Shown piece by piece: positions 1 through 64,000 of a stretch of DNA of 64,000 nucleotides. Made by a program: the position numbers and the translations under genes. Positions within the stretch are counted from its first letter, which is position 1, and each line of letters starts with the position of its first letter. Under the pieces are notes generated by a model. That model did not search any database, was not told the origin of the DNA, and was given only the letters and a program-made list of their open reading frames with translations. Origin of the DNA: a virus; the IMG/VR virus record IMGVR_UViG_3300021139_001382, positions 1-64,000 of that record; one strand, written 5' to 3'.

Positions 1-162
1 CTATATAATGCCACACAAGGTGCTGATGTACCGACTTCGTTTAATCGGGCAGTTGATTCGCAACTATATAATGCCACACAAGGTGCTGATGTACCGACTA
101 CATTCAATGCTGCTAAAGATTCTCAGGCGTATAATGCTACGCAGGGGATAACTGCACCCAAA
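1..162 (+). repeat. 63-bp tandem repeat (21-aa coding repeat)
   Basis: Units start at 1, 64 and 127. The first 36 bases of units 1 and 2 are identical; unit 3 is degenerate. The units encode LYNATQGADVPT followed by a variable part ending DSQ. The array continues off the left edge. A related block occurs near 4056-4150 in another gene. Confidence 0.9.
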
Positions 163-987
163 GCAGAAACTGCCGGAGCAGCTACAGCCCAAGACAATTC
201 AAAATCACCGGGTGATTGGCGCGTTCGATTAAGTCTGGCGCCAGGCGCGAACTATCTTTACAAAGCAACAGGGGCAGAAGGGATAATGCTGCCACTGAAA
301 GATACTGATGGGGTAATCTTTCCGTATACCCCTAATATTCAAGTATCATACGCAGCGCACTATGATCCAGCAGAGTTGACACACTCTAACTACAAGATAT
401 TTCAATATAAGAATAGCAGTGTAGACAGCATCACTATAACATGTGAGTTCACTGCACAAGATACTGCTGAGGCAAACTATTTGCTGGCAGTCATTCACTT
501 CTTTAAATCAGTGACTAAGATGTTCTACGGCAAAGACGGTAATCCAATGCGAGGAACTCCCCCGCCGTTGTGCTATCTGACCGGCATGGGCCAGTTTCAA
601 TTTGACCAACATCCACTGGCGATCACTGGTTTTAACTACACGCTACCTACTGATGTAGATTATATACGAGCAAACAGCACTGGTACAACGGTTGCAGGTG
701 GAGCTACTCCTACAGGTGGCGATGGCGGATATCCAGATGCAGTAAGTAGGCGAGTTGCCGCTGCTGCACTACAGACTGGCGGCGGACCAAAGCCCCCGAA
801 TTTTAACTTTAACGCAGCAACTAATACCCAATCAACATATGTGCCAACTAAAATGCAAATATCAATAACAGCAGTGCCGATCGTATCTCGCGCCGACATT
901 AGCAAAGAGTTCAGTCTGAAAGAATACGCAACAGGAGCATTGTTGCAAGGATCTAAACGTCCAGGTGGCGGCGGAGGAATCTGGTAA
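1..987 (+). CDS. Baseplate tail-tube cap/initiator-like protein (gp48/gp54-like), 5' end outside window
   Basis: Open in frame from the first base, so the gene is truncated by the window edge; 328 residues are visible. Residues 1 to about 50 are near-identical 21-residue repeats (core YNATQG, spacer with DSQ). A short linker follows, then from about residue 74 a globular domain starting WRVRLSLAPG and containing the stretch ITCEFTAQDTAEANYLLAVI. Such a domain next to gp53, gp25 and gp6 is typical of the T4 gp48/gp54 group, which caps the baseplate and starts the tail tube. The C-terminus is Gly-rich. It runs into the next gene with a TAATG overlap behind a GGAGG ribosome site. Family assignment rests on general resemblance and context; the full N-terminus is unseen. 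Confidence 0.6.
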   Translation, partial: LYNATQGADVPTSFNRAVDSQLYNATQGADVPTTFNAAKDSQAYNATQGITAPKAETAGAATAQDNSKSPGDWRVRLSLAPGANYLYKATGAEGIMLPLKDTDGVIFPYTPNIQVSYAAHYDPAELTHSNYKIFQYKNSSVDSITITCEFTAQDTAEANYLLAVIHFFKSVTKMFYGKDGNPMRGTPPPLCYLTGMGQFQFDQHPLAITGFNYTLPTDVDYIRANSTGTTVAGGATPTGGDGGYPDAVSRRVAAAALQTGGGPKPPNFNFNAATNTQSTYVPTKMQISITAVPIVSRADISKEFSLKEYATGALLQGSKRPGGGGGIW

Positions 988-1295
988 TGGCAAATTCACT
1001 TTATCCACCAACAAGTCCGTATTACAATACTGATACCGTCAACGGAAAGTTTCTTGATATCATGGTCAATCGGCAGATACCTACTTTAGCATCAGATGTA
1101 TACTGGGTAGTTACTGCTGGTTACGACCTTCGACCTGATATGTTAGCATACGACTTATATGGTGACTCTAAACTATGGTGGGTGTTCGCCAGCAGAAACC
1201 CCAACAGACTGAAAGATCCGTTCTTCGACTTCATAACTGGTACTGGCATCTATCTGCCAACAGCAGACACCCTTCACCAGACACTAGGATTATAA
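987..1295 (+). CDS. 53: Baseplate wedge protein gp53-like
   Basis: A 102-residue protein with the gp53 signature of a compact domain: PTLASDVYWVVTAGYDLRPD followed by YDLYGDSKLWWVFASRNPN and DPFFDFITGTGIYLP. In T4, gp53 links neighbouring baseplate wedges at the end of wedge assembly. This version is shorter than T4 gp53 (196 aa), so only the core domain is present. The start overlaps the upstream stop (TAATG) and is preceded by a strong GGAGG ribosome site. The next gene starts directly after its stop codon, so the three are translationally linked. Confidence 0.75.
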   Translation: MANSLYPPTSPYYNTDTVNGKFLDIMVNRQIPTLASDVYWVVTAGYDLRPDMLAYDLYGDSKLWWVFASRNPNRLKDPFFDFITGTGIYLPTADTLHQTLGL

Positions 1296-4274
1296 ATGTC
1301 ATACAGTTTATCAGATATTCAAGCAATGGGAGACACATTTCTTGCTCAAGTAGATGCGATGGTCCCTGCATATGTTGGCATTTTTGATGAAATAACCTCA
1401 GTTGATCCGGCAGCACCCGACGCTACTACACATCTCGATGCATTACAAGTAGCACGTAATGCTCTTAAAGAAAGTTTTGCTGCCCCGCTAGCAGAGTTGA
1501 ATGTCGCAATTAAGGATACCGGGTTCTTTACATCGGACGCAGCAGTTAAGGCTTACATAGCTGATATGGTTGCAAAGGGAAACGCGAAGCTGTCAGCAGG
1601 TAAAACTGGTCCGCAGCTGGACGCTGCTATCGCTGATAAACGCGGGGCAGTTACTACCGCCGAGAAGAAAACAGCAGAAGAAGCAGCAGCCTCAACTACC
1701 CCGGCAGGAACGTCAGAATCCGGAGGCATCCCTACATCGTCAACGGGTTTGACAGGGTCAGCAGACGGAGACAAGGGCGGCGACAAGGGCGGGAGTGCTA
1801 TACCGACTACTACTGCCGGAGCTGCTGTAACAGCAGCTTCCGGTAATATCCCGGCCGGCTCGGCCACTACTCCACTTAGTGGTAAGAAATTACCGCGGGA
1901 CTTTCCGGAGAGAATGTCTAATCCGCTGAGTAAGTTTTCCAATTATACTTACCAGATATCATTGTATATGTTATCTCCGGATGCATATAACCAATATCGC
2001 GCCGGCGAACTCGGAAAAACATTATTCGCACCTGCTGCAAACGGCGGCCCAAGCCCCGGTGCCCGACTTATTGCTCAGAGCGGTGGAGCAAATAGTAAGA
2101 TGGCATCGGATACCCGTGCGCCCGGATTTGAACTTGATTATTACATAGACAATCTAAAAATTATATCTGCCACGAATGGTAAAGCTACTTCAACAGCATC
2201 TAACAGCTATGAGGTCACTTTTAATATTATTGAACCCTATGGAATTTCATTCATTACTAAGCTACGAAAAGCATCTGATAGCTTAATGGCGGAAAGCAAA
2301 CTAAAGAAAGTAACTGATGTTCGTAATCCTTTGAAACAAATGTTTGTTTTAGGTATCAGATTTCAAGGATACGATAAAAACGGTAAGGTAATGACCAGTG
2401 CGGATCTTTCTGCGGAAGATACTATGAATGTAAATGCGACTGGTGTCTTTGAAAGATTTTTAGATTTAACCGCCACAGAGATGCATTATAAAATAGATGG
2501 CAAGGCAACTACTTATTCAATTAAGGCGGCTAGTACTCCTATTGCTGCGGCCCATACTTCTAAACGAGGAAGAGTTGCTAATGAGGCTAGAATCATAGCT
2601 ACCAGCGTTGCGGAAGCGATAGGTGGCAGAGTAGATAAGGCCGGCAATCCTATTCCAGGAAAACCCGGTACCAAGGGTGTGTTGGATATAATGAACGAAA
2701 ATCAACAGGCTATGGCAACCGGGCCCGTAAAACTCGACGGCAATAAAGAAGGTAAACCCGGAATAGCAATCGCAAATGTATATAAGTTACGCTTCCTAGA
2801 TGAAGGTGATGGTACTTCTTCTCCGATAGGTGATGCTACCCTTATTAAAACAGTATCCAGAGATAAAACTAGATCGCCGCCGGCATCTTCTAAAACTACA
2901 GCAGGTTCTAATGAAGCAACTGCGGCTAAATCCTCGCCTGATTTAGGAAGATACACTGTCACATTTAAAAACGATACTCCGATTATGCAGGCAATCAGCG
3001 AGATTATTAAACATAGCTCGTATCTGTCGGATGCTCAAAAAACACTATCTAAAAATGATGATGAAGCAAATTCTAACACTGAAGAAGGTGGCGAAATTCC
3101 TGGCGGCGGGGCTATGCTGCGCTGGTATAATCTATCAACTGATGTTAAAGTATTAGGTTGGGATGATGTGCAAGGTGACTGGGCATATGAGATAACGTAT
3201 GTAATACAGCCATATGACACCCCGGCAATATCTACGACCTATTCTAACCCTCCTAAGAAATACTACGGTCCTCATAAGAGATACAAATACTGGTACACTG
3301 GTCAGAACTCGGAAATCATACAGTATGAGCAACAACTAAATAACAACTGGTTTAACTCAGTGCTGGCGGCAACCGGTGATAATAGTGCCCAGGGAGGCAC
3401 TGCTGATACTTCTACTACTTCTAACGTTCCTAACACCGGAATTAAAACCGGATCTAAGCCAGGGGCTATGGATGCACAAAATGCGTATGTTACTTCGCTG
3501 TATGATCCGGGTAGCTGGGTAGAAGCGAAAATAAAAATATTAGGTGATCCTGATTTTCTGACCTCTAATCCAGCCGGGGGTGTCAACGAGGTGTATAATC
3601 AGTTTTATCACACTGACAGAACGATTAATGCAAACGGTGGTCAGGTGTTCATTGAGATATCTTTTTCTGAGGGCATAGATTACAACAATAATACGGGCAC
3701 GATGGATCTAAATTCCAGCATATTCATCACTGATTATCCCCCTGAAGCCAAGATAGAAGGTCTGTGTTATTTGATAACTAAGATCACCAGCACTTTTGTT
3801 AACGGATCATTCACCCAAGACATTGTAGCGGCCGCGCAGACGACTTTCCCGGCGGCCGCAAAAACGGCGGCAGCATCAGCGAGACCCGTTCTTGACACCC
3901 CCGGCAGAGGTGCTAGTAGCGAAGGTAACGCCGGTGAAGCAGAAGCCAGAGAAAATCTTGCAGCACAAACAGGTGCAGCATCTGCCGCAGAAGCCGGCCT
4001 CGCCGCGCAGGCGGCCGCCTCGCAGATAACATCAAAAGCAGCACCGGCGATCACCTCATTCAATGCAGCAAAAGACTCTCAACTATATAATGCAACACAA
4101 GGGTCAGATACTCCGGTCGGTTTTAGCCCATCAAAAGATTCGCAGGCAGCAAACGAAGTTGCAGATGATGATGCTAACGCCAGTTATAATGCCTTGGAAA
4201 AGAACAGAATACCTGCTAACAGTGATGCCGGTGGCAGGGAAGATTCACGGACAGACCGAGCATCTGGCTCATAA
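1296..4274 (+). CDS. Large baseplate hub-like structural protein
   Basis: 992 residues. Residues 1 to about 110 look helical, followed by an Ala/Thr/Ser/Gly linker. A folded region begins near residue 200 (PRDFPERMSNPLSKFSNYTY) and continues with aromatic-rich segments such as WYNLSTDVKVLGWDDVQGDW and KRYKYWYTGQNSEIIQYEQQ. The C-terminal 130 residues are Ala-rich and contain about one and a half copies of the DSQ-YNATQG repeat also found in the first gene of the window. Position between gp53 and the gp5-like spike, and its size, suggest the hub component that gp5 docks to (the role of T4 gp27). I see no decisive gp27 motif, so that role is inference. Confidence 0.5.
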   Translation: MSYSLSDIQAMGDTFLAQVDAMVPAYVGIFDEITSVDPAAPDATTHLDALQVARNALKESFAAPLAELNVAIKDTGFFTSDAAVKAYIADMVAKGNAKLSAGKTGPQLDAAIADKRGAVTTAEKKTAEEAAASTTPAGTSESGGIPTSSTGLTGSADGDKGGDKGGSAIPTTTAGAAVTAASGNIPAGSATTPLSGKKLPRDFPERMSNPLSKFSNYTYQISLYMLSPDAYNQYRAGELGKTLFAPAANGGPSPGARLIAQSGGANSKMASDTRAPGFELDYYIDNLKIISATNGKATSTASNSYEVTFNIIEPYGISFITKLRKASDSLMAESKLKKVTDVRNPLKQMFVLGIRFQGYDKNGKVMTSADLSAEDTMNVNATGVFERFLDLTATEMHYKIDGKATTYSIKAASTPIAAAHTSKRGRVANEARIIATSVAEAIGGRVDKAGNPIPGKPGTKGVLDIMNENQQAMATGPVKLDGNKEGKPGIAIANVYKLRFLDEGDGTSSPIGDATLIKTVSRDKTRSPPASSKTTAGSNEATAAKSSPDLGRYTVTFKNDTPIMQAISEIIKHSSYLSDAQKTLSKNDDEANSNTEEGGEIPGGGAMLRWYNLSTDVKVLGWDDVQGDWAYEITYVIQPYDTPAISTTYSNPPKKYYGPHKRYKYWYTGQNSEIIQYEQQLNNNWFNSVLAATGDNSAQGGTADTSTTSNVPNTGIKTGSKPGAMDAQNAYVTSLYDPGSWVEAKIKILGDPDFLTSNPAGGVNEVYNQFYHTDRTINANGGQVFIEISFSEGIDYNNNTGTMDLNSSIFITDYPPEAKIEGLCYLITKITSTFVNGSFTQDIVAAAQTTFPAAAKTAAASARPVLDTPGRGASSEGNAGEAEARENLAAQTGAASAAEAGLAAQAAASQITSKAAPAITSFNAAKDSQLYNATQGSDTPVGFSPSKDSQAANEVADDDANASYNALEKNRIPANSDAGGREDSRTDRASGS
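4056..4150 (+). repeat. Second copy of the DSQ-YNATQG repeat block
   Basis: Encodes FNAAKDSQLYNATQGSDTP and a degenerate second unit ending SKDSQ. The DNA around 4074-4103 closely matches 54-83. The same 21-residue repeat thus sits at the C-terminus of this gene and in the N-terminal part of the gene at the left edge. Confidence 0.85.
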
Positions 4275-4287
4275 TAAAGGAACATAA

Positions 4288-6927
4288 ATGGCATGGGATA
4301 TATTTAAACCGAACGGACCAACTAAGGCAAGCCAGCCTAACGCCGGCGGCGCCAACATCCGTACGGTTCCGGTAATTGGTGTCGTCAAAGATAACATCGA
4401 TCCTATTCGCGCCGGCAGACTTCAAGTATACATTTCAGACTTCAGTGGTAAAGACGCTGATAATAGCAACAGTTGGATCACTGTTTGTCAGATGAGCAAC
4501 TTCTACGGGCTTACTCAGGCATCTGGTGCAGAGACTGGTCATGGCGAGTTTCTGAAGAACCCACATTCATACGGTATCTGGCAATCACCACCTGACATTG
4601 GAACAAGCGTGATATGTTTCTTCGTTAATGGAGATCCTAACTACGGATACTATGTTGGTAGTGTTATGGAACCCGAAGCACTTCAAATGGTTCCTGCTAT
4701 AGGATCCAGAGACAATATTGTTACTAACGCCGGCGAAGCAAAGAGTTACGGTGGTGCAACGAGATTACCGGTAGTCAATATCAATGCTAACAATAAAAAG
4801 ATTTTCGAGTCAGCAACTTTTCTGGATGAGGCGGCACCAGTACATAGTTATGTCGCTGGCATATTAAGTCAGCAGGGCCTGCTGCGTGATCCTATCCGAG
4901 GGACAATCGGGTCATCTTCACAGCGCGAATCGCCTAGTAGACTGGGCTGGGGCGTAAGTACACCGGGTCGTCCATTATACGACGGTGGATACACTGATGA
5001 AACAATTGCTGATGCTGCTAAAAAGGATGGCCAGCAGGCGGCATTAAAAGTAGTTGCCAGACGCGGCGGGCACAGTCTTGTTATGGATGACGGAGACGTT
5101 ATTGGTCAGGATCAGCTTGTAAGACTTCGCACATCGACTGGTCACCAGATTCTTATGAGTGATAGTGGTCAGACGCTATTCATCATTCATGCTAACGGAC
5201 AGACATGGATTGAGCTTGGTAAAGAAGGCACGATTGATCTATTCGCAACGAACAGCGTCAACATCAGAACACAGGGCGATCTGAATCTTCACGCAGATAA
5301 CAACATCAACATCAACGCAGCTAAGGCACTGAATGTATCAGCCGAGACAATAAAGATAAGCTCTGAAAAAGAAACAGCACAGAAAGTAGGAACTGATTTC
5401 AGCTTCTATTCAACGGGCAAGTATACAGTTAAAGTCGGCGCAGGCATGAGCATGGCGTCAGCGGGCGAAGCATCGTATCTAAGTGACAGCATAACTTACA
5501 TCAACGGTAGCAAGATCAATCTGAACACAGGTGCAGCAGGTCTTGTCCCGGCAGAAGTTAAACCGATTCCAATCGTGGCACACACTGATTCGTTATTCGA
5601 CGCCACAGTAGGTTGGGCCCCGGCACCGGGCAAACTTATGAGCATAGTCAGTCGGGCCCCGGCACACTCGCCGTGGGCAAGTGCAGGGCAAGGGGTAGAT
5701 GTAAAAGTAAGTGGCAGTGCAAGTTCGCAGCTACCAGCAGCACCTGCACCGGCAGTGGCAGCAGCAAATGCAAACGCAGGTGCACCCGCCAATCCAGTAA
5801 AAACAGCAGTGGCCGCAACGGCACCTCCTACTGTGGCAGTGAGTGCAGCACTAGACAAGGCTACCACTGGGGCATTGCTAACACAAGTCTCTACAATGGC
5901 AGCATCAGGGCCGGCAGCAGCGGCCGTAAAGCTTGGCGCAGGAATTGTTGACACTGGAACAAGTTGCAGTATCGCAGTAGGCGCGTTCGCCGCAAATGCA
6001 ACTCAACTAGTGTCTGATGGTACACTGAAAGCAGGGGCGGATACTCTGGTTAACGGTCTGGCGCAAGTAAACTCAGATATTAATAAGGTGCTGACGCCTA
6101 ACTTGTTCACTGGCAAACCCGGAGCAGAAAATCTACAAGCACTTGTCAGTAATATGCCCGCGCAAGCTGCTGGTCTGGTGACTAACATGCAACAGGCACA
6201 GTCTGTGTTGACCACTGCCGGAGTGATAACTGGTAAAGAGTCAGCTAACTCAATAGCAGGTCCTGTATTAGCAGCAACAGTGGCTGGCCCTGCAGCAGCA
6301 ATTGCTGCTATCCAAGGCGCAGCAGGTGCTGCGATAGGAGCAGTGACTGGTGCAATAGGAGCGGTTACCGGAGCACTTGGCTCAGCCGCAAACGCTCTGG
6401 CATCAGGCAACTTTGCAGGTAATCTGGCATCAGCGGTAACTGGCGGATTAAGTAGTATAGCCGGAGCAGTAAAAAGTTCACTCGCCGGCGTAGCAGGATT
6501 AATTGAAAATGCTAAGGGTGTGGCAGCCGGAGCATTTGCTGCAATTACAAAATCATTTAAGCCATTCCCCGGAGTCCCCGGTATGCCCGTCAACTTAACA
6601 GAGCTTGCTAAGAAGGCAGCAGAAGCAGAAGCAGCAGTAGCCAACGCAGTGCCTAATCCAACTGATATGAAACTAGCAGCAGGGACGCTAGGTGCAATGG
6701 CAGGTAGCATACCGGGTGCCAGTGCGATAACAGGTGCATTGGGAAGTGTGACCGGGGCTATAGGAAGTGTATCAGGGTCAGTGCCTAGTCTCAGTTCAAT
6801 ACCGGGAGTAGGCGCAGTAACCGGAGCAATAAGTAGTGCCACAGCAGCAGTCAATGACCCGTCAGCAGTTGTAGCTTCGGCCGCAAGCGAAGTGGGCTCA
6901 GCATACGGAGGAAAAGCAAATGGCTGA
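4288..6927 (+). CDS. 5: Baseplate central spike protein, gp5-like (OB fold plus beta-helix)
   Basis: 879 residues. Residues about 25-130 form a gp5-type OB domain (VIGVVKDNIDPIRAGRLQVY, then PPDIGTSVICFFVNGDPNYG). Residues about 260-356 form the beta-helical spike, starting GGHSLVMDDGD and continuing as short repeated strands (NIRTQGDLNLHADNNINI), as in gp5 and VgrG. The 130 residues between these domains show no lysozyme motif, unlike T4 gp5, so this spike probably lacks the lytic domain. From about residue 475 to the end the chain is almost pure Ala/Gly/Val/Ser with recurring GA-IG-V units. The start has an AAGGAA ribosome site. The stop overlaps the next start by 8 nt. Confidence 0.85.
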   Translation: MAWDIFKPNGPTKASQPNAGGANIRTVPVIGVVKDNIDPIRAGRLQVYISDFSGKDADNSNSWITVCQMSNFYGLTQASGAETGHGEFLKNPHSYGIWQSPPDIGTSVICFFVNGDPNYGYYVGSVMEPEALQMVPAIGSRDNIVTNAGEAKSYGGATRLPVVNINANNKKIFESATFLDEAAPVHSYVAGILSQQGLLRDPIRGTIGSSSQRESPSRLGWGVSTPGRPLYDGGYTDETIADAAKKDGQQAALKVVARRGGHSLVMDDGDVIGQDQLVRLRTSTGHQILMSDSGQTLFIIHANGQTWIELGKEGTIDLFATNSVNIRTQGDLNLHADNNININAAKALNVSAETIKISSEKETAQKVGTDFSFYSTGKYTVKVGAGMSMASAGEASYLSDSITYINGSKINLNTGAAGLVPAEVKPIPIVAHTDSLFDATVGWAPAPGKLMSIVSRAPAHSPWASAGQGVDVKVSGSASSQLPAAPAPAVAAANANAGAPANPVKTAVAATAPPTVAVSAALDKATTGALLTQVSTMAASGPAAAAVKLGAGIVDTGTSCSIAVGAFAANATQLVSDGTLKAGADTLVNGLAQVNSDINKVLTPNLFTGKPGAENLQALVSNMPAQAAGLVTNMQQAQSVLTTAGVITGKESANSIAGPVLAATVAGPAAAIAAIQGAAGAAIGAVTGAIGAVTGALGSAANALASGNFAGNLASAVTGGLSSIAGAVKSSLAGVAGLIENAKGVAAGAFAAITKSFKPFPGVPGMPVNLTELAKKAAEAEAAVANAVPNPTDMKLAAGTLGAMAGSIPGASAITGALGSVTGAIGSVSGSVPSLSSIPGVGAVTGAISSATAAVNDPSAVVASAASEVGSAYGGKANG

Positions 6928-7624
6928 TATTCCAACATCTTTGACACAGGCAGTTAGCACTGTGAAAACCGCAGCAGCATCGCTAACTAGCGGGGTAAGC
7001 GCCCTGCCAGGAGGAATGAGTGCTATTGCATCCGTAGTTAACAATGCATCCGGCGCACTGAACGCTATACCGGGAGTAGGTGCTATCGCCGGAGCATTAG
7101 GATCGGTCGGGGCGTTGGTCGGAGCAGCAACCAATGGACTAGACATTTTAAAGGCAGGCGGAGCAAGTCTATCAGCACTGGCGACAACTGGCTTATCGCC
7201 AGCAGCGGCCGCCCAAATGAACTCTGCAATCGCCGCACTAAGTTCAGGTGGCGCAGTCCCCATTAAACTACCTACCGTGGCAACAGGAACATTTGATCGT
7301 GGTGAAATGGCGTCACAGATGGCGTCTGTATTCGGCAGCACTAAAATACCTGCTCCGAACTTTTCGGGGGTAATCTCAGCCGGGGCCAAATCATCGTATG
7401 ATACACAAATAGCTGATCTTAAAGCATTAATCGCAAAAAAGTCTGCAATCACAGACGAAACATTAGCACTAACTCAAAAATTTAAAGAGTCTAAAGCAAA
7501 GTTAGCTGACGTTACCAATAACTACCCACAAGGTGATCCTCAAATAGCTGTGGTTATGGCCGAGCGCGATTCTTTGTTGACCCAGATTAGTGCTAAAATG
7601 GCCGAGTATGACAAGTTAAAATAA
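6920..7624 (+). CDS. Ala/Gly-rich structural protein of unknown function
   Basis: 234 residues. The first 110 or so have the same Ala/Gly/Ser/Val composition and the same IPGVGA motif as the C-terminal tail of the spike protein just upstream. The last 60 residues are a charged, probably coiled-coil segment (ETLALTQKFKESKAKLADV). It overlaps the spike gene by 8 nt behind a GGAGGA ribosome site. It may be a spike-associated or tail-tip protein, or a piece of the spike tail split off as its own gene. No family recognised. Confidence 0.5.
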   Translation: MADIPTSLTQAVSTVKTAAASLTSGVSALPGGMSAIASVVNNASGALNAIPGVGAIAGALGSVGALVGAATNGLDILKAGGASLSALATTGLSPAAAAQMNSAIAALSSGGAVPIKLPTVATGTFDRGEMASQMASVFGSTKIPAPNFSGVISAGAKSSYDTQIADLKALIAKKSAITDETLALTQKFKESKAKLADVTNNYPQGDPQIAVVMAERDSLLTQISAKMAEYDKLK

Positions 7625-7636
7625 GATAAATATAGT

Positions 7637-8086
7637 ATGCCCAACTACATCGGATTCTCTACTATCAATGCTAACAAGCCTCGTTCTACTAATCTAAACC
7701 CGGGTAAGTCGGGCGGAACTGGTAGCATGGTGCAGCCAATCGTATATGGTAAGAAGTTTAGACTCGTTGATGAAAAGCTTGTTATTCAGGACTTTATCAA
7801 CGCACTGAACATTCAACAAGGGCAGAAAGTTGGCAATCCGGGCTATGGCACCTCACTCTGGTCATTCGTATTCGAACCAAATACGACTGATGTTCGCTTT
7901 CAATTAGAGACTGAAATCAGACGAGTTGCCGGTCAAGATCCTCGTATGCTTCTCAATTCAGTGCAGACTTATCCTCAGGAAAACGGCATTCTTATTGAAA
8001 TTGAGATGGCAGTAACCCCGTTCAACAACGCGCAAACTCTCAACGTATTCTTCAGCAACGCCTCAGGCAGAGCAATTATTCAATAA
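7637..8086 (+). CDS. 25: Baseplate wedge protein gp25
   Basis: 149 residues, close to T4 gp25 (132 aa). It matches the GPW/gp25 family, which contains a lysozyme-like fold without lytic activity and forms part of the wedge core with gp6 and gp53. Diagnostic stretches are VIQDFINALNIQQGQKVGNP, then YGTSLWSFVFEP and RFQLETEIRRVAGQDPRMLL. There is no convincing ribosome site before the ATG, though a GATAAATA sits 12 nt upstream. The next gene is gp6, the physical partner of gp25 in T4. Confidence 0.85.
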   Translation: MPNYIGFSTINANKPRSTNLNPGKSGGTGSMVQPIVYGKKFRLVDEKLVIQDFINALNIQQGQKVGNPGYGTSLWSFVFEPNTTDVRFQLETEIRRVAGQDPRMLLNSVQTYPQENGILIEIEMAVTPFNNAQTLNVFFSNASGRAIIQ

Positions 8087-8133
8087 ACGGAATATTTTGA
8101 CAGGTGTATTCAAAAACACCCGGATTAGGTTAG

Positions 8134-8141
8134 TATAAATA
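8134..8141 (+). promoter_or_regulatory. T4-type late promoter element TATAAATA
   Basis: An exact TATAAATA 25 nt before the gp6-like start codon, with an AAAGGA ribosome site in between. This is the -10-like element recognised by the T4 late sigma factor gp55. Whether this phage encodes a gp55 cannot be seen here. Confidence 0.55.
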
Positions 8142-8158
8142 CATAAAAGGATTTATGT

Positions 8159-11100
8159 ATGGCTACCTCATCAAGACAAAGTTCACTTTTCGGTGTCAAT
8201 GACTGGAAGGCCCTGTACCAAACATTCCGTGAAGCGGATTTTAAATCGTATGATTATGAAACATTACGAAAGAGTTTCATCGACTACCTTCGATCTTACT
8301 ATCCAGAAACGTATAACGACTACATCGAAAGCTCAGAGTTTATCGCCTTAATGGACGTGATGGCGTTCATGGGTCAAGGTCTTGCTTTCAGAAACGATCT
8401 GAATACACGTGAGAACTTCATTGACACAGCAGAACGTAGAGACTCCGTTGTAAAACTTGCTAATCTTGTCAGCTATGTCGCTAAGAGAAACCTAGCAGGT
8501 CAAGGCTATCTCAAAGTGACAAGTATTCAGACTACACAGAACATCACAGACCTGAACGGTTACAACCTGTCTAACTTAAACGTTCTTTGGAACGATCCTG
8601 CCAACGCAAACTGGCTTGAACAATACAACACAATCATCAACGCTGCGCTGATCAACACACAACGCGTGGGTCGCCCGGGTAATTCAGCACAGATTTTAGG
8701 TATCAAGACAGACGAATACGCGCTGCAAATACCTCAGACTAACTTCCCAGTCGTGGCATTCTCGTCAACAGTAGACGACGGAGCTATGAACTTTGAATTA
8801 GTAAGTACGACCAGCGTAGGTACCGACTACATTTATGAGATTCCGCCGGGCCCAACTAGCAGATTTAACATGTTGTATCGCAACGATAAGTTGGGATACG
8901 GCAGTCCCAACACAGGATTCTTCTTCTACTTCAAACAAGGTCAGTTGCAGAACTATGACTTCAATTTGGCGCAACAAATATCTAATCAAGTAGTCGGTGT
9001 GGGCGAGATCCAAGGTGTCAATAACTCTGATACTTGGTTGTATCAACTATCAGCTTCTAACGGTTTACCTACTCTATGGAATCAAGTGGAGAATGTATAC
9101 GCTGATGCATATCTACAAACAACTTCAGGTAGTCGTAAAATATTCGCCACAGTATCCGGCTTCAATGATCAAGTAAGCTACACGTTTGGTGACGGCGTAT
9201 TCTCGGAGATTCCAGTCGGAACTTTCAGAGCATATGTTCGCGCCGGCAACGCGCTGACCTACACTATCGATCCTACAGAGATGCAGGGTGTCAGTGTTTC
9301 GATACCATACACCAGTCGTTCAGGACGAGCAGAAACATTGACAATGACACTGGATCTTCAGGTTCCAGTATCTAACGCGCAAGCAAGAGAGACCCTGGCC
9401 AGCATTAAGCAACGCGCTCCGACTCGTTACTATACACAGAACAGAATGGTTAATGGCGAAGATTACAATAACTTCCCGTACACGCTGTACAGTTCGATTA
9501 TCAAGAGCAAGGCGATCAATCGTAGCTCAGTTGGTGTTTCTCGTAACCTTGACTTGCTTGACCCTACCGGCAAGTATTCAAGCACGAACTCGTTTGCAGC
9601 AGATGGCGCCCTGTACCAAGACGATACCAACGGCAACGTGCTAGAAACTATCACCAGTTCTGGAAACATCATCACGTTCCTTACTGATACTCTTGCTGCT
9701 ATTCTTGCTGGCAGCAGAGCAGCACAATACTATTCGCAAAACTACACGCGCTATCCTGTGAACACTGCATCAGGTGATGGCACTGTATACTGGCAGGGCA
9801 GCACAGTTGATGCGAATAGCCTTACGGGATACTTCTTCAACTTAGTTGGTTCAGCGAATACTCCGATAGCTACTGGTACATATTCTACTCATAACGCGAA
9901 GTATATTACCAATGGAGCGATGATTAAATTCACTGCTCCGCCCGGCTATTACTTCGACACTAATAACAGACTGGTGTCTGGTATCGCCGGACCGTCTAAT
10001 ACAACTTACATATGGACTAATGTGTTAAATGTTATAGGTGATGGGTATAATAATGCTCTTGGTGCATTTGCTAATGGAACAGGTCCAATCACACTTAATG
10101 GATTTGTTCCTACTCGCGCAATACTAACTACTATTATTCCTGCGTTTGATAATTCACTGCCTAACTCAGTAATCCAAGAATGTATCATCCGAATGGAATT
10201 ACAACAAAGTTTCTCTCTGGTGTTTGACAACTCATTAACCATCGCACAAGACCGCTGGAGTATTTCTACTTATGATGTCCCGGGCTTCTTTGTTAATCTA
10301 TTAAGCTTGGGTGGCAACAGATATTCCGTATCATACCAATCCCTGGCATATTACTTTGGAAGTGTAGCTGACACCCGATTTTCGTTCGAAACAGGAAAGT
10401 TGGTATATGATCCGCTGTCTGGTAAGATATTGCAAGACTTCACTAATGTCCTCACTAGTAATACGCAGCCAGGGTCTACTTATCCGATGTCAAGAGATAT
10501 TAAGGTGTCCATCATAGGACAGACCGTAGAATCAGACGGTTATGTTAATGATTTTGAAGTCGAAGTGGCAAGTATAGATGTGAACAACAGAACACTCATT
10601 CAGAACCCTGATTTCTTCGAGGAAGTAACGGGGTATGTAACTGGTAAAACTAACATTGGCATTTACGCTTTCTTTGAACTAGTTGAAGATGCAGTTAATC
10701 TGTCAAGATATCAGCTTATTGCATCGTCACTTGTGTCGTATCAATACCCAAACATCACTCAAATAGAAGTTGTGAAGTATGAGTATCCGCTTGGTCAACT
10801 ATTCTACGCATACACAGAGAACAAGTTCTACACCACCGTGCAGAATAACGCAGTACAAACAGTATATTACACTCTGGTTGAGCAACTGCAATACTCAACA
10901 AAAGCAGGACGCCAAGGCCTGGCGTTCCAATATCGTCATAACTCAAACAACACGACACGTATTGATCCTGCTACAACTAACATCATCGACCTGTATCTCG
11001 TCACGCAGGCATACTACACTGCATATCGCAACTGGATTCAAGACACAACGAACACAATCGTCAAACCCACAGTCCCGACGATTAATGAATTGAATCAGGC

Positions 11101-11533
11101 ATACAACAAGGTTCAAGATTATAAGATGTTGAGCGACAGTGTTATTATGAACAGCGTAATCTTTAAGCCGTTATTCGGCCCTAAAGCGGACCCTGCATTG
11201 AGAGCAACGATTAAAGTCATCAAGACAACGTTCACCAGCGCAAGTGACAGTGAAATAAGAAGCGCCACGTTGACAGCGATGAACACATATTTTGACGTTA
11301 ACAATTGGAACTTTGGTGACACGTTCTACTTCTCTGAGTTGAGCGCATACCTTCATGCAAACATAGGTGAGCTTGTAAGTTCAGTTGTATTGGTGCCCAA
11401 TGATCCAACAATGTCATTTGGTGATCTATATGAAATCAAGGCGGCACCGTATGAAATATTTGTTAATGCTGCAACTGCTAACGATGTGGTTGTTATTGCT
11501 GCTTTAACTTCCGCCGAATTACAGATAAGATAA
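8159..11533 (+). CDS. 6: Baseplate wedge protein gp6-like
   Basis: 1,124 residues against 660 for T4 gp6. The N-terminus is characteristic: SYDYETLRKSFIDYLRSYYP, then IESSEFIALMDVMAFMGQGL and a helix containing NTRENFIDTAERRDSVVKLA. gp6 forms the wedge dimer ring that clamps the tail and starts sheath contraction. The middle (about residues 330-450) carries a baseplate-J-like region with FGDGVFSEIPVGT and an RAPTRYYTQNRMVNGEDYNN stretch. The extra length lies in the middle and C-terminal half. Its own late promoter-like element and ribosome site precede it. Confidence 0.85.
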   Translation: MATSSRQSSLFGVNDWKALYQTFREADFKSYDYETLRKSFIDYLRSYYPETYNDYIESSEFIALMDVMAFMGQGLAFRNDLNTRENFIDTAERRDSVVKLANLVSYVAKRNLAGQGYLKVTSIQTTQNITDLNGYNLSNLNVLWNDPANANWLEQYNTIINAALINTQRVGRPGNSAQILGIKTDEYALQIPQTNFPVVAFSSTVDDGAMNFELVSTTSVGTDYIYEIPPGPTSRFNMLYRNDKLGYGSPNTGFFFYFKQGQLQNYDFNLAQQISNQVVGVGEIQGVNNSDTWLYQLSASNGLPTLWNQVENVYADAYLQTTSGSRKIFATVSGFNDQVSYTFGDGVFSEIPVGTFRAYVRAGNALTYTIDPTEMQGVSVSIPYTSRSGRAETLTMTLDLQVPVSNAQARETLASIKQRAPTRYYTQNRMVNGEDYNNFPYTLYSSIIKSKAINRSSVGVSRNLDLLDPTGKYSSTNSFAADGALYQDDTNGNVLETITSSGNIITFLTDTLAAILAGSRAAQYYSQNYTRYPVNTASGDGTVYWQGSTVDANSLTGYFFNLVGSANTPIATGTYSTHNAKYITNGAMIKFTAPPGYYFDTNNRLVSGIAGPSNTTYIWTNVLNVIGDGYNNALGAFANGTGPITLNGFVPTRAILTTIIPAFDNSLPNSVIQECIIRMELQQSFSLVFDNSLTIAQDRWSISTYDVPGFFVNLLSLGGNRYSVSYQSLAYYFGSVADTRFSFETGKLVYDPLSGKILQDFTNVLTSNTQPGSTYPMSRDIKVSIIGQTVESDGYVNDFEVEVASIDVNNRTLIQNPDFFEEVTGYVTGKTNIGIYAFFELVEDAVNLSRYQLIASSLVSYQYPNITQIEVVKYEYPLGQLFYAYTENKFYTTVQNNAVQTVYYTLVEQLQYSTKAGRQGLAFQYRHNSNNTTRIDPATTNIIDLYLVTQAYYTAYRNWIQDTTNTIVKPTVPTINELNQAYNKVQDYKMLSDSVIMNSVIFKPLFGPKADPALRATIKVIKTTFTSASDSEIRSATLTAMNTYFDVNNWNFGDTFYFSELSAYLHANIGELVSSVVLVPNDPTMSFGDLYEIKAAPYEIFVNAATANDVVVIAALTSAELQIR

Positions 11534-11536
11534 GTA
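11529..11536 (+). promoter_or_regulatory. Possible late promoter element GATAAGTA
   Basis: Lies 26 nt before the start of the giant gene, the same spacing as the other TATAAATA-like elements, but with two differences from TATAAATA. It overlaps the end of the gp6-like gene. Confidence 0.3.
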
Positions 11537-11554
11537 TACTAAAGAGAAACATAT

Positions 11555-14500
11555 ATGGCAACAAGAATCCGAACTTTAAATTTTCTGCCAGAGATTTTTA
11601 AAACACTTACCAACTCACAGTTTTTAAACGCCACGCTAGATCAGATCGTAGATCAGCCTAACTTGGAGCGAATTCAGGGTTATATTGGTAGCAAGTTGGG
11701 GTATGGAATAAATGCTAAGAACAACTATGTAACTGAGCCGACAAAGACCCGTACTGATTATCAACTTGATCCGGGCGTTGTGTTCCTTAAAAACGGTACG
11801 GGTACCTCACAAGATTTTATCAGCTACCCAGGTATTATCGATGCTCTTGCACTTGAAGGCGGCGTCACCAATAATAACAGCAGACTATTCAACGGGCAGT
11901 TCTATTCATGGGATTCGTTTACTGACTTAGATAAGATCATCAACTTCAATCAGTATTACTGGTTACCAGAGGGTCCGGCCCGAGTTAGCGTTTATAATTC
12001 TACAGTTTATAGTGAATCAGCATATATCGTAACTGATGTAGTTAATGGCTACAATATAACCGTCGACAGTCAAGCGCAGGGGGTGACCAATCCCACTATC
12101 ACTTTGTTACGTGGAGGAACCTATACGTTCGCCGTCAATCAAACCGGTCAGTTTTGGATTCAAGGCGAGCCCGGCGTTACTGGATATAGCTCCTCACAAA
12201 CAAACGTGCAGACCAGAGATGTTTTTGGAGTGGATAACAACGGTTCACAAACTGGATTTGTAACATTCAACGTACCTACTAAAAATGCACAAGACGAATA
12301 CAATTTTCCCGGCAACAATTTTGTTGATGTGGTTAGCACACTACCGTATGATCAAATTAATGGTGCTTTAGTCAGCGAACTAGTAAACATAGATGGTATA
12401 ACTGCATTGAATGGATTGACATTGATGTTCTATGATACAGGAGTTGCCAGCGAACAGGGATTCATTTCTACCTTCTATGATACTACAACATTTGATCAAA
12501 TTGATCCGGCATTGGTTGACGGATTTGGTAACTATGATGGCGGATACTATACGGACGTAAGTGCTACATTTTACACAATAACCTATATAGGCGATGTGGG
12601 CAGTCAAACAATACGCCTAGTCGAATCCGGCTCTATCCCCACGAATCAAAAAATCACAGCATCATTTGGTAATGAATGGATCAGTAGAAACTTTTATAGG
12701 AACACTTCCGGCACAGTATCATTGATTCCATACTTGAGTGCTATTTTAGATACGTTGTATTACCAAGACGGAACAACGGCAAACAAGGTTGGCCAAATTA
12801 AGATTATTGACAGCAATGTTACTAATACTCTTGATATTCTAACTGAAGTTTTGGGACAAAAAACATTCACATCATCAGATGGGGTTGCGTTCACTAACGG
12901 TCTTCGGGTCGTCTTTTCCGGGGACGTTTATCCTACAAGTTATAAGAATGTTCCGTTTTATGTAGAGGGAGTTGGCTCTGCTATTGAATTAATCCTTGTT
13001 GATGATCTTATTGCACCGGAGTTATTCAGTGCCGCCGGCACTGATATACCATTCGACACACTTGCATACGATATAGGAAACTTTGACAGCAGCCTGTATG
13101 TACCGGTTACTCCTGATTATATTACGGTGTCCAGAAATGCTATTAACAAAAATGCATGGTCAAGGAGTAACAGATGGTTTCATATAGATGTAATTACTGC
13201 TACAGCAACATACAACGACAATCCTGATCTAGTTAGTCTATATGCTACTGCTGCTAACAAAGCAAAACGTCCTATCATAGAGTTTTATCCTAACCTTCGC
13301 ATGTTTAACTCCGGGGTCGTTGGTAAGGCTCCAATTGACTTTATTGATTTCAAAACGCAGGACGCATTCTCATTAGTCGCTGGCCAGGAACATTACTACC
13401 CTGATATTGAGGTATATACTGGTTACGCAGCATCAATTGCAGCAGTGTCGATTTCCACTGTTGCTGCATCATCACTTGTTGTCGGTACATATTATAGCAT
13501 AAGTGCATTGGGTGACACGAATTGGAATGCAGTGGCAGGAACCTCAGGTGAAACATTCGCCGCAAACCAAGTCATATTATGTAAAGCAACGGGTTCAGGT
13601 ACCGGCACTGGTATACCAGTGTCAACTACAGTGAGTGTGTTAACATCTGACATTACGGGAACATTTCAAGTAGGTCAGTATATAACAGATTCGACAAATT
13701 TACTTCCAAGAAATGCCTATATAACTGATATCACTGGTACAACTTCATTAACTATTACAGTCGCTTGGTCAACTCCTGTGGGGGTAGGCTCCTCTGCAAG
13801 TGCCTCGCTCGTAGCCTCTGATACAACAAATGACAACTTTTCTTTATTCGAGGGTTCCCGTATTGTTTTCGCTGCTGATACAAATGATGAAGTTCGTAAT
13901 AAGATATATGTTTCCCGTTTCTCATCTATCACCCCGACCTCAACTCCGGTAATCACATTATCAGATGCAGATGACAGCGTTGTTCTTGCCGACAACCAGA
14001 CAGTTGCGTTCCGTGGATTCGAAAACACCGGTAAGAGTTTCTACTTCAATGGGTCTAAGTGGATTTCTGCTCAACAAAAAATAACCGTCAATCAGCCACC
14101 GTTGTTCGATATATTCGATGACAACGGTATAAGCTTCGGTGACCCTGATTATTATATCGGAACATCGTTCACTGGCACTCCGCTGTTAGCGTATGGTATT
14201 GGCTCGGGATTAGATGACATTATTCTTGGGTTCCCAGTACGATATAGCTCAGTTAATAATGTCGGTGACATAAGTTTTGATGTGTCTCTAAACTTGGATA
14301 CATTTAACTATGTTCAAGGATCGTCTCCCATCACACAAAATATTAATACAGGTTATGTTTACAACTACACTTCGTTGACAGAGCATGTTCGTCAGTTGGG
14401 ATGGCAAACCGCTATTGCACCTAGTGTGCAATATCAGGTGTTTGAGTTCCAATATCTGGAGTCAGCCCCGGTAACTACGTTCATCTGCGATGTAGCAATG

Positions 14501-17500
14501 AACAGTAATAACACTTGGCCTGCTATTCAACTATATGTAAACAATGTGTTACAACCAGCAAGTAGTTACTCAACTTCTACTACTGACACGACTACTATAG
14601 TTTTGTTCACTCCAACTTCGCTTGTTGATAATGTTATTCAAATCATGTTGTTAAGCGACCAAGTAAGTAAAACTGCTTACTACGGCATTCCTACGAACCT
14701 GAATAACAACCCCCTGAACGCTGACGTAACAACAGTTAACGTTGGTGATATCAGACGACAGTATCAAAGCATATTCCAGAACAACGTGAACATCACTGGA
14801 ACAATGTTTGGTTCTAACAACTACAGAGACTCTGGTAACGTAGTCCCTTACGGCAGCAGCATAATTCAAAACAGCGCGTCACTTGTCCTGCCAGGTGCGT
14901 TCCTGCGTAATCAGAATCATAATCTGTTTAACTCGTTGCTATTCAACAGCAGAGAATATATCACATTCAAGACATTGTTAGTTAACACTGTTAACAGCAC
15001 TGAGTATTCAGTGTATCAATCAGCCGCATCGATGCTTGATGATGCGCTGGATCAAATCACCGCGGCCAAGACTGATTCTAATTCATTCTTCTGGAGCGAC
15101 ATGTTGCCTTCAAAAGCAGCATACATCAGCAATAACTACTCATTCGCCAACTCGCTTGATACTAGTATCTTCCCGTTAAGCAGAGTATATGATTTTGCTC
15201 AAGCTAACTACTACGGCGTTCTTGTCTATCTGACAAGAACAACTGACAATCTTACCCAAGTTACTCAATTGTTGCTGAACGTTGATTATACGATCAGCCC
15301 TGATAGTCCTGCGTTGACTATTCAAAAGGAGCTGTTGCCAGGTGATCTGATCAACATCAGAGAATACAATCAGACGTACGGTAGCTATGTGCCGAATACT
15401 CCTACTAACTTAGGACTATACCCGTCGACCATCCCTTCAGTTGCTTTAGACAGCAACTATTCGCAACCAACATACTTTATTGTTGGTCACGACGGATCGT
15501 ATAACAAGTTGTATGGTGCGTATGATCCTGTTACGGGCCGGCTAATCGATTTCAGAGACCAAGTGCTTCTTGAGTTCGAAAAACGCATCTACAACAATCT
15601 AAAGATCAGTGCGGCTATTCCTATTAAGGAATATGAAGTTCTGCCCGGCTTCTTCAGAGATACCGGCTACAGCTATGATGAAATTTTAGAAATTTATTCT
15701 GAGAGTTTCCTCAATTGGGTGGGACAAAACAGAATTGATTACAAGAAACAGTTTTATAGTTCAACCAACGAGTTCACCTACAACTACTACCAATCCGGTA
15801 ATAAGATTAACAAAGAAGTTATTCAGCCGGGTTACTGGAGAGGTGTTTACGAATATTTCTACGACACCTGCAACCCTGATACTGCACCTTGGGAAATGCT
15901 CGGTTTCACCAATCAACCTACTTGGTGGGAAACTAGATACGGCCCTGCTCCATACACCAGTGATAACTTGGTTCTGTGGAATGATCTGGCACAAGGCATC
16001 GATTGGAATAATGGCACTCCTGTTGTCATCACGCAAGCTATTCGACCAGAGTTATTACAAGTTCTGCCAGTAGACACTGCTGGTAATCTTGTGTCGCCTT
16101 TTGTTTCAATTGTTGGCAACTACGCTGATTACACCTTTCAGAATGATTGGAAAGTTGGCGATATGGGCCCGGCAGAGTTAAGCTATCGTCGCAGCAGTTC
16201 GTGGCCTTTCGATCTGATGCGTATACTTGCGCTGACTAAGCCCGCAGAGTTCTTCAACCTCGGTGTTGATCTTGACAACTACAAATACAACGAAGAATTC
16301 GGCCAGTATCTGGTCAATGATCGTAGTCACCTCAAGCTAAGTGACATAGAGATTTACGGCTCGGGCACGGCCAAGACAAGTTATATCAACTGGATCGTTG
16401 ACTTTGAAAAACAAGTCGGCGTTGATGCCACACAAAATATTAAGGATCTGTTCAGCAATATCGATGTGCGTTTGGTTTACAGACTCGCGGGATTCAGCGA
16501 TAAGGATATGTTGAAGTTCTATGTTGAAAAGGGAACACCTAACAGCAAGAACAGTTCGCTGCTGATCCCTGATGAAAGCTATTCAGTTCTTCTGTATGAC
16601 AACCAACCGTTCAAGCGCATTATTTATAGCAGTGTTATCGTTCAGATCACTACTCACGGCTATAAGGTATACGGCAACTCACAAACTAAAGCATATTTCA
16701 CTGTGCTGAAGCCAAAGATCAATGGCAACTACGCTGAAGTTAAAATAGAAAAGTCTAGTGTGCAAGTCGCAAACGATTACTTCGATACTGCGGTAGTAGT
16801 CCCGTACGGTACCGAGTTCGTCTCCGTACAAGAAGTTGCTCAGTTTCTGGAAAGCTATGGCAGATACTTAGTATCACAGGGCGCATTGTTTGAACAGATT
16901 GAAAGCGGTATCGTAGTCAACTGGCGTCAAATGGTTGCTGAGTTTGTTTACTGGTCACAAACAGGATGGGAGATTGGCAGCATTGTCAACATCAACCCTG
17001 CTGCCACACTATTGACAATCAACAAAGACAGCAACATTGTTCAGCCTCTGACTCTGCACAAACATAACTTCATACTGAATCAAAATCTGTACCCAATCGC
17101 CTCTACGGATCTGTCCGTAGTTCGTGATGGTACTTTGTTCACTGCTACCCCGCTGAACCCGAATGATACCGTTGCTTACGGACAGTTCAACATCAGCAAC
17201 TTTGAACACGGTATCGTGTTTGATAACGTTACTCTGTTCGATGATATCATTTACAATCTTACTACTGGTCTGCGCCAAAATAGAATCGTAGTCAAGGGAT
17301 CCAAGACGGCAGAATGGAACGGCACGATTGATACTCAGGGCTTCATTCTGAATCAAGATAACATTCAAGAGTGGAACAAAGAGTCGAAATATACTACTGG
17401 TTCTATAGTCAAGTATAAAAACAAATACTGGATTGCGGTGAAGATTGTTCAGGCGTCAGAACTATTTGATGAGCAATACTGGAAACAAACTGATTACAAT

Positions 17501-20500
17501 GAAATTCAAAAGGGCCTGCTACCTAACCCAAGCACCAGATCGTATGAAAGCACTCTATATTACGATGTGAATACTGCTAACCTTGAGAGCGATGCTGATC
17601 TTCTTAGCTTCTCCTTGATAGGCTATCGTCCAAGAGGCTATATGGCTATCGCAGACCTGACTGATATTACTCAAGTCAACGTCTATAAGAACCTTATTAA
17701 GAACAAGGGAACGCTGAACGCGGCCAGCGTGTTCAAAGGCGCGCAACTTTCACAAGGCAGCATTGATTACGACATATACGAAAACTGGGCAATCAAGTCT
17801 GGCGAGTTCGGCGGCGTACTTAACAGCAACTTCATTGAGTTTAAATTAAACGAGAGCCAACTTACTGGTAACCCTAGTATTGTGGGATTAACTGCAAGTG
17901 ATGATACAATTGGAGTTCAACAAGAAGTACAGATGTATTCTCTTTACAACTATGGCAGGGTAGTTACTGATCCAAATGTGTTGCCACTGAGCGATAATGC
18001 ACCGTCGTCAGTATTCCCCGACGCTGGCTACGTGAACTTCAATGATGTGAAAATGTCATCGTATTTCTACTCCGGTCTACCAAATGCAGTTGATATCAGC
18101 GGCACGACTGTTCCTCTGTCAGAGCTATATGTCAGAGATTATGTCTGGATTGCTAATCAACAAGGTACATGGCAGACATATACCCCTTCATCACTAGGAC
18201 AAGTTGTCTATGCAAAGAACAATCTGAACAGCACAGTAACAATCACGTTTAGACAGTTACATAATTTAGCTAAGTATCAGTCGTTTGCCGTGGTGAATTT
18301 CAATCAAAACATTGACGGTTATTATATCGTTGCGTCTATAGTTGATCCCTACAGCGTGACAATTGGGCTAAATCTTAACCCTAATATTACTTCTGTAACT
18401 GGGCTAGGAACTGGATTTAAATTCCAATCGCAACGTGTTGCAACACCGAATAAGATTGATACTCTGCCGCTACTCGATAGTGAGTTCACTAAGAATAAAG
18501 TTTGGGTCGATACAAACTCTGATGGAAACTGGGCAGTGTACCGTAAAGGTATTAACTATTCGTTTGACACAGCGATAACTAAAACTGCAACAGGATCGCT
18601 AGGCAGCGCAGTTGCATATACCCCTCTACTTGGATACCTAATCAGTGATGCTGAAGTTGGCCAGGCATATCGTTACACATACAATGCGCTGACACTCGGA
18701 TATGATCTAGTAGGAACATTACCAGTAACACCTCGCCCATCGTTCGGCGCAGCAATATCGTATGCTGACGATATCTTTGCGATATCAGAACCAACTGGCG
18801 GAACTGCTGCGGTCCTTATCTACAAGTTATTCTCGACTACCACGAATGATGATCTTGTTCTGCAACAAACAATACTGGCACCGAGTGGAACAACTAACTG
18901 GGGTAGTGCAACTGCTATCTCAGGTGATAAGAAATGGTTGTACATTTCCGATATCGTCAATAACAGTGTCCGCGTTTATCGTCTGTCAGCAGTGACCGAT
19001 CTACCTGCTACTGCTTTGTCTGCTGGAAGAACATATGCGATTTCTACTTTAGGTAACACTGATTGGAATGTTCCTGCAGGAACATCAGGTATCGTGTATG
19101 AAGTTGGTTCAATGTTCACAGCGACAACAACTGGTACTGGTACTGGAACCGCGAATGATATTACATATGAAGCAGCACACATCATCGACGGCGATGCGCT
19201 GGCACTAACAACATCGGGTGACAACTTTGGTTACTCGTTGTCAACTGATTACTACGGTGATACTCTGGTAGTAGGCACCCCAGACAAAAACTCTGGCACG
19301 TTAGATAACTGGGGTTATACTCATGTGTTCAACCGCACTGTCCAGAATGTAGAAGCACATTACAATACTCAATCTGATATACCTCAGACATTTACTATAG
19401 CATGGGACACTACTTTAGAATATACTTCAACTACGGTAACTGCGACATCTGCATCAACCAACTTGATTACATGTAACAGCACCGTAGATTTTGTTGTAGG
19501 CATGCCAGTGATATTCTCGGGAACAATTATTGTGGATTGCGGAATCTCAGCGAATAAAGTTTACTACATAAAAACAGTGACTCTTCCGCTAGACGGAACG
19601 TTTACTATTTCTGAAACGCGCGGCGGTGCAGTCGTGCAACTAACTACACGAACAGGTGCATTTACTGTTACGGTCCAATCAACTCCATTGTATGTAAGTG
19701 TTAACGGAACATTGTTAACTGATGATGGATACGCTGTAATCAACAATGTTCTTAATGTAATCACTCCGATCATCGCCGGCGATATTGTTAACGTAAGCAG
19801 TCTGAATTTTGTACTGATACAAACATTGACAACAGAGACAACTCCGCGGACCGGTGTTCAGTTCGGGCTGTCAGTTGACACTACCACTCACGCCAGTGAA
19901 ATATTAGTGGGTGCGCCTTTTGAGTTGAACAGTCAACAAACGAATAATCAAAACATCGAAGGTGCTGTTTACAGATTTACCAATGGTGGTGCTAATTACG
20001 GCATGATCATCGGCACGGAAGATTGCATTATCGCATCACCCATCACTATTCTGCTTAATGGGTATACAGTCTCGTTGCCGATCGGTGATGCTACTTTAGC
20101 AGCAACGGTTATTAATAATACGCACATTATAAATGTGATTGCAGCAGCATCAGATAACAAACTTGTTATACAGTTGATAGACACCACATTGTCAACTCCT
20201 AATAATAAACTTATTCTGTCTGTGCTAGATCAAACTTCGCTTACTCAACTAGGTATAACGATCTACACGCAAACTCAGGTCATCAATGACCCGCATGAAG
20301 GCGGAAGAACGCAGTTCGGCTCAGTCGTCAAGTTCAATGAGTTTGGTTCGTTCGTGACTAGTGCACCGGCCGCAACCCGTTTCGGGGCAACTACGTTCGA
20401 CTTCACGGATGATGAGACTGACAACGATACGGTGTTTGATAACAACGCCACACAATGGATTGACACATTTGCTAATGCAGGTGCGGTCTATATGTTTGAC

Positions 20501-23500
20501 TACATCCCGGAACACAATGAGAGTCTCTCTGATATCGGCAAGTTTGTATATGCACAAAGCGTAAACGACACTAGCCTTGACTATGGCGCGCAGCCGATGT
20601 ATGGTCAAGCACTTGAGTTCAACGCCAGTCGCGTTGTGATCGGTACACCTAATTTTAGGCCAGATCAAACTAATGGTCAAGTAGTTTCATACTCTAACGC
20701 ACTGGGCGAACAAGATTGGTCAGTATACAGAAGTTCTGCAGCGGTGGTTGATATCAACCGTATTCAAGATATTCAAATGTATAGTGCGTTGACAAATACA
20801 ACGCTTGACAATCTTGATTACATCGACCCGCTTCAAGGTAAGATTCTAGGATCCGCACAAGAGAACATTGATGTAATCTCTAATCAAGATCCTGCAGGAT
20901 ATAACTCAACCGCTCGTAATGGATCAGTTGTCTGGGGAGCAGGTAAAGTTGGTCAACTATGGTTCAACACTGCTAATACGCGCTTCGTAAACTATCATCA
21001 GAACGATGTTGTTTACAACAGCAAATACTGGGGTCGAGTATTCCCTGGCAGCGATGTGTCAGTCTACAGTTGGATCACAAGCATATTGTTGCCGTCACAA
21101 TACGCGGGTCCTGGCACACCCTTTGATGTAATGTCGTATACAACAGAGTATGTGCTGTCTGCTACTGGCGCACTGCAACCAGTATACTTCTTCTGGGTCA
21201 GAAACACAAATGTAATCTTTACCCAAGCTGGCAAAACTCTATCTGACACTATTATCGAATCATACATTGCTAATCCGATCGGCTCCGGCATCAGTTATTT
21301 TACTCCTTTGCTTCCGAGTGCGTTTGCGTTATACAACTCGTATGAGAATATTAATGCGAACGACACTGTGTTACACATTGGGTTCTCAACAGGAACAAAC
21401 GATGACGTATCGCACGGACTGTTCAGCTTGATCAGAGCAGGATACGCTGATGACTTTCTTCCTGGCTTACCGGGAACAAGCGCACTGGACATTCCAGAAT
21501 CGTTATACAACAGAATGTTGTGTAGTCTGTGTGGAGTTGACGCCTCGGGAGCAGTTGTTCCTAATCCGTATCTACCAAAGCCGGTTCAGTACGGGGTGTC
21601 TGCTCGACCTAATCAAAGCTTCTTCATCAATCGCTTCGGCGCGTTGAAGAACTACTTGACTTATGCGAATGAAGTTCTGGCGCAATATCCTATTGTAGAA
21701 ACAAGACAATCTACTTTTCTATCTTTAGTAGGTGATATTAATCCGTCGACTGTTAATAATCCTAATTGGGGCGGCGCACCCATGCCGATGTATGATACTC
21801 CGAAATATTGGAACTATATCAACTGGTGGTCAACTGGTTATAACGACAATACTAAATCGGTTACTCAAGTGGGTATATACGCCGACCTATCAGCTATTGT
21901 GGCCACAACAGGAATGATCGTCACCGTTGCAGCTAACGGCGACGGCAAATCAGAAACGTATGTTTATACCTCAATAGGAACTTGGAACCGAATTGGTCTC
22001 CAAGACGGCACGATTGAGTTTAGTTCTGTGTTATGGGATTATGAAACAGCCCACATCGGATTCGGTGATAACTTCTTTGACACAACTCCATATGACTCTT
22101 ATCCGTCGACAGAGACAAAGAATGTATTACGTTCATTGAACGAAGAAATCTACACCAATGACTTGTTGATCCATCGTAATAAGAGTTTGATATTGTTGTT
22201 TGAATTTGCACAGAGCGAAACAATCCAATCACAAACCTATATGCCATGGCTGAATAAGACTTCGTTCATTGACGTAGCTCATACTATTCGTGAGTTGCTA
22301 CCTATACCAGTATATCAATCTGATAATCAAGATTTTTTGTCGGGTTTTATGAATGAAATTAAACCGTATCACGTTGTCATTAAAGAGTTCCTGTTTAAGT
22401 ACACTGGCACTGATGTGTTTGAGGGTGATGTAACAGACTTCGATGTACCGGCGATGTATAACTCGTTAATCGAAAAGTTTATCACACCTGAGTTAGTATA
22501 TGACAACCCGAGCGACAATCAGTATCTATTTACAGATCCTATATGGCAAACTGCACCTTATAAGGCTTGGTATGAAAACTTCGGTCTTAGTATTACCGGA
22601 GTCAATGACTTCCAAATAACAACTACTGCCTCATACATTGCATTGAACTCTAACGCCTTCGCTGTAGATAACGCTAATGGGTTTCCTATTAACGGTGTTG
22701 TTAAGATAGGCAATGAGCTAATTGGGTATTCATCGGTAGATCGGGCAACGAGTATCATAAGTGGACTGACGCGCGGAGTAAGCGGCACTGTTGTGGCAAC
22801 ACATTTACCGAACACACAAATATACATTGACTTGCCTGCTATATTATTATTAGACGGTGGTAGGGGATATTCTGAACCACCAAAAATAACAGCATACATA
22901 GACACAACTATATATCCTGCACCGACTAGTCCGGCTATTCTTGTTGCAGTAATGAGTTTAGATTCTGTATTGAGAGTAGACGTTATTGATCCTGGCCAGG
23001 GATACGCTGTGCTACCGGAAATAGTAATTGATCCATCAATCCAATTGACATTTACAAGCGCGGATGTGAGCACTAGATCAAACACTATCTCCTTGGTCTC
23101 ACCGTTGTTACAAACAGGCGATCTGGTTAAATATATAGTCGGAATAGACACCGTCGCTGTAAGTGGTTTATCAGATGGTCAATATTACTATGTGAATGTT
23201 TTAGAATCGGCCCCATCCTTTGTTATCGCTCTTTATAGCAAGTATGCCGACTCAGTTGTGGATCAAAACAGGATATCGTTATTCGGAGCAGGCTCCGGCT
23301 CCAATAACTTTTTATATGTGAGTGCCAGAGCATCGTGTGTCTCATCAGCTATACCTATTCGTGAAAGTCAATTAACATTACGATTCGACCGCACCACTTA
23401 CTCATCCCCAGTAACTGATTGGGTGACTGGTGAGTTTTATGGATCATTCTTTGCAGGATTTTTAAATGACTCCGACAAGATAGCGAGTTCTTCAATAACA

Positions 23501-26500
23501 TTGTATGATTCACAGCCGCCCATCGAGAGCGTGCTGGCCAGTGCACAAGGAGCTGCGTTTGAAATAAGTGCAGTTTCATCTTTAGATACTCTCACTTGGT
23601 CTTCGCGCACCAGAGAAGTAGCGTGTACCTATTCAGGTGCAGATATGATATACCCCAACGTTATAAAAATATTGCCATCGGTCGGGGGCACACCGGTGTC
23701 CGAAGATCAGCCGATTGGTTCTACTATTGGATTCTATATAGGCATGCCTGTTAAATTTGACGGCGCCGTATACGGTACTGGATTAGTCAATGACACCATT
23801 TACTATGTAAAGGCCCTTGTAGAAATTTTCGATGGCACCAGTATGGTGCCTATAGGTTTTAAGATTTCAGCGACAATAGTGGCTGGTATACCGGGCCCCG
23901 AATACCCTTTGACGGCTGCTACTATCAGTGCAGCCGGATTAATATGTCTCATTGGGCAACCTACTAGCACTGCTGTGGTATCTATCGATTACCCCGGCAT
24001 TCTACAAGTGGTACATACCGCTGCCGGAACTAATAAAATATCTGTTCCTAGAACTGCGCTACAGATTAGTAGCGGATCCGCCGGTACAACAGGGTTTTAC
24101 GTGGGTGTTCCTTTATTCTTCGTAGGAGAAGTATTCGGTGGAATTATTGAAAACGAGACTTATTATGTAACAACGGTAGTTGATGAGGAGACATTTACTA
24201 TGTCAAAAACATCTACTCCGGTGATGGTCGAAGTCACTGCTACTACATTTGGCACCAACTTGATTACTTGTGACAGCACTCTGCTACTGTCCATCAATGA
24301 TCCGGTTATCTTTACTGGGACCGTGTTCGGCAATATTGTTAAGGGAACTACTTATTATGTAAGTTACATATCCGGTCTGACTTTCTCTATATCATCAATT
24401 ATTAACGGTGTAAATGTCCTGTTAAGCACTGATTCAGGATCAATGACTGTTACAAATCAGAAAGATACCTTTGATCTGACCACATCGTCCGGATCAATGA
24501 CATTGAATGTTGGTCTACCAGTGAGCCCTGGCCAGATTACTGGCCAGTTGTTTACTTTCTACCCGACCGGCGGAATAGTTGCTACTGGTGTATCAGGTAT
24601 AGATGGTAACTTATTGAACAGAACAATAGTAAATGCTATTTCAGGCACTGCCCCGGCCGGCGATTATCTGGCTATATCTGAGGCAAGCGGCGGTCTGACG
24701 GACTTCTACATAGGTATGCCGATCCAATTCCCTACTACATATGCAGGGTTTGCTCCAGCAGTCACTTATCATGTAGCGGCCTCGGGCACAGTGACTACGA
24801 TTGTAACGGCCACATCATCTTCTTCACCAACGTATTACTTGACCTGCGACAGCACTGCAGGGTTCTATGTAGGTATGCCAATATTATTAAGTGGCACCCC
24901 AATGGGCGGATTGGATTTAGATGCTCAATACTTTATTAAAACAATCAACGGGTCTTATCAATTCAACGTGACCGACACAGCCGGCGGCGCCATTCTTGCC
25001 CTTACTGGTACATCGGGTGCAATGGTAGTAACAGGCACCCCGTATATCCGACTAGACACGGCAGTGGGATCAGACGAATCAACATCCGTTGTTATTACTC
25101 AGTCCCCTACGGCCGCGCCGATATTCAACGTAGGGTTTATATTGGGCGGGTACTACGTCGATCTTAAAAGTCCTGGCGCCGGATATACGCTCACTAATAC
25201 CATAACTATTCCGGGCACTGCATTTACACCGATTGCATTATCTCCCGCTAATGATTTGATAATAACTGTATCCGGCATTGATTCAATTCCGCCAAACACA
25301 GACCCTGATACAAATTGGCAGTTACCTGCTGTATCTCTAGGCACTATCACAGCGACTATCTGCTCCGGAACGCCGATGGAAATAACAAGTCAATATTATT
25401 TAAAGGTTGTTACCGCTAATAAATGTGAAGTATATTATGATTCGTTTATGACGATTCCTGTTGCTGGAGTGGATTTCATCTACAATCCTGCCGATTATGC
25501 ATTTTTACCGGAACCATTCTTCTTCGATCAAAGTATTGTCCTATACAATCATAAATTGTATAAATGTATTATCAGTAACAATGACCCTGAGTTTATCTTT
25601 GGTAAGTGGGAATTATTGTCAAGCGGCGCCAGAGAAATAAATGCATTAGATCGTATAGTAGGTTACTATCAGCCTACTATCAATATGCCGGGATTAGATA
25701 TGACGCAGCTAGTGGATGGTATAACTTATCCGAATAGCACTTATTTAGGTAATGCGTTTGCCCCCGATGATGAGTTCGAACTAGATACCTTGTTGCAGGA
25801 TAAACCATTCTACCCGACTGAGATTAATCTGGAGTCGATTGTTTGGAACGGTGATAACTATCTTGCAATATCAGGAACCCCCGATTATTCTGCAATACTT
25901 TCAAGCGACACCGGTATTACTTGGTCAATTGATACGATATCAGATCAGCCATTACAGGCAAGTGACATTGTATTTTCAGGGTCACGATATGTCATTACTA
26001 CTAACAACCGAGCTACACCTATATTAGTAAGTTCGGACGGGGTTGTATGGACAACCAACGGTCAATATACACCATATGGATCTACACCGTATGATGAATT
26101 ATACGATACTACCTCATTGAGCGTTGCTGCAATTTCGCTGAATAGTGTGGCATATTTGAACGGAAAGTATGTCGCGGTCGGAGAGAATATAGTAATTAGC
26201 GATGACACATATGCTTGGAGAGAAGTATATGCTTTCGGCAACACTACTTTGAATAATGTGTTAAATGGTGTTGTATCAATCAATTTACCATACTATACCG
26301 GGTTTATCGCAGTAGGTGCCGGACAACAATATACGTATCCAGTTGGAGGAATAACTACAGTGGTTGATGTAAGTATATTACTGTGGAGTTCTGACGGTCT
26401 TGGTTGGAATAATTTAATAGCACCGCTTACTACTGGTGCGCTTAATGCTGCATGTCAGGGAGGTGATAGAATATTGGTAGTGGGTGACGCTGGCGCGAAG

Positions 26501-29500
26501 TTTACCAGTATAAATGGTGTATCCTGGGTAAACGTAAGCTACGGCACCAATAATCTGCGTGACGCTACTTACTCCACTTCAATGTCGATGCTGGTTGCTG
26601 TGGGTGATAACGGTATAATAGAAACGTCAGTTGATGAAGGTGTCACTTGGATTGAACAGAGTTCGGGCACGATTCAAAATCTACACGGTATAGTTTGGAA
26701 TGCGACCTCAGATGAGTTTGTGATAGTGGGCGACAATAACACTATTCTGATGAGTAGCGACGGCATACTTTGGACAAGTTCGTCATTATTCATCACTAAT
26801 CCGACGGTGTATGATGTTCAAGGCGAAACCTTCATGTCTGGTTACGGACCAGAGGAACTTGTCCCGGGTGTTATCAACGATAATTTGACTATGCTGGTCA
26901 CAACCCGCCCTGGTACTAACTGGAACGCAACCGAATATGCTCATGTGGGTTATTCTGTCGAGTCAATTGAATTGTCACCTACATCAGGAAGTCAAGTAGA
27001 ATATAGTTTTGCTAATGTATTGGCAATTCCGGCACAATTATCAGTGTTTGTCATTGATAAAACCACTGGTTTAAGTACCACAATATATCAACCTGCTTAT
27101 TCAGTTGATTGGATGATGAAAACTATTACACTCGCCACTCCATTATCATTTGTCGGTGTTGGTGACAGTGACCGATTAAGAATTGATGTGTATGAGGTGG
27201 GCAATGGCGATCAACTAGTTAAATCTAACACACAATCTAACCCTGTGGTAAATGACCCTGTTACAGGCTTTGATGAAATTCAGTTGAACTGTAACTATTC
27301 TGCGCCCCGCTTCTCAGGGTCGGGTGTTATTCGCCCCGGAACTCCACCCGTAGAAGTTGAAGCAACAGAAACGGATTCAGCGACCAACACAATTTTGTGT
27401 GCTAGTGTAACTGACTTTAGTATCAACGACGAAATCACATTCCAAGGTGTGGTGTTTGGTAATGTGGCAGAAGATACAAGTTATTTTGTAAAAACAATTA
27501 GTTATGTATCAAAGAGAATCACAATTTCTGAAACACTCGTTTCAGGCATAGCAGGTCCTACATTTGAATTAGCAGATGACACCGGTAGTATGCAAGTGAT
27601 TACTCAGATCGGTACCGGTGCAGTCTGGACAGATCCTATCGTCTATCATACCGGTAGTAAACTGATCATCGGTTCGACTAATATTGCAGCGGATACTGAT
27701 GGGATAACGAACATCATCCAATGTAATTCTACTTCAGGGATATATGATAATGACCCTATCGTATTTGACAATCGAATGTTCGGCGGAGTTGTTCCACATC
27801 AGCCGTATTATGTTAAAAATGTAATCAGTCCAAATGAGTTTACGATTTCTGAAACATTAGGTGGCCCTGTGTTTGCGTTGAGCAATGGTGCCGGCTTAGC
27901 TACGTTTATCACATATGATTATGCGTTCGGCCTCGCGGAAAACGGAGTATCCGCGACTTTGATATTCTCCGACTTATATGACACCCGATATGACTATATC
28001 ACCTACACAGTATTCGGAGAAACATCACCGCAGCAATACGGATATACTATCCCGGAGATAGCAGTGTTTACGGTCCAGAACACAGAGACATCATTTTACG
28101 TCACTAACTTTGTCAGCGGCGATAATCCGATTAACGCAGTAGTAGAATATAATGGCAGACGCCTAGTAAATATCACAGATTACGTGTTGAATCCACTGAC
28201 TAATACAGTGACATTAACCTTCACTACGACACCGGGGTCAACTGTAGCAGTGACAAGTTACAATCTTACTGACAGACAATATCTGCATACGACATACGGT
28301 GGTCCGTTCTCGGGTTCTACTGCTTCTACACTTATCATCGGTAGCACAACCCATACTGATGGGTTGTATGATGAAGATAGTCCGTCAATAGAACTATTTG
28401 ACCAAGATATTCCTCCTGTACTATTTGATGAAATTTTAGATTACCTGACACTATCATCGGGTTCTACATCAGTATTACATATCAATGATGCTATCGTCTT
28501 TGAGAGCCCGGTGTTTGGTGGAATTGTCGCCGGCGAAATTTATTATGTTGTTGGGATTTTGAGTCCTACAGAATTTACAGTATCAATTACGGTAGGTGGC
28601 GTACCTATCACATTAACAACAGCGTCAGGTTCAATGCTGGCTTTCATTAACCCGGCGACAGTCGCTAATATTGTGGGCGTTGACAACGCAATCACTCCGC
28701 CTCTGGCGATTACGAATGTTGTTGCTACTGCAATAGGTACTAATATAATTACATGCGCGAATACCTCAGGATTTGTATCCGGGCAGCAAATATTATTCAA
28801 AGCAAGTATTTTCGATGCTATTGCGCTGACACCGACCCTCACTTACCAAATAGTAGAATTGGGCACAACTGATTGGAATGTTGTGGCCGGAACAATCGGA
28901 ATTATTTATGAAGTCGGTAATGTTTTGAGTAACATCGCAAGTGTTGGCACCGGCACAGGAACTGCATTATTAGCAGACTTTGGTGGCATTAGTACATTGG
29001 GTGTAGTGTATTTTGTTTATCAGGTGTTGTCACCGTTGACATTTACGATCAAAGACGTTGATGGTAACGTTGTTACTCTAACGAACGATCTTGGGCTTGT
29101 GAAGGGATACGTCGGTGGAAATCCTGCAATAACTATTACAACCGGGGTCCCGCATAATTTGGTTGAGAACAACCTGATCAGAATAGATGGAACAACGGGA
29201 TCTATCCAGTTGAATAATGAAACTTTCTATGCAAAAATAATAAACTCTACTCAACTTGCGTTGTATAGCACCCCGTATAACCCTGCACTGACTGCTATTA
29301 ATAATCCTACTACAACTATATCAAGTTACGCAGGTGGTGGATACGTTTGGCTAGATAGAACATTTACTCTGACTACGACGAATGCCACAGCAACTACGCA
29401 CGACCTTACTGCTATAATGACCGCGGCTATTGCTGATGTATCGTCTGTCCCCACACTTACAGTGAGTGCTTCTTCAGGTGATCCGATCGAACCCGGAATG

Positions 29501-30658
29501 ATTCTTACTGGTTTAGGAGTCACTCCGGGCACGTATATTGTGTCCAACATCTCTCCTACGGAATGGCGTGTAAGTATAAGTCAATCAGTATTGTCAACAA
29601 CTATTACTGGAATAGTAGATGTTAACTGGATAACAGTCCAATCAACGGTTGAACTAGTTGCAGATACACCGATAATATTCACCGGAACAACATTCGGTGG
29701 AGTAGTTGCTGACACGATTTATTACGTTAAAGAAGCATTGACTGCTACTACGTTTACTATCTCTGACACGTTCCAAGGAGATGCTTTCGTATTGTATAAT
29801 GATTCTGGAGTGATGCGAGTTACTCAATGGGAACAGACTGATGTGGACAGATTATGGGTAACAGTTAACGGTTACCGAGTCCCGTCAAGTTCACTGACAC
29901 TGAACCCGTACAACAACCTGAGTATTCTTACAACGATTGTTCCAGGTGACGTAGTTATTATCACAAGCATGATGCCAACTGCTACCCCGAATCAAGTTGT
30001 TTATATGGAACAGGTAAATAAAAATGGTGAAGGCTCTGTATACAGAGCAAACAATCAGACAAGGACATGGATCACTGCACCGCTGACAGACACGGATTCA
30101 ATTATATACGTTAACGATGTGGCTCGACTTATTAACACTATCGTTCAAAATGTTGTTGCGCCGGCCGCAGCACCCGATGGTGTGATAAGTATAGGTCTTA
30201 ATGTCGATAAGCGGTTGATATCTAATATTACTGTTTATAATGAAACTACCCATACTCTTGTATTACCATCGAACTATAGCGAGGTCAATGAGAACTTGTC
30301 TCCGATGTTGAAAATCACCGGACAAGTTACCGCCGGCAATCAATTGACAATTTCTATCCTTGAGGGTAATCTGTTGTATCTTAACGGTGAACAGATCAGA
30401 TTCTCATCGGTTGACTTGGTTGCGAACACGATATCAGGTTTGCAACGCGGCGCAAACGGCACCGGCGTAAGAAGTTTGACACCTGCATACAGTGAAGTAT
30501 ACGGATTGCTGTCCAAGAACAGAATGAGTGATCTGTTGTATAATAACACTTGGAACGACGATGACTATCCAGACTTCGACGGTGATGTAGACGGTGGTCC
30601 TTTGCAAGTAAGCACAACTGTTGGTGCTTTATTCTTACTTACGGGCGTAGACCAATGA
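11555..30658 (+). CDS. Giant multi-module baseplate/tail structural protein
   Basis: One uninterrupted frame of 6,367 residues. The N-terminal ~150 residues (LNFLPEIFKTLTNSQFLNAT, later FNGQFYSWDSF and NFNQYYWLPEGPA) and a segment near residues 3595-3650 (FMNEIKPYHVVIKEFLFKYT) look like the conserved core of a wedge/tail protein. Much of the rest is inserted small modules: at least ten copies of a beta module (module A), three of a TDWN-type module (B), several 'VNG' stalk-like modules, FG-GAP-like repeats (about 2340-3060) and a BNR/Ycf48-like propeller (about 4755-5080). It follows gp6, where T4 has gp7, so a wedge or tail-periphery role is likely; receptor contact by the modules is inference. 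There is no signal peptide or membrane segment. The stop overlaps the next start (ATGA). Confidence 0.85.
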   Translation: MATRIRTLNFLPEIFKTLTNSQFLNATLDQIVDQPNLERIQGYIGSKLGYGINAKNNYVTEPTKTRTDYQLDPGVVFLKNGTGTSQDFISYPGIIDALALEGGVTNNNSRLFNGQFYSWDSFTDLDKIINFNQYYWLPEGPARVSVYNSTVYSESAYIVTDVVNGYNITVDSQAQGVTNPTITLLRGGTYTFAVNQTGQFWIQGEPGVTGYSSSQTNVQTRDVFGVDNNGSQTGFVTFNVPTKNAQDEYNFPGNNFVDVVSTLPYDQINGALVSELVNIDGITALNGLTLMFYDTGVASEQGFISTFYDTTTFDQIDPALVDGFGNYDGGYYTDVSATFYTITYIGDVGSQTIRLVESGSIPTNQKITASFGNEWISRNFYRNTSGTVSLIPYLSAILDTLYYQDGTTANKVGQIKIIDSNVTNTLDILTEVLGQKTFTSSDGVAFTNGLRVVFSGDVYPTSYKNVPFYVEGVGSAIELILVDDLIAPELFSAAGTDIPFDTLAYDIGNFDSSLYVPVTPDYITVSRNAINKNAWSRSNRWFHIDVITATATYNDNPDLVSLYATAANKAKRPIIEFYPNLRMFNSGVVGKAPIDFIDFKTQDAFSLVAGQEHYYPDIEVYTGYAASIAAVSISTVAASSLVVGTYYSISALGDTNWNAVAGTSGETFAANQVILCKATGSGTGTGIPVSTTVSVLTSDITGTFQVGQYITDSTNLLPRNAYITDITGTTSLTITVAWSTPVGVGSSASASLVASDTTNDNFSLFEGSRIVFAADTNDEVRNKIYVSRFSSITPTSTPVITLSDADDSVVLADNQTVAFRGFENTGKSFYFNGSKWISAQQKITVNQPPLFDIFDDNGISFGDPDYYIGTSFTGTPLLAYGIGSGLDDIILGFPVRYSSVNNVGDISFDVSLNLDTFNYVQGSSPITQNINTGYVYNYTSLTEHVRQLGWQTAIAPSVQYQVFEFQYLESAPVTTFICDVAMNSNNTWPAIQLYVNNVLQPASSYSTSTTDTTTIVLFTPTSLVDNVIQIMLLSDQVSKTAYYGIPTNLNNNPLNADVTTVNVGDIRRQYQSIFQNNVNITGTMFGSNNYRDSGNVVPYGSSIIQNSASLVLPGAFLRNQNHNLFNSLLFNSREYITFKTLLVNTVNSTEYSVYQSAASMLDDALDQITAAKTDSNSFFWSDMLPSKAAYISNNYSFANSLDTSIFPLSRVYDFAQANYYGVLVYLTRTTDNLTQVTQLLLNVDYTISPDSPALTIQKELLPGDLINIREYNQTYGSYVPNTPTNLGLYPSTIPSVALDSNYSQPTYFIVGHDGSYNKLYGAYDPVTGRLIDFRDQVLLEFEKRIYNNLKISAAIPIKEYEVLPGFFRDTGYSYDEILEIYSESFLNWVGQNRIDYKKQFYSSTNEFTYNYYQSGNKINKEVIQPGYWRGVYEYFYDTCNPDTAPWEMLGFTNQPTWWETRYGPAPYTSDNLVLWNDLAQGIDWNNGTPVVITQAIRPELLQVLPVDTAGNLVSPFVSIVGNYADYTFQNDWKVGDMGPAELSYRRSSSWPFDLMRILALTKPAEFFNLGVDLDNYKYNEEFGQYLVNDRSHLKLSDIEIYGSGTAKTSYINWIVDFEKQVGVDATQNIKDLFSNIDVRLVYRLAGFSDKDMLKFYVEKGTPNSKNSSLLIPDESYSVLLYDNQPFKRIIYSSVIVQITTHGYKVYGNSQTKAYFTVLKPKINGNYAEVKIEKSSVQVANDYFDTAVVVPYGTEFVSVQEVAQFLESYGRYLVSQGALFEQIESGIVVNWRQMVAEFVYWSQTGWEIGSIVNINPAATLLTINKDSNIVQPLTLHKHNFILNQNLYPIASTDLSVVRDGTLFTATPLNPNDTVAYGQFNISNFEHGIVFDNVTLFDDIIYNLTTGLRQNRIVVKGSKTAEWNGTIDTQGFILNQDNIQEWNKESKYTTGSIVKYKNKYWIAVKIVQASELFDEQYWKQTDYNEIQKGLLPNPSTRSYESTLYYDVNTANLESDADLLSFSLIGYRPRGYMAIADLTDITQVNVYKNLIKNKGTLNAASVFKGAQLSQGSIDYDIYENWAIKSGEFGGVLNSNFIEFKLNESQLTGNPSIVGLTASDDTIGVQQEVQMYSLYNYGRVVTDPNVLPLSDNAPSSVFPDAGYVNFNDVKMSSYFYSGLPNAVDISGTTVPLSELYVRDYVWIANQQGTWQTYTPSSLGQVVYAKNNLNSTVTITFRQLHNLAKYQSFAVVNFNQNIDGYYIVASIVDPYSVTIGLNLNPNITSVTGLGTGFKFQSQRVATPNKIDTLPLLDSEFTKNKVWVDTNSDGNWAVYRKGINYSFDTAITKTATGSLGSAVAYTPLLGYLISDAEVGQAYRYTYNALTLGYDLVGTLPVTPRPSFGAAISYADDIFAISEPTGGTAAVLIYKLFSTTTNDDLVLQQTILAPSGTTNWGSATAISGDKKWLYISDIVNNSVRVYRLSAVTDLPATALSAGRTYAISTLGNTDWNVPAGTSGIVYEVGSMFTATTTGTGTGTANDITYEAAHIIDGDALALTTSGDNFGYSLSTDYYGDTLVVGTPDKNSGTLDNWGYTHVFNRTVQNVEAHYNTQSDIPQTFTIAWDTTLEYTSTTVTATSASTNLITCNSTVDFVVGMPVIFSGTIIVDCGISANKVYYIKTVTLPLDGTFTISETRGGAVVQLTTRTGAFTVTVQSTPLYVSVNGTLLTDDGYAVINNVLNVITPIIAGDIVNVSSLNFVLIQTLTTETTPRTGVQFGLSVDTTTHASEILVGAPFELNSQQTNNQNIEGAVYRFTNGGANYGMIIGTEDCIIASPITILLNGYTVSLPIGDATLAATVINNTHIINVIAAASDNKLVIQLIDTTLSTPNNKLILSVLDQTSLTQLGITIYTQTQVINDPHEGGRTQFGSVVKFNEFGSFVTSAPAATRFGATTFDFTDDETDNDTVFDNNATQWIDTFANAGAVYMFDYIPEHNESLSDIGKFVYAQSVNDTSLDYGAQPMYGQALEFNASRVVIGTPNFRPDQTNGQVVSYSNALGEQDWSVYRSSAAVVDINRIQDIQMYSALTNTTLDNLDYIDPLQGKILGSAQENIDVISNQDPAGYNSTARNGSVVWGAGKVGQLWFNTANTRFVNYHQNDVVYNSKYWGRVFPGSDVSVYSWITSILLPSQYAGPGTPFDVMSYTTEYVLSATGALQPVYFFWVRNTNVIFTQAGKTLSDTIIESYIANPIGSGISYFTPLLPSAFALYNSYENINANDTVLHIGFSTGTNDDVSHGLFSLIRAGYADDFLPGLPGTSALDIPESLYNRMLCSLCGVDASGAVVPNPYLPKPVQYGVSARPNQSFFINRFGALKNYLTYANEVLAQYPIVETRQSTFLSLVGDINPSTVNNPNWGGAPMPMYDTPKYWNYINWWSTGYNDNTKSVTQVGIYADLSAIVATTGMIVTVAANGDGKSETYVYTSIGTWNRIGLQDGTIEFSSVLWDYETAHIGFGDNFFDTTPYDSYPSTETKNVLRSLNEEIYTNDLLIHRNKSLILLFEFAQSETIQSQTYMPWLNKTSFIDVAHTIRELLPIPVYQSDNQDFLSGFMNEIKPYHVVIKEFLFKYTGTDVFEGDVTDFDVPAMYNSLIEKFITPELVYDNPSDNQYLFTDPIWQTAPYKAWYENFGLSITGVNDFQITTTASYIALNSNAFAVDNANGFPINGVVKIGNELIGYSSVDRATSIISGLTRGVSGTVVATHLPNTQIYIDLPAILLLDGGRGYSEPPKITAYIDTTIYPAPTSPAILVAVMSLDSVLRVDVIDPGQGYAVLPEIVIDPSIQLTFTSADVSTRSNTISLVSPLLQTGDLVKYIVGIDTVAVSGLSDGQYYYVNVLESAPSFVIALYSKYADSVVDQNRISLFGAGSGSNNFLYVSARASCVSSAIPIRESQLTLRFDRTTYSSPVTDWVTGEFYGSFFAGFLNDSDKIASSSITLYDSQPPIESVLASAQGAAFEISAVSSLDTLTWSSRTREVACTYSGADMIYPNVIKILPSVGGTPVSEDQPIGSTIGFYIGMPVKFDGAVYGTGLVNDTIYYVKALVEIFDGTSMVPIGFKISATIVAGIPGPEYPLTAATISAAGLICLIGQPTSTAVVSIDYPGILQVVHTAAGTNKISVPRTALQISSGSAGTTGFYVGVPLFFVGEVFGGIIENETYYVTTVVDEETFTMSKTSTPVMVEVTATTFGTNLITCDSTLLLSINDPVIFTGTVFGNIVKGTTYYVSYISGLTFSISSIINGVNVLLSTDSGSMTVTNQKDTFDLTTSSGSMTLNVGLPVSPGQITGQLFTFYPTGGIVATGVSGIDGNLLNRTIVNAISGTAPAGDYLAISEASGGLTDFYIGMPIQFPTTYAGFAPAVTYHVAASGTVTTIVTATSSSSPTYYLTCDSTAGFYVGMPILLSGTPMGGLDLDAQYFIKTINGSYQFNVTDTAGGAILALTGTSGAMVVTGTPYIRLDTAVGSDESTSVVITQSPTAAPIFNVGFILGGYYVDLKSPGAGYTLTNTITIPGTAFTPIALSPANDLIITVSGIDSIPPNTDPDTNWQLPAVSLGTITATICSGTPMEITSQYYLKVVTANKCEVYYDSFMTIPVAGVDFIYNPADYAFLPEPFFFDQSIVLYNHKLYKCIISNNDPEFIFGKWELLSSGAREINALDRIVGYYQPTINMPGLDMTQLVDGITYPNSTYLGNAFAPDDEFELDTLLQDKPFYPTEINLESIVWNGDNYLAISGTPDYSAILSSDTGITWSIDTISDQPLQASDIVFSGSRYVITTNNRATPILVSSDGVVWTTNGQYTPYGSTPYDELYDTTSLSVAAISLNSVAYLNGKYVAVGENIVISDDTYAWREVYAFGNTTLNNVLNGVVSINLPYYTGFIAVGAGQQYTYPVGGITTVVDVSILLWSSDGLGWNNLIAPLTTGALNAACQGGDRILVVGDAGAKFTSINGVSWVNVSYGTNNLRDATYSTSMSMLVAVGDNGIIETSVDEGVTWIEQSSGTIQNLHGIVWNATSDEFVIVGDNNTILMSSDGILWTSSSLFITNPTVYDVQGETFMSGYGPEELVPGVINDNLTMLVTTRPGTNWNATEYAHVGYSVESIELSPTSGSQVEYSFANVLAIPAQLSVFVIDKTTGLSTTIYQPAYSVDWMMKTITLATPLSFVGVGDSDRLRIDVYEVGNGDQLVKSNTQSNPVVNDPVTGFDEIQLNCNYSAPRFSGSGVIRPGTPPVEVEATETDSATNTILCASVTDFSINDEITFQGVVFGNVAEDTSYFVKTISYVSKRITISETLVSGIAGPTFELADDTGSMQVITQIGTGAVWTDPIVYHTGSKLIIGSTNIAADTDGITNIIQCNSTSGIYDNDPIVFDNRMFGGVVPHQPYYVKNVISPNEFTISETLGGPVFALSNGAGLATFITYDYAFGLAENGVSATLIFSDLYDTRYDYITYTVFGETSPQQYGYTIPEIAVFTVQNTETSFYVTNFVSGDNPINAVVEYNGRRLVNITDYVLNPLTNTVTLTFTTTPGSTVAVTSYNLTDRQYLHTTYGGPFSGSTASTLIIGSTTHTDGLYDEDSPSIELFDQDIPPVLFDEILDYLTLSSGSTSVLHINDAIVFESPVFGGIVAGEIYYVVGILSPTEFTVSITVGGVPITLTTASGSMLAFINPATVANIVGVDNAITPPLAITNVVATAIGTNIITCANTSGFVSGQQILFKASIFDAIALTPTLTYQIVELGTTDWNVVAGTIGIIYEVGNVLSNIASVGTGTGTALLADFGGISTLGVVYFVYQVLSPLTFTIKDVDGNVVTLTNDLGLVKGYVGGNPAITITTGVPHNLVENNLIRIDGTTGSIQLNNETFYAKIINSTQLALYSTPYNPALTAINNPTTTISSYAGGGYVWLDRTFTLTTTNATATTHDLTAIMTAAIADVSSVPTLTVSASSGDPIEPGMILTGLGVTPGTYIVSNISPTEWRVSISQSVLSTTITGIVDVNWITVQSTVELVADTPIIFTGTTFGGVVADTIYYVKEALTATTFTISDTFQGDAFVLYNDSGVMRVTQWEQTDVDRLWVTVNGYRVPSSSLTLNPYNNLSILTTIVPGDVVIITSMMPTATPNQVVYMEQVNKNGEGSVYRANNQTRTWITAPLTDTDSIIYVNDVARLINTIVQNVVAPAAAPDGVISIGLNVDKRLISNITVYNETTHTLVLPSNYSEVNENLSPMLKITGQVTAGNQLTISILEGNLLYLNGEQIRFSSVDLVANTISGLQRGANGTGVRSLTPAYSEVYGLLSKNRMSDLLYNNTWNDDDYPDFDGDVDGGPLQVSTTVGALFLLTGVDQ
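13475..13616 (+). repeat. Module B, copy 1, in the giant gene
   Basis: Encodes LVVGTYYSISALGDTNWNAV followed by a Gly/Thr-rich end (GSGTGTG). The same pattern of Y-I-LG-TDWN-AGT recurs twice more in the protein. Boundaries approximate. Confidence 0.75.
18550..20720 (+). other. FG-GAP-like propeller repeats in the giant protein, interrupted by module A
   Basis: Repeated FG-GAP-style units: PSFGAAISYADDIFAISEPT, then GDNFGYSLSTDYYGDTLVVG, then TGVQFGLSVDTTTHASEILV, TQFGSVVKFNEFGSFVTS and PMYGQALEFNASRVVIGTPN. This pattern occurs in integrin-alpha-type beta-propellers. Between the second and third units lie a module A copy (19436-19675) and a VNG module. Confidence 0.6.
19001..19158 (+). repeat. 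Module B, copy 2, in the giant gene
   Basis: Encodes ALSAGRTYAISTLGNTDWNV, then AGTSGIVYEVG and a TGTGTGT end. It interrupts the FG-GAP-like region. Boundaries approximate. Confidence 0.75.
25818..26800 (+). other. BNR/Ycf48-like beta-propeller region in the giant protein
   Basis: Repeating units with an SSDGI-WT (Asp-box-like) ending: SIVWNGDNYLAISGT, then ILSSDTGITWS, ILVSSDGVVWT, LWSSDGLGWNN, ETSVDEGVTWIEQSSGTIQN and ILMSSDGILWT. About five to six blades' worth of sequence is present. Confidence 0.6.
28826..28974 (+). repeat. Module B, copy 3, nested inside a module A copy
   Basis: Encodes LTPTLTYQIVELGTTDWNVV, then AGTIGIIYEVG and GTGTGTA. It is flanked by the first half (TNIITCANTSGFVSGQQILF) and the second half (YFVYQVLSPLTFTI) of one module A, so the domain was inserted into a pre-existing repeat. 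Confidence 0.75.
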
Positions 30659-30816
30659 TAAATAAAGATATGAATACATCTGAAAATAAACCAGAACCTG
30701 TAAAAGCGGATTCTGAAGTAAAACCCAACGAACACGGTGGGTTTTACTTTTCCTCGCATGTAAAGATCACAGATCCAAATACTAAAGAAGTATTGGTGCA
30801 AACACGGGGCGATTAA
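30655..30816 (+). CDS. Small phage protein ending in RGD (53 aa)
   Basis: Starts ATGATAAAT, overlapping the stop of the giant gene by 4 nt. The N-terminal half is charged and disordered-looking; the C-terminal half reads GGFYFSSHVKITDPNTKEVL and ends VQTRGD. The C-terminal segment resembles the start of the tail protein at 31474 (GSIKIYNPQTGEVFVEKDNQ). It may be an independent small virion protein or the displaced 5' end of that gene, pushed away by the homing endonuclease between them. The frame crosses a strong terminator-like hairpin. Confidence 0.6.
   Translation: MINKDMNTSENKPEPVKADSEVKPNEHGGFYFSSHVKITDPNTKEVLVQTRGD
30718..30751 (+). terminator. Intrinsic terminator-like hairpin inside the 53-aa gene
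   Basis: GTAAAACCCA (30718-30727) pairs perfectly with TGGGTTTTAC (30738-30747) around a 10-nt loop, followed directly by TTTT. It is well placed to end transcription after the giant gene, yet lies within an intact small frame. The stem has four G-C pairs, so it is of moderate strength. Confidence 0.55.
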
Positions 30817-30821
30817 GTGTT

Positions 30822-31484
30822 ATGACAATAATTTACGAAACAATTAATCTTCATAATAAAGAACATGGTATTTATCCATGGCGATACATAGGAAGTGACC
30901 AGTTTAATAATCCATTGTATCTGGGTTCTAGTCGTGATCTGAAGAAAGACATTGAAATATTAGGACGATCAGCATTTATGAAGATTGTATTAGAAGAATG
31001 CGGTGATATTGAAAATAAAGAACTTAGAAAAATAGAAGTTGAAAAATACCTTAAACCTAATAAAGTGCGATCGGATCAGTCATATTACAATCGGTCGGAA
31101 ACGTATAGTCCGGGCTGCGGCCAAAAAGGAATGAAACATTCTAAAAAATTCGCAAGAACCGAAAAATGGAAACTTAGTAGAACCGGCCACTCTGTCAGCG
31201 AAGATAGTAGAAAACTAATGGCCGAGAAGAAACGTGGTAACAAAGCATCCTTATCTACTAAAAAGAAGATGAGTCAAACTAGAGATTCATATGATAATCC
31301 GTGTGCGCTTGAATGGACGACCATTAACCCCTATAAGGAAGTCATAAATATTCGGTCGCTGAGAAAATGGTGCAGAGAGAATAATTATAATTTTTATGAC
31401 ATCTATTACAGTAGAAATGGTTGGAAATCTACTCGACATGGTACAGGAGTAAAGAGCAACCAAAGGAAATTAAATGCAAATTAA
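30822..31484 (+). CDS. Freestanding GIY-YIG homing endonuclease with NUMOD-like repeats
   Basis: 220 residues. The N-terminal nuclease domain has the strand IIYETINL and the YIG strand in WRYIGSDQFNNPLYLGSS, then a helix and a conserved Glu region (LRKIEVEKYLKPNK) followed by YYNRS. Residues about 105-150 carry NUMOD3-type DNA-binding motifs (GMKHSKKFARTEKWKLSRTG, then SEDSRKLMAEKKRGNKASLS). The C-terminus (RSLRKWCRENNYNFYDIYYS) resembles a helix-turn-helix NUMOD. Such genes are mobile: the enzyme cuts an allele lacking the gene and is copied in by repair. It sits between two tail genes and overlaps the next start by 11 nt. Confidence 0.85.
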   Translation: MTIIYETINLHNKEHGIYPWRYIGSDQFNNPLYLGSSRDLKKDIEILGRSAFMKIVLEECGDIENKELRKIEVEKYLKPNKVRSDQSYYNRSETYSPGCGQKGMKHSKKFARTEKWKLSRTGHSVSEDSRKLMAEKKRGNKASLSTKKKMSQTRDSYDNPCALEWTTINPYKEVINIRSLRKWCRENNYNFYDIYYSRNGWKSTRHGTGVKSNQRKLNAN

Positions 31485-32091
31485 TGTCGGTTTTACAATT
31501 AATGGATCTATTAAAATATATAATCCGCAAACAGGAGAGGTGTTTGTAGAGAAAGATAACCAGATTAATTACGAAAATATGTCAGAGGCGATGGCTGATA
31601 CGCTTAGTAGTCGCGGATTCGGCGAAATATATCAAATGGCTTTCGGAAACGGCGGCGCAGCGGTTGATGAAACTGGGGTTATCACGTATCTGCCGCCAAA
31701 CACTACTGGACAGAACGCCGCTCTTTACAATGAAACATACACTAAGATCGTTGACGATACAAGCGTGTTCAACTTGGATCCTACGAGAAACAAGATGACT
31801 ATTTCGCATCAAACTGGAAAGGTCTATACCGACATTTTAGTTCAATGCCTGCTTGATTACGGTGAGCCTGCAGGGCAAGCAGCATTTGATAACAGCACAC
31901 AAACGGATTCCTCCTACATTTTTGATGAATTGGGATTGCTTGCTAACTATGGCACTGATACAAACGGCAATGTCATAACCAGATTGCTTACTCACGTGAT
32001 TTTTCACCCGGTCCAGAAGAGTTTGAATAGACAAATACAGATCGATTACACGATCAGAATACAGTCATTAACCAACTTAGTGACGATTTAA
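31474..32091 (+). CDS. Conserved phage tail/baseplate-associated protein
   Basis: 205 residues. It starts with a beta segment (INGSIKIYNPQTGEVFVEKD), followed by a helical start NYENMSEAMADTLSSRGFGE and a mixed domain with FDELGLLANYG and FHPVQKSLNRQIQIDYTIRI. I recognise this general type from other T4-like phages, where it neighbours tail-fibre genes, but have no precise name. The ATG has an AAAGGA ribosome site located inside the upstream endonuclease gene, so expression may not depend on that gene. Confidence 0.55.
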   Translation: MQINVGFTINGSIKIYNPQTGEVFVEKDNQINYENMSEAMADTLSSRGFGEIYQMAFGNGGAAVDETGVITYLPPNTTGQNAALYNETYTKIVDDTSVFNLDPTRNKMTISHQTGKVYTDILVQCLLDYGEPAGQAAFDNSTQTDSSYIFDELGLLANYGTDTNGNVITRLLTHVIFHPVQKSLNRQIQIDYTIRIQSLTNLVTI

Positions 32092-32099
32092 GATAAATA
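32092..32099 (+). promoter_or_regulatory. Possible late promoter element GATAAATA
   Basis: One mismatch to TATAAATA, 26 nt before the fibre gene at 32118, with a GGAGAG ribosome site between. Confidence 0.45.
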
Positions 32100-32117
32100 A
32101 CATATCGGAGAGAATAA

Positions 32118-33305
32118 ATGGCATATACAATTGTAAAAAGCGACGGAACAGTTCTTACTTCTATCGCTGACGGCACAATCAATACAACAAGCACCTCGGT
32201 AGGATTACCTGGTAGAAACTATGCTGGTTACGGTCAGACTCTGGACACGAACTTCGTACACCAAATTGAAAGTTACGCATCCACTGTACCGCCTGCGAAC
32301 CCACTGCGCGGCCAATTATGGTATGATACGAATGCAAGTACATTAAAAGTATGTCCGGCTGACGGAGCATCAGCGTCATCTTGGTTAGCACTAACTTCTA
32401 CTTCAAGCGGCGGCACTACGACATTCGGCGCAGTTACAGTGACTGGTAATGTTCAAGCAAACAATTTGACTGCTGTGAACAATGTTCAAGGCGCACAGGG
32501 CGTATTTACCAACATTTCTGTTGCAGCAAACGCTAATATTGCAACTGCAAATGTTACTACCGGCATTATAGGAACATTAGATACTACATCGATTACAACC
32601 GGCGGCACTGGTGTAGCAGGTGCGATGACTGGTACATGGACATTAGACGGAGCAACATCAGGTAATGCGTTGATAGTTACCAGTGGTAATTTGTGGGCTA
32701 ATGCCGGCATCAGAGTCAACCCTGCTAACTTGTGGGACCTGTCAGGTAACCCGATATCGTTCGCGGGAACATACGGTAATAGCAACGTTGCGTTATATAT
32801 GTCAACTGCCTACACCGGACCGTTGCAGCCTAGTAGTCTTACTACTAGTTCTATTTTAGGTGGTGGTACAATTGGTGGGATTTGGACCCTGTCGACAGGG
32901 GCAAGATTAAATGCGACATACGCTGACTTGGCTGAAAGATTTGAAGCTGATGCAGAATATGACGCCGGCACAGTTGTTGAATTAGGTGGAGAGAAAGAAG
33001 TTACTTCTGTTGTAGGTGATCTTAGTGAAACCGTATTTGGTGTGGTCAGTAATACTGCTGCTTACCTTATGAATTCGGCAGCAGGATCAGACAAAACACA
33101 CCCGGCGATTGCCGTGAGTGGCCGGGTACAAGTTAAGGTATCCGGCAGTGTTAAAAAGGGAGATAGATTAGTGAGTGCAGGAAGAGGCAAAGCCCGGGCA
33201 GCACAATTAGGTGAGGCTACGGCATTCAATACTATCGGTCGTTCATTAGTTAATAAAAGCGATGAAGGAACTGGCACAGTAGAAGCAATCGTAACTATTA
33301 AATAA
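32118..33305 (+). CDS. Tail fibre protein with conserved C-terminal domain
   Basis: 395 residues. The N-terminus (MAYTIVKSDGTVLTSIADGT, then QLWYDTNASTLKV) is a common tail-attachment type. Residues about 100-215 are Thr/Ala/Gly/Val-rich repeats typical of trimeric fibre shafts. The C-terminal ~130 residues begin YADLAERFEADAEYDAGTVV and include GVVSNTAAYLMN, a HPAIAVSGRVQVKVSG stretch and KGDRLVSAGRGKAR, a domain widespread at fibre ends of aquatic phages. It somewhat resembles intramolecular-chaperone/auto-cleavage endings; cleavage here is not shown. It is a plausible target of the modification genes downstream. Confidence 0.75.
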   Translation: MAYTIVKSDGTVLTSIADGTINTTSTSVGLPGRNYAGYGQTLDTNFVHQIESYASTVPPANPLRGQLWYDTNASTLKVCPADGASASSWLALTSTSSGGTTTFGAVTVTGNVQANNLTAVNNVQGAQGVFTNISVAANANIATANVTTGIIGTLDTTSITTGGTGVAGAMTGTWTLDGATSGNALIVTSGNLWANAGIRVNPANLWDLSGNPISFAGTYGNSNVALYMSTAYTGPLQPSSLTTSSILGGGTIGGIWTLSTGARLNATYADLAERFEADAEYDAGTVVELGGEKEVTSVVGDLSETVFGVVSNTAAYLMNSAAGSDKTHPAIAVSGRVQVKVSGSVKKGDRLVSAGRGKARAAQLGEATAFNTIGRSLVNKSDEGTGTVEAIVTIK

Positions 33306-33320
33306 CAACAAGGATAACAC

Positions 33321-34283
33321 ATGACTTACGCACAATACGGCACTATACAGGCCACTGATTTCAATTTATTGGTGACCGGCGACTCTTCCGGGTCAGCAAA
33401 TACAGCTAACGCCGCACTAAACACTTTCTGGGCCATAGGTAATCAGAACAAGGGATATGGACAACCTGCTACAGCAGCAGCGGTTGCCGGCGACACTATC
33501 ACCGTTGCTAAATGGGCCAACTTAGTAGCCAACACCGCACAGGCAGCAACTCACCAAGGATCTACTATTACAAGCGTTGCAGTCCCGGTTGTTGGCGGCA
33601 CAGTAACATACCTGTCAGCTATCCCGACCAATCTGACTACGGTTACTTCCAACAGATTAAACGCTGCATCACAGGGCTCAACATCAGCAAATACAGCAAC
33701 ATATGGTAGCGCATGGTTAAATGCTATTACATTCACCCATACTGTTACATTCGCATCGGGAGATGCAGCACGTTACTTCTTTAATGCAGGCGGTCAACTA
33801 GCAATTACTTGCTCACACCCTGCTGGCACAGGCATTAACTTATTGTTGAATAATCTGGCTAGTAATATTGGAACAGTAGTGGTGAGTTCACCTACTACCG
33901 GATCAGTATCGGTAGCAGGTACATCATATAATGGTATCACTAAAATAGGCGGCGGCGGCAATACCCCCACAATCGGCACTAACACAGGTTACTTCGCACT
34001 GACTACTTCTAATGCAACAGCATTTAATCAAATCGCATCAACTGGTCCTGCAGGTTACCTAAGCACATTCGTTAACATGCAAGTCAAGTCAAACGGCACA
34101 CAGGGTGCGAACGGCGATGCAGGCAGTGTTGTAACTATCTACACGGTATGGGATGAAATTCCAAACGGTCTTTCAGTATCAGCGGGCTCTGCAACATCAG
34201 TGACCCTTCGTCCACCAGAAACTACTAACATCGCAAACACTTGGGGTGCAGTAACTATTTCGGGCACAGTATCCGGTAGTTAA
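33321..34283 (+). CDS. Tail fibre-like structural protein
   Basis: 320 residues, rich in Thr, Ala, Gly, Asn and Val with almost no Cys. The start MTYAQYGTIQATDFNLLVTG is typical of short fibre/structural proteins next to tail genes in T4-like phages. The middle contains TFTHTVTFASGDAARYFFNA and GTGINLLLNNLASNIGTVVV. The C-terminus has a probable beta-sandwich stretch (VVTIYTVWDEIPNGLSVSAG). An AAGGA ribosome site precedes the ATG. Its exact role, adhesin or fibre connector, cannot be told. Confidence 0.6.
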   Translation: MTYAQYGTIQATDFNLLVTGDSSGSANTANAALNTFWAIGNQNKGYGQPATAAAVAGDTITVAKWANLVANTAQAATHQGSTITSVAVPVVGGTVTYLSAIPTNLTTVTSNRLNAASQGSTSANTATYGSAWLNAITFTHTVTFASGDAARYFFNAGGQLAITCSHPAGTGINLLLNNLASNIGTVVVSSPTTGSVSVAGTSYNGITKIGGGGNTPTIGTNTGYFALTTSNATAFNQIASTGPAGYLSTFVNMQVKSNGTQGANGDAGSVVTIYTVWDEIPNGLSVSAGSATSVTLRPPETTNIANTWGAVTISGTVSGS

Positions 34284-34306
34284 ATTTATCAACCGGGCAG
34301 TATTCG

Positions 34307-34314
34307 TCTAAATA
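34307..34314 (+). promoter_or_regulatory. Possible late promoter element TCTAAATA
   Basis: Lies 26 nt before the ATG at 34333, with a TAGGAG ribosome site in between. It differs from TATAAATA at one position. Spacing matches the other elements. Confidence 0.4.
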
Positions 34315-34332
34315 CACGTAGGAGTGTATTAC

Positions 34333-34650
34333 ATGAATACTGCATCTTTAATTACAGACGCGAAAGCGCGTTTCAGTCACAATTCGGCGAAAGCCTATCT
34401 CAAGGACAAATTCTCCAGCAAACTTATCGTTGCCGAACAGGGCGGCCTATGGACGGCTTCACCTGCCCTTATTTCTTTCCTCAGTGTGCAAACACCCTTT
34501 ACTATAGATGATAATGTTATCGTAATCGATAATTTTGATAATCCGGTACAAGTCGATGGGAAAGCACTGTTGAAGAAACTACAAGACACTTACAACACCG
34601 TGATGAACGAGTGGCACGCAGAATGGGCATCGTTAGAAAGCAAACGATGA
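34333..34650 (+). CDS. Small conserved phage protein of unknown function
   Basis: 105 residues from the ATG at 34333, chosen over an in-frame GTG nine bases earlier because the TAGGAG ribosome site is correctly spaced for the ATG. It contains AKAYLKDKFSSKLIVAEQGG, then LWTASPALISFLS, FDNPVQVDGKALLKK and an amphipathic C-terminal helix with NTVMNEWHAEW. Proteins of this look occur after fibre genes in other T4-like phages. It could be a fibre assembly factor, but nothing shows it. It overlaps the next start by 4 nt (ATGA), so it begins the long accessory operon. Confidence 0.6.
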   Translation: MNTASLITDAKARFSHNSAKAYLKDKFSSKLIVAEQGGLWTASPALISFLSVQTPFTIDDNVIVIDNFDNPVQVDGKALLKKLQDTYNTVMNEWHAEWASLESKR

Positions 34651-35450
34651 GTCGAGGCGTTTTACTTTTTGCGTTTAACAACCCTAAATTTAATTACTAC
34701 GAGATGGCAGTAGCAACTGCCAGGCGTGCTAATCACTTTCTGGGACTACCTGTTACTATTGTCACTGATGAAAGTTCGGTGCCGAACGACTGCGACTATA
34801 CTTTTGACAAGACGATCCTCATTGACCCTGACAAGAATAATATCAGAGATTACAACGTTTGGATCAACAAAGGCCGATATCAGGCGTATGTTCTTAGCCC
34901 ATATGATGAAACTATTTTGCTCGACACGGACTACATGATCAACTCAGACACTCTACTAAAGACGTTTGATATCTATGATGATTTTTGCTGTCACGACACT
35001 ACATCTTTTCTAATGCACCCGGGAGTGCCGCAGGAAGTTCTGAGTGCGTATAGCTTTAAGACAATGTGGGCAACTGTAGTTACTTTTAGAAAAACAGAAC
35101 GTGCCAGACAGATTTTCGAATGTCTGAAAATGGTTCAGGACAACTACGATCACTACGCAAATATTCACAGCTTTGTCGGTGGAGTGTACCGTAACGACTA
35201 CGCACTTACTCTGGCGCTGCGAATTGTGAACGGGCATACAGATAACAAACAAGATATTATTCCATGGAACCTTGTCCACGTAGGTAAAAACACATCCGTA
35301 CATCGCAACGCCGAGGAAGAATTCAACACAGAATTCACTGTGATTTACGATAGTTGGAAGCGCGGTAAGATTAAGAAAGAGTATATTACTCTGACCGGTA
35401 CTGACTTCCACACTATGAATAAGGCAAATTTTATGGAGTTAATCAAATGA
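34647..35450 (+). CDS. GT-A-like glycosyltransferase, copy 1
   Basis: 267 residues from the ATG overlapping the upstream stop. The fold reads as a nucleotide-sugar transferase: N-terminal strand RGVLLFAFNNPKFNYYEMAV, then LPVTIVTDESS, and YDETILLDTDYMIN, whose DTD is the likely metal-binding DxD motif. A later HSFVGGVYRNDYALTLALRI matches the acceptor-side region of GT8-like enzymes. It is paralogous to the next gene (shared layout and SPYDETI motif). Donor and acceptor are unknown; position just after fibre genes suggests virion modification. Confidence 0.6.
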   Translation: MSRGVLLFAFNNPKFNYYEMAVATARRANHFLGLPVTIVTDESSVPNDCDYTFDKTILIDPDKNNIRDYNVWINKGRYQAYVLSPYDETILLDTDYMINSDTLLKTFDIYDDFCCHDTTSFLMHPGVPQEVLSAYSFKTMWATVVTFRKTERARQIFECLKMVQDNYDHYANIHSFVGGVYRNDYALTLALRIVNGHTDNKQDIIPWNLVHVGKNTSVHRNAEEEFNTEFTVIYDSWKRGKIKKEYITLTGTDFHTMNKANFMELIK

Positions 35451-36244
35451 CCAGAGGATTTGTAATCGTTGCTGAGAATAATGCGACAACTGACTATGTG
35501 AAATGTGCTGAGGTTCTGGCCCGATCAATGAAAAAAGTGATGCCAATGTGTTCAATCACTCTGTTGACTGACAACCGGACTCCGGTACGAGCAGATGACT
35601 TTGACAATATATTGTCTATGACTTCACAGCAAGATTCAGGTGAGTACAAGATTTTAAATGACGTTCAAGTATATGCCATGTCTCCGTATGATGAGACAAT
35701 CAAACTAGAGGCAGACATGATCTTGCCCCGTTCAATTGAACATTGGTGGGACGTTCTTGGACAACAAGATGTTGTAATCTCAACTACTATCAGAAACTTC
35801 AAAGGCGAGATATCTGATTGTAGAGTGTATCGTCGTTTTATTGATGAAAACGCACTGCCTGATGTTTACAACGCAATCACGTATTTTAAGAAGTCAGAGT
35901 CAGCCGAGCAGTTCTTTGAGATTGTCAAAGACGTTGCTGAAAATTGGGCTGAATATAAAGCAACATTGAAGTGTAATCCGCAAGAAGAGGTGTCAACTGA
36001 CTGGGCATATTCTATTGCCAGCCACATCGTGGGAATAGAAAAGACAACGATGCCGACGTTTACTGAAATGAGCATGGCTCATATGAAACAATTCGTGAAT
36101 GGTCTGCCGTCGGATGACTGGACTCATACGCTTGTGTATGAGTTGCTTCCCGATGTAATAAGAGTGAATACTTATACACAGAACTATCCGTTTCACTATC
36201 ATTCTAAGGCCTTTTCTGCTAAAATAGAAAGTATATATGTCTGA
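35447..36244 (+). CDS. GT-A-like glycosyltransferase, copy 2
   Basis: 265 residues, paralogue of the preceding gene: GFVIVAENNATTDYVKCAEV, then SITLLTDNR, and SPYDETIKLEADMILPRSIE, where the DxD position reads EAD. A later segment EEVSTDWAYSIASHIVGIEK aligns with the NDYALTLALRI region of copy 1. The altered acidic motif may mean a different metal or donor use, or loss of catalysis. It overlaps both neighbours by a few bases (ATGA at the start, 8 nt at the end). Confidence 0.55.
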   Translation: MTRGFVIVAENNATTDYVKCAEVLARSMKKVMPMCSITLLTDNRTPVRADDFDNILSMTSQQDSGEYKILNDVQVYAMSPYDETIKLEADMILPRSIEHWWDVLGQQDVVISTTIRNFKGEISDCRVYRRFIDENALPDVYNAITYFKKSESAEQFFEIVKDVAENWAEYKATLKCNPQEEVSTDWAYSIASHIVGIEKTTMPTFTEMSMAHMKQFVNGLPSDDWTHTLVYELLPDVIRVNTYTQNYPFHYHSKAFSAKIESIYV

Positions 36245-36575
36245 AACTGAAACGATGGTTGTGTGGGAAGCACCGGTGATTGTAAAACCTGAATTTAGGT
36301 TATACTACAACGAAGCGGGCCGAGTGGAGTGCTATACCTGTGAAAAACTTGAAGGTAAGTATATTGTAGTGGACGCAGTGACATTCGCACAGAGCCGGCC
36401 TGATTTACGGGTCGTTGACGGAAAACTATCTACCGTGAGTACCGGATCAGTGGTATCCAAGCTGACTAAGAGCGACACCGGAGCACGATGCGCCGCAGAA
36501 GATATCAGCATCCTAGTTGGTGAAGATTACGCCGGCGCCATAACAAATTGGGAATTATTAACGTATGAACTCTGA
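36237..36575 (+). CDS. Small conserved phage protein of unknown function
   Basis: 112 residues. The centre reads EFRLYYNEAGRVECYTCEKL, followed by EGKYIVVDAVTFAQSRPDLR and VVDGKL, a compact beta-rich pattern I recognise from other T4-like phage genomes without a known role. It lies between glycosyltransferase-like genes with overlapping ends (8 nt before, 11 nt after), so it is cotranslated with them. Confidence 0.5.
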   Translation: MSETETMVVWEAPVIVKPEFRLYYNEAGRVECYTCEKLEGKYIVVDAVTFAQSRPDLRVVDGKLSTVSTGSVVSKLTKSDTGARCAAEDISILVGEDYAGAITNWELLTYEL

Positions 36576-37521
36576 AGATATTGTAGATGTAGCTGACTTG
36601 GATGTTATCTATCTGTCGTATGATGAACCGCAGAAGGAAGAATTCTGGTTGAAGATCAAGAACATGGTGCCCTGGGCAAAGCGTGTTGATAGCGTTAAGG
36701 GCAGCGATGCCGCACACAAGGCCGCTGGCGAAGCATCCGACACTGAACGATTCATCCTGATCGACGGTGACAACATGCCTGAAGAGAAGTTTTTCAACAT
36801 TCAACTTGACTTCACTGACAAAGATCCCAACTTCAAGTTAGCGCAGTATCGTTGGAAAGCAATCAATAACATCAATGGTCTTCGCTACGGCAACGGCGGC
36901 ATGTCATCATGGACAAAGACTTATGTGGCCCAGATGCAAACACATGAAGCACAGACTGAAGGTGATGTGTCGCGCATTGCTGACTTCTGCTTGGACAGTA
37001 AAGACAATCTGTATTGGGCAATGTACGACTGCTATTCAACCACATATCCGAACGCAACCCCGTTTCAAGCCTGGCGTGCAGGATTCCGCGAAGGGGTGAA
37101 GATGTGCCTCAGCCGCGGTAATGTACCTTCAGTTGACGAATTTAAAGAGTCAGTTGCCAGTCGCAATCTAAACAATCTGACAATCTGGCACAATGTTGGT
37201 ATGGATGTAGAGAATGGCGCCTGGGCAATTTACGGTGCCCGAATGGGAACATACTATACGCTTCTTGTTGACGAATGGAATGCACACGATGTCCAGTGGT
37301 TTGATAACTATCCTATCATGTGGGAAACAATTAAAAACCTTGATCCTATTACCGAAGGTGAAGGCATCGGGATGCATCTGGCAGCAAAACTAGGTCTGCC
37401 TATCTGCACACTGAGCGCAGAACAAAGTCGATTCTTCAAACGACATTATACCGCTGATAAGTATAATATGGGTCCTCTTGTAAAAGAAATGGATGTGATC
37501 CGCAAACTTGAAGGTTGGTAA
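36565..37521 (+). CDS. Putative GT-A-fold glycosyltransferase-like protein
   Basis: 318 residues. DLDVIYLSYDEPQKEEFWLK, then RVDSVKGSDAAHKAAGEASD and TERFILIDGDNMPEE form the first half of a GT-A-like domain, with DGDN as the probable DxD metal site. The HNVG / GAWAIYGARMGTYYTLL region and a C-terminal YDNP-like segment follow. A GIGMHLAAKLGLPICTLS helix ends the domain. It is only distantly related to the two GT-A-like proteins upstream. The stop shares a base with the next start (TAATG). Confidence 0.55.
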   Translation: MNSEDIVDVADLDVIYLSYDEPQKEEFWLKIKNMVPWAKRVDSVKGSDAAHKAAGEASDTERFILIDGDNMPEEKFFNIQLDFTDKDPNFKLAQYRWKAINNINGLRYGNGGMSSWTKTYVAQMQTHEAQTEGDVSRIADFCLDSKDNLYWAMYDCYSTTYPNATPFQAWRAGFREGVKMCLSRGNVPSVDEFKESVASRNLNNLTIWHNVGMDVENGAWAIYGARMGTYYTLLVDEWNAHDVQWFDNYPIMWETIKNLDPITEGEGIGMHLAAKLGLPICTLSAEQSRFFKRHYTADKYNMGPLVKEMDVIRKLEGW

Positions 37522-38927
37522 TGACAGATAGCTCCGAACAAAAAAGAATTAAAGAGATACGAATCAGAGTAGATAACGAGAGTTCCCCTACGTTTTGTTT
37601 GGCAAAGTGGCACCATGTAACCATGTACCTACAATCAGGTGAAACTCATAGTTGTTATCATCCACGCCCGCATAAGATTCCGCTAGCGGAGCTAAAGGAT
37701 AATCCTAGTGCGCTTCATAATACCAACGAAAAGAAGCAAGAGCGTAAGCTGATGCTTGAGGGCGGGAAGCCCGTTGGCTGCACATACTGTTGGAATATCG
37801 AATCAATGGGTTCGGAGTATGTCAGCGACAGATATATTCGCAACTCCTCGATCTTTACTGAAGAACGGTTCAAAGAAACTGCTAAAGCAGCATGGGACAC
37901 AAACATCAATCCAGAGTATCTTGAAATCAATTTCGGTAATGAGTGTAACTTCAAGTGTGGTTACTGTCATCCTAAGTATTCTACCAGATTCTATAATGAG
38001 ATTAAAGAGTTTGGTCCGGTCACATCAGTAGTCAATCATCGTTGTGACATTGATTGGATGACTCTGTATCAGCGCGAAGAGGAAAACCCGTACGTTGATG
38101 CATTCTGGAAATGGTGGCCTGAGTTACGCAAGACATTGAATATCATGCGTATCACCGGCGGTGAGCCGTTGATGCACCGTAGTACATGGCAAGTTCTTGA
38201 TGCGCTTGACGAAGATCCGTTACCTGAACTAGAACTTAATGTGAACAGTAATCTCGGCATTAAACATTCACTTGTTGAACGACTGACCGAGAAAGTATCC
38301 AGGCTGATAGAAGGGGAGAAGATTGGCAAGTTCAAACTATTTACGAGTATGGACACCTGGGGGCCTCGCGCAGAATATATCAGGACTGGGTTAGACCTTA
38401 CGGTATGGGAAAAGAACTTCCACACTTATCTTACTCAGACAAACAGTCCAATTACATTTATGATGACGTTCAATCTATTGTCAGTGACCACATTCAAAAC
38501 TCTTCTGGAGAAGATTTTAGAGTGGCGAAAGATTTACGACTGGTATGATGATCCGGTCAACCCACAGCATCGTGTCAGATTCGACACCCCTTATCTGCGT
38601 GATCCTATTCAATATGACATGAATATTCTACCTAAAGCAGATTTTATGCCGTATATGTATGAGTCGTTGAAGTTTATGGCAGATAATGTCGATGACAAAG
38701 CAAGCGATAAGTTCTCCAGTGTAGAATATGACAAGTTTAAAAGAGTTGTTGACTATATGGAGATAACCGTGTATACTGATGAAAAGCTTATAGAAGGTCG
38801 CAGAGACTTCTATAACTGGTTCAATGAACTAGATGAACGCAGGGATACTGACATGCTATCAGTGTTTCCTGAATTGTTGCCGTTTTATCGTCTCTGCCAA
38901 GAAATCAACCTGACCCATCCAAAATGA
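37521..38927 (+). CDS. Radical SAM protein with N-terminal twitch-like Cys motif (1 of 4)
   Basis: 468 residues from the ATG overlapping the upstream stop. The radical SAM CxxxCxxC is at C142, C146 and C149 (NECNFKCGYCHP), followed by a GGE motif in MRITGGEPLMHRSTWQVLDA. Before the core lies an auxiliary-cluster-like segment: FCLAKWHHV, then HSCYHP and VGCTYCWNIE. A later SMDTWGPRAEYIRTGLDLTV matches the region shared with the next three genes. Such enzymes use an iron-sulfur cluster and SAM to make a 5'-deoxyadenosyl radical; twitch/SPASM members often modify peptides. Substrate unknown. This is the most divergent of the four. Confidence 0.8.
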   Translation: MTDSSEQKRIKEIRIRVDNESSPTFCLAKWHHVTMYLQSGETHSCYHPRPHKIPLAELKDNPSALHNTNEKKQERKLMLEGGKPVGCTYCWNIESMGSEYVSDRYIRNSSIFTEERFKETAKAAWDTNINPEYLEINFGNECNFKCGYCHPKYSTRFYNEIKEFGPVTSVVNHRCDIDWMTLYQREEENPYVDAFWKWWPELRKTLNIMRITGGEPLMHRSTWQVLDALDEDPLPELELNVNSNLGIKHSLVERLTEKVSRLIEGEKIGKFKLFTSMDTWGPRAEYIRTGLDLTVWEKNFHTYLTQTNSPITFMMTFNLLSVTTFKTLLEKILEWRKIYDWYDDPVNPQHRVRFDTPYLRDPIQYDMNILPKADFMPYMYESLKFMADNVDDKASDKFSSVEYDKFKRVVDYMEITVYTDEKLIEGRRDFYNWFNELDERRDTDMLSVFPELLPFYRLCQEINLTHPK

Positions 38928-40183
38928 ACACTGATAAAGATTACCTACTTAATCAAAGCAAATCATTTTGTATCCTTCCCTGGATACATCTTTACACCGA
39001 CCCTAAAGGGCATCCTTCGCCTTGCTGTGTTTCAACATTCGCGTCCGATCAGACTATTACGGTAAATTCCAGAACCCACTCAATGATGGAAATAATGAAT
39101 GCAGCCCACATGAAACAATTGCGGGTTGATATGTTGTCAGATGGTTTACCTCCTACATGTAGAAGATGTCATCAGGATGATAGCAGAGGTGCTCAATCGA
39201 CAAGAACCTCAATGAATTCGGAATATGCAAATCGGTTAGATTTGTCGTCAACTAAACCCGACGGCGAAATATCTAATTTCAAAATGCACTACTTTGATAT
39301 CAGGTTCAATAATATCTGCAACTTTAAATGTAGGTCTTGTGGCAGCGGATTTAGTAGCATGTGGGAACAAGAAGATCAGAAATATTTTAAATCAGCTAAC
39401 AGACCCTTGCTGCCGAAGAATAACAATAAACAATTTTTGCAGGAAGTAATCGAGCAGATTGTTAATATAGATGATGCATACTTCGCCGGCGGCGAGCCAC
39501 TGATCACCGAAGAACATTATATCCTCTTAGAGGAAATGATTAAACAAGGTCGCACCGATATCGTATTGAGATATAATACCAATCTCAGCAACCTAACATT
39601 CAAAGACAAGGATTTGTTGGGACTGTGGAAGAACTTTAAGCGTAAAATACAAGTTTATGCCAGCATTGATCACTATGGTGACCGGGCGGAGTATATTCGT
39701 CATGGAACTGACTGGGCCAATGTTGAAAATAACTTTTCAATGGTTAAGAAAACTCCCTATGTCAATCTACAAACAAATACTGTGTTAAGCCTGTATAACG
39801 CCACTACCATATTAGAATTTTATCAATACATGTATGATAAAAATCTATTCCATAAAGATGATTTTTCTAACACTATGTATCCATTAGCAGGTCCTGTTCA
39901 ATTTAATTTAAATATTTTGCCTATGCATTATAAGAATATAGCAAAATCAAAAATGGAACAACTCGTAGAATATACAGAGAAAATCGGCGCTGATTGTGTA
40001 ATACCGGGCCGCACTTCTGATAAAGTTAAGCAACTAACTGATACTCTTTCTTTCTACTCGCCAACGAGCACCTGGGAGCAACATAAAGAATTATTTAAGA
40101 GCGAAACATTACGAGTCGATGGTATACGCGGAGAAAGTTTTGCGAAGACTTTTCCGGAACTAGCAGGGTTATTAGATGAATAA
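38924..40183 (+). CDS. Radical SAM protein with N-terminal twitch-like Cys motif (2 of 4)
   Basis: 419 residues. The N-terminus carries FCILPWIHLYTDPKGHPSPC followed by a second Cys and later TCRRCHQDD, a SPASM/twitch-like ligand set placed before the core. The radical SAM cluster is C132, C136, C139 (NICNFKCRSCG), with GGE in YFAGGEPLITEEHYILLEEM. SIDHYGDRAEYIRHGTDW is shared across the family. It overlaps the previous gene by 4 nt and the next by 8 nt. Sequence is close enough to the next gene to indicate duplication. Possible roles are peptide epimerisation or cross-linking, or sugar dehydrogenation; none is shown. Confidence 0.85.
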   Translation: MNTDKDYLLNQSKSFCILPWIHLYTDPKGHPSPCCVSTFASDQTITVNSRTHSMMEIMNAAHMKQLRVDMLSDGLPPTCRRCHQDDSRGAQSTRTSMNSEYANRLDLSSTKPDGEISNFKMHYFDIRFNNICNFKCRSCGSGFSSMWEQEDQKYFKSANRPLLPKNNNKQFLQEVIEQIVNIDDAYFAGGEPLITEEHYILLEEMIKQGRTDIVLRYNTNLSNLTFKDKDLLGLWKNFKRKIQVYASIDHYGDRAEYIRHGTDWANVENNFSMVKKTPYVNLQTNTVLSLYNATTILEFYQYMYDKNLFHKDDFSNTMYPLAGPVQFNLNILPMHYKNIAKSKMEQLVEYTEKIGADCVIPGRTSDKVKQLTDTLSFYSPTSTWEQHKELFKSETLRVDGIRGESFAKTFPELAGLLDE

Positions 40184-41402
40184 AGAGTTTTTACTCAAAG
40201 AGAGTAAAGTGTTTTGTATGTTTCCGTGGGTCCACTTAAATGTAACCCCTAAAGGGGATATCTACCCGTGCTGTTCTAATAATTACACTGCACCGTTCGG
40301 GTCCACCAAGACAACTACTCTTAAAGAGGCATTCAACAATGCACAGATGAAGGAGTTGCGATTAGATATGCTCCAGAACAAGCCTAGCAAGATATGTGAA
40401 TTTTGTTATAAGCACGAAGAGGCAAGCCCGTTTAGTTTTCGCACATATTCTATCGAACAGTTCGCCAACAGATTTGATGAGGTGGTTCCGACGACACAGG
40501 AAGACGGAACTGTTGACGAATTCAAGATGAACTATTTTGATATCCGATTCAGTAATATTTGTAATTTCAAGTGCAGGACATGCGGATCAGAGTTTAGTAG
40601 TCAATGGGGTGCTGAGATGAACAGACACCATGATAAGACTCATCCTATAGTCATCCATGCTGACGATCATAAGGGCGGATTGCTACAAGAAGTTCTGGAG
40701 CAGATTCCGAATATTGATCTGGCATACTTCGCCGGCGGCGAACCACTGATTACTGACGAACACTACACTATTCTGGAAGAAATGATTAGGCTAGGTCGTA
40801 CTGATATTACTCTGCGATACAACACAAATGCAAGTTCTATCAAGTATAAACACCATGACATTCTATCTCTCTGGAAACACTTCAAGAAAGTAGAACTTAG
40901 TTGCAGCGTTGACCACTACGGCGAACGGGCAGAATGGTTGCGTAAGGGAACTGACTGGGGAGTTATAGAAAGTAACTTGCTGGCGTTCAGAAAACTCGAC
41001 TATGTATCGTTTCAGATGAACACCGTATTCAGTCTTTTTAACTACATGACTATCGGCGAGTTCTATGAATATCTTATGAGTAAAAACATAGTGCGCGCCG
41101 GCGACTGGTATCACTCGCTGTATCTAGCAGTTAATCCAAGTTACTATAGTGCTAAGAGTTTGCCCAAAGAACTTAAAGTAATTGCCAGAGAAAAGGCTAG
41201 TCAGTTTTGTGATAAGCATGCCGGTTTATATGCCGGTGTCACACGATTAGTTGGAGATGCTAACAACTTTGCCGCACCGGACACCTGGGCAGAAAACAAA
41301 GAAGTGTTTATGATGCATACGAATTCGATTGACAAGATCCGAGACGAAAGTATATGGAAGACCTTTCCTGAATTAAATAAGTTACAGGATGCAACAGAAT
41401 GA
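40176..41402 (+). CDS. Radical SAM protein with N-terminal twitch-like Cys motif (3 of 4)
   Basis: 408 residues, closest paralogue of the preceding gene. FCMFPWVHLNVTPKGDIYPC plus a second Cys and ICEFCYKHEE give the N-terminal auxiliary cluster motif. C129, C133 and C136 (NICNFKCRTCG) form the radical SAM site, and YFAGGEPLITDEHYTILEEM holds the GGE motif. SVDHYGERAEWLRKGTDWGV is the shared late motif. The C-terminus ends in the family signature IWKTFPELNKLQ, as in copy 2 (FAKTFPELAGLL). Overlaps of 8 and 4 nt with its neighbours. Confidence 0.85.
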   Translation: MNKEFLLKESKVFCMFPWVHLNVTPKGDIYPCCSNNYTAPFGSTKTTTLKEAFNNAQMKELRLDMLQNKPSKICEFCYKHEEASPFSFRTYSIEQFANRFDEVVPTTQEDGTVDEFKMNYFDIRFSNICNFKCRTCGSEFSSQWGAEMNRHHDKTHPIVIHADDHKGGLLQEVLEQIPNIDLAYFAGGEPLITDEHYTILEEMIRLGRTDITLRYNTNASSIKYKHHDILSLWKHFKKVELSCSVDHYGERAEWLRKGTDWGVIESNLLAFRKLDYVSFQMNTVFSLFNYMTIGEFYEYLMSKNIVRAGDWYHSLYLAVNPSYYSAKSLPKELKVIAREKASQFCDKHAGLYAGVTRLVGDANNFAAPDTWAENKEVFMMHTNSIDKIRDESIWKTFPELNKLQDATE

Positions 41403-42697
41403 CAGATGTAAATGTAAAAGAACTAGTGACTAGCGGAAAGCATTTTTGTGTGCTTCCCTGGATCCATTTTCATGCATGGCCCGATAGTAACGTGATGCCA
41501 TGCTGTGTAGCCAATAGCTCAATGCCAGTGAGTAAAGTGAAGCCGGACGAGTCGATAATTCAGATGATGAATAGTGATGCGTATAAACGGCTTCGTAAGT
41601 CAATGCTTAACGACGAATATGTTGTTGAATGCCGTCGTTGTTACGAACTTGAAGAAGCTGGTGTTTGGACTATGCGTAAAAGTCATAACAAGCGCCGCGG
41701 ACTTGAGTATGCAGACATGATACAAACTACTACTAAAGATGACGGGAGTATTACTGACTTCACTATGAAGTATATGGACATCAGGTTTAGTAATCTGTGT
41801 AACATGAAATGTCGCTCATGTGGTCCCGGATGTAGTAGCCTGTGGGCACAAGAGATTATTGATAACCATGGCATGGAGCATTACACTAAGCACTTTAAAT
41901 CAACTAAAATGGTTGTGACAAACAATGAAGATATGAGTTTCATGGCAAAGTTGAAACCGTATCTAAAGGATGTAGTTGAGGTTTACTTTGCCGGCGGTGA
42001 AATCCTTATTACTCCTGAACACTATGAATGTCTTGATTACTGGATTGAAAACGGGTTGAATGAGCAGATTGAGTTGACATACACAACTAACATGGGTTCA
42101 TTGAAGTTTAAAGACAAGGATCTTATCAACTATTGGAAGAAGTTCCCTAAATTAAAAATCTGGGCATCTTTAGACGCCAGTGGCGAGGTAGCCGAAATGA
42201 TGCGTAAGGGCACTGACTGGCCTCGTATTGTCAGAAACATCAACAAACTGAAAGAAGCGGTACCGCATGCAGAGTTTCAGATCACTCCTACAATTAGTAT
42301 TTGGAATGTTTTTTCGTTCTGTGATTTTTTTGATATGCTAATCGATGACGACCTTATCGACCGTAATACTGTGCCCAGATTCAACACTGCGTCACACCCG
42401 TGGTATGCAAACATAATGATTCTTCCTGATTTTGTGAAAGAAAAACTGATTGATCGTTATAGGGTGTCCCTGGAGAAGTATTCATACAATGAAGAACTTG
42501 CGAACGGGTTCCGAGTCATTATTAAAACTCTTAAAAATGGGTCAGCCGCATGGTCCGGTCTGGCTAGCAATGAGAACAAGGGCGGCATACTAGAGTTTAA
42601 GCAGTTCAATGAGAACCTAGACAAGTTCCGCGGTGAGACACTCACTGATGTGGTGCCAGAGCTTCAGGAGGTCTACGCATGGGCAGCAGAAAAATAA
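41399..42697 (+). CDS. Radical SAM protein with N-terminal twitch-like Cys motif (4 of 4)
   Basis: 432 residues. FCVLPWIHFHAWPDSNVMPC with a second Cys and ECRRCYELEE is the N-terminal auxiliary motif; C134, C138 and C141 (NLCNMKCRSCG) form the radical SAM cluster. The GGE site reads VYFAGGEILITPEHYECLDY, with Ile in place of the usual Pro after GGE. SLDASGEVAEMMRKGTDWPR replaces the HYG motif of copies 2 and 3, so the active site has probably diverged. It overlaps the next gene by 19 nt. Confidence 0.85.
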   Translation: MTDVNVKELVTSGKHFCVLPWIHFHAWPDSNVMPCCVANSSMPVSKVKPDESIIQMMNSDAYKRLRKSMLNDEYVVECRRCYELEEAGVWTMRKSHNKRRGLEYADMIQTTTKDDGSITDFTMKYMDIRFSNLCNMKCRSCGPGCSSLWAQEIIDNHGMEHYTKHFKSTKMVVTNNEDMSFMAKLKPYLKDVVEVYFAGGEILITPEHYECLDYWIENGLNEQIELTYTTNMGSLKFKDKDLINYWKKFPKLKIWASLDASGEVAEMMRKGTDWPRIVRNINKLKEAVPHAEFQITPTISIWNVFSFCDFFDMLIDDDLIDRNTVPRFNTASHPWYANIMILPDFVKEKLIDRYRVSLEKYSYNEELANGFRVIIKTLKNGSAAWSGLASNENKGGILEFKQFNENLDKFRGETLTDVVPELQEVYAWAAEK

Positions 42698-43641
42698 TAG
42701 CAATCGACGCACCAGATAAGTATCTGGCAGTTACCTGGCAAGTCAACAACTTCTGCAATTTCAAATGTAGTTATTGTAATCCAGGTAACTGGGGTGGCGA
42801 GAATGTTAACGACGGCAATCTTGATATCTATCTGGATAATCTTGCCACTATCATTCAACGATACAAAGACATGGGGTATAAAGAGTTCAAGTTCTTCTTC
42901 AGTGGTGGCGAACCAACTGCTTGGCGCAACTTCATTCCTATCTGTGAATGGTTAAAGAACGAGTTACCTCACTGCACTCTTGCAGTTAACACGAATCTTT
43001 CCAGACCGTTAGCCTGGTGGACAAAGCACCATCATCTGTTTGATGATGTTGTTGCCAGCTTCCATGCAGAGTTTTCAGACAAAGCAAAGTATGAAGTTAA
43101 CAGCATCTATCTTTGTGACAAAGTAAACTATCTGGCAACCAAAATGTTGCTCCATGAAGAACGCTTCTGGGAAGTAGTCGAATACGGTAATCATCTCAAA
43201 ACAGTGATGCCTAACTACGTGTTAGAATGGACTCCGTTGTTTGATGAAATGAGCACCAACGCCGGGCCCTGGCACTACAAAGATCCGGATAAAGCAGAGT
43301 TTATTAACACACATAATTTGGAGATGCAGTTCACGTTGCCGAAACCGTTCAATGAGAGCAAGTGCTTGAGTTACAATAAGTATGATGACGGCACATTAGT
43401 CCCTACTAATAGCAATGATGTTATCATCAACGGAGAAAACTTCTTCAGCGGATGGAGATGCAATGTAGGTGATGCTCTGTTTATTAACCCGGTCGGCGTT
43501 GTAAGTCTGGCCAGCTGCGGTCAAGGCGGCATCGTTGGTCATATACTGACCGACATTGCCCGAGTCGGACCTAAACAGATTACTTGCCGCAAAGAGTATT
43601 GTCATTGCGGCACTGATATTATTATTCCCAAAGTTCTATGA
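42679..43641 (+). CDS. Compact radical SAM protein (MoaA/NifB-like core)
   Basis: 320 residues. The CxxxCxxC is near the N-terminus (C26, C30, C33; FCNFKCSYCNPGNWGG), followed by FFFSGGEPTAWRNFIPICEW with the GGE motif and LAVNTNLSRPLAWW. Unlike the four preceding proteins it has no N-terminal auxiliary segment. The C-terminal region has scattered cysteines (SCGQGG, CRKEYCHCG) that could hold a second cluster. The ATG has a strong AGGAGG ribosome site at 42667-42672 despite a 19-nt overlap, so it is probably well translated. Function unknown. Confidence 0.8.
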   Translation: MGSRKIIAIDAPDKYLAVTWQVNNFCNFKCSYCNPGNWGGENVNDGNLDIYLDNLATIIQRYKDMGYKEFKFFFSGGEPTAWRNFIPICEWLKNELPHCTLAVNTNLSRPLAWWTKHHHLFDDVVASFHAEFSDKAKYEVNSIYLCDKVNYLATKMLLHEERFWEVVEYGNHLKTVMPNYVLEWTPLFDEMSTNAGPWHYKDPDKAEFINTHNLEMQFTLPKPFNESKCLSYNKYDDGTLVPTNSNDVIINGENFFSGWRCNVGDALFINPVGVVSLASCGQGGIVGHILTDIARVGPKQITCRKEYCHCGTDIIIPKVL

Positions 43642-44855
43642 TATTAAATAGGAACTGTTTCTTTCAAATTCGGTCATGCGGTGAGCCAATGGACGATCCA
43701 TATTGGACACCTCCCACTTTTAGTGTTTGTGATGATACAATCTTGTTTAAGATTCGTGATTACTCAGATGATGATTACTGGATGTTCGATATTTACCATG
43801 GCGACAGTTTTGATGTATGGCCGTTAGACACCCTAATTCCACCTAATATACTGTCTAGGATTAAAAGCAAAAGTATAAAGCTATTATTAATAAACTCGCA
43901 TGAGTCTTACCAAAGCGTTGTTAATGGAATTTATAAAGATTGTATTAAATATGATATTCCTGTTGAACAGGTAATTTTACTTAGCGAATCATATGATATT
44001 TTAAATGAAGTCCGAGCAATCAGTAAAAAATATAATATGGGGGAAATTAAAGTAGAATGGATGTTAGAGTTCGAATATAATGCTATGAATCAGAAACAAA
44101 ATATTATCCGGAGTAAAAAGGATGACCTTATTACGTTGGTAGACAAATTTTACGAGAAAAAATATCTTAGTTTTAATCGGAATCTAGTATCCAGAGTCCA
44201 TCGAACCAGTATTATCTCACTACTTTGTATAAGAAACTTATTAGACCGCGGGTATGTAAGTGCTGGTTTTGACAAATGGCAGCCGGACTGGACCGAATTA
44301 TTACCCGGAGTTCGGGAGCTATTCAAAAACGACGAGGCAACGACACAATTATTAGCAGACAATGAACAACGTATATTAAACATTGGAAAACTTTCTCTGG
44401 ATTCTACCACTGAGAAAGATCATGCATGGCTTACTACGGACACTGATTATCTTTACCGTGATACCTATTTCTCTGTGGTGACTGAAACAAACGGATTCCA
44501 ATGGATCCCTGAGGCCTCGCCGTGGGGCGGGGTTACTGGATGCGGTCGTCTTGTGAGTGAAAAAACCTTTAAACCCGTGGCCCATAAGCATCCTTTTATC
44601 TTAGTAGGAATACCCAATTCTTTAGACTTACTGCGGCAACTAGGATATAAAACATTTAGTCCATGGATAAATGAGAGTTATGACATTGAACCTGATTCTG
44701 CTAAACGAATTCTTATGGTTGTCGATGAAATAGAACGACTCTCTAATCTTAGTCCAGACCAACTTACTGATTTTCTTAATGGAGTAAGAGAAATATGTGA
44801 ATACAATTATAAAAATTTGATGGATAAGAAAATATGGACATACAAACTAAATTAA
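43638..44855 (+). CDS. Fucosyltransferase/exostosin-like (GT-B-type) protein, copy 1
   Basis: 405 residues. The C-terminal ~150 residues hold the family core: TYFSVVTETNGFQ, then VSEKTFKPVAHKHPFILVGI and LLRQLGYKTFSPWINESYDI. The 'TE...SEK' pattern, followed by a buried PFI and a Gly-rich turn, resembles the GT10 fucosyltransferase motif, where the Glu-Lys pair binds the nucleotide sugar; the assignment is by analogy. The N-terminal half (with SFNRNLVSRVHRTSII) is more variable. At least four more copies of this core lie in the window. It overlaps the radical SAM gene by 4 nt and the next SGNH gene by 22 nt. Confidence 0.6.
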   Translation: MILNRNCFFQIRSCGEPMDDPYWTPPTFSVCDDTILFKIRDYSDDDYWMFDIYHGDSFDVWPLDTLIPPNILSRIKSKSIKLLLINSHESYQSVVNGIYKDCIKYDIPVEQVILLSESYDILNEVRAISKKYNMGEIKVEWMLEFEYNAMNQKQNIIRSKKDDLITLVDKFYEKKYLSFNRNLVSRVHRTSIISLLCIRNLLDRGYVSAGFDKWQPDWTELLPGVRELFKNDEATTQLLADNEQRILNIGKLSLDSTTEKDHAWLTTDTDYLYRDTYFSVVTETNGFQWIPEASPWGGVTGCGRLVSEKTFKPVAHKHPFILVGIPNSLDLLRQLGYKTFSPWINESYDIEPDSAKRILMVVDEIERLSNLSPDQLTDFLNGVREICEYNYKNLMDKKIWTYKLN

Positions 44856-45490
44856 AATACGATCTGGTATACTGTATAGGTGACAGTCAAACGCGGGGCG
44901 TTCACCAATTGGATGACACCTTAGGTGAGGTTACCTTGTTGAATAGGTTTAGCACTTTGATAGGCGAGTATTATCAACTACCGGTCCTTAATAAGGGAGT
45001 TCCTGGCTCCGGCAATGAGTATGTGATGAAGACCTTATATACAGATATGCGAGAGTATCGACGGACCGGAGTCAATCCACTGGTGTTTTGCAGTTATACG
45101 GATGCGATGCGTAAAGAATTGTATTGTGCAAACGCAACCCCGCCGGGCCGGCACACTATAGGTCCGAATACATACTTTTCTGAAGAATTTCTCAAAGAAT
45201 ACTTTGTAAATCATTTTGATTGGGATTCAATTAAATTGGATTCAGCTAAGTTGGTAGACTCCAGTAAAATACTGATGAAATACCTGGGTATTTCTTTTGT
45301 TGATGTATACTCAAATGAAATACTTACAGGGTATGACTTCATCACCACAGAAGAACAAATGGAAATCTCGCTTATGAAGTACGCAGGCCCGGAAGGTATG
45401 TTTAATGGAGAAGGTCACCTGAATATTATCGGGCACCGAAAAGTCGCCGACTGGCTCATTGCGAAATGCAACCAGTTATATTTTAAATGA
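44834..45490 (+). CDS. SGNH/GDSL hydrolase-like protein, copy 1
   Basis: 218 residues. Block I reads YCIGDSQTRG with the nucleophile Ser; Gly and Asn of later blocks appear in VPGSGNEYVMKT. The C-terminal His block is EGHLNIIGHRKVADWL, like the DxxH of esterases, although the Asp before His is replaced. SGNH enzymes add or remove acetyl or other acyl groups on sugars or proteins. It directly follows a glycosyltransferase-like gene and overlaps another SGNH gene (ATGA). No signal peptide, so it acts in the host cytoplasm or in the virion. Confidence 0.7.
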   Translation: MDIQTKLKYDLVYCIGDSQTRGVHQLDDTLGEVTLLNRFSTLIGEYYQLPVLNKGVPGSGNEYVMKTLYTDMREYRRTGVNPLVFCSYTDAMRKELYCANATPPGRHTIGPNTYFSEEFLKEYFVNHFDWDSIKLDSAKLVDSSKILMKYLGISFVDVYSNEILTGYDFITTEEQMEISLMKYAGPEGMFNGEGHLNIIGHRKVADWLIAKCNQLYFK

Positions 45491-46242
45491 AAAAAATGTA
45501 TGTATGCGGTGATAGTTGGCTGTCACCGTCCGTTGAAACGCCCGGGTTGCACATGGCAGAGATAGTGGCTGAAAGACTACATTTTGAATTAGTCCCGCTG
45601 TCTCAAGGAGGAATGAGTAACGGGGGAATATGCATACAGATCGACACCGCAATTGACCACCTAGCAGATTTCATTCTTATCAATACAACCGAGACTGACC
45701 GAATGGAACTTCCTATAGGGCAGCACGTTGGATCTAAATTTACCACCGCAGATATCAAATATATAAAAGGCCAGTATCAAAGTAGCCAGGTGCCATTTAA
45801 TGGATCATCCCCTACCTTAATCAGCAACTCTTTAAATTCTCTATTATCGGGTAAAGGGTTGGATGATCACCCTGAAAAAATAAAAGCGATAGAGGAATAT
45901 TTCAGGCATCTGTTTAGTCCAGAATGGCACCGACAGATTGACCAGTGGTGCATGTATTCAGTATTACATAAACTACACTTATCGGGCATACCATATCTGC
46001 TGGTGCTTGACACACTAGATATTCCATCCTTCTGCCCTTTTATTGAAAATGTCACTCTTGATTATAATTCTTTCACCCTTAATACGTCGAAAGCAGCATC
46101 CATTCCGGGGTTCCGGGACCCGGGTTATCACACGCTGCCGGAGGCCCAGCAGCAAGCAGCGGATCATATTCTGAAATATATTGAGGCTAATCCCCGTATT
46201 TTTTCATCTCGCGGACAGGGTCATTCAACTTCTCAGCCATGA
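45487..46242 (+). CDS. SGNH hydrolase-like protein, copy 2
   Basis: 251 residues. Starts KKMYVCGDSWLSP with the GDS block, then SQGGMSNGGICIQ for the Gly/Asn blocks and a late GYHTLPEAQQQAADHILKYI holding the His. Same general type as copy 1 but low similarity. The last 56 nt overlap, tail to tail, the end of a minus-strand gene, which is unusual for this tightly packed phage; the final ~18 residues (FSSRGQGHSTSQP region) may be an accidental extension. Confidence 0.65.
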   Translation: MKKMYVCGDSWLSPSVETPGLHMAEIVAERLHFELVPLSQGGMSNGGICIQIDTAIDHLADFILINTTETDRMELPIGQHVGSKFTTADIKYIKGQYQSSQVPFNGSSPTLISNSLNSLLSGKGLDDHPEKIKAIEEYFRHLFSPEWHRQIDQWCMYSVLHKLHLSGIPYLLVLDTLDIPSFCPFIENVTLDYNSFTLNTSKAASIPGFRDPGYHTLPEAQQQAADHILKYIEANPRIFSSRGQGHSTSQP

Positions 46243-46537
46243 TATTTTTAAGAGTGTAGCGTTCTTCTAAAATATCTCTGCATGCCAGTGCTCGGCGACC
46301 TACTTCAGCCAGATCGTATAGTTTCTCAACACGGTACTTTTTGAAGTCATCTTCCAGATCCCATACACGGCGATGAACATCGTACAGTTTATCTAGTTCT
46401 TCCTGAATTAACTCAAAGTCAATGTCATGTAACTGCTCCGTGTAGAAGTCCAGTTCCTCTTGGTTAGAGCCGAGTTTGGCAAACTTTAACTTGGCAATAC
46501 AGTAACGATCTACCAGTTCTATTACGGGAAATTTCAT
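46187..46537 (-). CDS. Small helical conserved protein of unknown function
   Basis: 116 residues, almost all helix and highly charged: VIELVDRYCIAKLKFAKLGS, then ELIQEELDKLYDVHRRVWDL and YDLAEVGRRALACRDILEER. I recognise this general pattern from phage genomes near sugar-modification genes, without a known role. It is the last gene of the minus-strand operon (SDR, C-methyltransferase, this) and overlaps the methyltransferase by 4 nt. It could be an accessory or chaperone-like partner; that is a guess from context. Confidence 0.6.
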   Translation of the reverse strand: MKFPVIELVDRYCIAKLKFAKLGSNQEELDFYTEQLHDIDFELIQEELDKLYDVHRRVWDLEDDFKKYRVEKLYDLAEVGRRALACRDILEERYTLKNIMAEKLNDPVREMKKYGD

Positions 46538-47730
46538 ATGGTGATTACCTTTGGAAAATATTTAAGAAAAATGTCAGTCGGCTCGTCACGAATTGTTTTG
46601 ATTCGTGAGCGAATCTCTGTGAAGAAGTTCCAAGCCAGTGGCATGAATACGATTTTGTCATCTGGGCTAAACTCTTTTATGGCGTCAGAACCTTTGATCA
46701 GAATACGTTGCCCAGGAGTATACATGTTTTGCTTCATCGGATTGTCATCAATGATAAGATCAAGTGGCACCTGAATATAGTTTAACAGCGTGTTGCCCTT
46801 TGCAGCAGCACCATATCCTACTATTTTGTATCCCTCCCCTCTTAACCCCTCGATTGTATTTTTAAGAGTAACCATGTTAGCATTGACATTAGAAACCCAA
46901 TCAACATACGTTTGCGGCCGCTGTAATGCAGCTTCAGTTGTCAGGACGTTTTGTATGTTGAATGGGCGAGATTCTCTTTTACTGAATACGAACACATAGC
47001 TGGTGCCGTGAATTGGAGTGCGAATTGCATCAATCAAAAAGAGTCCGGCACGCGCTGCCAACTTATTCATGCTGTTGATATTGAAATAGTTTACATGTTC
47101 ATGGTAAATAGTATCAAACTCATCGTTCAGCACCATGTTCGCCTGACTAGTCTGGACGAATAGTTTAGTATTATCGTTCATCAGTTCTTTACAGTTCAGT
47201 AAAAATTGAAGTGGATTAGGATTATGAGCCATGACATTTTGAGCAGTGATAGCATCAAACTGATTTGCTAATTTGGGCAGAACGTTATCACTGAAGAAGT
47301 CACAGACGATAGTGTGATTTTTAGAACTAGTTGGGTAGATATTTTCAGCAGGATCTACTCCCCAGGTGTCATATCCTAGTGATTTGAAACTATCTAACTG
47401 GGTGCCATCGTTGCAGCCGATATCTAATACCCGGCGACTGCGATACATGTTACGACAACATTCATCCACATACGACGCGAACCAATCGCTATAGTCTTTC
47501 AGTGTCTTGCTTGTTCCGCTGACATACAGATAGTTCTTATAGATAAGTGCAGGGTCAACTACTGTAGTTAGTTGCAGATGGAAGCAATCTGAACAGAGGT
47601 ATACTCCTAGAGGGAACGTATCCTCTTCATCATCTGCGTGTATCAGATAACTATTAGCCAGAGGTTGCATGCCCAAGTCTAATGATAGTGTTGTGTTGTG
47701 TGACCCGCAGGCCAAGCATGTCTTATTCAT
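46534..47730 (-). CDS. Sugar C-methyltransferase (TylC3/NovU/CloU-like)
   Basis: 398 residues with the full three-part layout of sugar C-3-methyltransferases. First a zinc-binding N-terminus (CLACGSHNTTLSLDLGMQPL then LCSDCFHLQL), next a SAM-binding Rossmann domain (RRVLDIGCNDGTQL), then a C-terminal domain (YKIVGYGAAAKGNTLLNYI). Relatives methylate carbon 3 of 4-keto-deoxy sugars bound to dTDP, making branched sugars. The catalytic EH region appears in DEFDTIYHEHVNYF. It overlaps the upstream SDR gene by 8 nt, so the pair probably acts in sequence on one nucleotide sugar. Confidence 0.85.
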   Translation of the reverse strand: MNKTCLACGSHNTTLSLDLGMQPLANSYLIHADDEEDTFPLGVYLCSDCFHLQLTTVVDPALIYKNYLYVSGTSKTLKDYSDWFASYVDECCRNMYRSRRVLDIGCNDGTQLDSFKSLGYDTWGVDPAENIYPTSSKNHTIVCDFFSDNVLPKLANQFDAITAQNVMAHNPNPLQFLLNCKELMNDNTKLFVQTSQANMVLNDEFDTIYHEHVNYFNINSMNKLAARAGLFLIDAIRTPIHGTSYVFVFSKRESRPFNIQNVLTTEAALQRPQTYVDWVSNVNANMVTLKNTIEGLRGEGYKIVGYGAAAKGNTLLNYIQVPLDLIIDDNPMKQNMYTPGQRILIKGSDAIKEFSPDDKIVFMPLAWNFFTEIRSRIKTIRDEPTDIFLKYFPKVITI

Positions 47731-48628
47731 ATTTTAAAAATTGATTCCTGTTGCTAAATGTTGTTTGGTCAAACTTCGTGGTTAATTCGTCTACAATAGA
47801 ACTGATATTTGCTTTGAATTCAAACCCAAATGTCCGTTGAAACTTGCCGGTGTCCATAATGAAGTCGTATACTCCAGTTATATCGGGCTGAGTATACACT
47901 GTAGTAGATAACACTGAACTTACATGACCGCTGATACCCTCAACCGAATCATAGAAACTAGCAAGATTGTATATACCCGATATCGGATTTTGAATGACTG
48001 TATCTATTGCCCGTGAAATATCCGAGATGCCTAATATCGGTCGCACAATGTTCTTATTGTTGATAAGGATGCTTCCGGTTTCTATAGATCGTTTGGTCAT
48101 TGAGTTGATCATCAGTTCTTCACGAATATTAGGACTCCAGCCATTGACTGTTCCAAACCTGAATCCAATGATATTATGTCCCTCAATGATCAATGAACGT
48201 GCATGAATATCCAGTGTATACTTTGTCAGATCATAATGATTTATGGGCTTAAATGTAAGTTCAATGTCCTCATTGGTCGCGGCATGGGTATCGCCGTAGA
48301 TGCTACCACTGCTGGCATAGATAAGCGTTTGTTCTTTGTCTAGTTTCCGAACAAGATTTACAAAGTTGTTGACATTGTTGTTCCAACTAGAGAAGACTTC
48401 GCCGGCACACATCTTCACTGAACTATGCCCGGCCAGCAGAATGACTACATCATACTTGCGTAGATATTCTTTTGACAGATTTCGATAATCCTCTACTTGA
48501 CTATAATTCAAATCTTTACCGAACCAACACGTATCGACACTTTGAATTTGATACGATTCATGTAGATCGTGGATCAACCGGGACCCTATGTAGCCGTTGC
48601 CGCCTAGTATTAAAATTGATCTTGCCAT
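47723..48628 (-). CDS. NAD-dependent sugar epimerase/dehydratase (SDR)
   Basis: 301 residues from the ATG at 48626-48628, chosen because the protein then begins directly with the Rossmann strand ARSILILGGNGYIGSRLIHD. The extended-SDR catalytic pair is visible as YASSGSIYGD (Ser/Thr) and YDLTKYTLD (Tyr-x-x-x-Lys). Later FRFGTVNGWSPNIREELMIN is a typical substrate-binding segment. It should act on a nucleotide sugar as an epimerase, dehydratase or reductase. An upstream in-frame ATG at 48697 would add 23 unrelated residues and overlap the divergent gene, so it was not used. First gene of the minus-strand operon. Confidence 0.8.
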   Translation of the reverse strand: MARSILILGGNGYIGSRLIHDLHESYQIQSVDTCWFGKDLNYSQVEDYRNLSKEYLRKYDVVILLAGHSSVKMCAGEVFSSWNNNVNNFVNLVRKLDKEQTLIYASSGSIYGDTHAATNEDIELTFKPINHYDLTKYTLDIHARSLIIEGHNIIGFRFGTVNGWSPNIREELMINSMTKRSIETGSILINNKNIVRPILGISDISRAIDTVIQNPISGIYNLASFYDSVEGISGHVSSVLSTTVYTQPDITGVYDFIMDTGKFQRTFGFEFKANISSIVDELTTKFDQTTFSNRNQFLKYE

Positions 48629-48670
48629 AAATCTATTTATTGTGGTGTAAATCGGAGAATAAATATATGA

Positions 48671-49798
48671 ATGATCATTAATACATATTTTACCCATATG
48701 GGAGATACTACTGTTGAAGTAAGGCCCAATTCAGGATTATTGTGTTGTATTGGCTTGCCTGACGACCACAAATATTATTACCAAGAATTTAAACGGGCCC
48801 TGTTTCACATTGAACAAGCGGTGCCGCCCGAAGTAATGGACTCCATCCGAACGGACAATGACACATACCTGGTGTTGTGTAACAGCCACGAAGCGTTCCA
48901 TGAGTCAGTCAATGAGGTCTATCAGCACGTAGTCATTGGTCAGGGAATTCCTGAATATAAAATAATATTAATAAGTGAGTCCGCTGATATTCATGCTGAA
49001 GTTAAAAGAGTCTCTCAGTCGCTGGGGAAACAAGAAATTCAAGCAATATGGATGCGAGTATTTGAAGCAGCGTGTCAGCGTTATATAGAACACATGCCAC
49101 CAGAAGTTTTTCCGGCAACTCTAGTAGACAAAGTATACGACAAGAAATATATTAACTTCAATCGCCGCTGGAGACTACATCGCCCCACTCTTGTTGCATT
49201 GTTAAAGATCAGAAATCTTTTGGATAAGGGATTCGTGAGTCTGGCACCGTGCGATGACCAGAATGATTGGAAAAGAGTTTGGCCCTGGATGTTAAGTCAC
49301 CACTCGCCGGAAATTTCTTCGTTGCTGTTAGCACATGAACGTGAAATTTTTAATATTCCGGACCTGTATCTGGACACCGACGAACTAATGACTAACCGGG
49401 CAGATTTAGAAACTTCGTCTAACTATCTGTATGAAAACTCCTACTTCAGCGTAGTATCAGAGACAAATTTCTATGATTTCTCACCGGGTAGATTTGTCAG
49501 TGAAAAAGTCTTTAAGCCAATTGCGTTTAAGCACCCATTCATAACAGTATCTCGCCCTAATACAATGTCGTTGCTTCGTGAAATAGGTTACAAGACATTT
49601 CATCCATGGATCGATGAAAGTTATGATCTTGAAACTGATGACAACCGGCGAATGTTGATGATAGTAGATGAGATAGAGCGCCTGTCTAATCTTACCCCCG
49701 CTGAGGTCACCTCATTCCTCGAGGGTGTTCGTGATATATGTGAATATAACACGCAGGTGTTATCAAAGAAATGGGTGTGGATTACTCCGCTTAACTAG
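48671..49798 (+). CDS. Fucosyltransferase/exostosin-like (GT-B-type) protein, copy 2
   Basis: 375 residues, clear paralogue of the gene at 43638: NSYFSVVSETNFYDF, then VSEKVFKPIAFKHPFITVSR, LLREIGYKTFHPWIDESYDL, and the end DIVDEIERLSN/LEGVRDICEYN pattern. The shared N-terminal half includes a KYINFNRRWRLHRPTLVALL stretch, matching SFNRNLVSRVHRTSII of copy 1. It restarts the + strand after the minus-strand operon; the 42-bp divergent gap holds an AT-rich region with ATAAATA on both strands. Followed directly by three SGNH genes. Confidence 0.6.
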   Translation: MIINTYFTHMGDTTVEVRPNSGLLCCIGLPDDHKYYYQEFKRALFHIEQAVPPEVMDSIRTDNDTYLVLCNSHEAFHESVNEVYQHVVIGQGIPEYKIILISESADIHAEVKRVSQSLGKQEIQAIWMRVFEAACQRYIEHMPPEVFPATLVDKVYDKKYINFNRRWRLHRPTLVALLKIRNLLDKGFVSLAPCDDQNDWKRVWPWMLSHHSPEISSLLLAHEREIFNIPDLYLDTDELMTNRADLETSSNYLYENSYFSVVSETNFYDFSPGRFVSEKVFKPIAFKHPFITVSRPNTMSLLREIGYKTFHPWIDESYDLETDDNRRMLMIVDEIERLSNLTPAEVTSFLEGVRDICEYNTQVLSKKWVWITPLN

Positions 49799-49799
49799 T

Positions 49800-50570
49800 A
49801 TGGATTTCAAAAAGTATAAACGTTTATTTGTTTTTGGTTGTAGTTTTACATCGTATCGTTGGCCAACATGGGCAGATATTGTCTCGCAAGAGATTCCTGA
49901 TGTTGATTACTATAACTTTGGTTTATGCGGAGGGGGCAATCTTCTAATGTCAGTGAGAATTACTGAAGCCAATCTTCGTTATAAGTTCAATGAAGATGAT
50001 CTGATCATGGTCATGTGGACGACCTTTTGTCGAGAAGATCGTTATCGCAATGGTTCTTGGATGATGTCCGGCAATATTTTTTCTGCACTCCATGATTATT
50101 CCGAAGAATTTGTTCGTAAGTATGCTGACCCCAAAGGATATTTGATCAGAGACTTAGCAGTGATCACACAAACTACTGCATTTTTGAAAACTCTTCCAGC
50201 AACTTCTATTACAATGGCCAGCGTTCCGTATGATCATCAACAGGACACGTCTGACACATCAGTTAAAGAAATTTTAGAACTATACAAAGACACGGTGCTT
50301 TCTACTCCACCGTGTTTATTCGAATTAGAAATGAACGGACAATGGGAAAACGGTCATGAATATCTTGACCCAAAGGAAATGTTTCGTGACTACCACCCGA
50401 ATCCATTGCGTTACTATAACTATCTGAAGAAACTTGGACTACCACTGAGTGGTAAATCTCTGAACTATGCTCAGAAATCAACTGAGGATCTACACCGGAT
50501 TCGAACACGCGCTGAATTAGAGCTAAGTTTTTCGGAGATTAAACATAGTAAAGTTCGCCCTATACTATAA
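49800..50570 (+). CDS. SGNH hydrolase-like protein, copy 3 (GCS variant)
   Basis: 256 residues from the ATG just after the upstream stop. Block I reads RLFVFGCSFTSY, with Cys in place of the Asp of GDS but the Ser kept. LCGGGNLLMSVRI supplies Gly/Asn, and the late RDYHPNPLRYYNYLKKLGLP has the Asp-x-His-Pro of block V. So the catalytic Ser and Asp/His appear present. The long middle (DDLIMVMWTTFCREDRYRNG) is typical of phage SGNH proteins. First of three consecutive SGNH genes. Confidence 0.65.
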   Translation: MDFKKYKRLFVFGCSFTSYRWPTWADIVSQEIPDVDYYNFGLCGGGNLLMSVRITEANLRYKFNEDDLIMVMWTTFCREDRYRNGSWMMSGNIFSALHDYSEEFVRKYADPKGYLIRDLAVITQTTAFLKTLPATSITMASVPYDHQQDTSDTSVKEILELYKDTVLSTPPCLFELEMNGQWENGHEYLDPKEMFRDYHPNPLRYYNYLKKLGLPLSGKSLNYAQKSTEDLHRIRTRAELELSFSEIKHSKVRPIL

Positions 50571-50573
50571 AAT

Positions 50574-51386
50574 ATGCAACACATTTTTAAACATCTGGTT
50601 ACTTCAGGCTGTAGTTTTTCAGCAAGATCGTGTCATTTATGGCCGCACTGGTTATCCATTAACATGTCTATACAGGGAGACCATCAATACGGATTAGCAA
50701 GTGCCGGCAATGCTTGGGCTGCTAAATCAATTATTCACGGAATTCAACGATTATTAGACAGCGGCACAGACCCGTCTGAGATATTAGCTTCTGTTATGTG
50801 GTCCGGCATTGACAGAACAGACGTATTCATCTCCTCTGATGAGACACTGAATTATTCTACGTTGCTGTCCGGCTCCAGCGCGAACCCGGTAAATTATATC
50901 GATGAGACCGATAGTTGGGAAACAAATAATATAGACGGTTACCTAATGGGGACTATGGGGTGTGATTTTAAAAATCACCACATTAATCTTTTTAAAAGGA
51001 ACCTAGTTACTAATTTTTTATCAGACCAGGCCCTGGCCATTCAATCATATGAAAACTTTTTACGAGTGCAATGGTATTGCGAAAGTCATCAGGTGAAGTT
51101 AGTAAATCATACATACATGGACATTCTGCACTATCCTACATATTCATACCAGAAACCCCATGCATGGCCAAATGTATTGTCTAAGGACACCTATAGTCGA
51201 AACATTGGTCCGCTTTATAACATGATCGACTTCAGTAATTGGATTTTTTGGAACAAAACCGGCGGCATGTATGAATATGCTAGGGATAATAAGTTATCGT
51301 TCGAACTTGACGGAATGCACCCCACATCGGAATCCCATCAGCATTATGTCGTTAATCATTTAATACCGGCTATATCAAAATTATGA
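50574..51386 (+). CDS. SGNH hydrolase-like protein, copy 4 (GCS variant)
   Basis: 270 residues. Block I is LVTSGCSFSAR, then YGLASAGNAWAAKSI for Gly and Asn, and DGMHPTSESHQHYVVNHLIP for the catalytic Asp and His. ILASVMWSGIDRTDVF matches the DD-I-V-W-G-R pattern of copies 3 and 5. It overlaps the next gene by 4 nt. Strong catalytic motif retention suggests an active esterase or acyltransferase. Confidence 0.7.
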   Translation: MQHIFKHLVTSGCSFSARSCHLWPHWLSINMSIQGDHQYGLASAGNAWAAKSIIHGIQRLLDSGTDPSEILASVMWSGIDRTDVFISSDETLNYSTLLSGSSANPVNYIDETDSWETNNIDGYLMGTMGCDFKNHHINLFKRNLVTNFLSDQALAIQSYENFLRVQWYCESHQVKLVNHTYMDILHYPTYSYQKPHAWPNVLSKDTYSRNIGPLYNMIDFSNWIFWNKTGGMYEYARDNKLSFELDGMHPTSESHQHYVVNHLIPAISKL

Positions 51387-52075
51387 AATTATTTGTTGCA
51401 GGGTGTTCAATAAGCGATTATACTAAAGTTAGTAAAGTGTATGGAGAATTTCTGGCAGAGAAGTTGGGATGTGAATATGTCCACGAAGGCGCAGGATGTG
51501 GCAGTAATTGGCGTATCTGGCGTGTGATTACTCAACATATTATGACGGGAAATTTAACTCCCGACGATATATTAGTGGTGCAGTATACCGGACGGGAACG
51601 CGATGAGTTTTGGTCAAGATTTGACCCGCCTGTGTGGGAAATGGCTCCCAATACATTAGATCATCTGTGTGTCACTGATGTCCCTCAATATGGCGGGTCT
51701 GTAATAAGATATAAGGCAGGCGCCGGCATCTGGCAGGATGGTCAGCAGATAAAAGATTTCTTTGATACATATGAAAAAAATCATCTGTGTGTCGAATTTG
51801 AACGAGAGAGATTTTTAGCGCACAATTTTATGTTTCAAAATATGTTATTGATGAAAAACATCCGAACAATTTTTGTAAGATCCCGGCGTGCTGCGACATT
51901 GCCGATGAGTGAATTGTTTCCGGAATTTAGAAAAATATCATTTATTGAGCCGGCCGGCGATCTTACTATGTATGATCTTTCGTCTACTGATTCAGGACAT
52001 ATGAATCAACTAGGGCATGAAGTTTTTGCAGGATGGTTGTATGACCATATAAATACGTTTAACTTGAAAGGATAG
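51383..52075 (+). CDS. SGNH hydrolase-like protein, copy 5 (GCS variant)
   Basis: 230 residues. Block I is KLFVAGCSISDY; GAGCGSNWRIWRVITQ provides Gly/Asn; block V is STDSGHMNQLGHEVFAGWLY with Asp and His. DDILVVQYTGRERDEFWSRF matches the middle of copies 3 and 4, so the three arose by tandem duplication and later divergence. It is followed, after 2 nt, by the dehydrogenase-glycosyltransferase fusion. Confidence 0.65.
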   Translation: MKLFVAGCSISDYTKVSKVYGEFLAEKLGCEYVHEGAGCGSNWRIWRVITQHIMTGNLTPDDILVVQYTGRERDEFWSRFDPPVWEMAPNTLDHLCVTDVPQYGGSVIRYKAGAGIWQDGQQIKDFFDTYEKNHLCVEFERERFLAHNFMFQNMLLMKNIRTIFVRSRRAATLPMSELFPEFRKISFIEPAGDLTMYDLSSTDSGHMNQLGHEVFAGWLYDHINTFNLKG

Positions 52076-52077
52076 AG

Positions 52078-54405
52078 ATGACAACTGTAGCAATGATCGG
52101 GGTAGGAAAATTAGGACAAGATTGTGCTGAGGTAATGGCACTTCATTATGATGTTGTGGGATATGATGTGGTACCTCGCACGCCTACATTCCCTATGAAG
52201 TCGACAATTCAAGAAGCAGTGCAGGGCCGCGATCTAATTTTTATCGCCGCACCGACCGGACATGATCCAATCTACGGAGGCGAGACTCCTACAAGTCATC
52301 TGCCTAACAAGGACTTTGATTACACAATCGTCACTGACATTCTCACCGAAGTCAACAAGTATGTAACCAAGGATCAACTTGTTGTGCTGATTAGCACCGT
52401 TTTACCGGGCACTGTCCGTAACATTCTTGAACCGTGTATCACTAACGCAAGATTCATCTATAACCCGTATCTTATTGCTATGGGCACCACTAAGTGGGAT
52501 ATGATCAATCCTGAAATGGTTATCATTGGCACTGACAACGGTGACGAGACACAAGATGCAAAGATTCTCACTGACTTTTACCGGACATTCATGGAGAATA
52601 ATCCGCGCTATGAAGTTGGCACCTGGGACGAAGCAGAAGCTATCAAGATTTTCTACAACACCTTCATCAGCACCAAAGTTGTTCTGGCTAATATGATTCA
52701 AGACGTTGCAGAAACTAATGGTAATATTAACGTTGATGTTGTTACTAATGCTCTGAAACGTTCTACTCAACGTATCACTGGCCCGTCGTATATGACAGCA
52801 GGTATGAGTGACGGCGGCGCATGTCATCCGCGTGATAATATTGCTCTGCGTTTTCTTGCAGATAGGCTGGGTCTCGGGTATGATCTGTTTGATGCTATTA
52901 TGAAGGCGCGAGAAGTGCAAGCAGAACGTATGGCTAAACGCTGTGTGGCAAATGGAAATAACGTCACGATCATCGGTAAAGCATACAAGCCGGGCGTGCC
53001 ATACTTAAATGGCAGCGGCAGTTTGTTATTAGGCCACTACATTGAGAAGCACGGTGGTCAGGTTAACTACTATGATATTCACACCGGCGATACTGATCTG
53101 AAAGCAGAATGGACACAAGTTTATATCATCGGTTATTGGGAAGACTACGTGTATGAGGCTCTCAAGTATGTCCCGGGATTCGCAACTGTCATTGATCCAT
53201 GGCGACGTGGTATCACTAAAGAACAATGCCAGGCGCCTGTCATTAATTATGGTGATACCCGAAAAAAAAAAGTAATTGACCTACACGAATGGTCCGGGCA
53301 ATTCTTCAACGATGAGTGGCCCGAACTATCTTCTTGTTCTGATCGCATATGTCTGATAGAAGAAATCGATTACATGTTCAATACTGTCGAAGACCTTTTG
53401 TCTGTAATAACGCCGGCAATTGAGTCTGATAAGATAGTTGTATTCAATCGACCTGGAGAGTGCATGGGATTTCATGCACTTAATAAAGTCCAGCTTCTTT
53501 TAGAGAAGATTCCCGATCTGCCGCCCAATAAAATATTTTATGTAACGGGATCCGTGACGGGGATAGAAGATTATGACGCATATATTAGTGGCACCGACAA
53601 GTACAGAATGACCATACTCACTCTGGGTAGAGGTCAAATGCTTCATTTCAGAGATAGTTTCCATTTTCCAGATGCACAGAACATCCTTGATAAAGAGTAT
53701 GAAGTCAGAATAAAAGAGAAGAAATTTTTGTGCTTTAACAAAATTCATAAGGGTCACCGAGCATATATTCTTGCAAGAATGTTAGAGAACGGGTTGTTTG
53801 ACCAATCTTACTTCTCATTCGAGGGCGCGTCACCCAATTGGATTAATCAAATTCAATTAGGTTATGACTGGGCACCCGTTATCAAAGACCAACTCACTAA
53901 GCACATAAGCAAGTTCCCCATTAGGTTAAATATAACTACCGAACGTAGTAATCCGGTGCAGTTTCACATAGATGATATTGGATATCATGCTAATAGTTAT
54001 TTTAGTGTAATTACTGAAACAGTTTTTTATAAAGATAGAAATTTACCTAGGTCGTCTTTTTACGACAACGTGGGTGGGATATTTTTCACAGAAAAAACTG
54101 GACGACCATTGTTGCTAAAACATCCTTTTATCCTGGCTGGCTACGTCAATTCACTATCTGCACTCAGGGACATGGGATTCAAAACTTTTCATCCGTTTAT
54201 TGATGAAACATATGATACTGAGGAAGATGATAAAAGATTGGACATGGTTGTTGCGGAGACCGAGCGCCTTTGTAAATTCACCGATGATGAATGGTTACAT
54301 TGGCAAGCATCAATCAAGGAAATAGTTGAACACAACTATAACACCTTGATTCAAATGAAAAGTTACCATGGCATGGATAGTATCCAACACAAAATAAGTG
54401 GGTAA
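52078..54405 (+). CDS. UDP-sugar 6-dehydrogenase fused to fucosyltransferase-like domain
   Basis: 775 residues in two parts. Residues 1-395 are a UDP-glucose/GDP-mannose-type dehydrogenase: NAD-binding TVAMIGVGKLGQDCAEVM, STVLPGTVRN, then the catalytic Cys249 in GGACHPRDNIALRFLADRLG, and a C-terminal NIIGKAYKPGVPYLNGSGSL-like domain. These oxidise a nucleotide sugar to its uronic acid. Residues 399-775 are the GT-B-type domain of this island: SYFSVITETVFYKD, FTEKTGRPLLLKHPFILAGY, LRDMGFKTFHPFIDETYDT. The join is an A10 run (53262-53271) encoding three Lys; both other frames stop within three codons after it. It may be a true fusion, a slippage switch, or a one-base sequence error joining two genes. 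Confidence 0.75.
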   Translation: MTTVAMIGVGKLGQDCAEVMALHYDVVGYDVVPRTPTFPMKSTIQEAVQGRDLIFIAAPTGHDPIYGGETPTSHLPNKDFDYTIVTDILTEVNKYVTKDQLVVLISTVLPGTVRNILEPCITNARFIYNPYLIAMGTTKWDMINPEMVIIGTDNGDETQDAKILTDFYRTFMENNPRYEVGTWDEAEAIKIFYNTFISTKVVLANMIQDVAETNGNINVDVVTNALKRSTQRITGPSYMTAGMSDGGACHPRDNIALRFLADRLGLGYDLFDAIMKAREVQAERMAKRCVANGNNVTIIGKAYKPGVPYLNGSGSLLLGHYIEKHGGQVNYYDIHTGDTDLKAEWTQVYIIGYWEDYVYEALKYVPGFATVIDPWRRGITKEQCQAPVINYGDTRKKKVIDLHEWSGQFFNDEWPELSSCSDRICLIEEIDYMFNTVEDLLSVITPAIESDKIVVFNRPGECMGFHALNKVQLLLEKIPDLPPNKIFYVTGSVTGIEDYDAYISGTDKYRMTILTLGRGQMLHFRDSFHFPDAQNILDKEYEVRIKEKKFLCFNKIHKGHRAYILARMLENGLFDQSYFSFEGASPNWINQIQLGYDWAPVIKDQLTKHISKFPIRLNITTERSNPVQFHIDDIGYHANSYFSVITETVFYKDRNLPRSSFYDNVGGIFFTEKTGRPLLLKHPFILAGYVNSLSALRDMGFKTFHPFIDETYDTEEDDKRLDMVVAETERLCKFTDDEWLHWQASIKEIVEHNYNTLIQMKSYHGMDSIQHKISG
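53262..53271 (+). promoter_or_regulatory. A10 slippage-prone tract at the domain junction
   Basis: Ten A residues exactly between the dehydrogenase and glycosyltransferase domains. One base fewer puts TAA directly after the Lys codons; reading one base back gives AGT AAT TGA. Slippage of either sign would release the dehydrogenase alone. Confidence 0.5.
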
Positions 54406-54416
54406 GAAAACTCTCT

Positions 54417-54424
54417 CATAAATA
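54417..54424 (+). promoter_or_regulatory. Possible late promoter element CATAAATA
   Basis: One mismatch to TATAAATA, in the 63-bp gap before the B12-type radical SAM gene (52 nt before the ATG). The spacing is longer than at the other sites, so a longer leader would result. Confidence 0.35.
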
Positions 54425-54468
54425 TATGATAAGCATGTGTTTTGCACTGCTGATTTTGGAAAGAGTAA

Positions 54469-56703
54469 ATGGATTTTAACCTTAAAAGTTTGACGCATGA
54501 TCTGGTTGCAAAGCAGCGGCCAACAGAAGATGTTGAAGACGCCCGTCATCGTAGCATGATGGAGGCAATTGCCCCGTATGCCAAGAAAACTCAACAGAAG
54601 AATCTGACACCGGTGTATGTTGATTACAAAACACGCAACACTAAGTTAGTTCTGGTGCTGTGCCCAGAATGGGCACCGATGTTCCCTCCCTTTAATCTGG
54701 CCCGTTTGTCCGGTGTTGCTAAGACAGCCGGGTATGAAACCTCTATAATGGATCTGAACGTCAGAGCATACAACCTATATAGAAATGATTGGCAACCTAA
54801 TAATAAGATACCATTTAGATTGTGGGATCCTAGCGCATCATGGCATTGGCTTGGTGACACATATCTTAATGACATTCACCCGGTGCTTGAACCGCTGCTG
54901 ATGCAAGCATGTGATGAACTTGAAGCACTGAAACCTGACGCGATCGGATTCAGTGTATATTACATCAGTGAAGAACCCACTAAGTGGATGTGTCAAGAAC
55001 TGAAGCGCCGCATGCCTAACGTGAAGATCATGGTCGGTGGCAGCAACGTGCAAAAGAGTTGGTTCAACATTCAGCCTTATTATGATTATGTTGTTAACGG
55101 TGAGGGCGAAGAAATCATCCTTAAGGTTCTTGATGAAATTGAAGCAGGTGTAACTCATCCAGCGCCGCAGTATCTTGTGCAGCCGGAAGATCAGCGTATC
55201 AATATCAACGGTCTGCCGATGCCAGACTATGAATCAATCGACTTCAGTGTATACGAGATTCCTAATGGTGTCAACACTGAAATCTCCAGGGGATGCACTG
55301 CAAAATGCACTTTCTGTGAGGAGACACACTTCTGGAAGTATCGCCAACGCCAAGCAGTTGATCTTATCACTGAATTAGAGTGGCTATACTATAACAAGGG
55401 TACTGACATTCTCTGGTTCATCGATTCGTTAGTTAACGGTAACCTCAATGAGTTACGAGCGTTCTGTAAGGGCATAGTTGCTAAGGATCTGAAGATAAAC
55501 TGGACAGGATATGCCCGATGCGACGGCAGGATGGATCTTGAATACTTTAAAGATTTAAAAGCAAGTGGCTGTATCATGTTGAATTATGGTATTGAATCGG
55601 GGAGTCAAAAGGTTCTTGATGATATGGCCAAAGGTGTTACTATCGCGGAGATGGAAGCTAATCTTCGGCATGGTAAAGAAGTCGGGGTATTCGCTGCTAC
55701 GAACTGGATCGTGGGATTCCCCACAGAAGATTTTCAAGATTTTGCGGATTCAATATCATTCCTGTGGCGCATGCGTAACATGAACATTAACAATGTGGGT
55801 GCTGGTGTGGGTTACGGTCTCGGACCGGAAACGATCATCGGGCAAAATCCGCATAAGTTTAATATCAGTTGGCACAAGTATCAGAATCATTGGATCACAA
55901 ATGACTTCTCCAAGGGTGGCACTCACATCATGTCCCGAGTTAAGTTCTTCCACATGTTCATTGATTTCATGAAAGGATGCACTGATGTCCCGGTGCAGTA
56001 TCCTGTCAGGGCCGCACTTGCAAGAGACCATTATGAAATAACATTAAATAATCCAAACGCTTTTAAAGAAATTGAATACGAAAAATTCGACTATAATATT
56101 ATTAAAGTCCGAATTAATCCGTTCGCTGATACTCTTGTCAACGAGATTTGGCCGTTTCTTCGGATGCTGTGGAGATGCCGCGGTGGATTCACTGCTGAAA
56201 TAGTGTTCTGTCCAGAGCTTGATTTGAAAGAATTCGGGGCACAATTCGGCCCGGGTATGTTTGATGCTAATTATAAGTTTGTTATCAGCGACGACGGTAA
56301 ATGGTCAGCAGATTTTCACTACAAGTTTGAACAAGTAGATAACCCATATGATGATAGACAACCTGGACCTGAAGGACGTAAGGGCGCGTTCTATGCACAA
56401 GATTATTCAAGAATGAAAAGTAATACTGCTGCCCGTGCTAGAAATCTTGCTAAACCCACTTGGGGAGTCGATGGAAGAGACGGACAAGATTTCTCTAATC
56501 TACTTGAAGAGGAGATAATGCTTAATAGAACAGTTGACTTTTCCTTTACTCATCATTACGAAGGCACCGGTGACTGGGGAAATCATACTGATTTTGAAGT
56601 AGCAGTGCCTAGTGTATCAACACCGGCTGTCGAGGTATGGACCCCATTGCAACGTGCAATAAAACCTATTCCACTGGCAAGCATTAAGAAGATCGTTCGA
56701 TGA
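54469..56703 (+). CDS. B12-binding-type radical SAM protein
   Basis: 744 residues. Residues about 55-230 form a cobalamin-binding-like Rossmann domain (KLVLVLCPEWAPMFPPFNLA, KPDAIGFSVYYISEE, KIMVGGSNVQKSWF, YVVNGEGEEIILKVL), although the classical DxHxxG is not apparent. The radical SAM site is C276, C280, C283 (SRGCTAKCTFCEE), followed by ILWFIDSLVNGNLNEL and MLNYGIESGSQKVLDDMAKG, standard for the B12-radical SAM superfamily. The C-terminal ~200 residues are unusual and contain a Gly-rich segment. Members methylate unactivated carbons or rearrange skeletons; substrate unknown. The start has an AAAGAG ribosome site and it overlaps the next gene by 4 nt. Confidence 0.85.
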   Translation: MDFNLKSLTHDLVAKQRPTEDVEDARHRSMMEAIAPYAKKTQQKNLTPVYVDYKTRNTKLVLVLCPEWAPMFPPFNLARLSGVAKTAGYETSIMDLNVRAYNLYRNDWQPNNKIPFRLWDPSASWHWLGDTYLNDIHPVLEPLLMQACDELEALKPDAIGFSVYYISEEPTKWMCQELKRRMPNVKIMVGGSNVQKSWFNIQPYYDYVVNGEGEEIILKVLDEIEAGVTHPAPQYLVQPEDQRININGLPMPDYESIDFSVYEIPNGVNTEISRGCTAKCTFCEETHFWKYRQRQAVDLITELEWLYYNKGTDILWFIDSLVNGNLNELRAFCKGIVAKDLKINWTGYARCDGRMDLEYFKDLKASGCIMLNYGIESGSQKVLDDMAKGVTIAEMEANLRHGKEVGVFAATNWIVGFPTEDFQDFADSISFLWRMRNMNINNVGAGVGYGLGPETIIGQNPHKFNISWHKYQNHWITNDFSKGGTHIMSRVKFFHMFIDFMKGCTDVPVQYPVRAALARDHYEITLNNPNAFKEIEYEKFDYNIIKVRINPFADTLVNEIWPFLRMLWRCRGGFTAEIVFCPELDLKEFGAQFGPGMFDANYKFVISDDGKWSADFHYKFEQVDNPYDDRQPGPEGRKGAFYAQDYSRMKSNTAARARNLAKPTWGVDGRDGQDFSNLLEEEIMLNRTVDFSFTHHYEGTGDWGNHTDFEVAVPSVSTPAVEVWTPLQRAIKPIPLASIKKIVR

Positions 56704-57290
56704 ATACGGTGAATCAGTTCGAGCAGACGATTGCTGAATACTTTGGATCACCGTATGCTGTGGCAGTAGACTGCTGCACTCACGCTATGGAGCTGTGTCT
56801 TCGGCTTACTAAACCGAAGATCGTAACCTGCCCGGCGCACACTTATCTATCTGTTCCCATGACTCTTGAGATGCTAGAAATAGACTGGTCATTTGTTGAC
56901 CAGGTCTGGAGCAACTATTATTTTCTTGGGCATACGAACATTGTTGATGCTGCGGTTCTATGGCAGCAAAATAGTTATATCGACAGCACATTTATGTGCC
57001 TGAGTTTTCAGTTTAAGAAGCACCTGAATCTAGGTCGAGGCGGCATGATTCTGCTTGATGATGACGAAGCGTATAAAACTTTGCGAAAGATGCGCTACGA
57101 TGGCAGAGTAGATGGTATCCCGTGGGCAGAGCAAAATGTCGAAACTATAGGTTATCATTATTACATGACACCCGAGACGGCTCAACTAGGTCTTGATAAG
57201 TTTAAAATGGCAAGAGCCACTCACCCGAAGATATGGAATCAGGACAACTATCCTGATCTAAGAAAAATGAAAGTATTTGATGCTAAGTAA
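56700..57290 (+). CDS. Minimal DegT/DnrJ/EryC1/StrS-type aminotransferase
   Basis: 196 residues against about 370-400 for typical members. FEQTIAEYFGSPYAVAVDCC matches the family start, VDAAVLWQQN the PLP-ring Asp region, and SFQFKKHLNLGRGGMILLDD the PLP-binding Lys region; GYHYYMTPETAQLGLDKF matches the usual GYNYRMTE-like motif. The substrate loop between residues 60 and 85 is shortened and the entire C-terminal small domain is missing. Family enzymes add an amino group to keto sugars or cyclitols. Either a compact form, one half of a heteromer, or a decayed copy. It overlaps the amidinotransferase by 11 nt. Confidence 0.75.
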   Translation: MNTVNQFEQTIAEYFGSPYAVAVDCCTHAMELCLRLTKPKIVTCPAHTYLSVPMTLEMLEIDWSFVDQVWSNYYFLGHTNIVDAAVLWQQNSYIDSTFMCLSFQFKKHLNLGRGGMILLDDDEAYKTLRKMRYDGRVDGIPWAEQNVETIGYHYYMTPETAQLGLDKFKMARATHPKIWNQDNYPDLRKMKVFDAK

Positions 57291-58257
57291 AAATGAATGG
57301 GACCCGTTACAAGTGGTCATCGTCGGCGATGCAACCGGAGCACAGATTCCGAAATTAGATATTAGTCTGCGTCTGATCAATTATGCAGATGTGCAGAATG
57401 AAGATGATATTCCGCAAGGCCCTTACCCTCAACAAGTGGTTGACGAAGCTAACGAAGACTTGGAACTATTCTGTGATGTTTTGAGAGATGAGAGTGTGAC
57501 TGTTCTCCGACCGGACGCATCTTGGGAACCTCGCTACTACCACTACTGTCCTAGAGACGGAGTCCTTGTCCATGATGATCTTATTCTGTCCACCCCTCAG
57601 CCGTTAAGGGCCCGGCGCACTGAATATCACGCTCTGGAATCTATCTTAAATCAGTATGGTAAAATGACAGTGGCTCGATGCTCTCAAGTTGACGCTCTTT
57701 ACAACACAGCCTGCTTGGGTGATCCTGATGTTCTGGCCCTCAATGAGACTGAACCGTGTTTCGATGCTGCGAACATTCTACGAGACAACGACAATCTTTA
57801 CTATCTGGTCAGCAACAGCGGTAACAGAGTCGGTGCAGAATACCTTCAAGAGTTATGTCCTACTAAGAAAGTTTGGCCTATTGAGGATGTGTATGCGTAT
57901 ATGCACCTTGATTCTACTATCAGCCTGTTGCGTGAAGGACTGATGTTGCTGAACCCAAGTCGTATTAAGAGTCTTGACCAGCTACCAAAACCACTGCAAT
58001 CATGGAACTACATCTGGTGCCCGGACCCCGGTGAAGTGTATCACTACCCGGGTTATTGCAACAGCAGTAAATGGATCAATGTTAATCTGCTTATGATTAA
58101 CCCTAATCTGGCTGCAATCGAAAGCAACCAACATGCACTTCGGGCTGAACTAGAAAAACACAATATAGATTGTGCGATGATTCAGGCCCGGCATCAACGA
58201 ACTCTTGGCGGAGGATTCCATTGTGTTACACTAGATTTGAAGCGCCAGCATGACTGA
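57280..58257 (+). CDS. Amidinotransferase (AGAT/StrB1 family)
   Basis: 325 residues from the ATG at 57280, ten residues before the upstream stop ends. The catalytic triad is visible: Asp162 in EPCFDAANILRDNDN, His209 in YMHLDSTIS, and Cys315 in LGGGFHCVTLDLKR, matching the GGGFHC-T-D motif of arginine:glycine and inosamine-phosphate amidinotransferases. The N-terminal NEWDPLQVVIVGDATGA and YCPRDGVLVHDDLI are also family features. It would move the amidino group of arginine onto an amine, giving a guanidino product. Overlap with the aminotransferase gene suggests the amine is made by that enzyme. The acceptor is unknown; a free amino acid cannot be excluded. Confidence 0.85.
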   Translation: MLSKNEWDPLQVVIVGDATGAQIPKLDISLRLINYADVQNEDDIPQGPYPQQVVDEANEDLELFCDVLRDESVTVLRPDASWEPRYYHYCPRDGVLVHDDLILSTPQPLRARRTEYHALESILNQYGKMTVARCSQVDALYNTACLGDPDVLALNETEPCFDAANILRDNDNLYYLVSNSGNRVGAEYLQELCPTKKVWPIEDVYAYMHLDSTISLLREGLMLLNPSRIKSLDQLPKPLQSWNYIWCPDPGEVYHYPGYCNSSKWINVNLLMINPNLAAIESNQHALRAELEKHNIDCAMIQARHQRTLGGGFHCVTLDLKRQHD

Positions 58258-59488
58258 CATAGAAATCAGCGCACCGCCATCGCAGACTGAATCTAGCTCA
58301 ATTCATTGGTATAACATACCAGGATATCCTTCGAAGCCGGCCTCACTAACTAATGAGTTTTTACTGGCACTGAAACGACTAACAGGACTAGGAAAGGGGG
58401 ATCCGTTGTTTATTCATATGGCAAACGGGCCGATGACGGATCTAGATCCAATCGAACACACCGCGGTCGAAGTTGAATTATTGAATAATGTAGGGCTACA
58501 TATATATTTTTACGAGCCTATATGTTCTTATATCGAAGTCACCACTTTTCCTAGAAACGGGTTCTATTCTGAGATGCATTCTGACATAGACAACGCATTG
58601 CTGAGAACCACAGAACTTGAATCTGTGCGAAAATATTGCATAAGGAACAGATTGTCAAATGTTATAGTCCATACATGTGATTATGACATTGATAAGTATT
58701 ACCCATATTATTCCTCATTGATGACACTGCTATACGATGATTTGTTTCTAAAGAGCCAGGTTGTTTATGAAGTTAGTGATACTACACCCAAATCATTCTC
58801 TAAGAAATTTATATGTTCTAACTGGCGTTACACTAAACCTAGAAATATTATTGCTGCCTATTTATCAACACTGCCAGCCCATCTTAGTTGGTGTTATAAT
58901 ATCTCACCTGAGGCTCTTCAGGAGAATTTGTGGTTCATGTTGTCTGATTGGGACGATTCTATTTTAGAGAAAGTTAAATTCCTCTCCTCGATATCACCTG
59001 TTAATTTAGATATGGAACGCACTGCCGCCCGAGTTATAGTGAATGATGAATCGTATCTTTATCCGGAGGACGATTATTTCTCGCCATTCAATCTTCAGAC
59101 GGATTCAATGAGTCCCTATTATCGTGATAGCTTCGTAAGTATAGTGACGGAGTCTAGATTCGCACAACCCACTGCTAATTATAGTGAGAAGTTATCGCAA
59201 GCAATCGTCCACCGACGGCCGTTTATAATAGTCGCCCCGCCCAACACGATCAAATGTATTAGAGAGGCGGGTTATCAGACTTTCAATACTTTTTGGGATG
59301 AATCATACGACGAATGTGTTAATCATGAGGATAGGCTACGAAAGCTTTTCGAATTGATTGATCACATTAATAGTTATTCGATGGAAGAACTTATGAATAA
59401 GTATAAAGATATGCATGACATATTAGAGCACAACTTTAACTTGTTGGTTTCTAAATCACCGGGGCAAAGGCTCCTTTCAAGGAAATAA
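58250..59488 (+). CDS. Fucosyltransferase/exostosin-like (GT-B-type) protein, copy 4
   Basis: 412 residues, a more divergent member of the island's GT family: DSFVSIVTESRFAQP, then SEKLSQAIVHRRPFIIVAPP and IREAGYQTFNTFWDESYDEC, followed by the HDILEHNFNLL helix seen at the same place in other copies. The N-terminal part (DPLFIHMANGPMTDLDPIEH) is unrelated to the other copies. It overlaps the amidinotransferase by 8 nt and is followed after one base by an SGNH gene, repeating the GT-then-SGNH order seen twice upstream. Confidence 0.55.
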   Translation: MTDIEISAPPSQTESSSIHWYNIPGYPSKPASLTNEFLLALKRLTGLGKGDPLFIHMANGPMTDLDPIEHTAVEVELLNNVGLHIYFYEPICSYIEVTTFPRNGFYSEMHSDIDNALLRTTELESVRKYCIRNRLSNVIVHTCDYDIDKYYPYYSSLMTLLYDDLFLKSQVVYEVSDTTPKSFSKKFICSNWRYTKPRNIIAAYLSTLPAHLSWCYNISPEALQENLWFMLSDWDDSILEKVKFLSSISPVNLDMERTAARVIVNDESYLYPEDDYFSPFNLQTDSMSPYYRDSFVSIVTESRFAQPTANYSEKLSQAIVHRRPFIIVAPPNTIKCIREAGYQTFNTFWDESYDECVNHEDRLRKLFELIDHINSYSMEELMNKYKDMHDILEHNFNLLVSKSPGQRLLSRK

Positions 59489-59489
59489 T

Positions 59490-60244
59490 ATGGAAAAAAT
59501 AATGTTGATAGCCGGATGCAGTCACGCCGCCGGATCTGAGATAGATGGCACCGGCGATAGTAAGTATAACCGACAGCATAGTTTTGGCAACTTACTTGCA
59601 GAAAAATTGGGGTATCGGCCTATTAATATCGCGGTAACAGCAGCGACCAATATGGGTATTGCCCGCAGTGTATTACAGTGGTTCAGTGAACAATATGATC
59701 CGGCAGTGCAAGAAGTGTTCGTGTTAATTGCCTGGGCAGAGTGTTCTAGGATGGAAATGCCTGTCAAAAATTTACGAATTATCAGCCCGGAGTTCCTAGT
59801 ATCGATTGGTATCCTAGTCAGATTAATAACTACCTGGTTGTAAACACCGCATCGTCTAGTGATATAGCTTGGCAAGATGAAATATTAAATCGAATAAAAC
59901 GATTTATCCCCGAAAATATAGAGTATCTTGAAATAATGAGTGCAACGTATGCGCTACAGCTTCAATATTTTTTAAAGATGCACCACATCAATTATTGTAT
60001 GTGTAACACCGGATACATGTTCACTAAAGAAGCCACACATATGAAATTTTATCTTAGTCAATTAGATTCTTCACGATACATGTCCATGGACACCGATCTG
60101 AATGGTTCATTCTACTGGAAATATCGTGAAGCCGGACACATCAATCCATTGGCAAAATATTTTCATCACGGTGAAGAACCGCATGCTCTGTATGCAGAAG
60201 AACTATACAGATTTATAACTGACAACGACCTGACTAATAAATAA
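59490..60244 (+). pseudogene. SGNH hydrolase-like protein, copy 6, with a frameshift
   Basis: Two frames make one protein. The first (59490-59843 as it stands) starts MEKIMLIAGCSHAAGSE, a GCS block I, followed by ITAATNMGIARSVL-type Gly/Asn region. At about 59766-59770 (A5 run) the homology moves to the -1 frame, which is open from there as KKFTNYQPGVPSIDWYPSQI and runs to 60244. A single extra A would restore a 251-residue protein, the size of its paralogues, with a late AGHINPLAKYFHHGEEPHAL in the His region. Either a genuine lesion, a sequencing indel, or recoding; the site is not a standard slippery heptamer. Confidence 0.7.
60236..60243 (+). promoter_or_regulatory. Possible late promoter element AATAAATA
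   Basis: 26 nt before the ATG at 60262, with TAAGGAAA as ribosome site. One mismatch to TATAAATA; it overlaps the stop of the frameshifted SGNH gene. The downstream bases (ATACTATT) also resemble T4 late promoters. Confidence 0.45.
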
Positions 60245-60261
60245 TACTATTAAGGAAATCT

Positions 60262-61176
60262 ATGGAAAAAGTTCTTATAACGGGTAGTTCGGGCTTCATC
60301 GGAGGCTACCTCAAAGCCAGATTCGCAGGCAAATATGAAGTTCACGAACTGATCAGTGATCTACTTGACACTGAGGGTATGCGTAGCCAACTCAACGAAG
60401 TTAATCCAGACTACATCATTCACCTTGCTGCCCGAACTGAGGTTGAAAAGAGTTTCTATGAGCAGACAACCTTCAGTGAGGTCAACTATGTCGGCACCGT
60501 CAATCTGATTGAACTGGCCCGCTCTCTGACTAATCTGAAATTATTTGTGTTTAGTTCAACTATGGAAACATATGGATGGCAACCAGAATCTGATCTGATC
60601 CGGGACGGTAAAGAGTATACGGTGCCAGTGTTCGATGAAAACACCCCGCAGAACCCCAATGCACCATATGCAGTTGCTAAAGTCGGTGGTGAGTATTATC
60701 TGAAGTATGCTGAACGAGCATACAACTTCCCGTTCTGTGCGTTCCGACAGACTAATACATACGGACGCTGGGACAATGATTTCTTCGTTGTGGAGCAAGT
60801 TATCACGCAGATGATGGACAACCCCGACGAGATTAATCTGGGCTACGGTAAACCATATCGGAACTTCCTGTTCATTGACGATCTGATCAACCTATACGAG
60901 ACCGTTCTTGAACAGCCTGACAACGCCCGCGGACAAATCTTCTGTACCGGTCCTGACAACGCCCTGTCAATTGAAGCACTCGTTGACAAGATTGCAAAGA
61001 AGATGAACTGGACTGGTAAAGTTAACTGGGGAACAAAGTTGAAGCGTCATGGTGAAATCTATGTGCTGAACTCGACTGCGGCCAAGGCCGAACAGATGCT
61101 CGGGTGGAAGCCGCTTGTTGACCTGGATGACGGACTTGACCGGACCATTGAGATGTGGAAAAATAAACGTAAATGA
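60262..61176 (+). CDS. NAD-dependent sugar epimerase/dehydratase (SDR), GMD/GFS-like
   Basis: 304 residues, complete extended SDR. The Rossmann start is KVLITGSSGFIGGYLKARF; the catalytic motifs are VFSSTMETYGW (Ser/Thr) and YAVAKVGGEYYLKYAE (Tyr-x-x-x-Lys). FRQTNTYGRWDNDFFVVEQV and LGYGKPYRNFLFIDDLINLY are substrate-domain motifs of NDP-sugar epimerases/4,6-dehydratases. It should make or convert a 4-keto or epimerised nucleotide sugar, feeding the aminotransferase or C-methyltransferase of this island. It has its own promoter-like element and a TAAGGA ribosome site. Overlaps the next gene by 4 nt. Confidence 0.85.
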   Translation: MEKVLITGSSGFIGGYLKARFAGKYEVHELISDLLDTEGMRSQLNEVNPDYIIHLAARTEVEKSFYEQTTFSEVNYVGTVNLIELARSLTNLKLFVFSSTMETYGWQPESDLIRDGKEYTVPVFDENTPQNPNAPYAVAKVGGEYYLKYAERAYNFPFCAFRQTNTYGRWDNDFFVVEQVITQMMDNPDEINLGYGKPYRNFLFIDDLINLYETVLEQPDNARGQIFCTGPDNALSIEALVDKIAKKMNWTGKVNWGTKLKRHGEIYVLNSTAAKAEQMLGWKPLVDLDDGLDRTIEMWKNKRK

Positions 61177-62276
61177 AAATTTTCATCGGCCCAAATGTCG
61201 ATATCAGTTCTATACTATTTTTTGAAATGGACCCTCAATGGGAGATAGTAGAGGATACCGACCAGGCTGAAATTTTCATTACGATTGATAATCACAACGG
61301 CAATCTTGCCCCAGTTATCGCTTTATATAGACCGCATCAGGTTCTATTGGTGTTGGCAATTTTTCATGTATCAGAAAGTATGGGTCTTAAATTTTATGGG
61401 GACCTAAAAAGGACATTCAAACCGGTGACCGAGAAAGTAATAGTGATGCACACTAATTTACAGTATCAACCCGATAACATGGTGTATTTTGATCATATGT
61501 TTGACCGACAAAAATTATATTGTACTGATTATGATAGCGGTATAGCATTGCATTCCAGAATCTGGACGAATTCTTGTTCAAAAGAGATATATGAATTATA
61601 TCCGATAAAAAAGTTGGCATATTATAACAAATTTCTGGCCCCTATGCAAGTGTACGACCTAGGTAACATATCTCCTGATGATCATTCCAGAATGTTTTTT
61701 CGACGAAAATTGAAAGAGATTTTATCACAAATTAGCAATGTCCACACAAACGACGATATGAAATTCTTACCGGACGGGTTAAATGCAGACGTATTGCTGA
61801 TACTCAATCGTACCCAGACCGGCGGATTTTGGTACCCCGTTTCTCATGCATATTACGATAGTTCATTTGTTAGTGTTTATACGGAGTCGTTAGTCGATTC
61901 TAGGCTTCAGTGGGTGTCGATGCTCACTGAAAAGACGCTTGATCCCATGATTCGCGGTAACTTTGTGCTGCCGTTTGGTTACTACGGATTAATAAGAGAC
62001 ATTCGCAACTACGGGTTTCTGTTACCAGACTGGATTGATTACTCATACGATCTTATCGAAGATAATAAGGATCGCTTTAATGCATACGTCGATAGTCTCC
62101 GAAAACTTGATAGATTTACTGTAAATGAATTGTATGATCTGTACTTAAAAGATAAAGCAATTCTGGAGCATAACAGAGCATTATTTTTCAACAAACCATA
62201 TGACTATCCTAATGTACATGCCCGAGTAGAGGCATGCATCAGGACAAATGAAGCAACTAACTGGCAGACATGTTGA
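61173..62276 (+). CDS. Fucosyltransferase/exostosin-like (GT-B-type) protein, copy 5
   Basis: 367 residues, the most divergent copy: SSFVSVYTESLVDSRLQW, then LTEKTLDPMIRGNFVLPFGY and IRNYGFLLPDWIDYSYDLIE, with the DKAILEHNRALFF helix at the end. The TE...TEK pair is kept, while the buried PFI of the others is replaced by FVLPF. The N-terminal half (KIFIGPNVDISSILFFEMDP) looks like the first Rossmann half of a GT-B fold. It overlaps the final radical SAM gene by 7 nt. Confidence 0.6.
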   Translation: MKIFIGPNVDISSILFFEMDPQWEIVEDTDQAEIFITIDNHNGNLAPVIALYRPHQVLLVLAIFHVSESMGLKFYGDLKRTFKPVTEKVIVMHTNLQYQPDNMVYFDHMFDRQKLYCTDYDSGIALHSRIWTNSCSKEIYELYPIKKLAYYNKFLAPMQVYDLGNISPDDHSRMFFRRKLKEILSQISNVHTNDDMKFLPDGLNADVLLILNRTQTGGFWYPVSHAYYDSSFVSVYTESLVDSRLQWVSMLTEKTLDPMIRGNFVLPFGYYGLIRDIRNYGFLLPDWIDYSYDLIEDNKDRFNAYVDSLRKLDRFTVNELYDLYLKDKAILEHNRALFFNKPYDYPNVHARVEACIRTNEATNWQTC

Positions 62277-64000
62277 TAAGTCTGGTTCAGCCCAATTTCC
62301 AACAAGGGCCTAAAGAGTTCAATGCTCACTATTTGCCTTACTCGGCAGGAATACTGTGGAGTTACGCTTACCAATTTTCAGAGATTAAAGATAATTTTTC
62401 ACTTGACAGAATTGTCTGGCGTAGAGAGAAGATAGAACTCGTTGCAAGGGCATTGGAAAAGAATTCTGTTGTGGCGTTCAGCACGTATGTTTGGAATAAA
62501 AAATATAACTATGCCCTAGCCAAACGAGTTAAAGAACTGAATCCCAAGTGTGTGATAGTATTTGGGGGCCCGGAAGTACCTATCACCAAAAAGAATCTTT
62601 TCAAAACTTACGCCTTTATTGATGTAGTTGTTCGTGGCGAAGGTGAAATCACTTTTAAGAGTGTGTTAGATTGTATGATCGCTGGGTCCGATTTTGACTT
62701 GGTGCCCGGTTTGTTAATCAATAAGGATACGGTTGCAGTAGATACTGGTCCCAGTATTAGGATCGATTCTCTTGATAAAATTCCTAGTCCTTATTTGACT
62801 GGTGTTTTCGACAAGATCATAGCTGAAACACCCGGTGTAGAGTGGAACGCCACACTTGAAACTAACAGGGGATGCCCGTATAGTTGCACCTTTTGTGACT
62901 GGGGCTCCCTAACATACAATAAAGTCAAGCTGTTTGATCTGTCACGGGTGTTCGCCGAGTTAGAATGGATCTCACGAAATAAATGCGGGTTCGTGACAAT
63001 CACTGATGCTAACTTTGGCATGTTCGTTGAACGCGATGACCAAATAGCCGACAAGATGTTAGAGTTACAAGACACATATGGATATCCCAGTGCATTGTCG
63101 ATCACATGGGCAAAGAACCAGCGACCTGAAGTTTTTGCTATCGTCAGCAAACTCATCAAAAGTCCACGCTTTAACTCGGGGCTCACTGTGTCAGTGCAAA
63201 GTATGGACTTGGATGTGTTAGAAAACATCAAGCGGAAGAATCTTGACCAACATAAAATCTCTGAAATTTTTGAGATATGCGAAAAAAACAATGTTCCGGT
63301 TTATACCGAAATTATTCTTGGCTTGCCCGGTGAAACACCCGAGTCTTGGAAAGAGGGCATATGGAAATTATTTAGAGCGGGCAATCACACCGGTCTGAAT
63401 ATCCTACATTGCCAGTTACTGGAGAACGCCGAGATGAATCTGTTGCAACGTCGATTGTTTGGTATCACAAGCACTCTGGCATACGACTACATGAGCGGCA
63501 GTTACAATAACAACTATCTTACAGAGTCCGTTGAGATAGTGACTTCGACTAAAGATATCTCACCGGATGAAATGAGCGAATTGCAACTGTTTAACTGCTT
63601 CATAGACACCTTTCACATTAATGGGCTGACTACATTTGTCAGCAGATTTCTATACAAGAAATATCAAATAGATTACTCGGCGTTCTATAATAAATTTTAT
63701 GAGTTTTTAAAGACGGACGCCTGGTTCATTGATGAAATGACAGAACTCCGCGCGTTGTACGACAAGTGGATGACAGTGGGGAAGATTAACCACCCGGGCA
63801 TTGAAAACATTGAGATACACGGATGGAACCTTAATCACTTAATTACTATACGCCTTCATGCCTTCAATAAATACGATCATATATTTGATCTTGTAGAAAG
63901 ATTTGTCCGAGAAGAATTTGATATCGACTCTGATTTATTAGAGCAACTTGTTCGCTTCCAAAGCAAGTACGTTATTAACTTTGAGAAACGGAATGAGTAT
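62270..64000 (+). CDS. B12-binding-type radical SAM protein, 3' end outside window
   Basis: Open from the ATG at 62270 to the window end with no stop (577 codons visible). The first ~130 residues are a cobalamin-binding-type domain: SAGILWSYAYQFSEIK, VAFSTYVWNKK, PKCVIVFGGPEVPITKK, VVRGEGEITFKSVL. The radical SAM site is C202, C206, C209 (NRGCPYSCTFCDWG), with FVTITDANFGMFVERDD and GLTVSVQSMDLDVLENIKRK from the barrel and EIILGLPGETPESWKEGI as the common B12-rSAM motif. It differs clearly from the one at 54469. Such proteins commonly act as methylases or in natural-product assembly. Substrate unknown. Confidence 0.85.
   Translation, partial: MLISLVQPNFQQGPKEFNAHYLPYSAGILWSYAYQFSEIKDNFSLDRIVWRREKIELVARALEKNSVVAFSTYVWNKKYNYALAKRVKELNPKCVIVFGGPEVPITKKNLFKTYAFIDVVVRGEGEITFKSVLDCMIAGSDFDLVPGLLINKDTVAVDTGPSIRIDSLDKIPSPYLTGVFDKIIAETPGVEWNATLETNRGCPYSCTFCDWGSLTYNKVKLFDLSRVFAELEWISRNKCGFVTITDANFGMFVERDDQIADKMLELQDTYGYPSALSITWAKNQRPEVFAIVSKLIKSPRFNSGLTVSVQSMDLDVLENIKRKNLDQHKISEIFEICEKNNVPVYTEIILGLPGETPESWKEGIWKLFRAGNHTGLNILHCQLLENAEMNLLQRRLFGITSTLAYDYMSGSYNNNYLTESVEIVTSTKDISPDEMSELQLFNCFIDTFHINGLTTFVSRFLYKKYQIDYSAFYNKFYEFLKTDAWFIDEMTELRALYDKWMTVGKINHPGIENIEIHGWNLNHLITIRLHAFNKYDHIFDLVERFVREEFDIDSDLLEQLVRFQSKYVINFEKRNEY

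Follow-up and report, generated by a model that had tools for sequence, protein, structure and literature searches.

A pair of overlapping genes in the window, the 64,000-nt stretch of viral DNA analysed here (IMG/VR record IMGVR_UViG_3300021139_001382), represents a conserved viral module, in which a compact DegT-fold aminotransferase (mini-DegT) is coupled to a StrB1-type amidinotransferase, and the pair is predicted to put positively charged guanidino groups on sugars. Such a linked pair appears to occur in hundreds of uncultivated phages. The novelty lies in the virus-specific pairing and in the half-size aminotransferase, not in new chemistry. Both open reading frames, and their 11-nt overlap at 57280-57290, are located as the initial annotation had given them:

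56700..57290, + strand: mini-DegT, compact DegT-fold aminotransferase, 196 aa (Pfam, AF2, Foldseek, residues)
57280..58257, + strand: StrB1-type amidinotransferase, 325 aa (phmmer, AF2, Foldseek, tree)

The amidinotransferase matched StrB1 (1bwd) by phmmer at 3.5e-67 and 230 bits, against about 130 bits for human L-arginine:glycine amidinotransferase (AGAT), and StrB1 outscored AGAT for every viral copy tested. Its AF2 model (pLDDT 95.9) aligned with 1bwd in Foldseek at a TM score of 0.93 and 39% identity with the arginine-site residues kept. The pentein fold, the Asp-His-Cys triad and the arginine-site residues place the enzyme in the StrB1/AGAT superfamily. Numbered from the ATG at 57280, which is the conserved start ('MLSKNEWDPL'), unlike the TTG at 57277, the triad is Asp162, His209 and Cys315, exactly as first proposed, and these residues are invariant in 145/145 viral copies together with Asp93, Asp211, Arg228 and Ser263. 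The position of AGAT Asn300 is occupied by Ser or Ala in 142 of the 145, and that of AGAT Met302 by Met in 108. The grouping with glycine-specific AGATs that the initial annotation had raised against its own reading did not occur: the viral clade falls outside the AGAT clade, and a StrB1-containing group without AGAT received a support of 99, in the quick tree only. On its scores, fold, tree placement and changed Asn300 position, the viral enzyme is StrB1-type and not a glycine-specific AGAT. An alignment scan recovered 501 relatives, and the rarity implied by a single-sequence scan (2 loci) was an artefact of narrow patterns. Some phages possess two amidinotransferases.

The aminotransferase assignment, with its PLP lysine and aspartate, also held (Pfam DegT_DnrJ_EryC1, PF01041, 68.8 bits and 6.8e-19 against a cut-off of 19.8 bits), but its half size had been missed. 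The PLP residues read from the alignment (Thr27, Asp83, Ser102 and Lys107) are invariant in 86 copies, the aspartate and lysine being kept in 86/86; the AF2 model reached a pLDDT of 93.8, and NDP-sugar aminotransferases were its top Foldseek matches. Compared with the two-domain architecture of about 370-390 aa usual for DegT enzymes, mini-DegT lacks one internal segment and the entire C-terminal domain, and its substrate may therefore differ from those of the full-length enzymes. The length is fixed at 193-218 aa in all 86 copies, so mini-DegT is a compact family in its own right, which rules out a truncated aminotransferase in this contig or a sequencing error. Its size and missing C-terminal domain call for the label 'DegT-fold, compact' and not ordinary membership of the DegT/DnrJ/EryC1/StrS family.

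Of the 79 amidinotransferase-bearing viral contigs that were fetched, 76 also have mini-DegT (96%), directly adjacent in 43, and after removal of near-copies the two genes occurred together in 41/42 viral lineages, which rules out chance neighbours. The amidinotransferase lies directly downstream on the same strand in 27/44 viral loci, and the 11-nt overlap recurs in 12 of the 27 adjacent pairs (near-copies removed). A cellular pair that moved laterally is argued against by the absence of mini-DegT from all 67 bacterial StrB1-like loci, and by a scan of 690 genomes from two phyla in which matches at E<=1e-8 were only partial and lay within open frames of at least 381 aa.

Around the pair, the window has sugar-related and radical SAM genes:

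54469..56703, + strand: B12-binding radical SAM protein, 744 aa (Pfam Radical_SAM, B12-binding)
58250..59488, + strand: conserved 412-aa protein, possibly a GT10-like glycosyltransferase (one relative's Pfam match)
60262..61176, + strand: nucleotide-sugar dehydratase/epimerase, SDR (Pfam Epimerase, GDP_Man_Dehyd)
52078..54405, + strand: UDP-sugar dehydrogenase N-terminal half fused to a C-terminal domain (Pfam, PHROG, clustering)
47723..48697, - strand: second NAD-dependent sugar epimerase/dehydratase (Pfam Epimerase, 6.4e-20)
46534..47730, - strand: C-methyltransferase of deoxysugar-pathway type (Pfam Methyltransf_14, 9.8e-27; Methyltransf_13)
62270..64000, + strand: second B12 radical SAM protein, running off the window (NCBIfam NF033712)

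The initial annotation had named nucleotide-sugar enzymes and glycosyltransferases as neighbours; the former were supported by Pfam, while the latter fared less well in the window and are annotated in a related cyanophage. The best PDB match of the 60262-61176 SDR is RmlB (1g1a, 7.6e-24), and the 52078-54405 protein matches the PHROG UDP-glucose dehydrogenase at 1e-94. Its C-terminal domain is related by clustering to the 58250-59488 protein, whose gene shares 8 nt with the end of the amidinotransferase gene and has a homologue in 29 of the 43 loci with the amidinotransferase. This protein has no Pfam match of its own, and PDB profile searches for a glycosyltransferase identity were empty; a Glyco_transf_10 match (0.0017) in 1 of its 22 relatives suggests that it is possibly GT10-like. 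A downstream repeat protein as the glycan acceptor found no backing, as repeats were not found in the window and the longest relative had no PHROG match. Directly upstream, the 54469-56703 radical SAM gene joins mini-DegT through an ATGA overlap, and its homologue occurs in 24/43 loci with the amidinotransferase versus 0/22 without it. For the second B12 radical SAM protein, the nearest model is the KedN5 C-methyltransferase NF033712 (7.7e-80), at 268.8 bits under a cut-off of 700.

Across viral loci, nucleotide-sugar enzymes accompany the pair in 36/43, compared with 0/67 bacterial StrB1-like loci; the other 7 viral loci have no nucleotide-sugar gene inside the fetched flanks. A NodU/TobZ-type carbamoyltransferase was found in 17/44 loci with the amidinotransferase versus 1/22 without it. 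In two lineages (L012, L014, L015, L017, L018), a PRMT-like methyltransferase gene sits between mini-DegT and the amidinotransferase; its best PDB match is PRMT7 (4.7e-13), nearly all of the matches listed are PRMTs, and the double-Glu guanidino-binding loop is kept as 'SEFYGPRLFDEG' in both lineages. Near amidinotransferase-free mini-DegT copies, a cupin was considered as a sugar ketoisomerase and rejected when a PDB profile search gave nothing; it scored just under the cut-off as an NCBIfam WbuC cupin.

We consider it reasonably likely that the pair is a virus-specific guanidino-sugar module, converting a keto-sugar into an amino-sugar that receives an amidino group from arginine and enters a glycan. 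A phage or host nucleotide-sugar dehydratase/epimerase would supply the keto-sugar, which mini-DegT, with the fold and cofactor residues of a PLP enzyme, would aminate. The amidino group of arginine would then pass to Cys315 of the StrB1-type enzyme, which has the arginine site and the triad, and from there to the new amine, presumably yielding the guanidino-sugar and ornithine, before a transferase adds the sugar to a glycan that most likely belongs to the virion. Tailoring would differ among phages, with B12 radical SAM chemistry or NodU/TobZ-type O-carbamoylation, and in the two lineages above the PRMT-like enzyme could N-methylate the guanidino group. Of the pathway first proposed, the conserved pair, the StrB1-type enzyme and the nucleotide-sugar neighbourhood stand as observations, and the acceptor and surface decoration are what we infer. 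More tentatively, many aquatic phages may make an undescribed guanidino-sugar, sometimes N-methylated or carbamoylated, using the half-size DegT enzyme, which would work without a C-terminal domain, and incorporate the sugar into a cationic virion glycan. No publication on phage guanidino-sugars was found in the open-access literature searched.

The acceptor could instead be a non-sugar amine, namely 2,3-diaminopropionate, another amino acid or a radical-SAM-matured peptide, with mini-DegT supplying that amine or forming a product of its own. The nearest cellular relatives retrieved, from bacterial StrB1-like loci, lie next to 2,3-diaminopropionate genes, and SbnA, SbnB and a Pls/PosA-type NRPS are found in these loci, so that kinship with StrB1 alone does not decide for a sugar acceptor; radical SAM and SPASM proteins also form an array in the window at 37.5-43.6 kb, and a Campylobacter phage amidinotransferase lies among radical SAM genes (PMC2853527) with no aminotransferase detected. 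A sugar acceptor is argued for by the 96% co-occurrence of the amidinotransferase with a DegT-fold enzyme and by the sugar-gene context, which separates viral from bacterial loci, and the solved structural matches of mini-DegT are mostly sugar enzymes. The substrates of functionally characterised DegT-family enzymes are keto-sugars, cyclitols and aminoshikimate-type precursors. The gene context favours a sugar acceptor, and we regard the non-sugar reading as unlikely.

Still less probable is a streptomycin-like cyclitol pathway, in which, like StsC and StrB1, mini-DegT would aminate an inosose and the amidinotransferase would use inosamine phosphate. A DegT step and a StrB1 step follow one another in streptidine formation, StrB1 is the closest solved amidinotransferase, and the phages with two amidinotransferases would fit; however, the sugar genes belong to nucleotide-sugar metabolism, and the scanned window proteins, part of the ORFs of a fragmentary record, showed no inositol dehydrogenase family and no inosamine kinase. 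A creatine-type metabolic gene converting glycine to guanidinoacetate, although viral copies have been listed as glycine amidinotransferase (PMC8226683, PMC2853527) and a creatine role for ocean viruses has been discussed (PMC11360552), is effectively ruled out by the scores, tree position and Asn300 replacements given above, and disfavoured by the sugar context and DegT partner.

If the guanidino-sugar reading is true, a cationic sugar would join the glycans known from viruses, and renaming would be due for some of the viral genes now called glycine amidinotransferase. The aminotransferase would also be unusually small for its class, raising the question of how its active site closes without a C-terminal domain.

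Among known systems, StrB1 (L-arginine:inosamine-phosphate amidinotransferase of streptomycin biosynthesis) shares the fold and the catalytic and arginine-site residues of the viral enzyme, and it too works with a DegT-family aminotransferase; the viral clade is separate, its partner is half-size, and cyclitol genes were not seen among the scanned proteins. Mini-DegT shares the large-domain fold and PLP residues of DegT/DnrJ/EryC1/StrS enzymes (GDP-perosamine synthase 3dr4, AtS13 4xau, CalS13 4zas, ArnB), but has 'GYHYYMTPE' in place of their 'G-x-N-Y-R-M'-like motifs. Human AGAT has the superfamily, triad and arginine site in common with the viral enzyme but differs in clade and at the Asn300 position. 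The amidinotransferase of Campylobacter phages CP220/CPt10 has radical SAM and sugar-nucleotide transferase-like genes as neighbours (PMC2853527); it is ~24% identical to the window's and placed elsewhere in the tree, and mini-DegT was not detected in these phages. Synechococcus phage S-SCSM2R (PQ898602.1) encodes both proteins, 54% and 56% identical to those of the window, in a cluster with annotated glycosyltransferases, 2OG-oxygenases and a radical SAM protein, for which no functional study was found in the open-access literature searched. Three genes separate its pair, unlike the overlapping genes of the window, and as an isolated phage on Synechococcus WH7803 it makes the guanidino-sugar idea directly testable.

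The virus record containing the window comprises 67,220 bases in all; head and baseplate genes occupy the first part of the window, and a large modification cluster lies at about 36-64 kb. Directly after the baseplate wedge genes, a single Thr/Ser/Val/Gly-rich ORF of 6,367 aa (11555-30658) probably encodes a giant structural protein. The initial annotation had noted an aminotransferase gene overlapping an amidinotransferase gene:

56700-57290, DegT/DnrJ/EryC1/StrS aminotransferase ORF (mini-DegT), 196 aa, Pfam match far over the cut-off
57280-58257, amidinotransferase ORF, 325 aa, closest solved relatives StrB1 (inosamine-phosphate amidinotransferase, 230 bits) and AGAT (L-arginine:glycine amidinotransferase, 131 bits)

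Because amidinotransferase homologues begin 'MLSKNEW', the ATG at 57280 is the likely start, giving an 11-nt overlap. A B12 radical SAM gene precedes the pair and overlaps the mini-DegT start as ATGA, and the gene at 58250 shares 8 nt with the 3' end of the amidinotransferase gene; the four consecutive genes therefore look translationally coupled. The identification of 58250-59488 as a glycosyltransferase is weak. An SGNH-like gene at 59490-60244 is split into two ORFs and seems to be a broken copy, relatives (e.g. L005:12051-12797) having one intact 248-aa ORF, and 52078-54405 encodes a UDP-sugar dehydrogenase with a fused domain related to neighbouring putative glycosyltransferases.

The initial observation is borne out, and the pairing is a conserved, apparently virus-specific module, which makes the case stronger than originally stated. 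An alignment scan with the amidinotransferase found 501 viral relatives; 79 loci were kept (the best 80 of each scan were retained, so that percentages hold for closer relatives), and a mini-DegT lay within the fetched flanks (6-8 kb, on fragmentary IMG/VR contigs) of 76, at most 60 bp away in 43. With near-copies removed, mini-DegT occurred at 41/42 viral amidinotransferase loci. It occurred at 0/67 bacterial StrB1-like loci. In the reverse direction, 44 of 66 mini-DegT loci had an amidinotransferase; in 27 it follows immediately on the same strand, and 12 of these share the 11-nt overlap. The isolated Synechococcus phage S-SCSM2R also has both genes; three others lie between them (radical SAM, glycosyltransferase, 2OG-oxygenase), and more glycosyltransferases are annotated around the pair. 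Some phage contigs (L165-L167, the L181 and L191 groups, L216) carry two differing amidinotransferases near one mini-DegT.

Profile alignment of mini-DegT to the best solved DegT enzyme gave two separate blocks (profile positions 4-51 and 90-174), skipping much of the sequence between them; its endpoint, near residue 250 of the full-length protein, means that the C-terminal domain is missing. Foldseek with the AlphaFold2 model (mean pLDDT 93.8) retrieved the NDP-sugar aminotransferases GDP-perosamine synthase, AtS13, CalS13 and ArnB (query-normalised TM roughly 0.65-0.78). By alignment, Thr27, Asp83, Ser102 and Lys107 correspond to the PLP residues; all four were invariant in 86/86 copies of this compact family (193-218 aa). 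A first scan gave at least 599 matching viral stretches, and the family appears viral, because 690 genomes of two bacterial phyla yielded at E<=1e-8 only partial matches within open frames of at least 381 aa.

Scores, fold and a quick tree place the amidinotransferase with StrB1 and outside AGAT. Its AlphaFold2 model (pLDDT 95.9) best matched StrB1 (TM 0.93, 39% identity), ahead of SxtG, HsvA and AGAT, and every viral copy tested scored higher against StrB1 than AGAT. The tree, with SH-aLRT support only, gives group membership rather than sister order within the StrB1-containing group, and the main viral clade, comprising the window and 46 viral rows (support 100), sits inside that group (support 99), which excludes AGAT; the CP220 protein falls elsewhere. 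The triad and arginine-site residues are invariant in 145/145 viral copies, and the position of AGAT Asn300, among the flap residues (PMC4887976; PMC3684758), is Ser or Ala in 142/145. Phage enzymes of this kind have been called glycine amidinotransferase (PMC8226683; PMC2853527), a name that scores, tree and the changed Asn300 position make doubtful for the main viral clade.

StrB1 kinship is not enough to settle the acceptor. The bacterial loci retrieved (L087-L153), a biased sample chosen by patterns derived from viral proteins, encode enzymes about 50% identical to StrB1 and include genes matching SbnA and SbnB over curated cut-offs. SbnA and SbnB make 2,3-diaminopropionate. Directly downstream in 40 of these loci is a gene for a long protein that has an amino-acid adenylation domain and resembles Pls/PosA-type NRPS. 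Together with the 2,3-diaminopropionate genes, it suggests that marine bacteria have a guanidino amino-acid metabolite as yet uncharacterised.

Of the viral loci, 36/43 carry homologues of the UDP-sugar dehydrogenase or of the sugar SDRs found in the window, versus 0/67 of the bacterial loci. With shared ancestry ignored in the Fisher tests, loci with and without amidinotransferase differed in the B12 radical SAM protein (24/43 versus 0/22, p about 2e-6) and a NodU/TobZ-type carbamoyltransferase by Pfam (17/44 versus 1/22). 'GT-like' cluster counts mix UDP-sugar dehydrogenases with putative glycosyltransferases, and the separate counts (36/43, 24/43) are preferable. A methyltransferase gene lies between the pair in two lineages; its top PDB matches are PRMTs, in which a double-Glu loop holds the guanidino group, and this loop is kept, a suggestive point for these two lineages. 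A WbuC-like cupin marks 11/22 mini-DegT loci lacking the amidinotransferase versus 2/44 with it, and the former also have another methyltransferase. In L025, L029, L030, L042, L045 and others, mini-DegT without amidinotransferase is accompanied by the cupin as well as a sugar SDR, apparently forming another type of mini-DegT pathway.

The guanidino-sugar pathway suggested initially is, from the conserved pair and sugar-gene context, the best explanation, though unproven. Mini-DegT, given its fold and cofactor residues, would convert a keto-sugar to an amino-sugar; the arginine amidino group would pass via the Cys315 site to this putative acceptor; methylation, carbamoylation or radical SAM chemistry may follow, judging from gene context; and the sugar would then be transferred to a glycan. 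Two guanidino groups would be possible in phages with two amidinotransferases. That the sugar ends up on the virion or on the host surface is speculation.

Elsewhere in the modification cluster, five radical SAM proteins stand in a row (37515-43641), three with SPASM domains, a density unusual for a phage; this row recalls Campylobacter phage modules.
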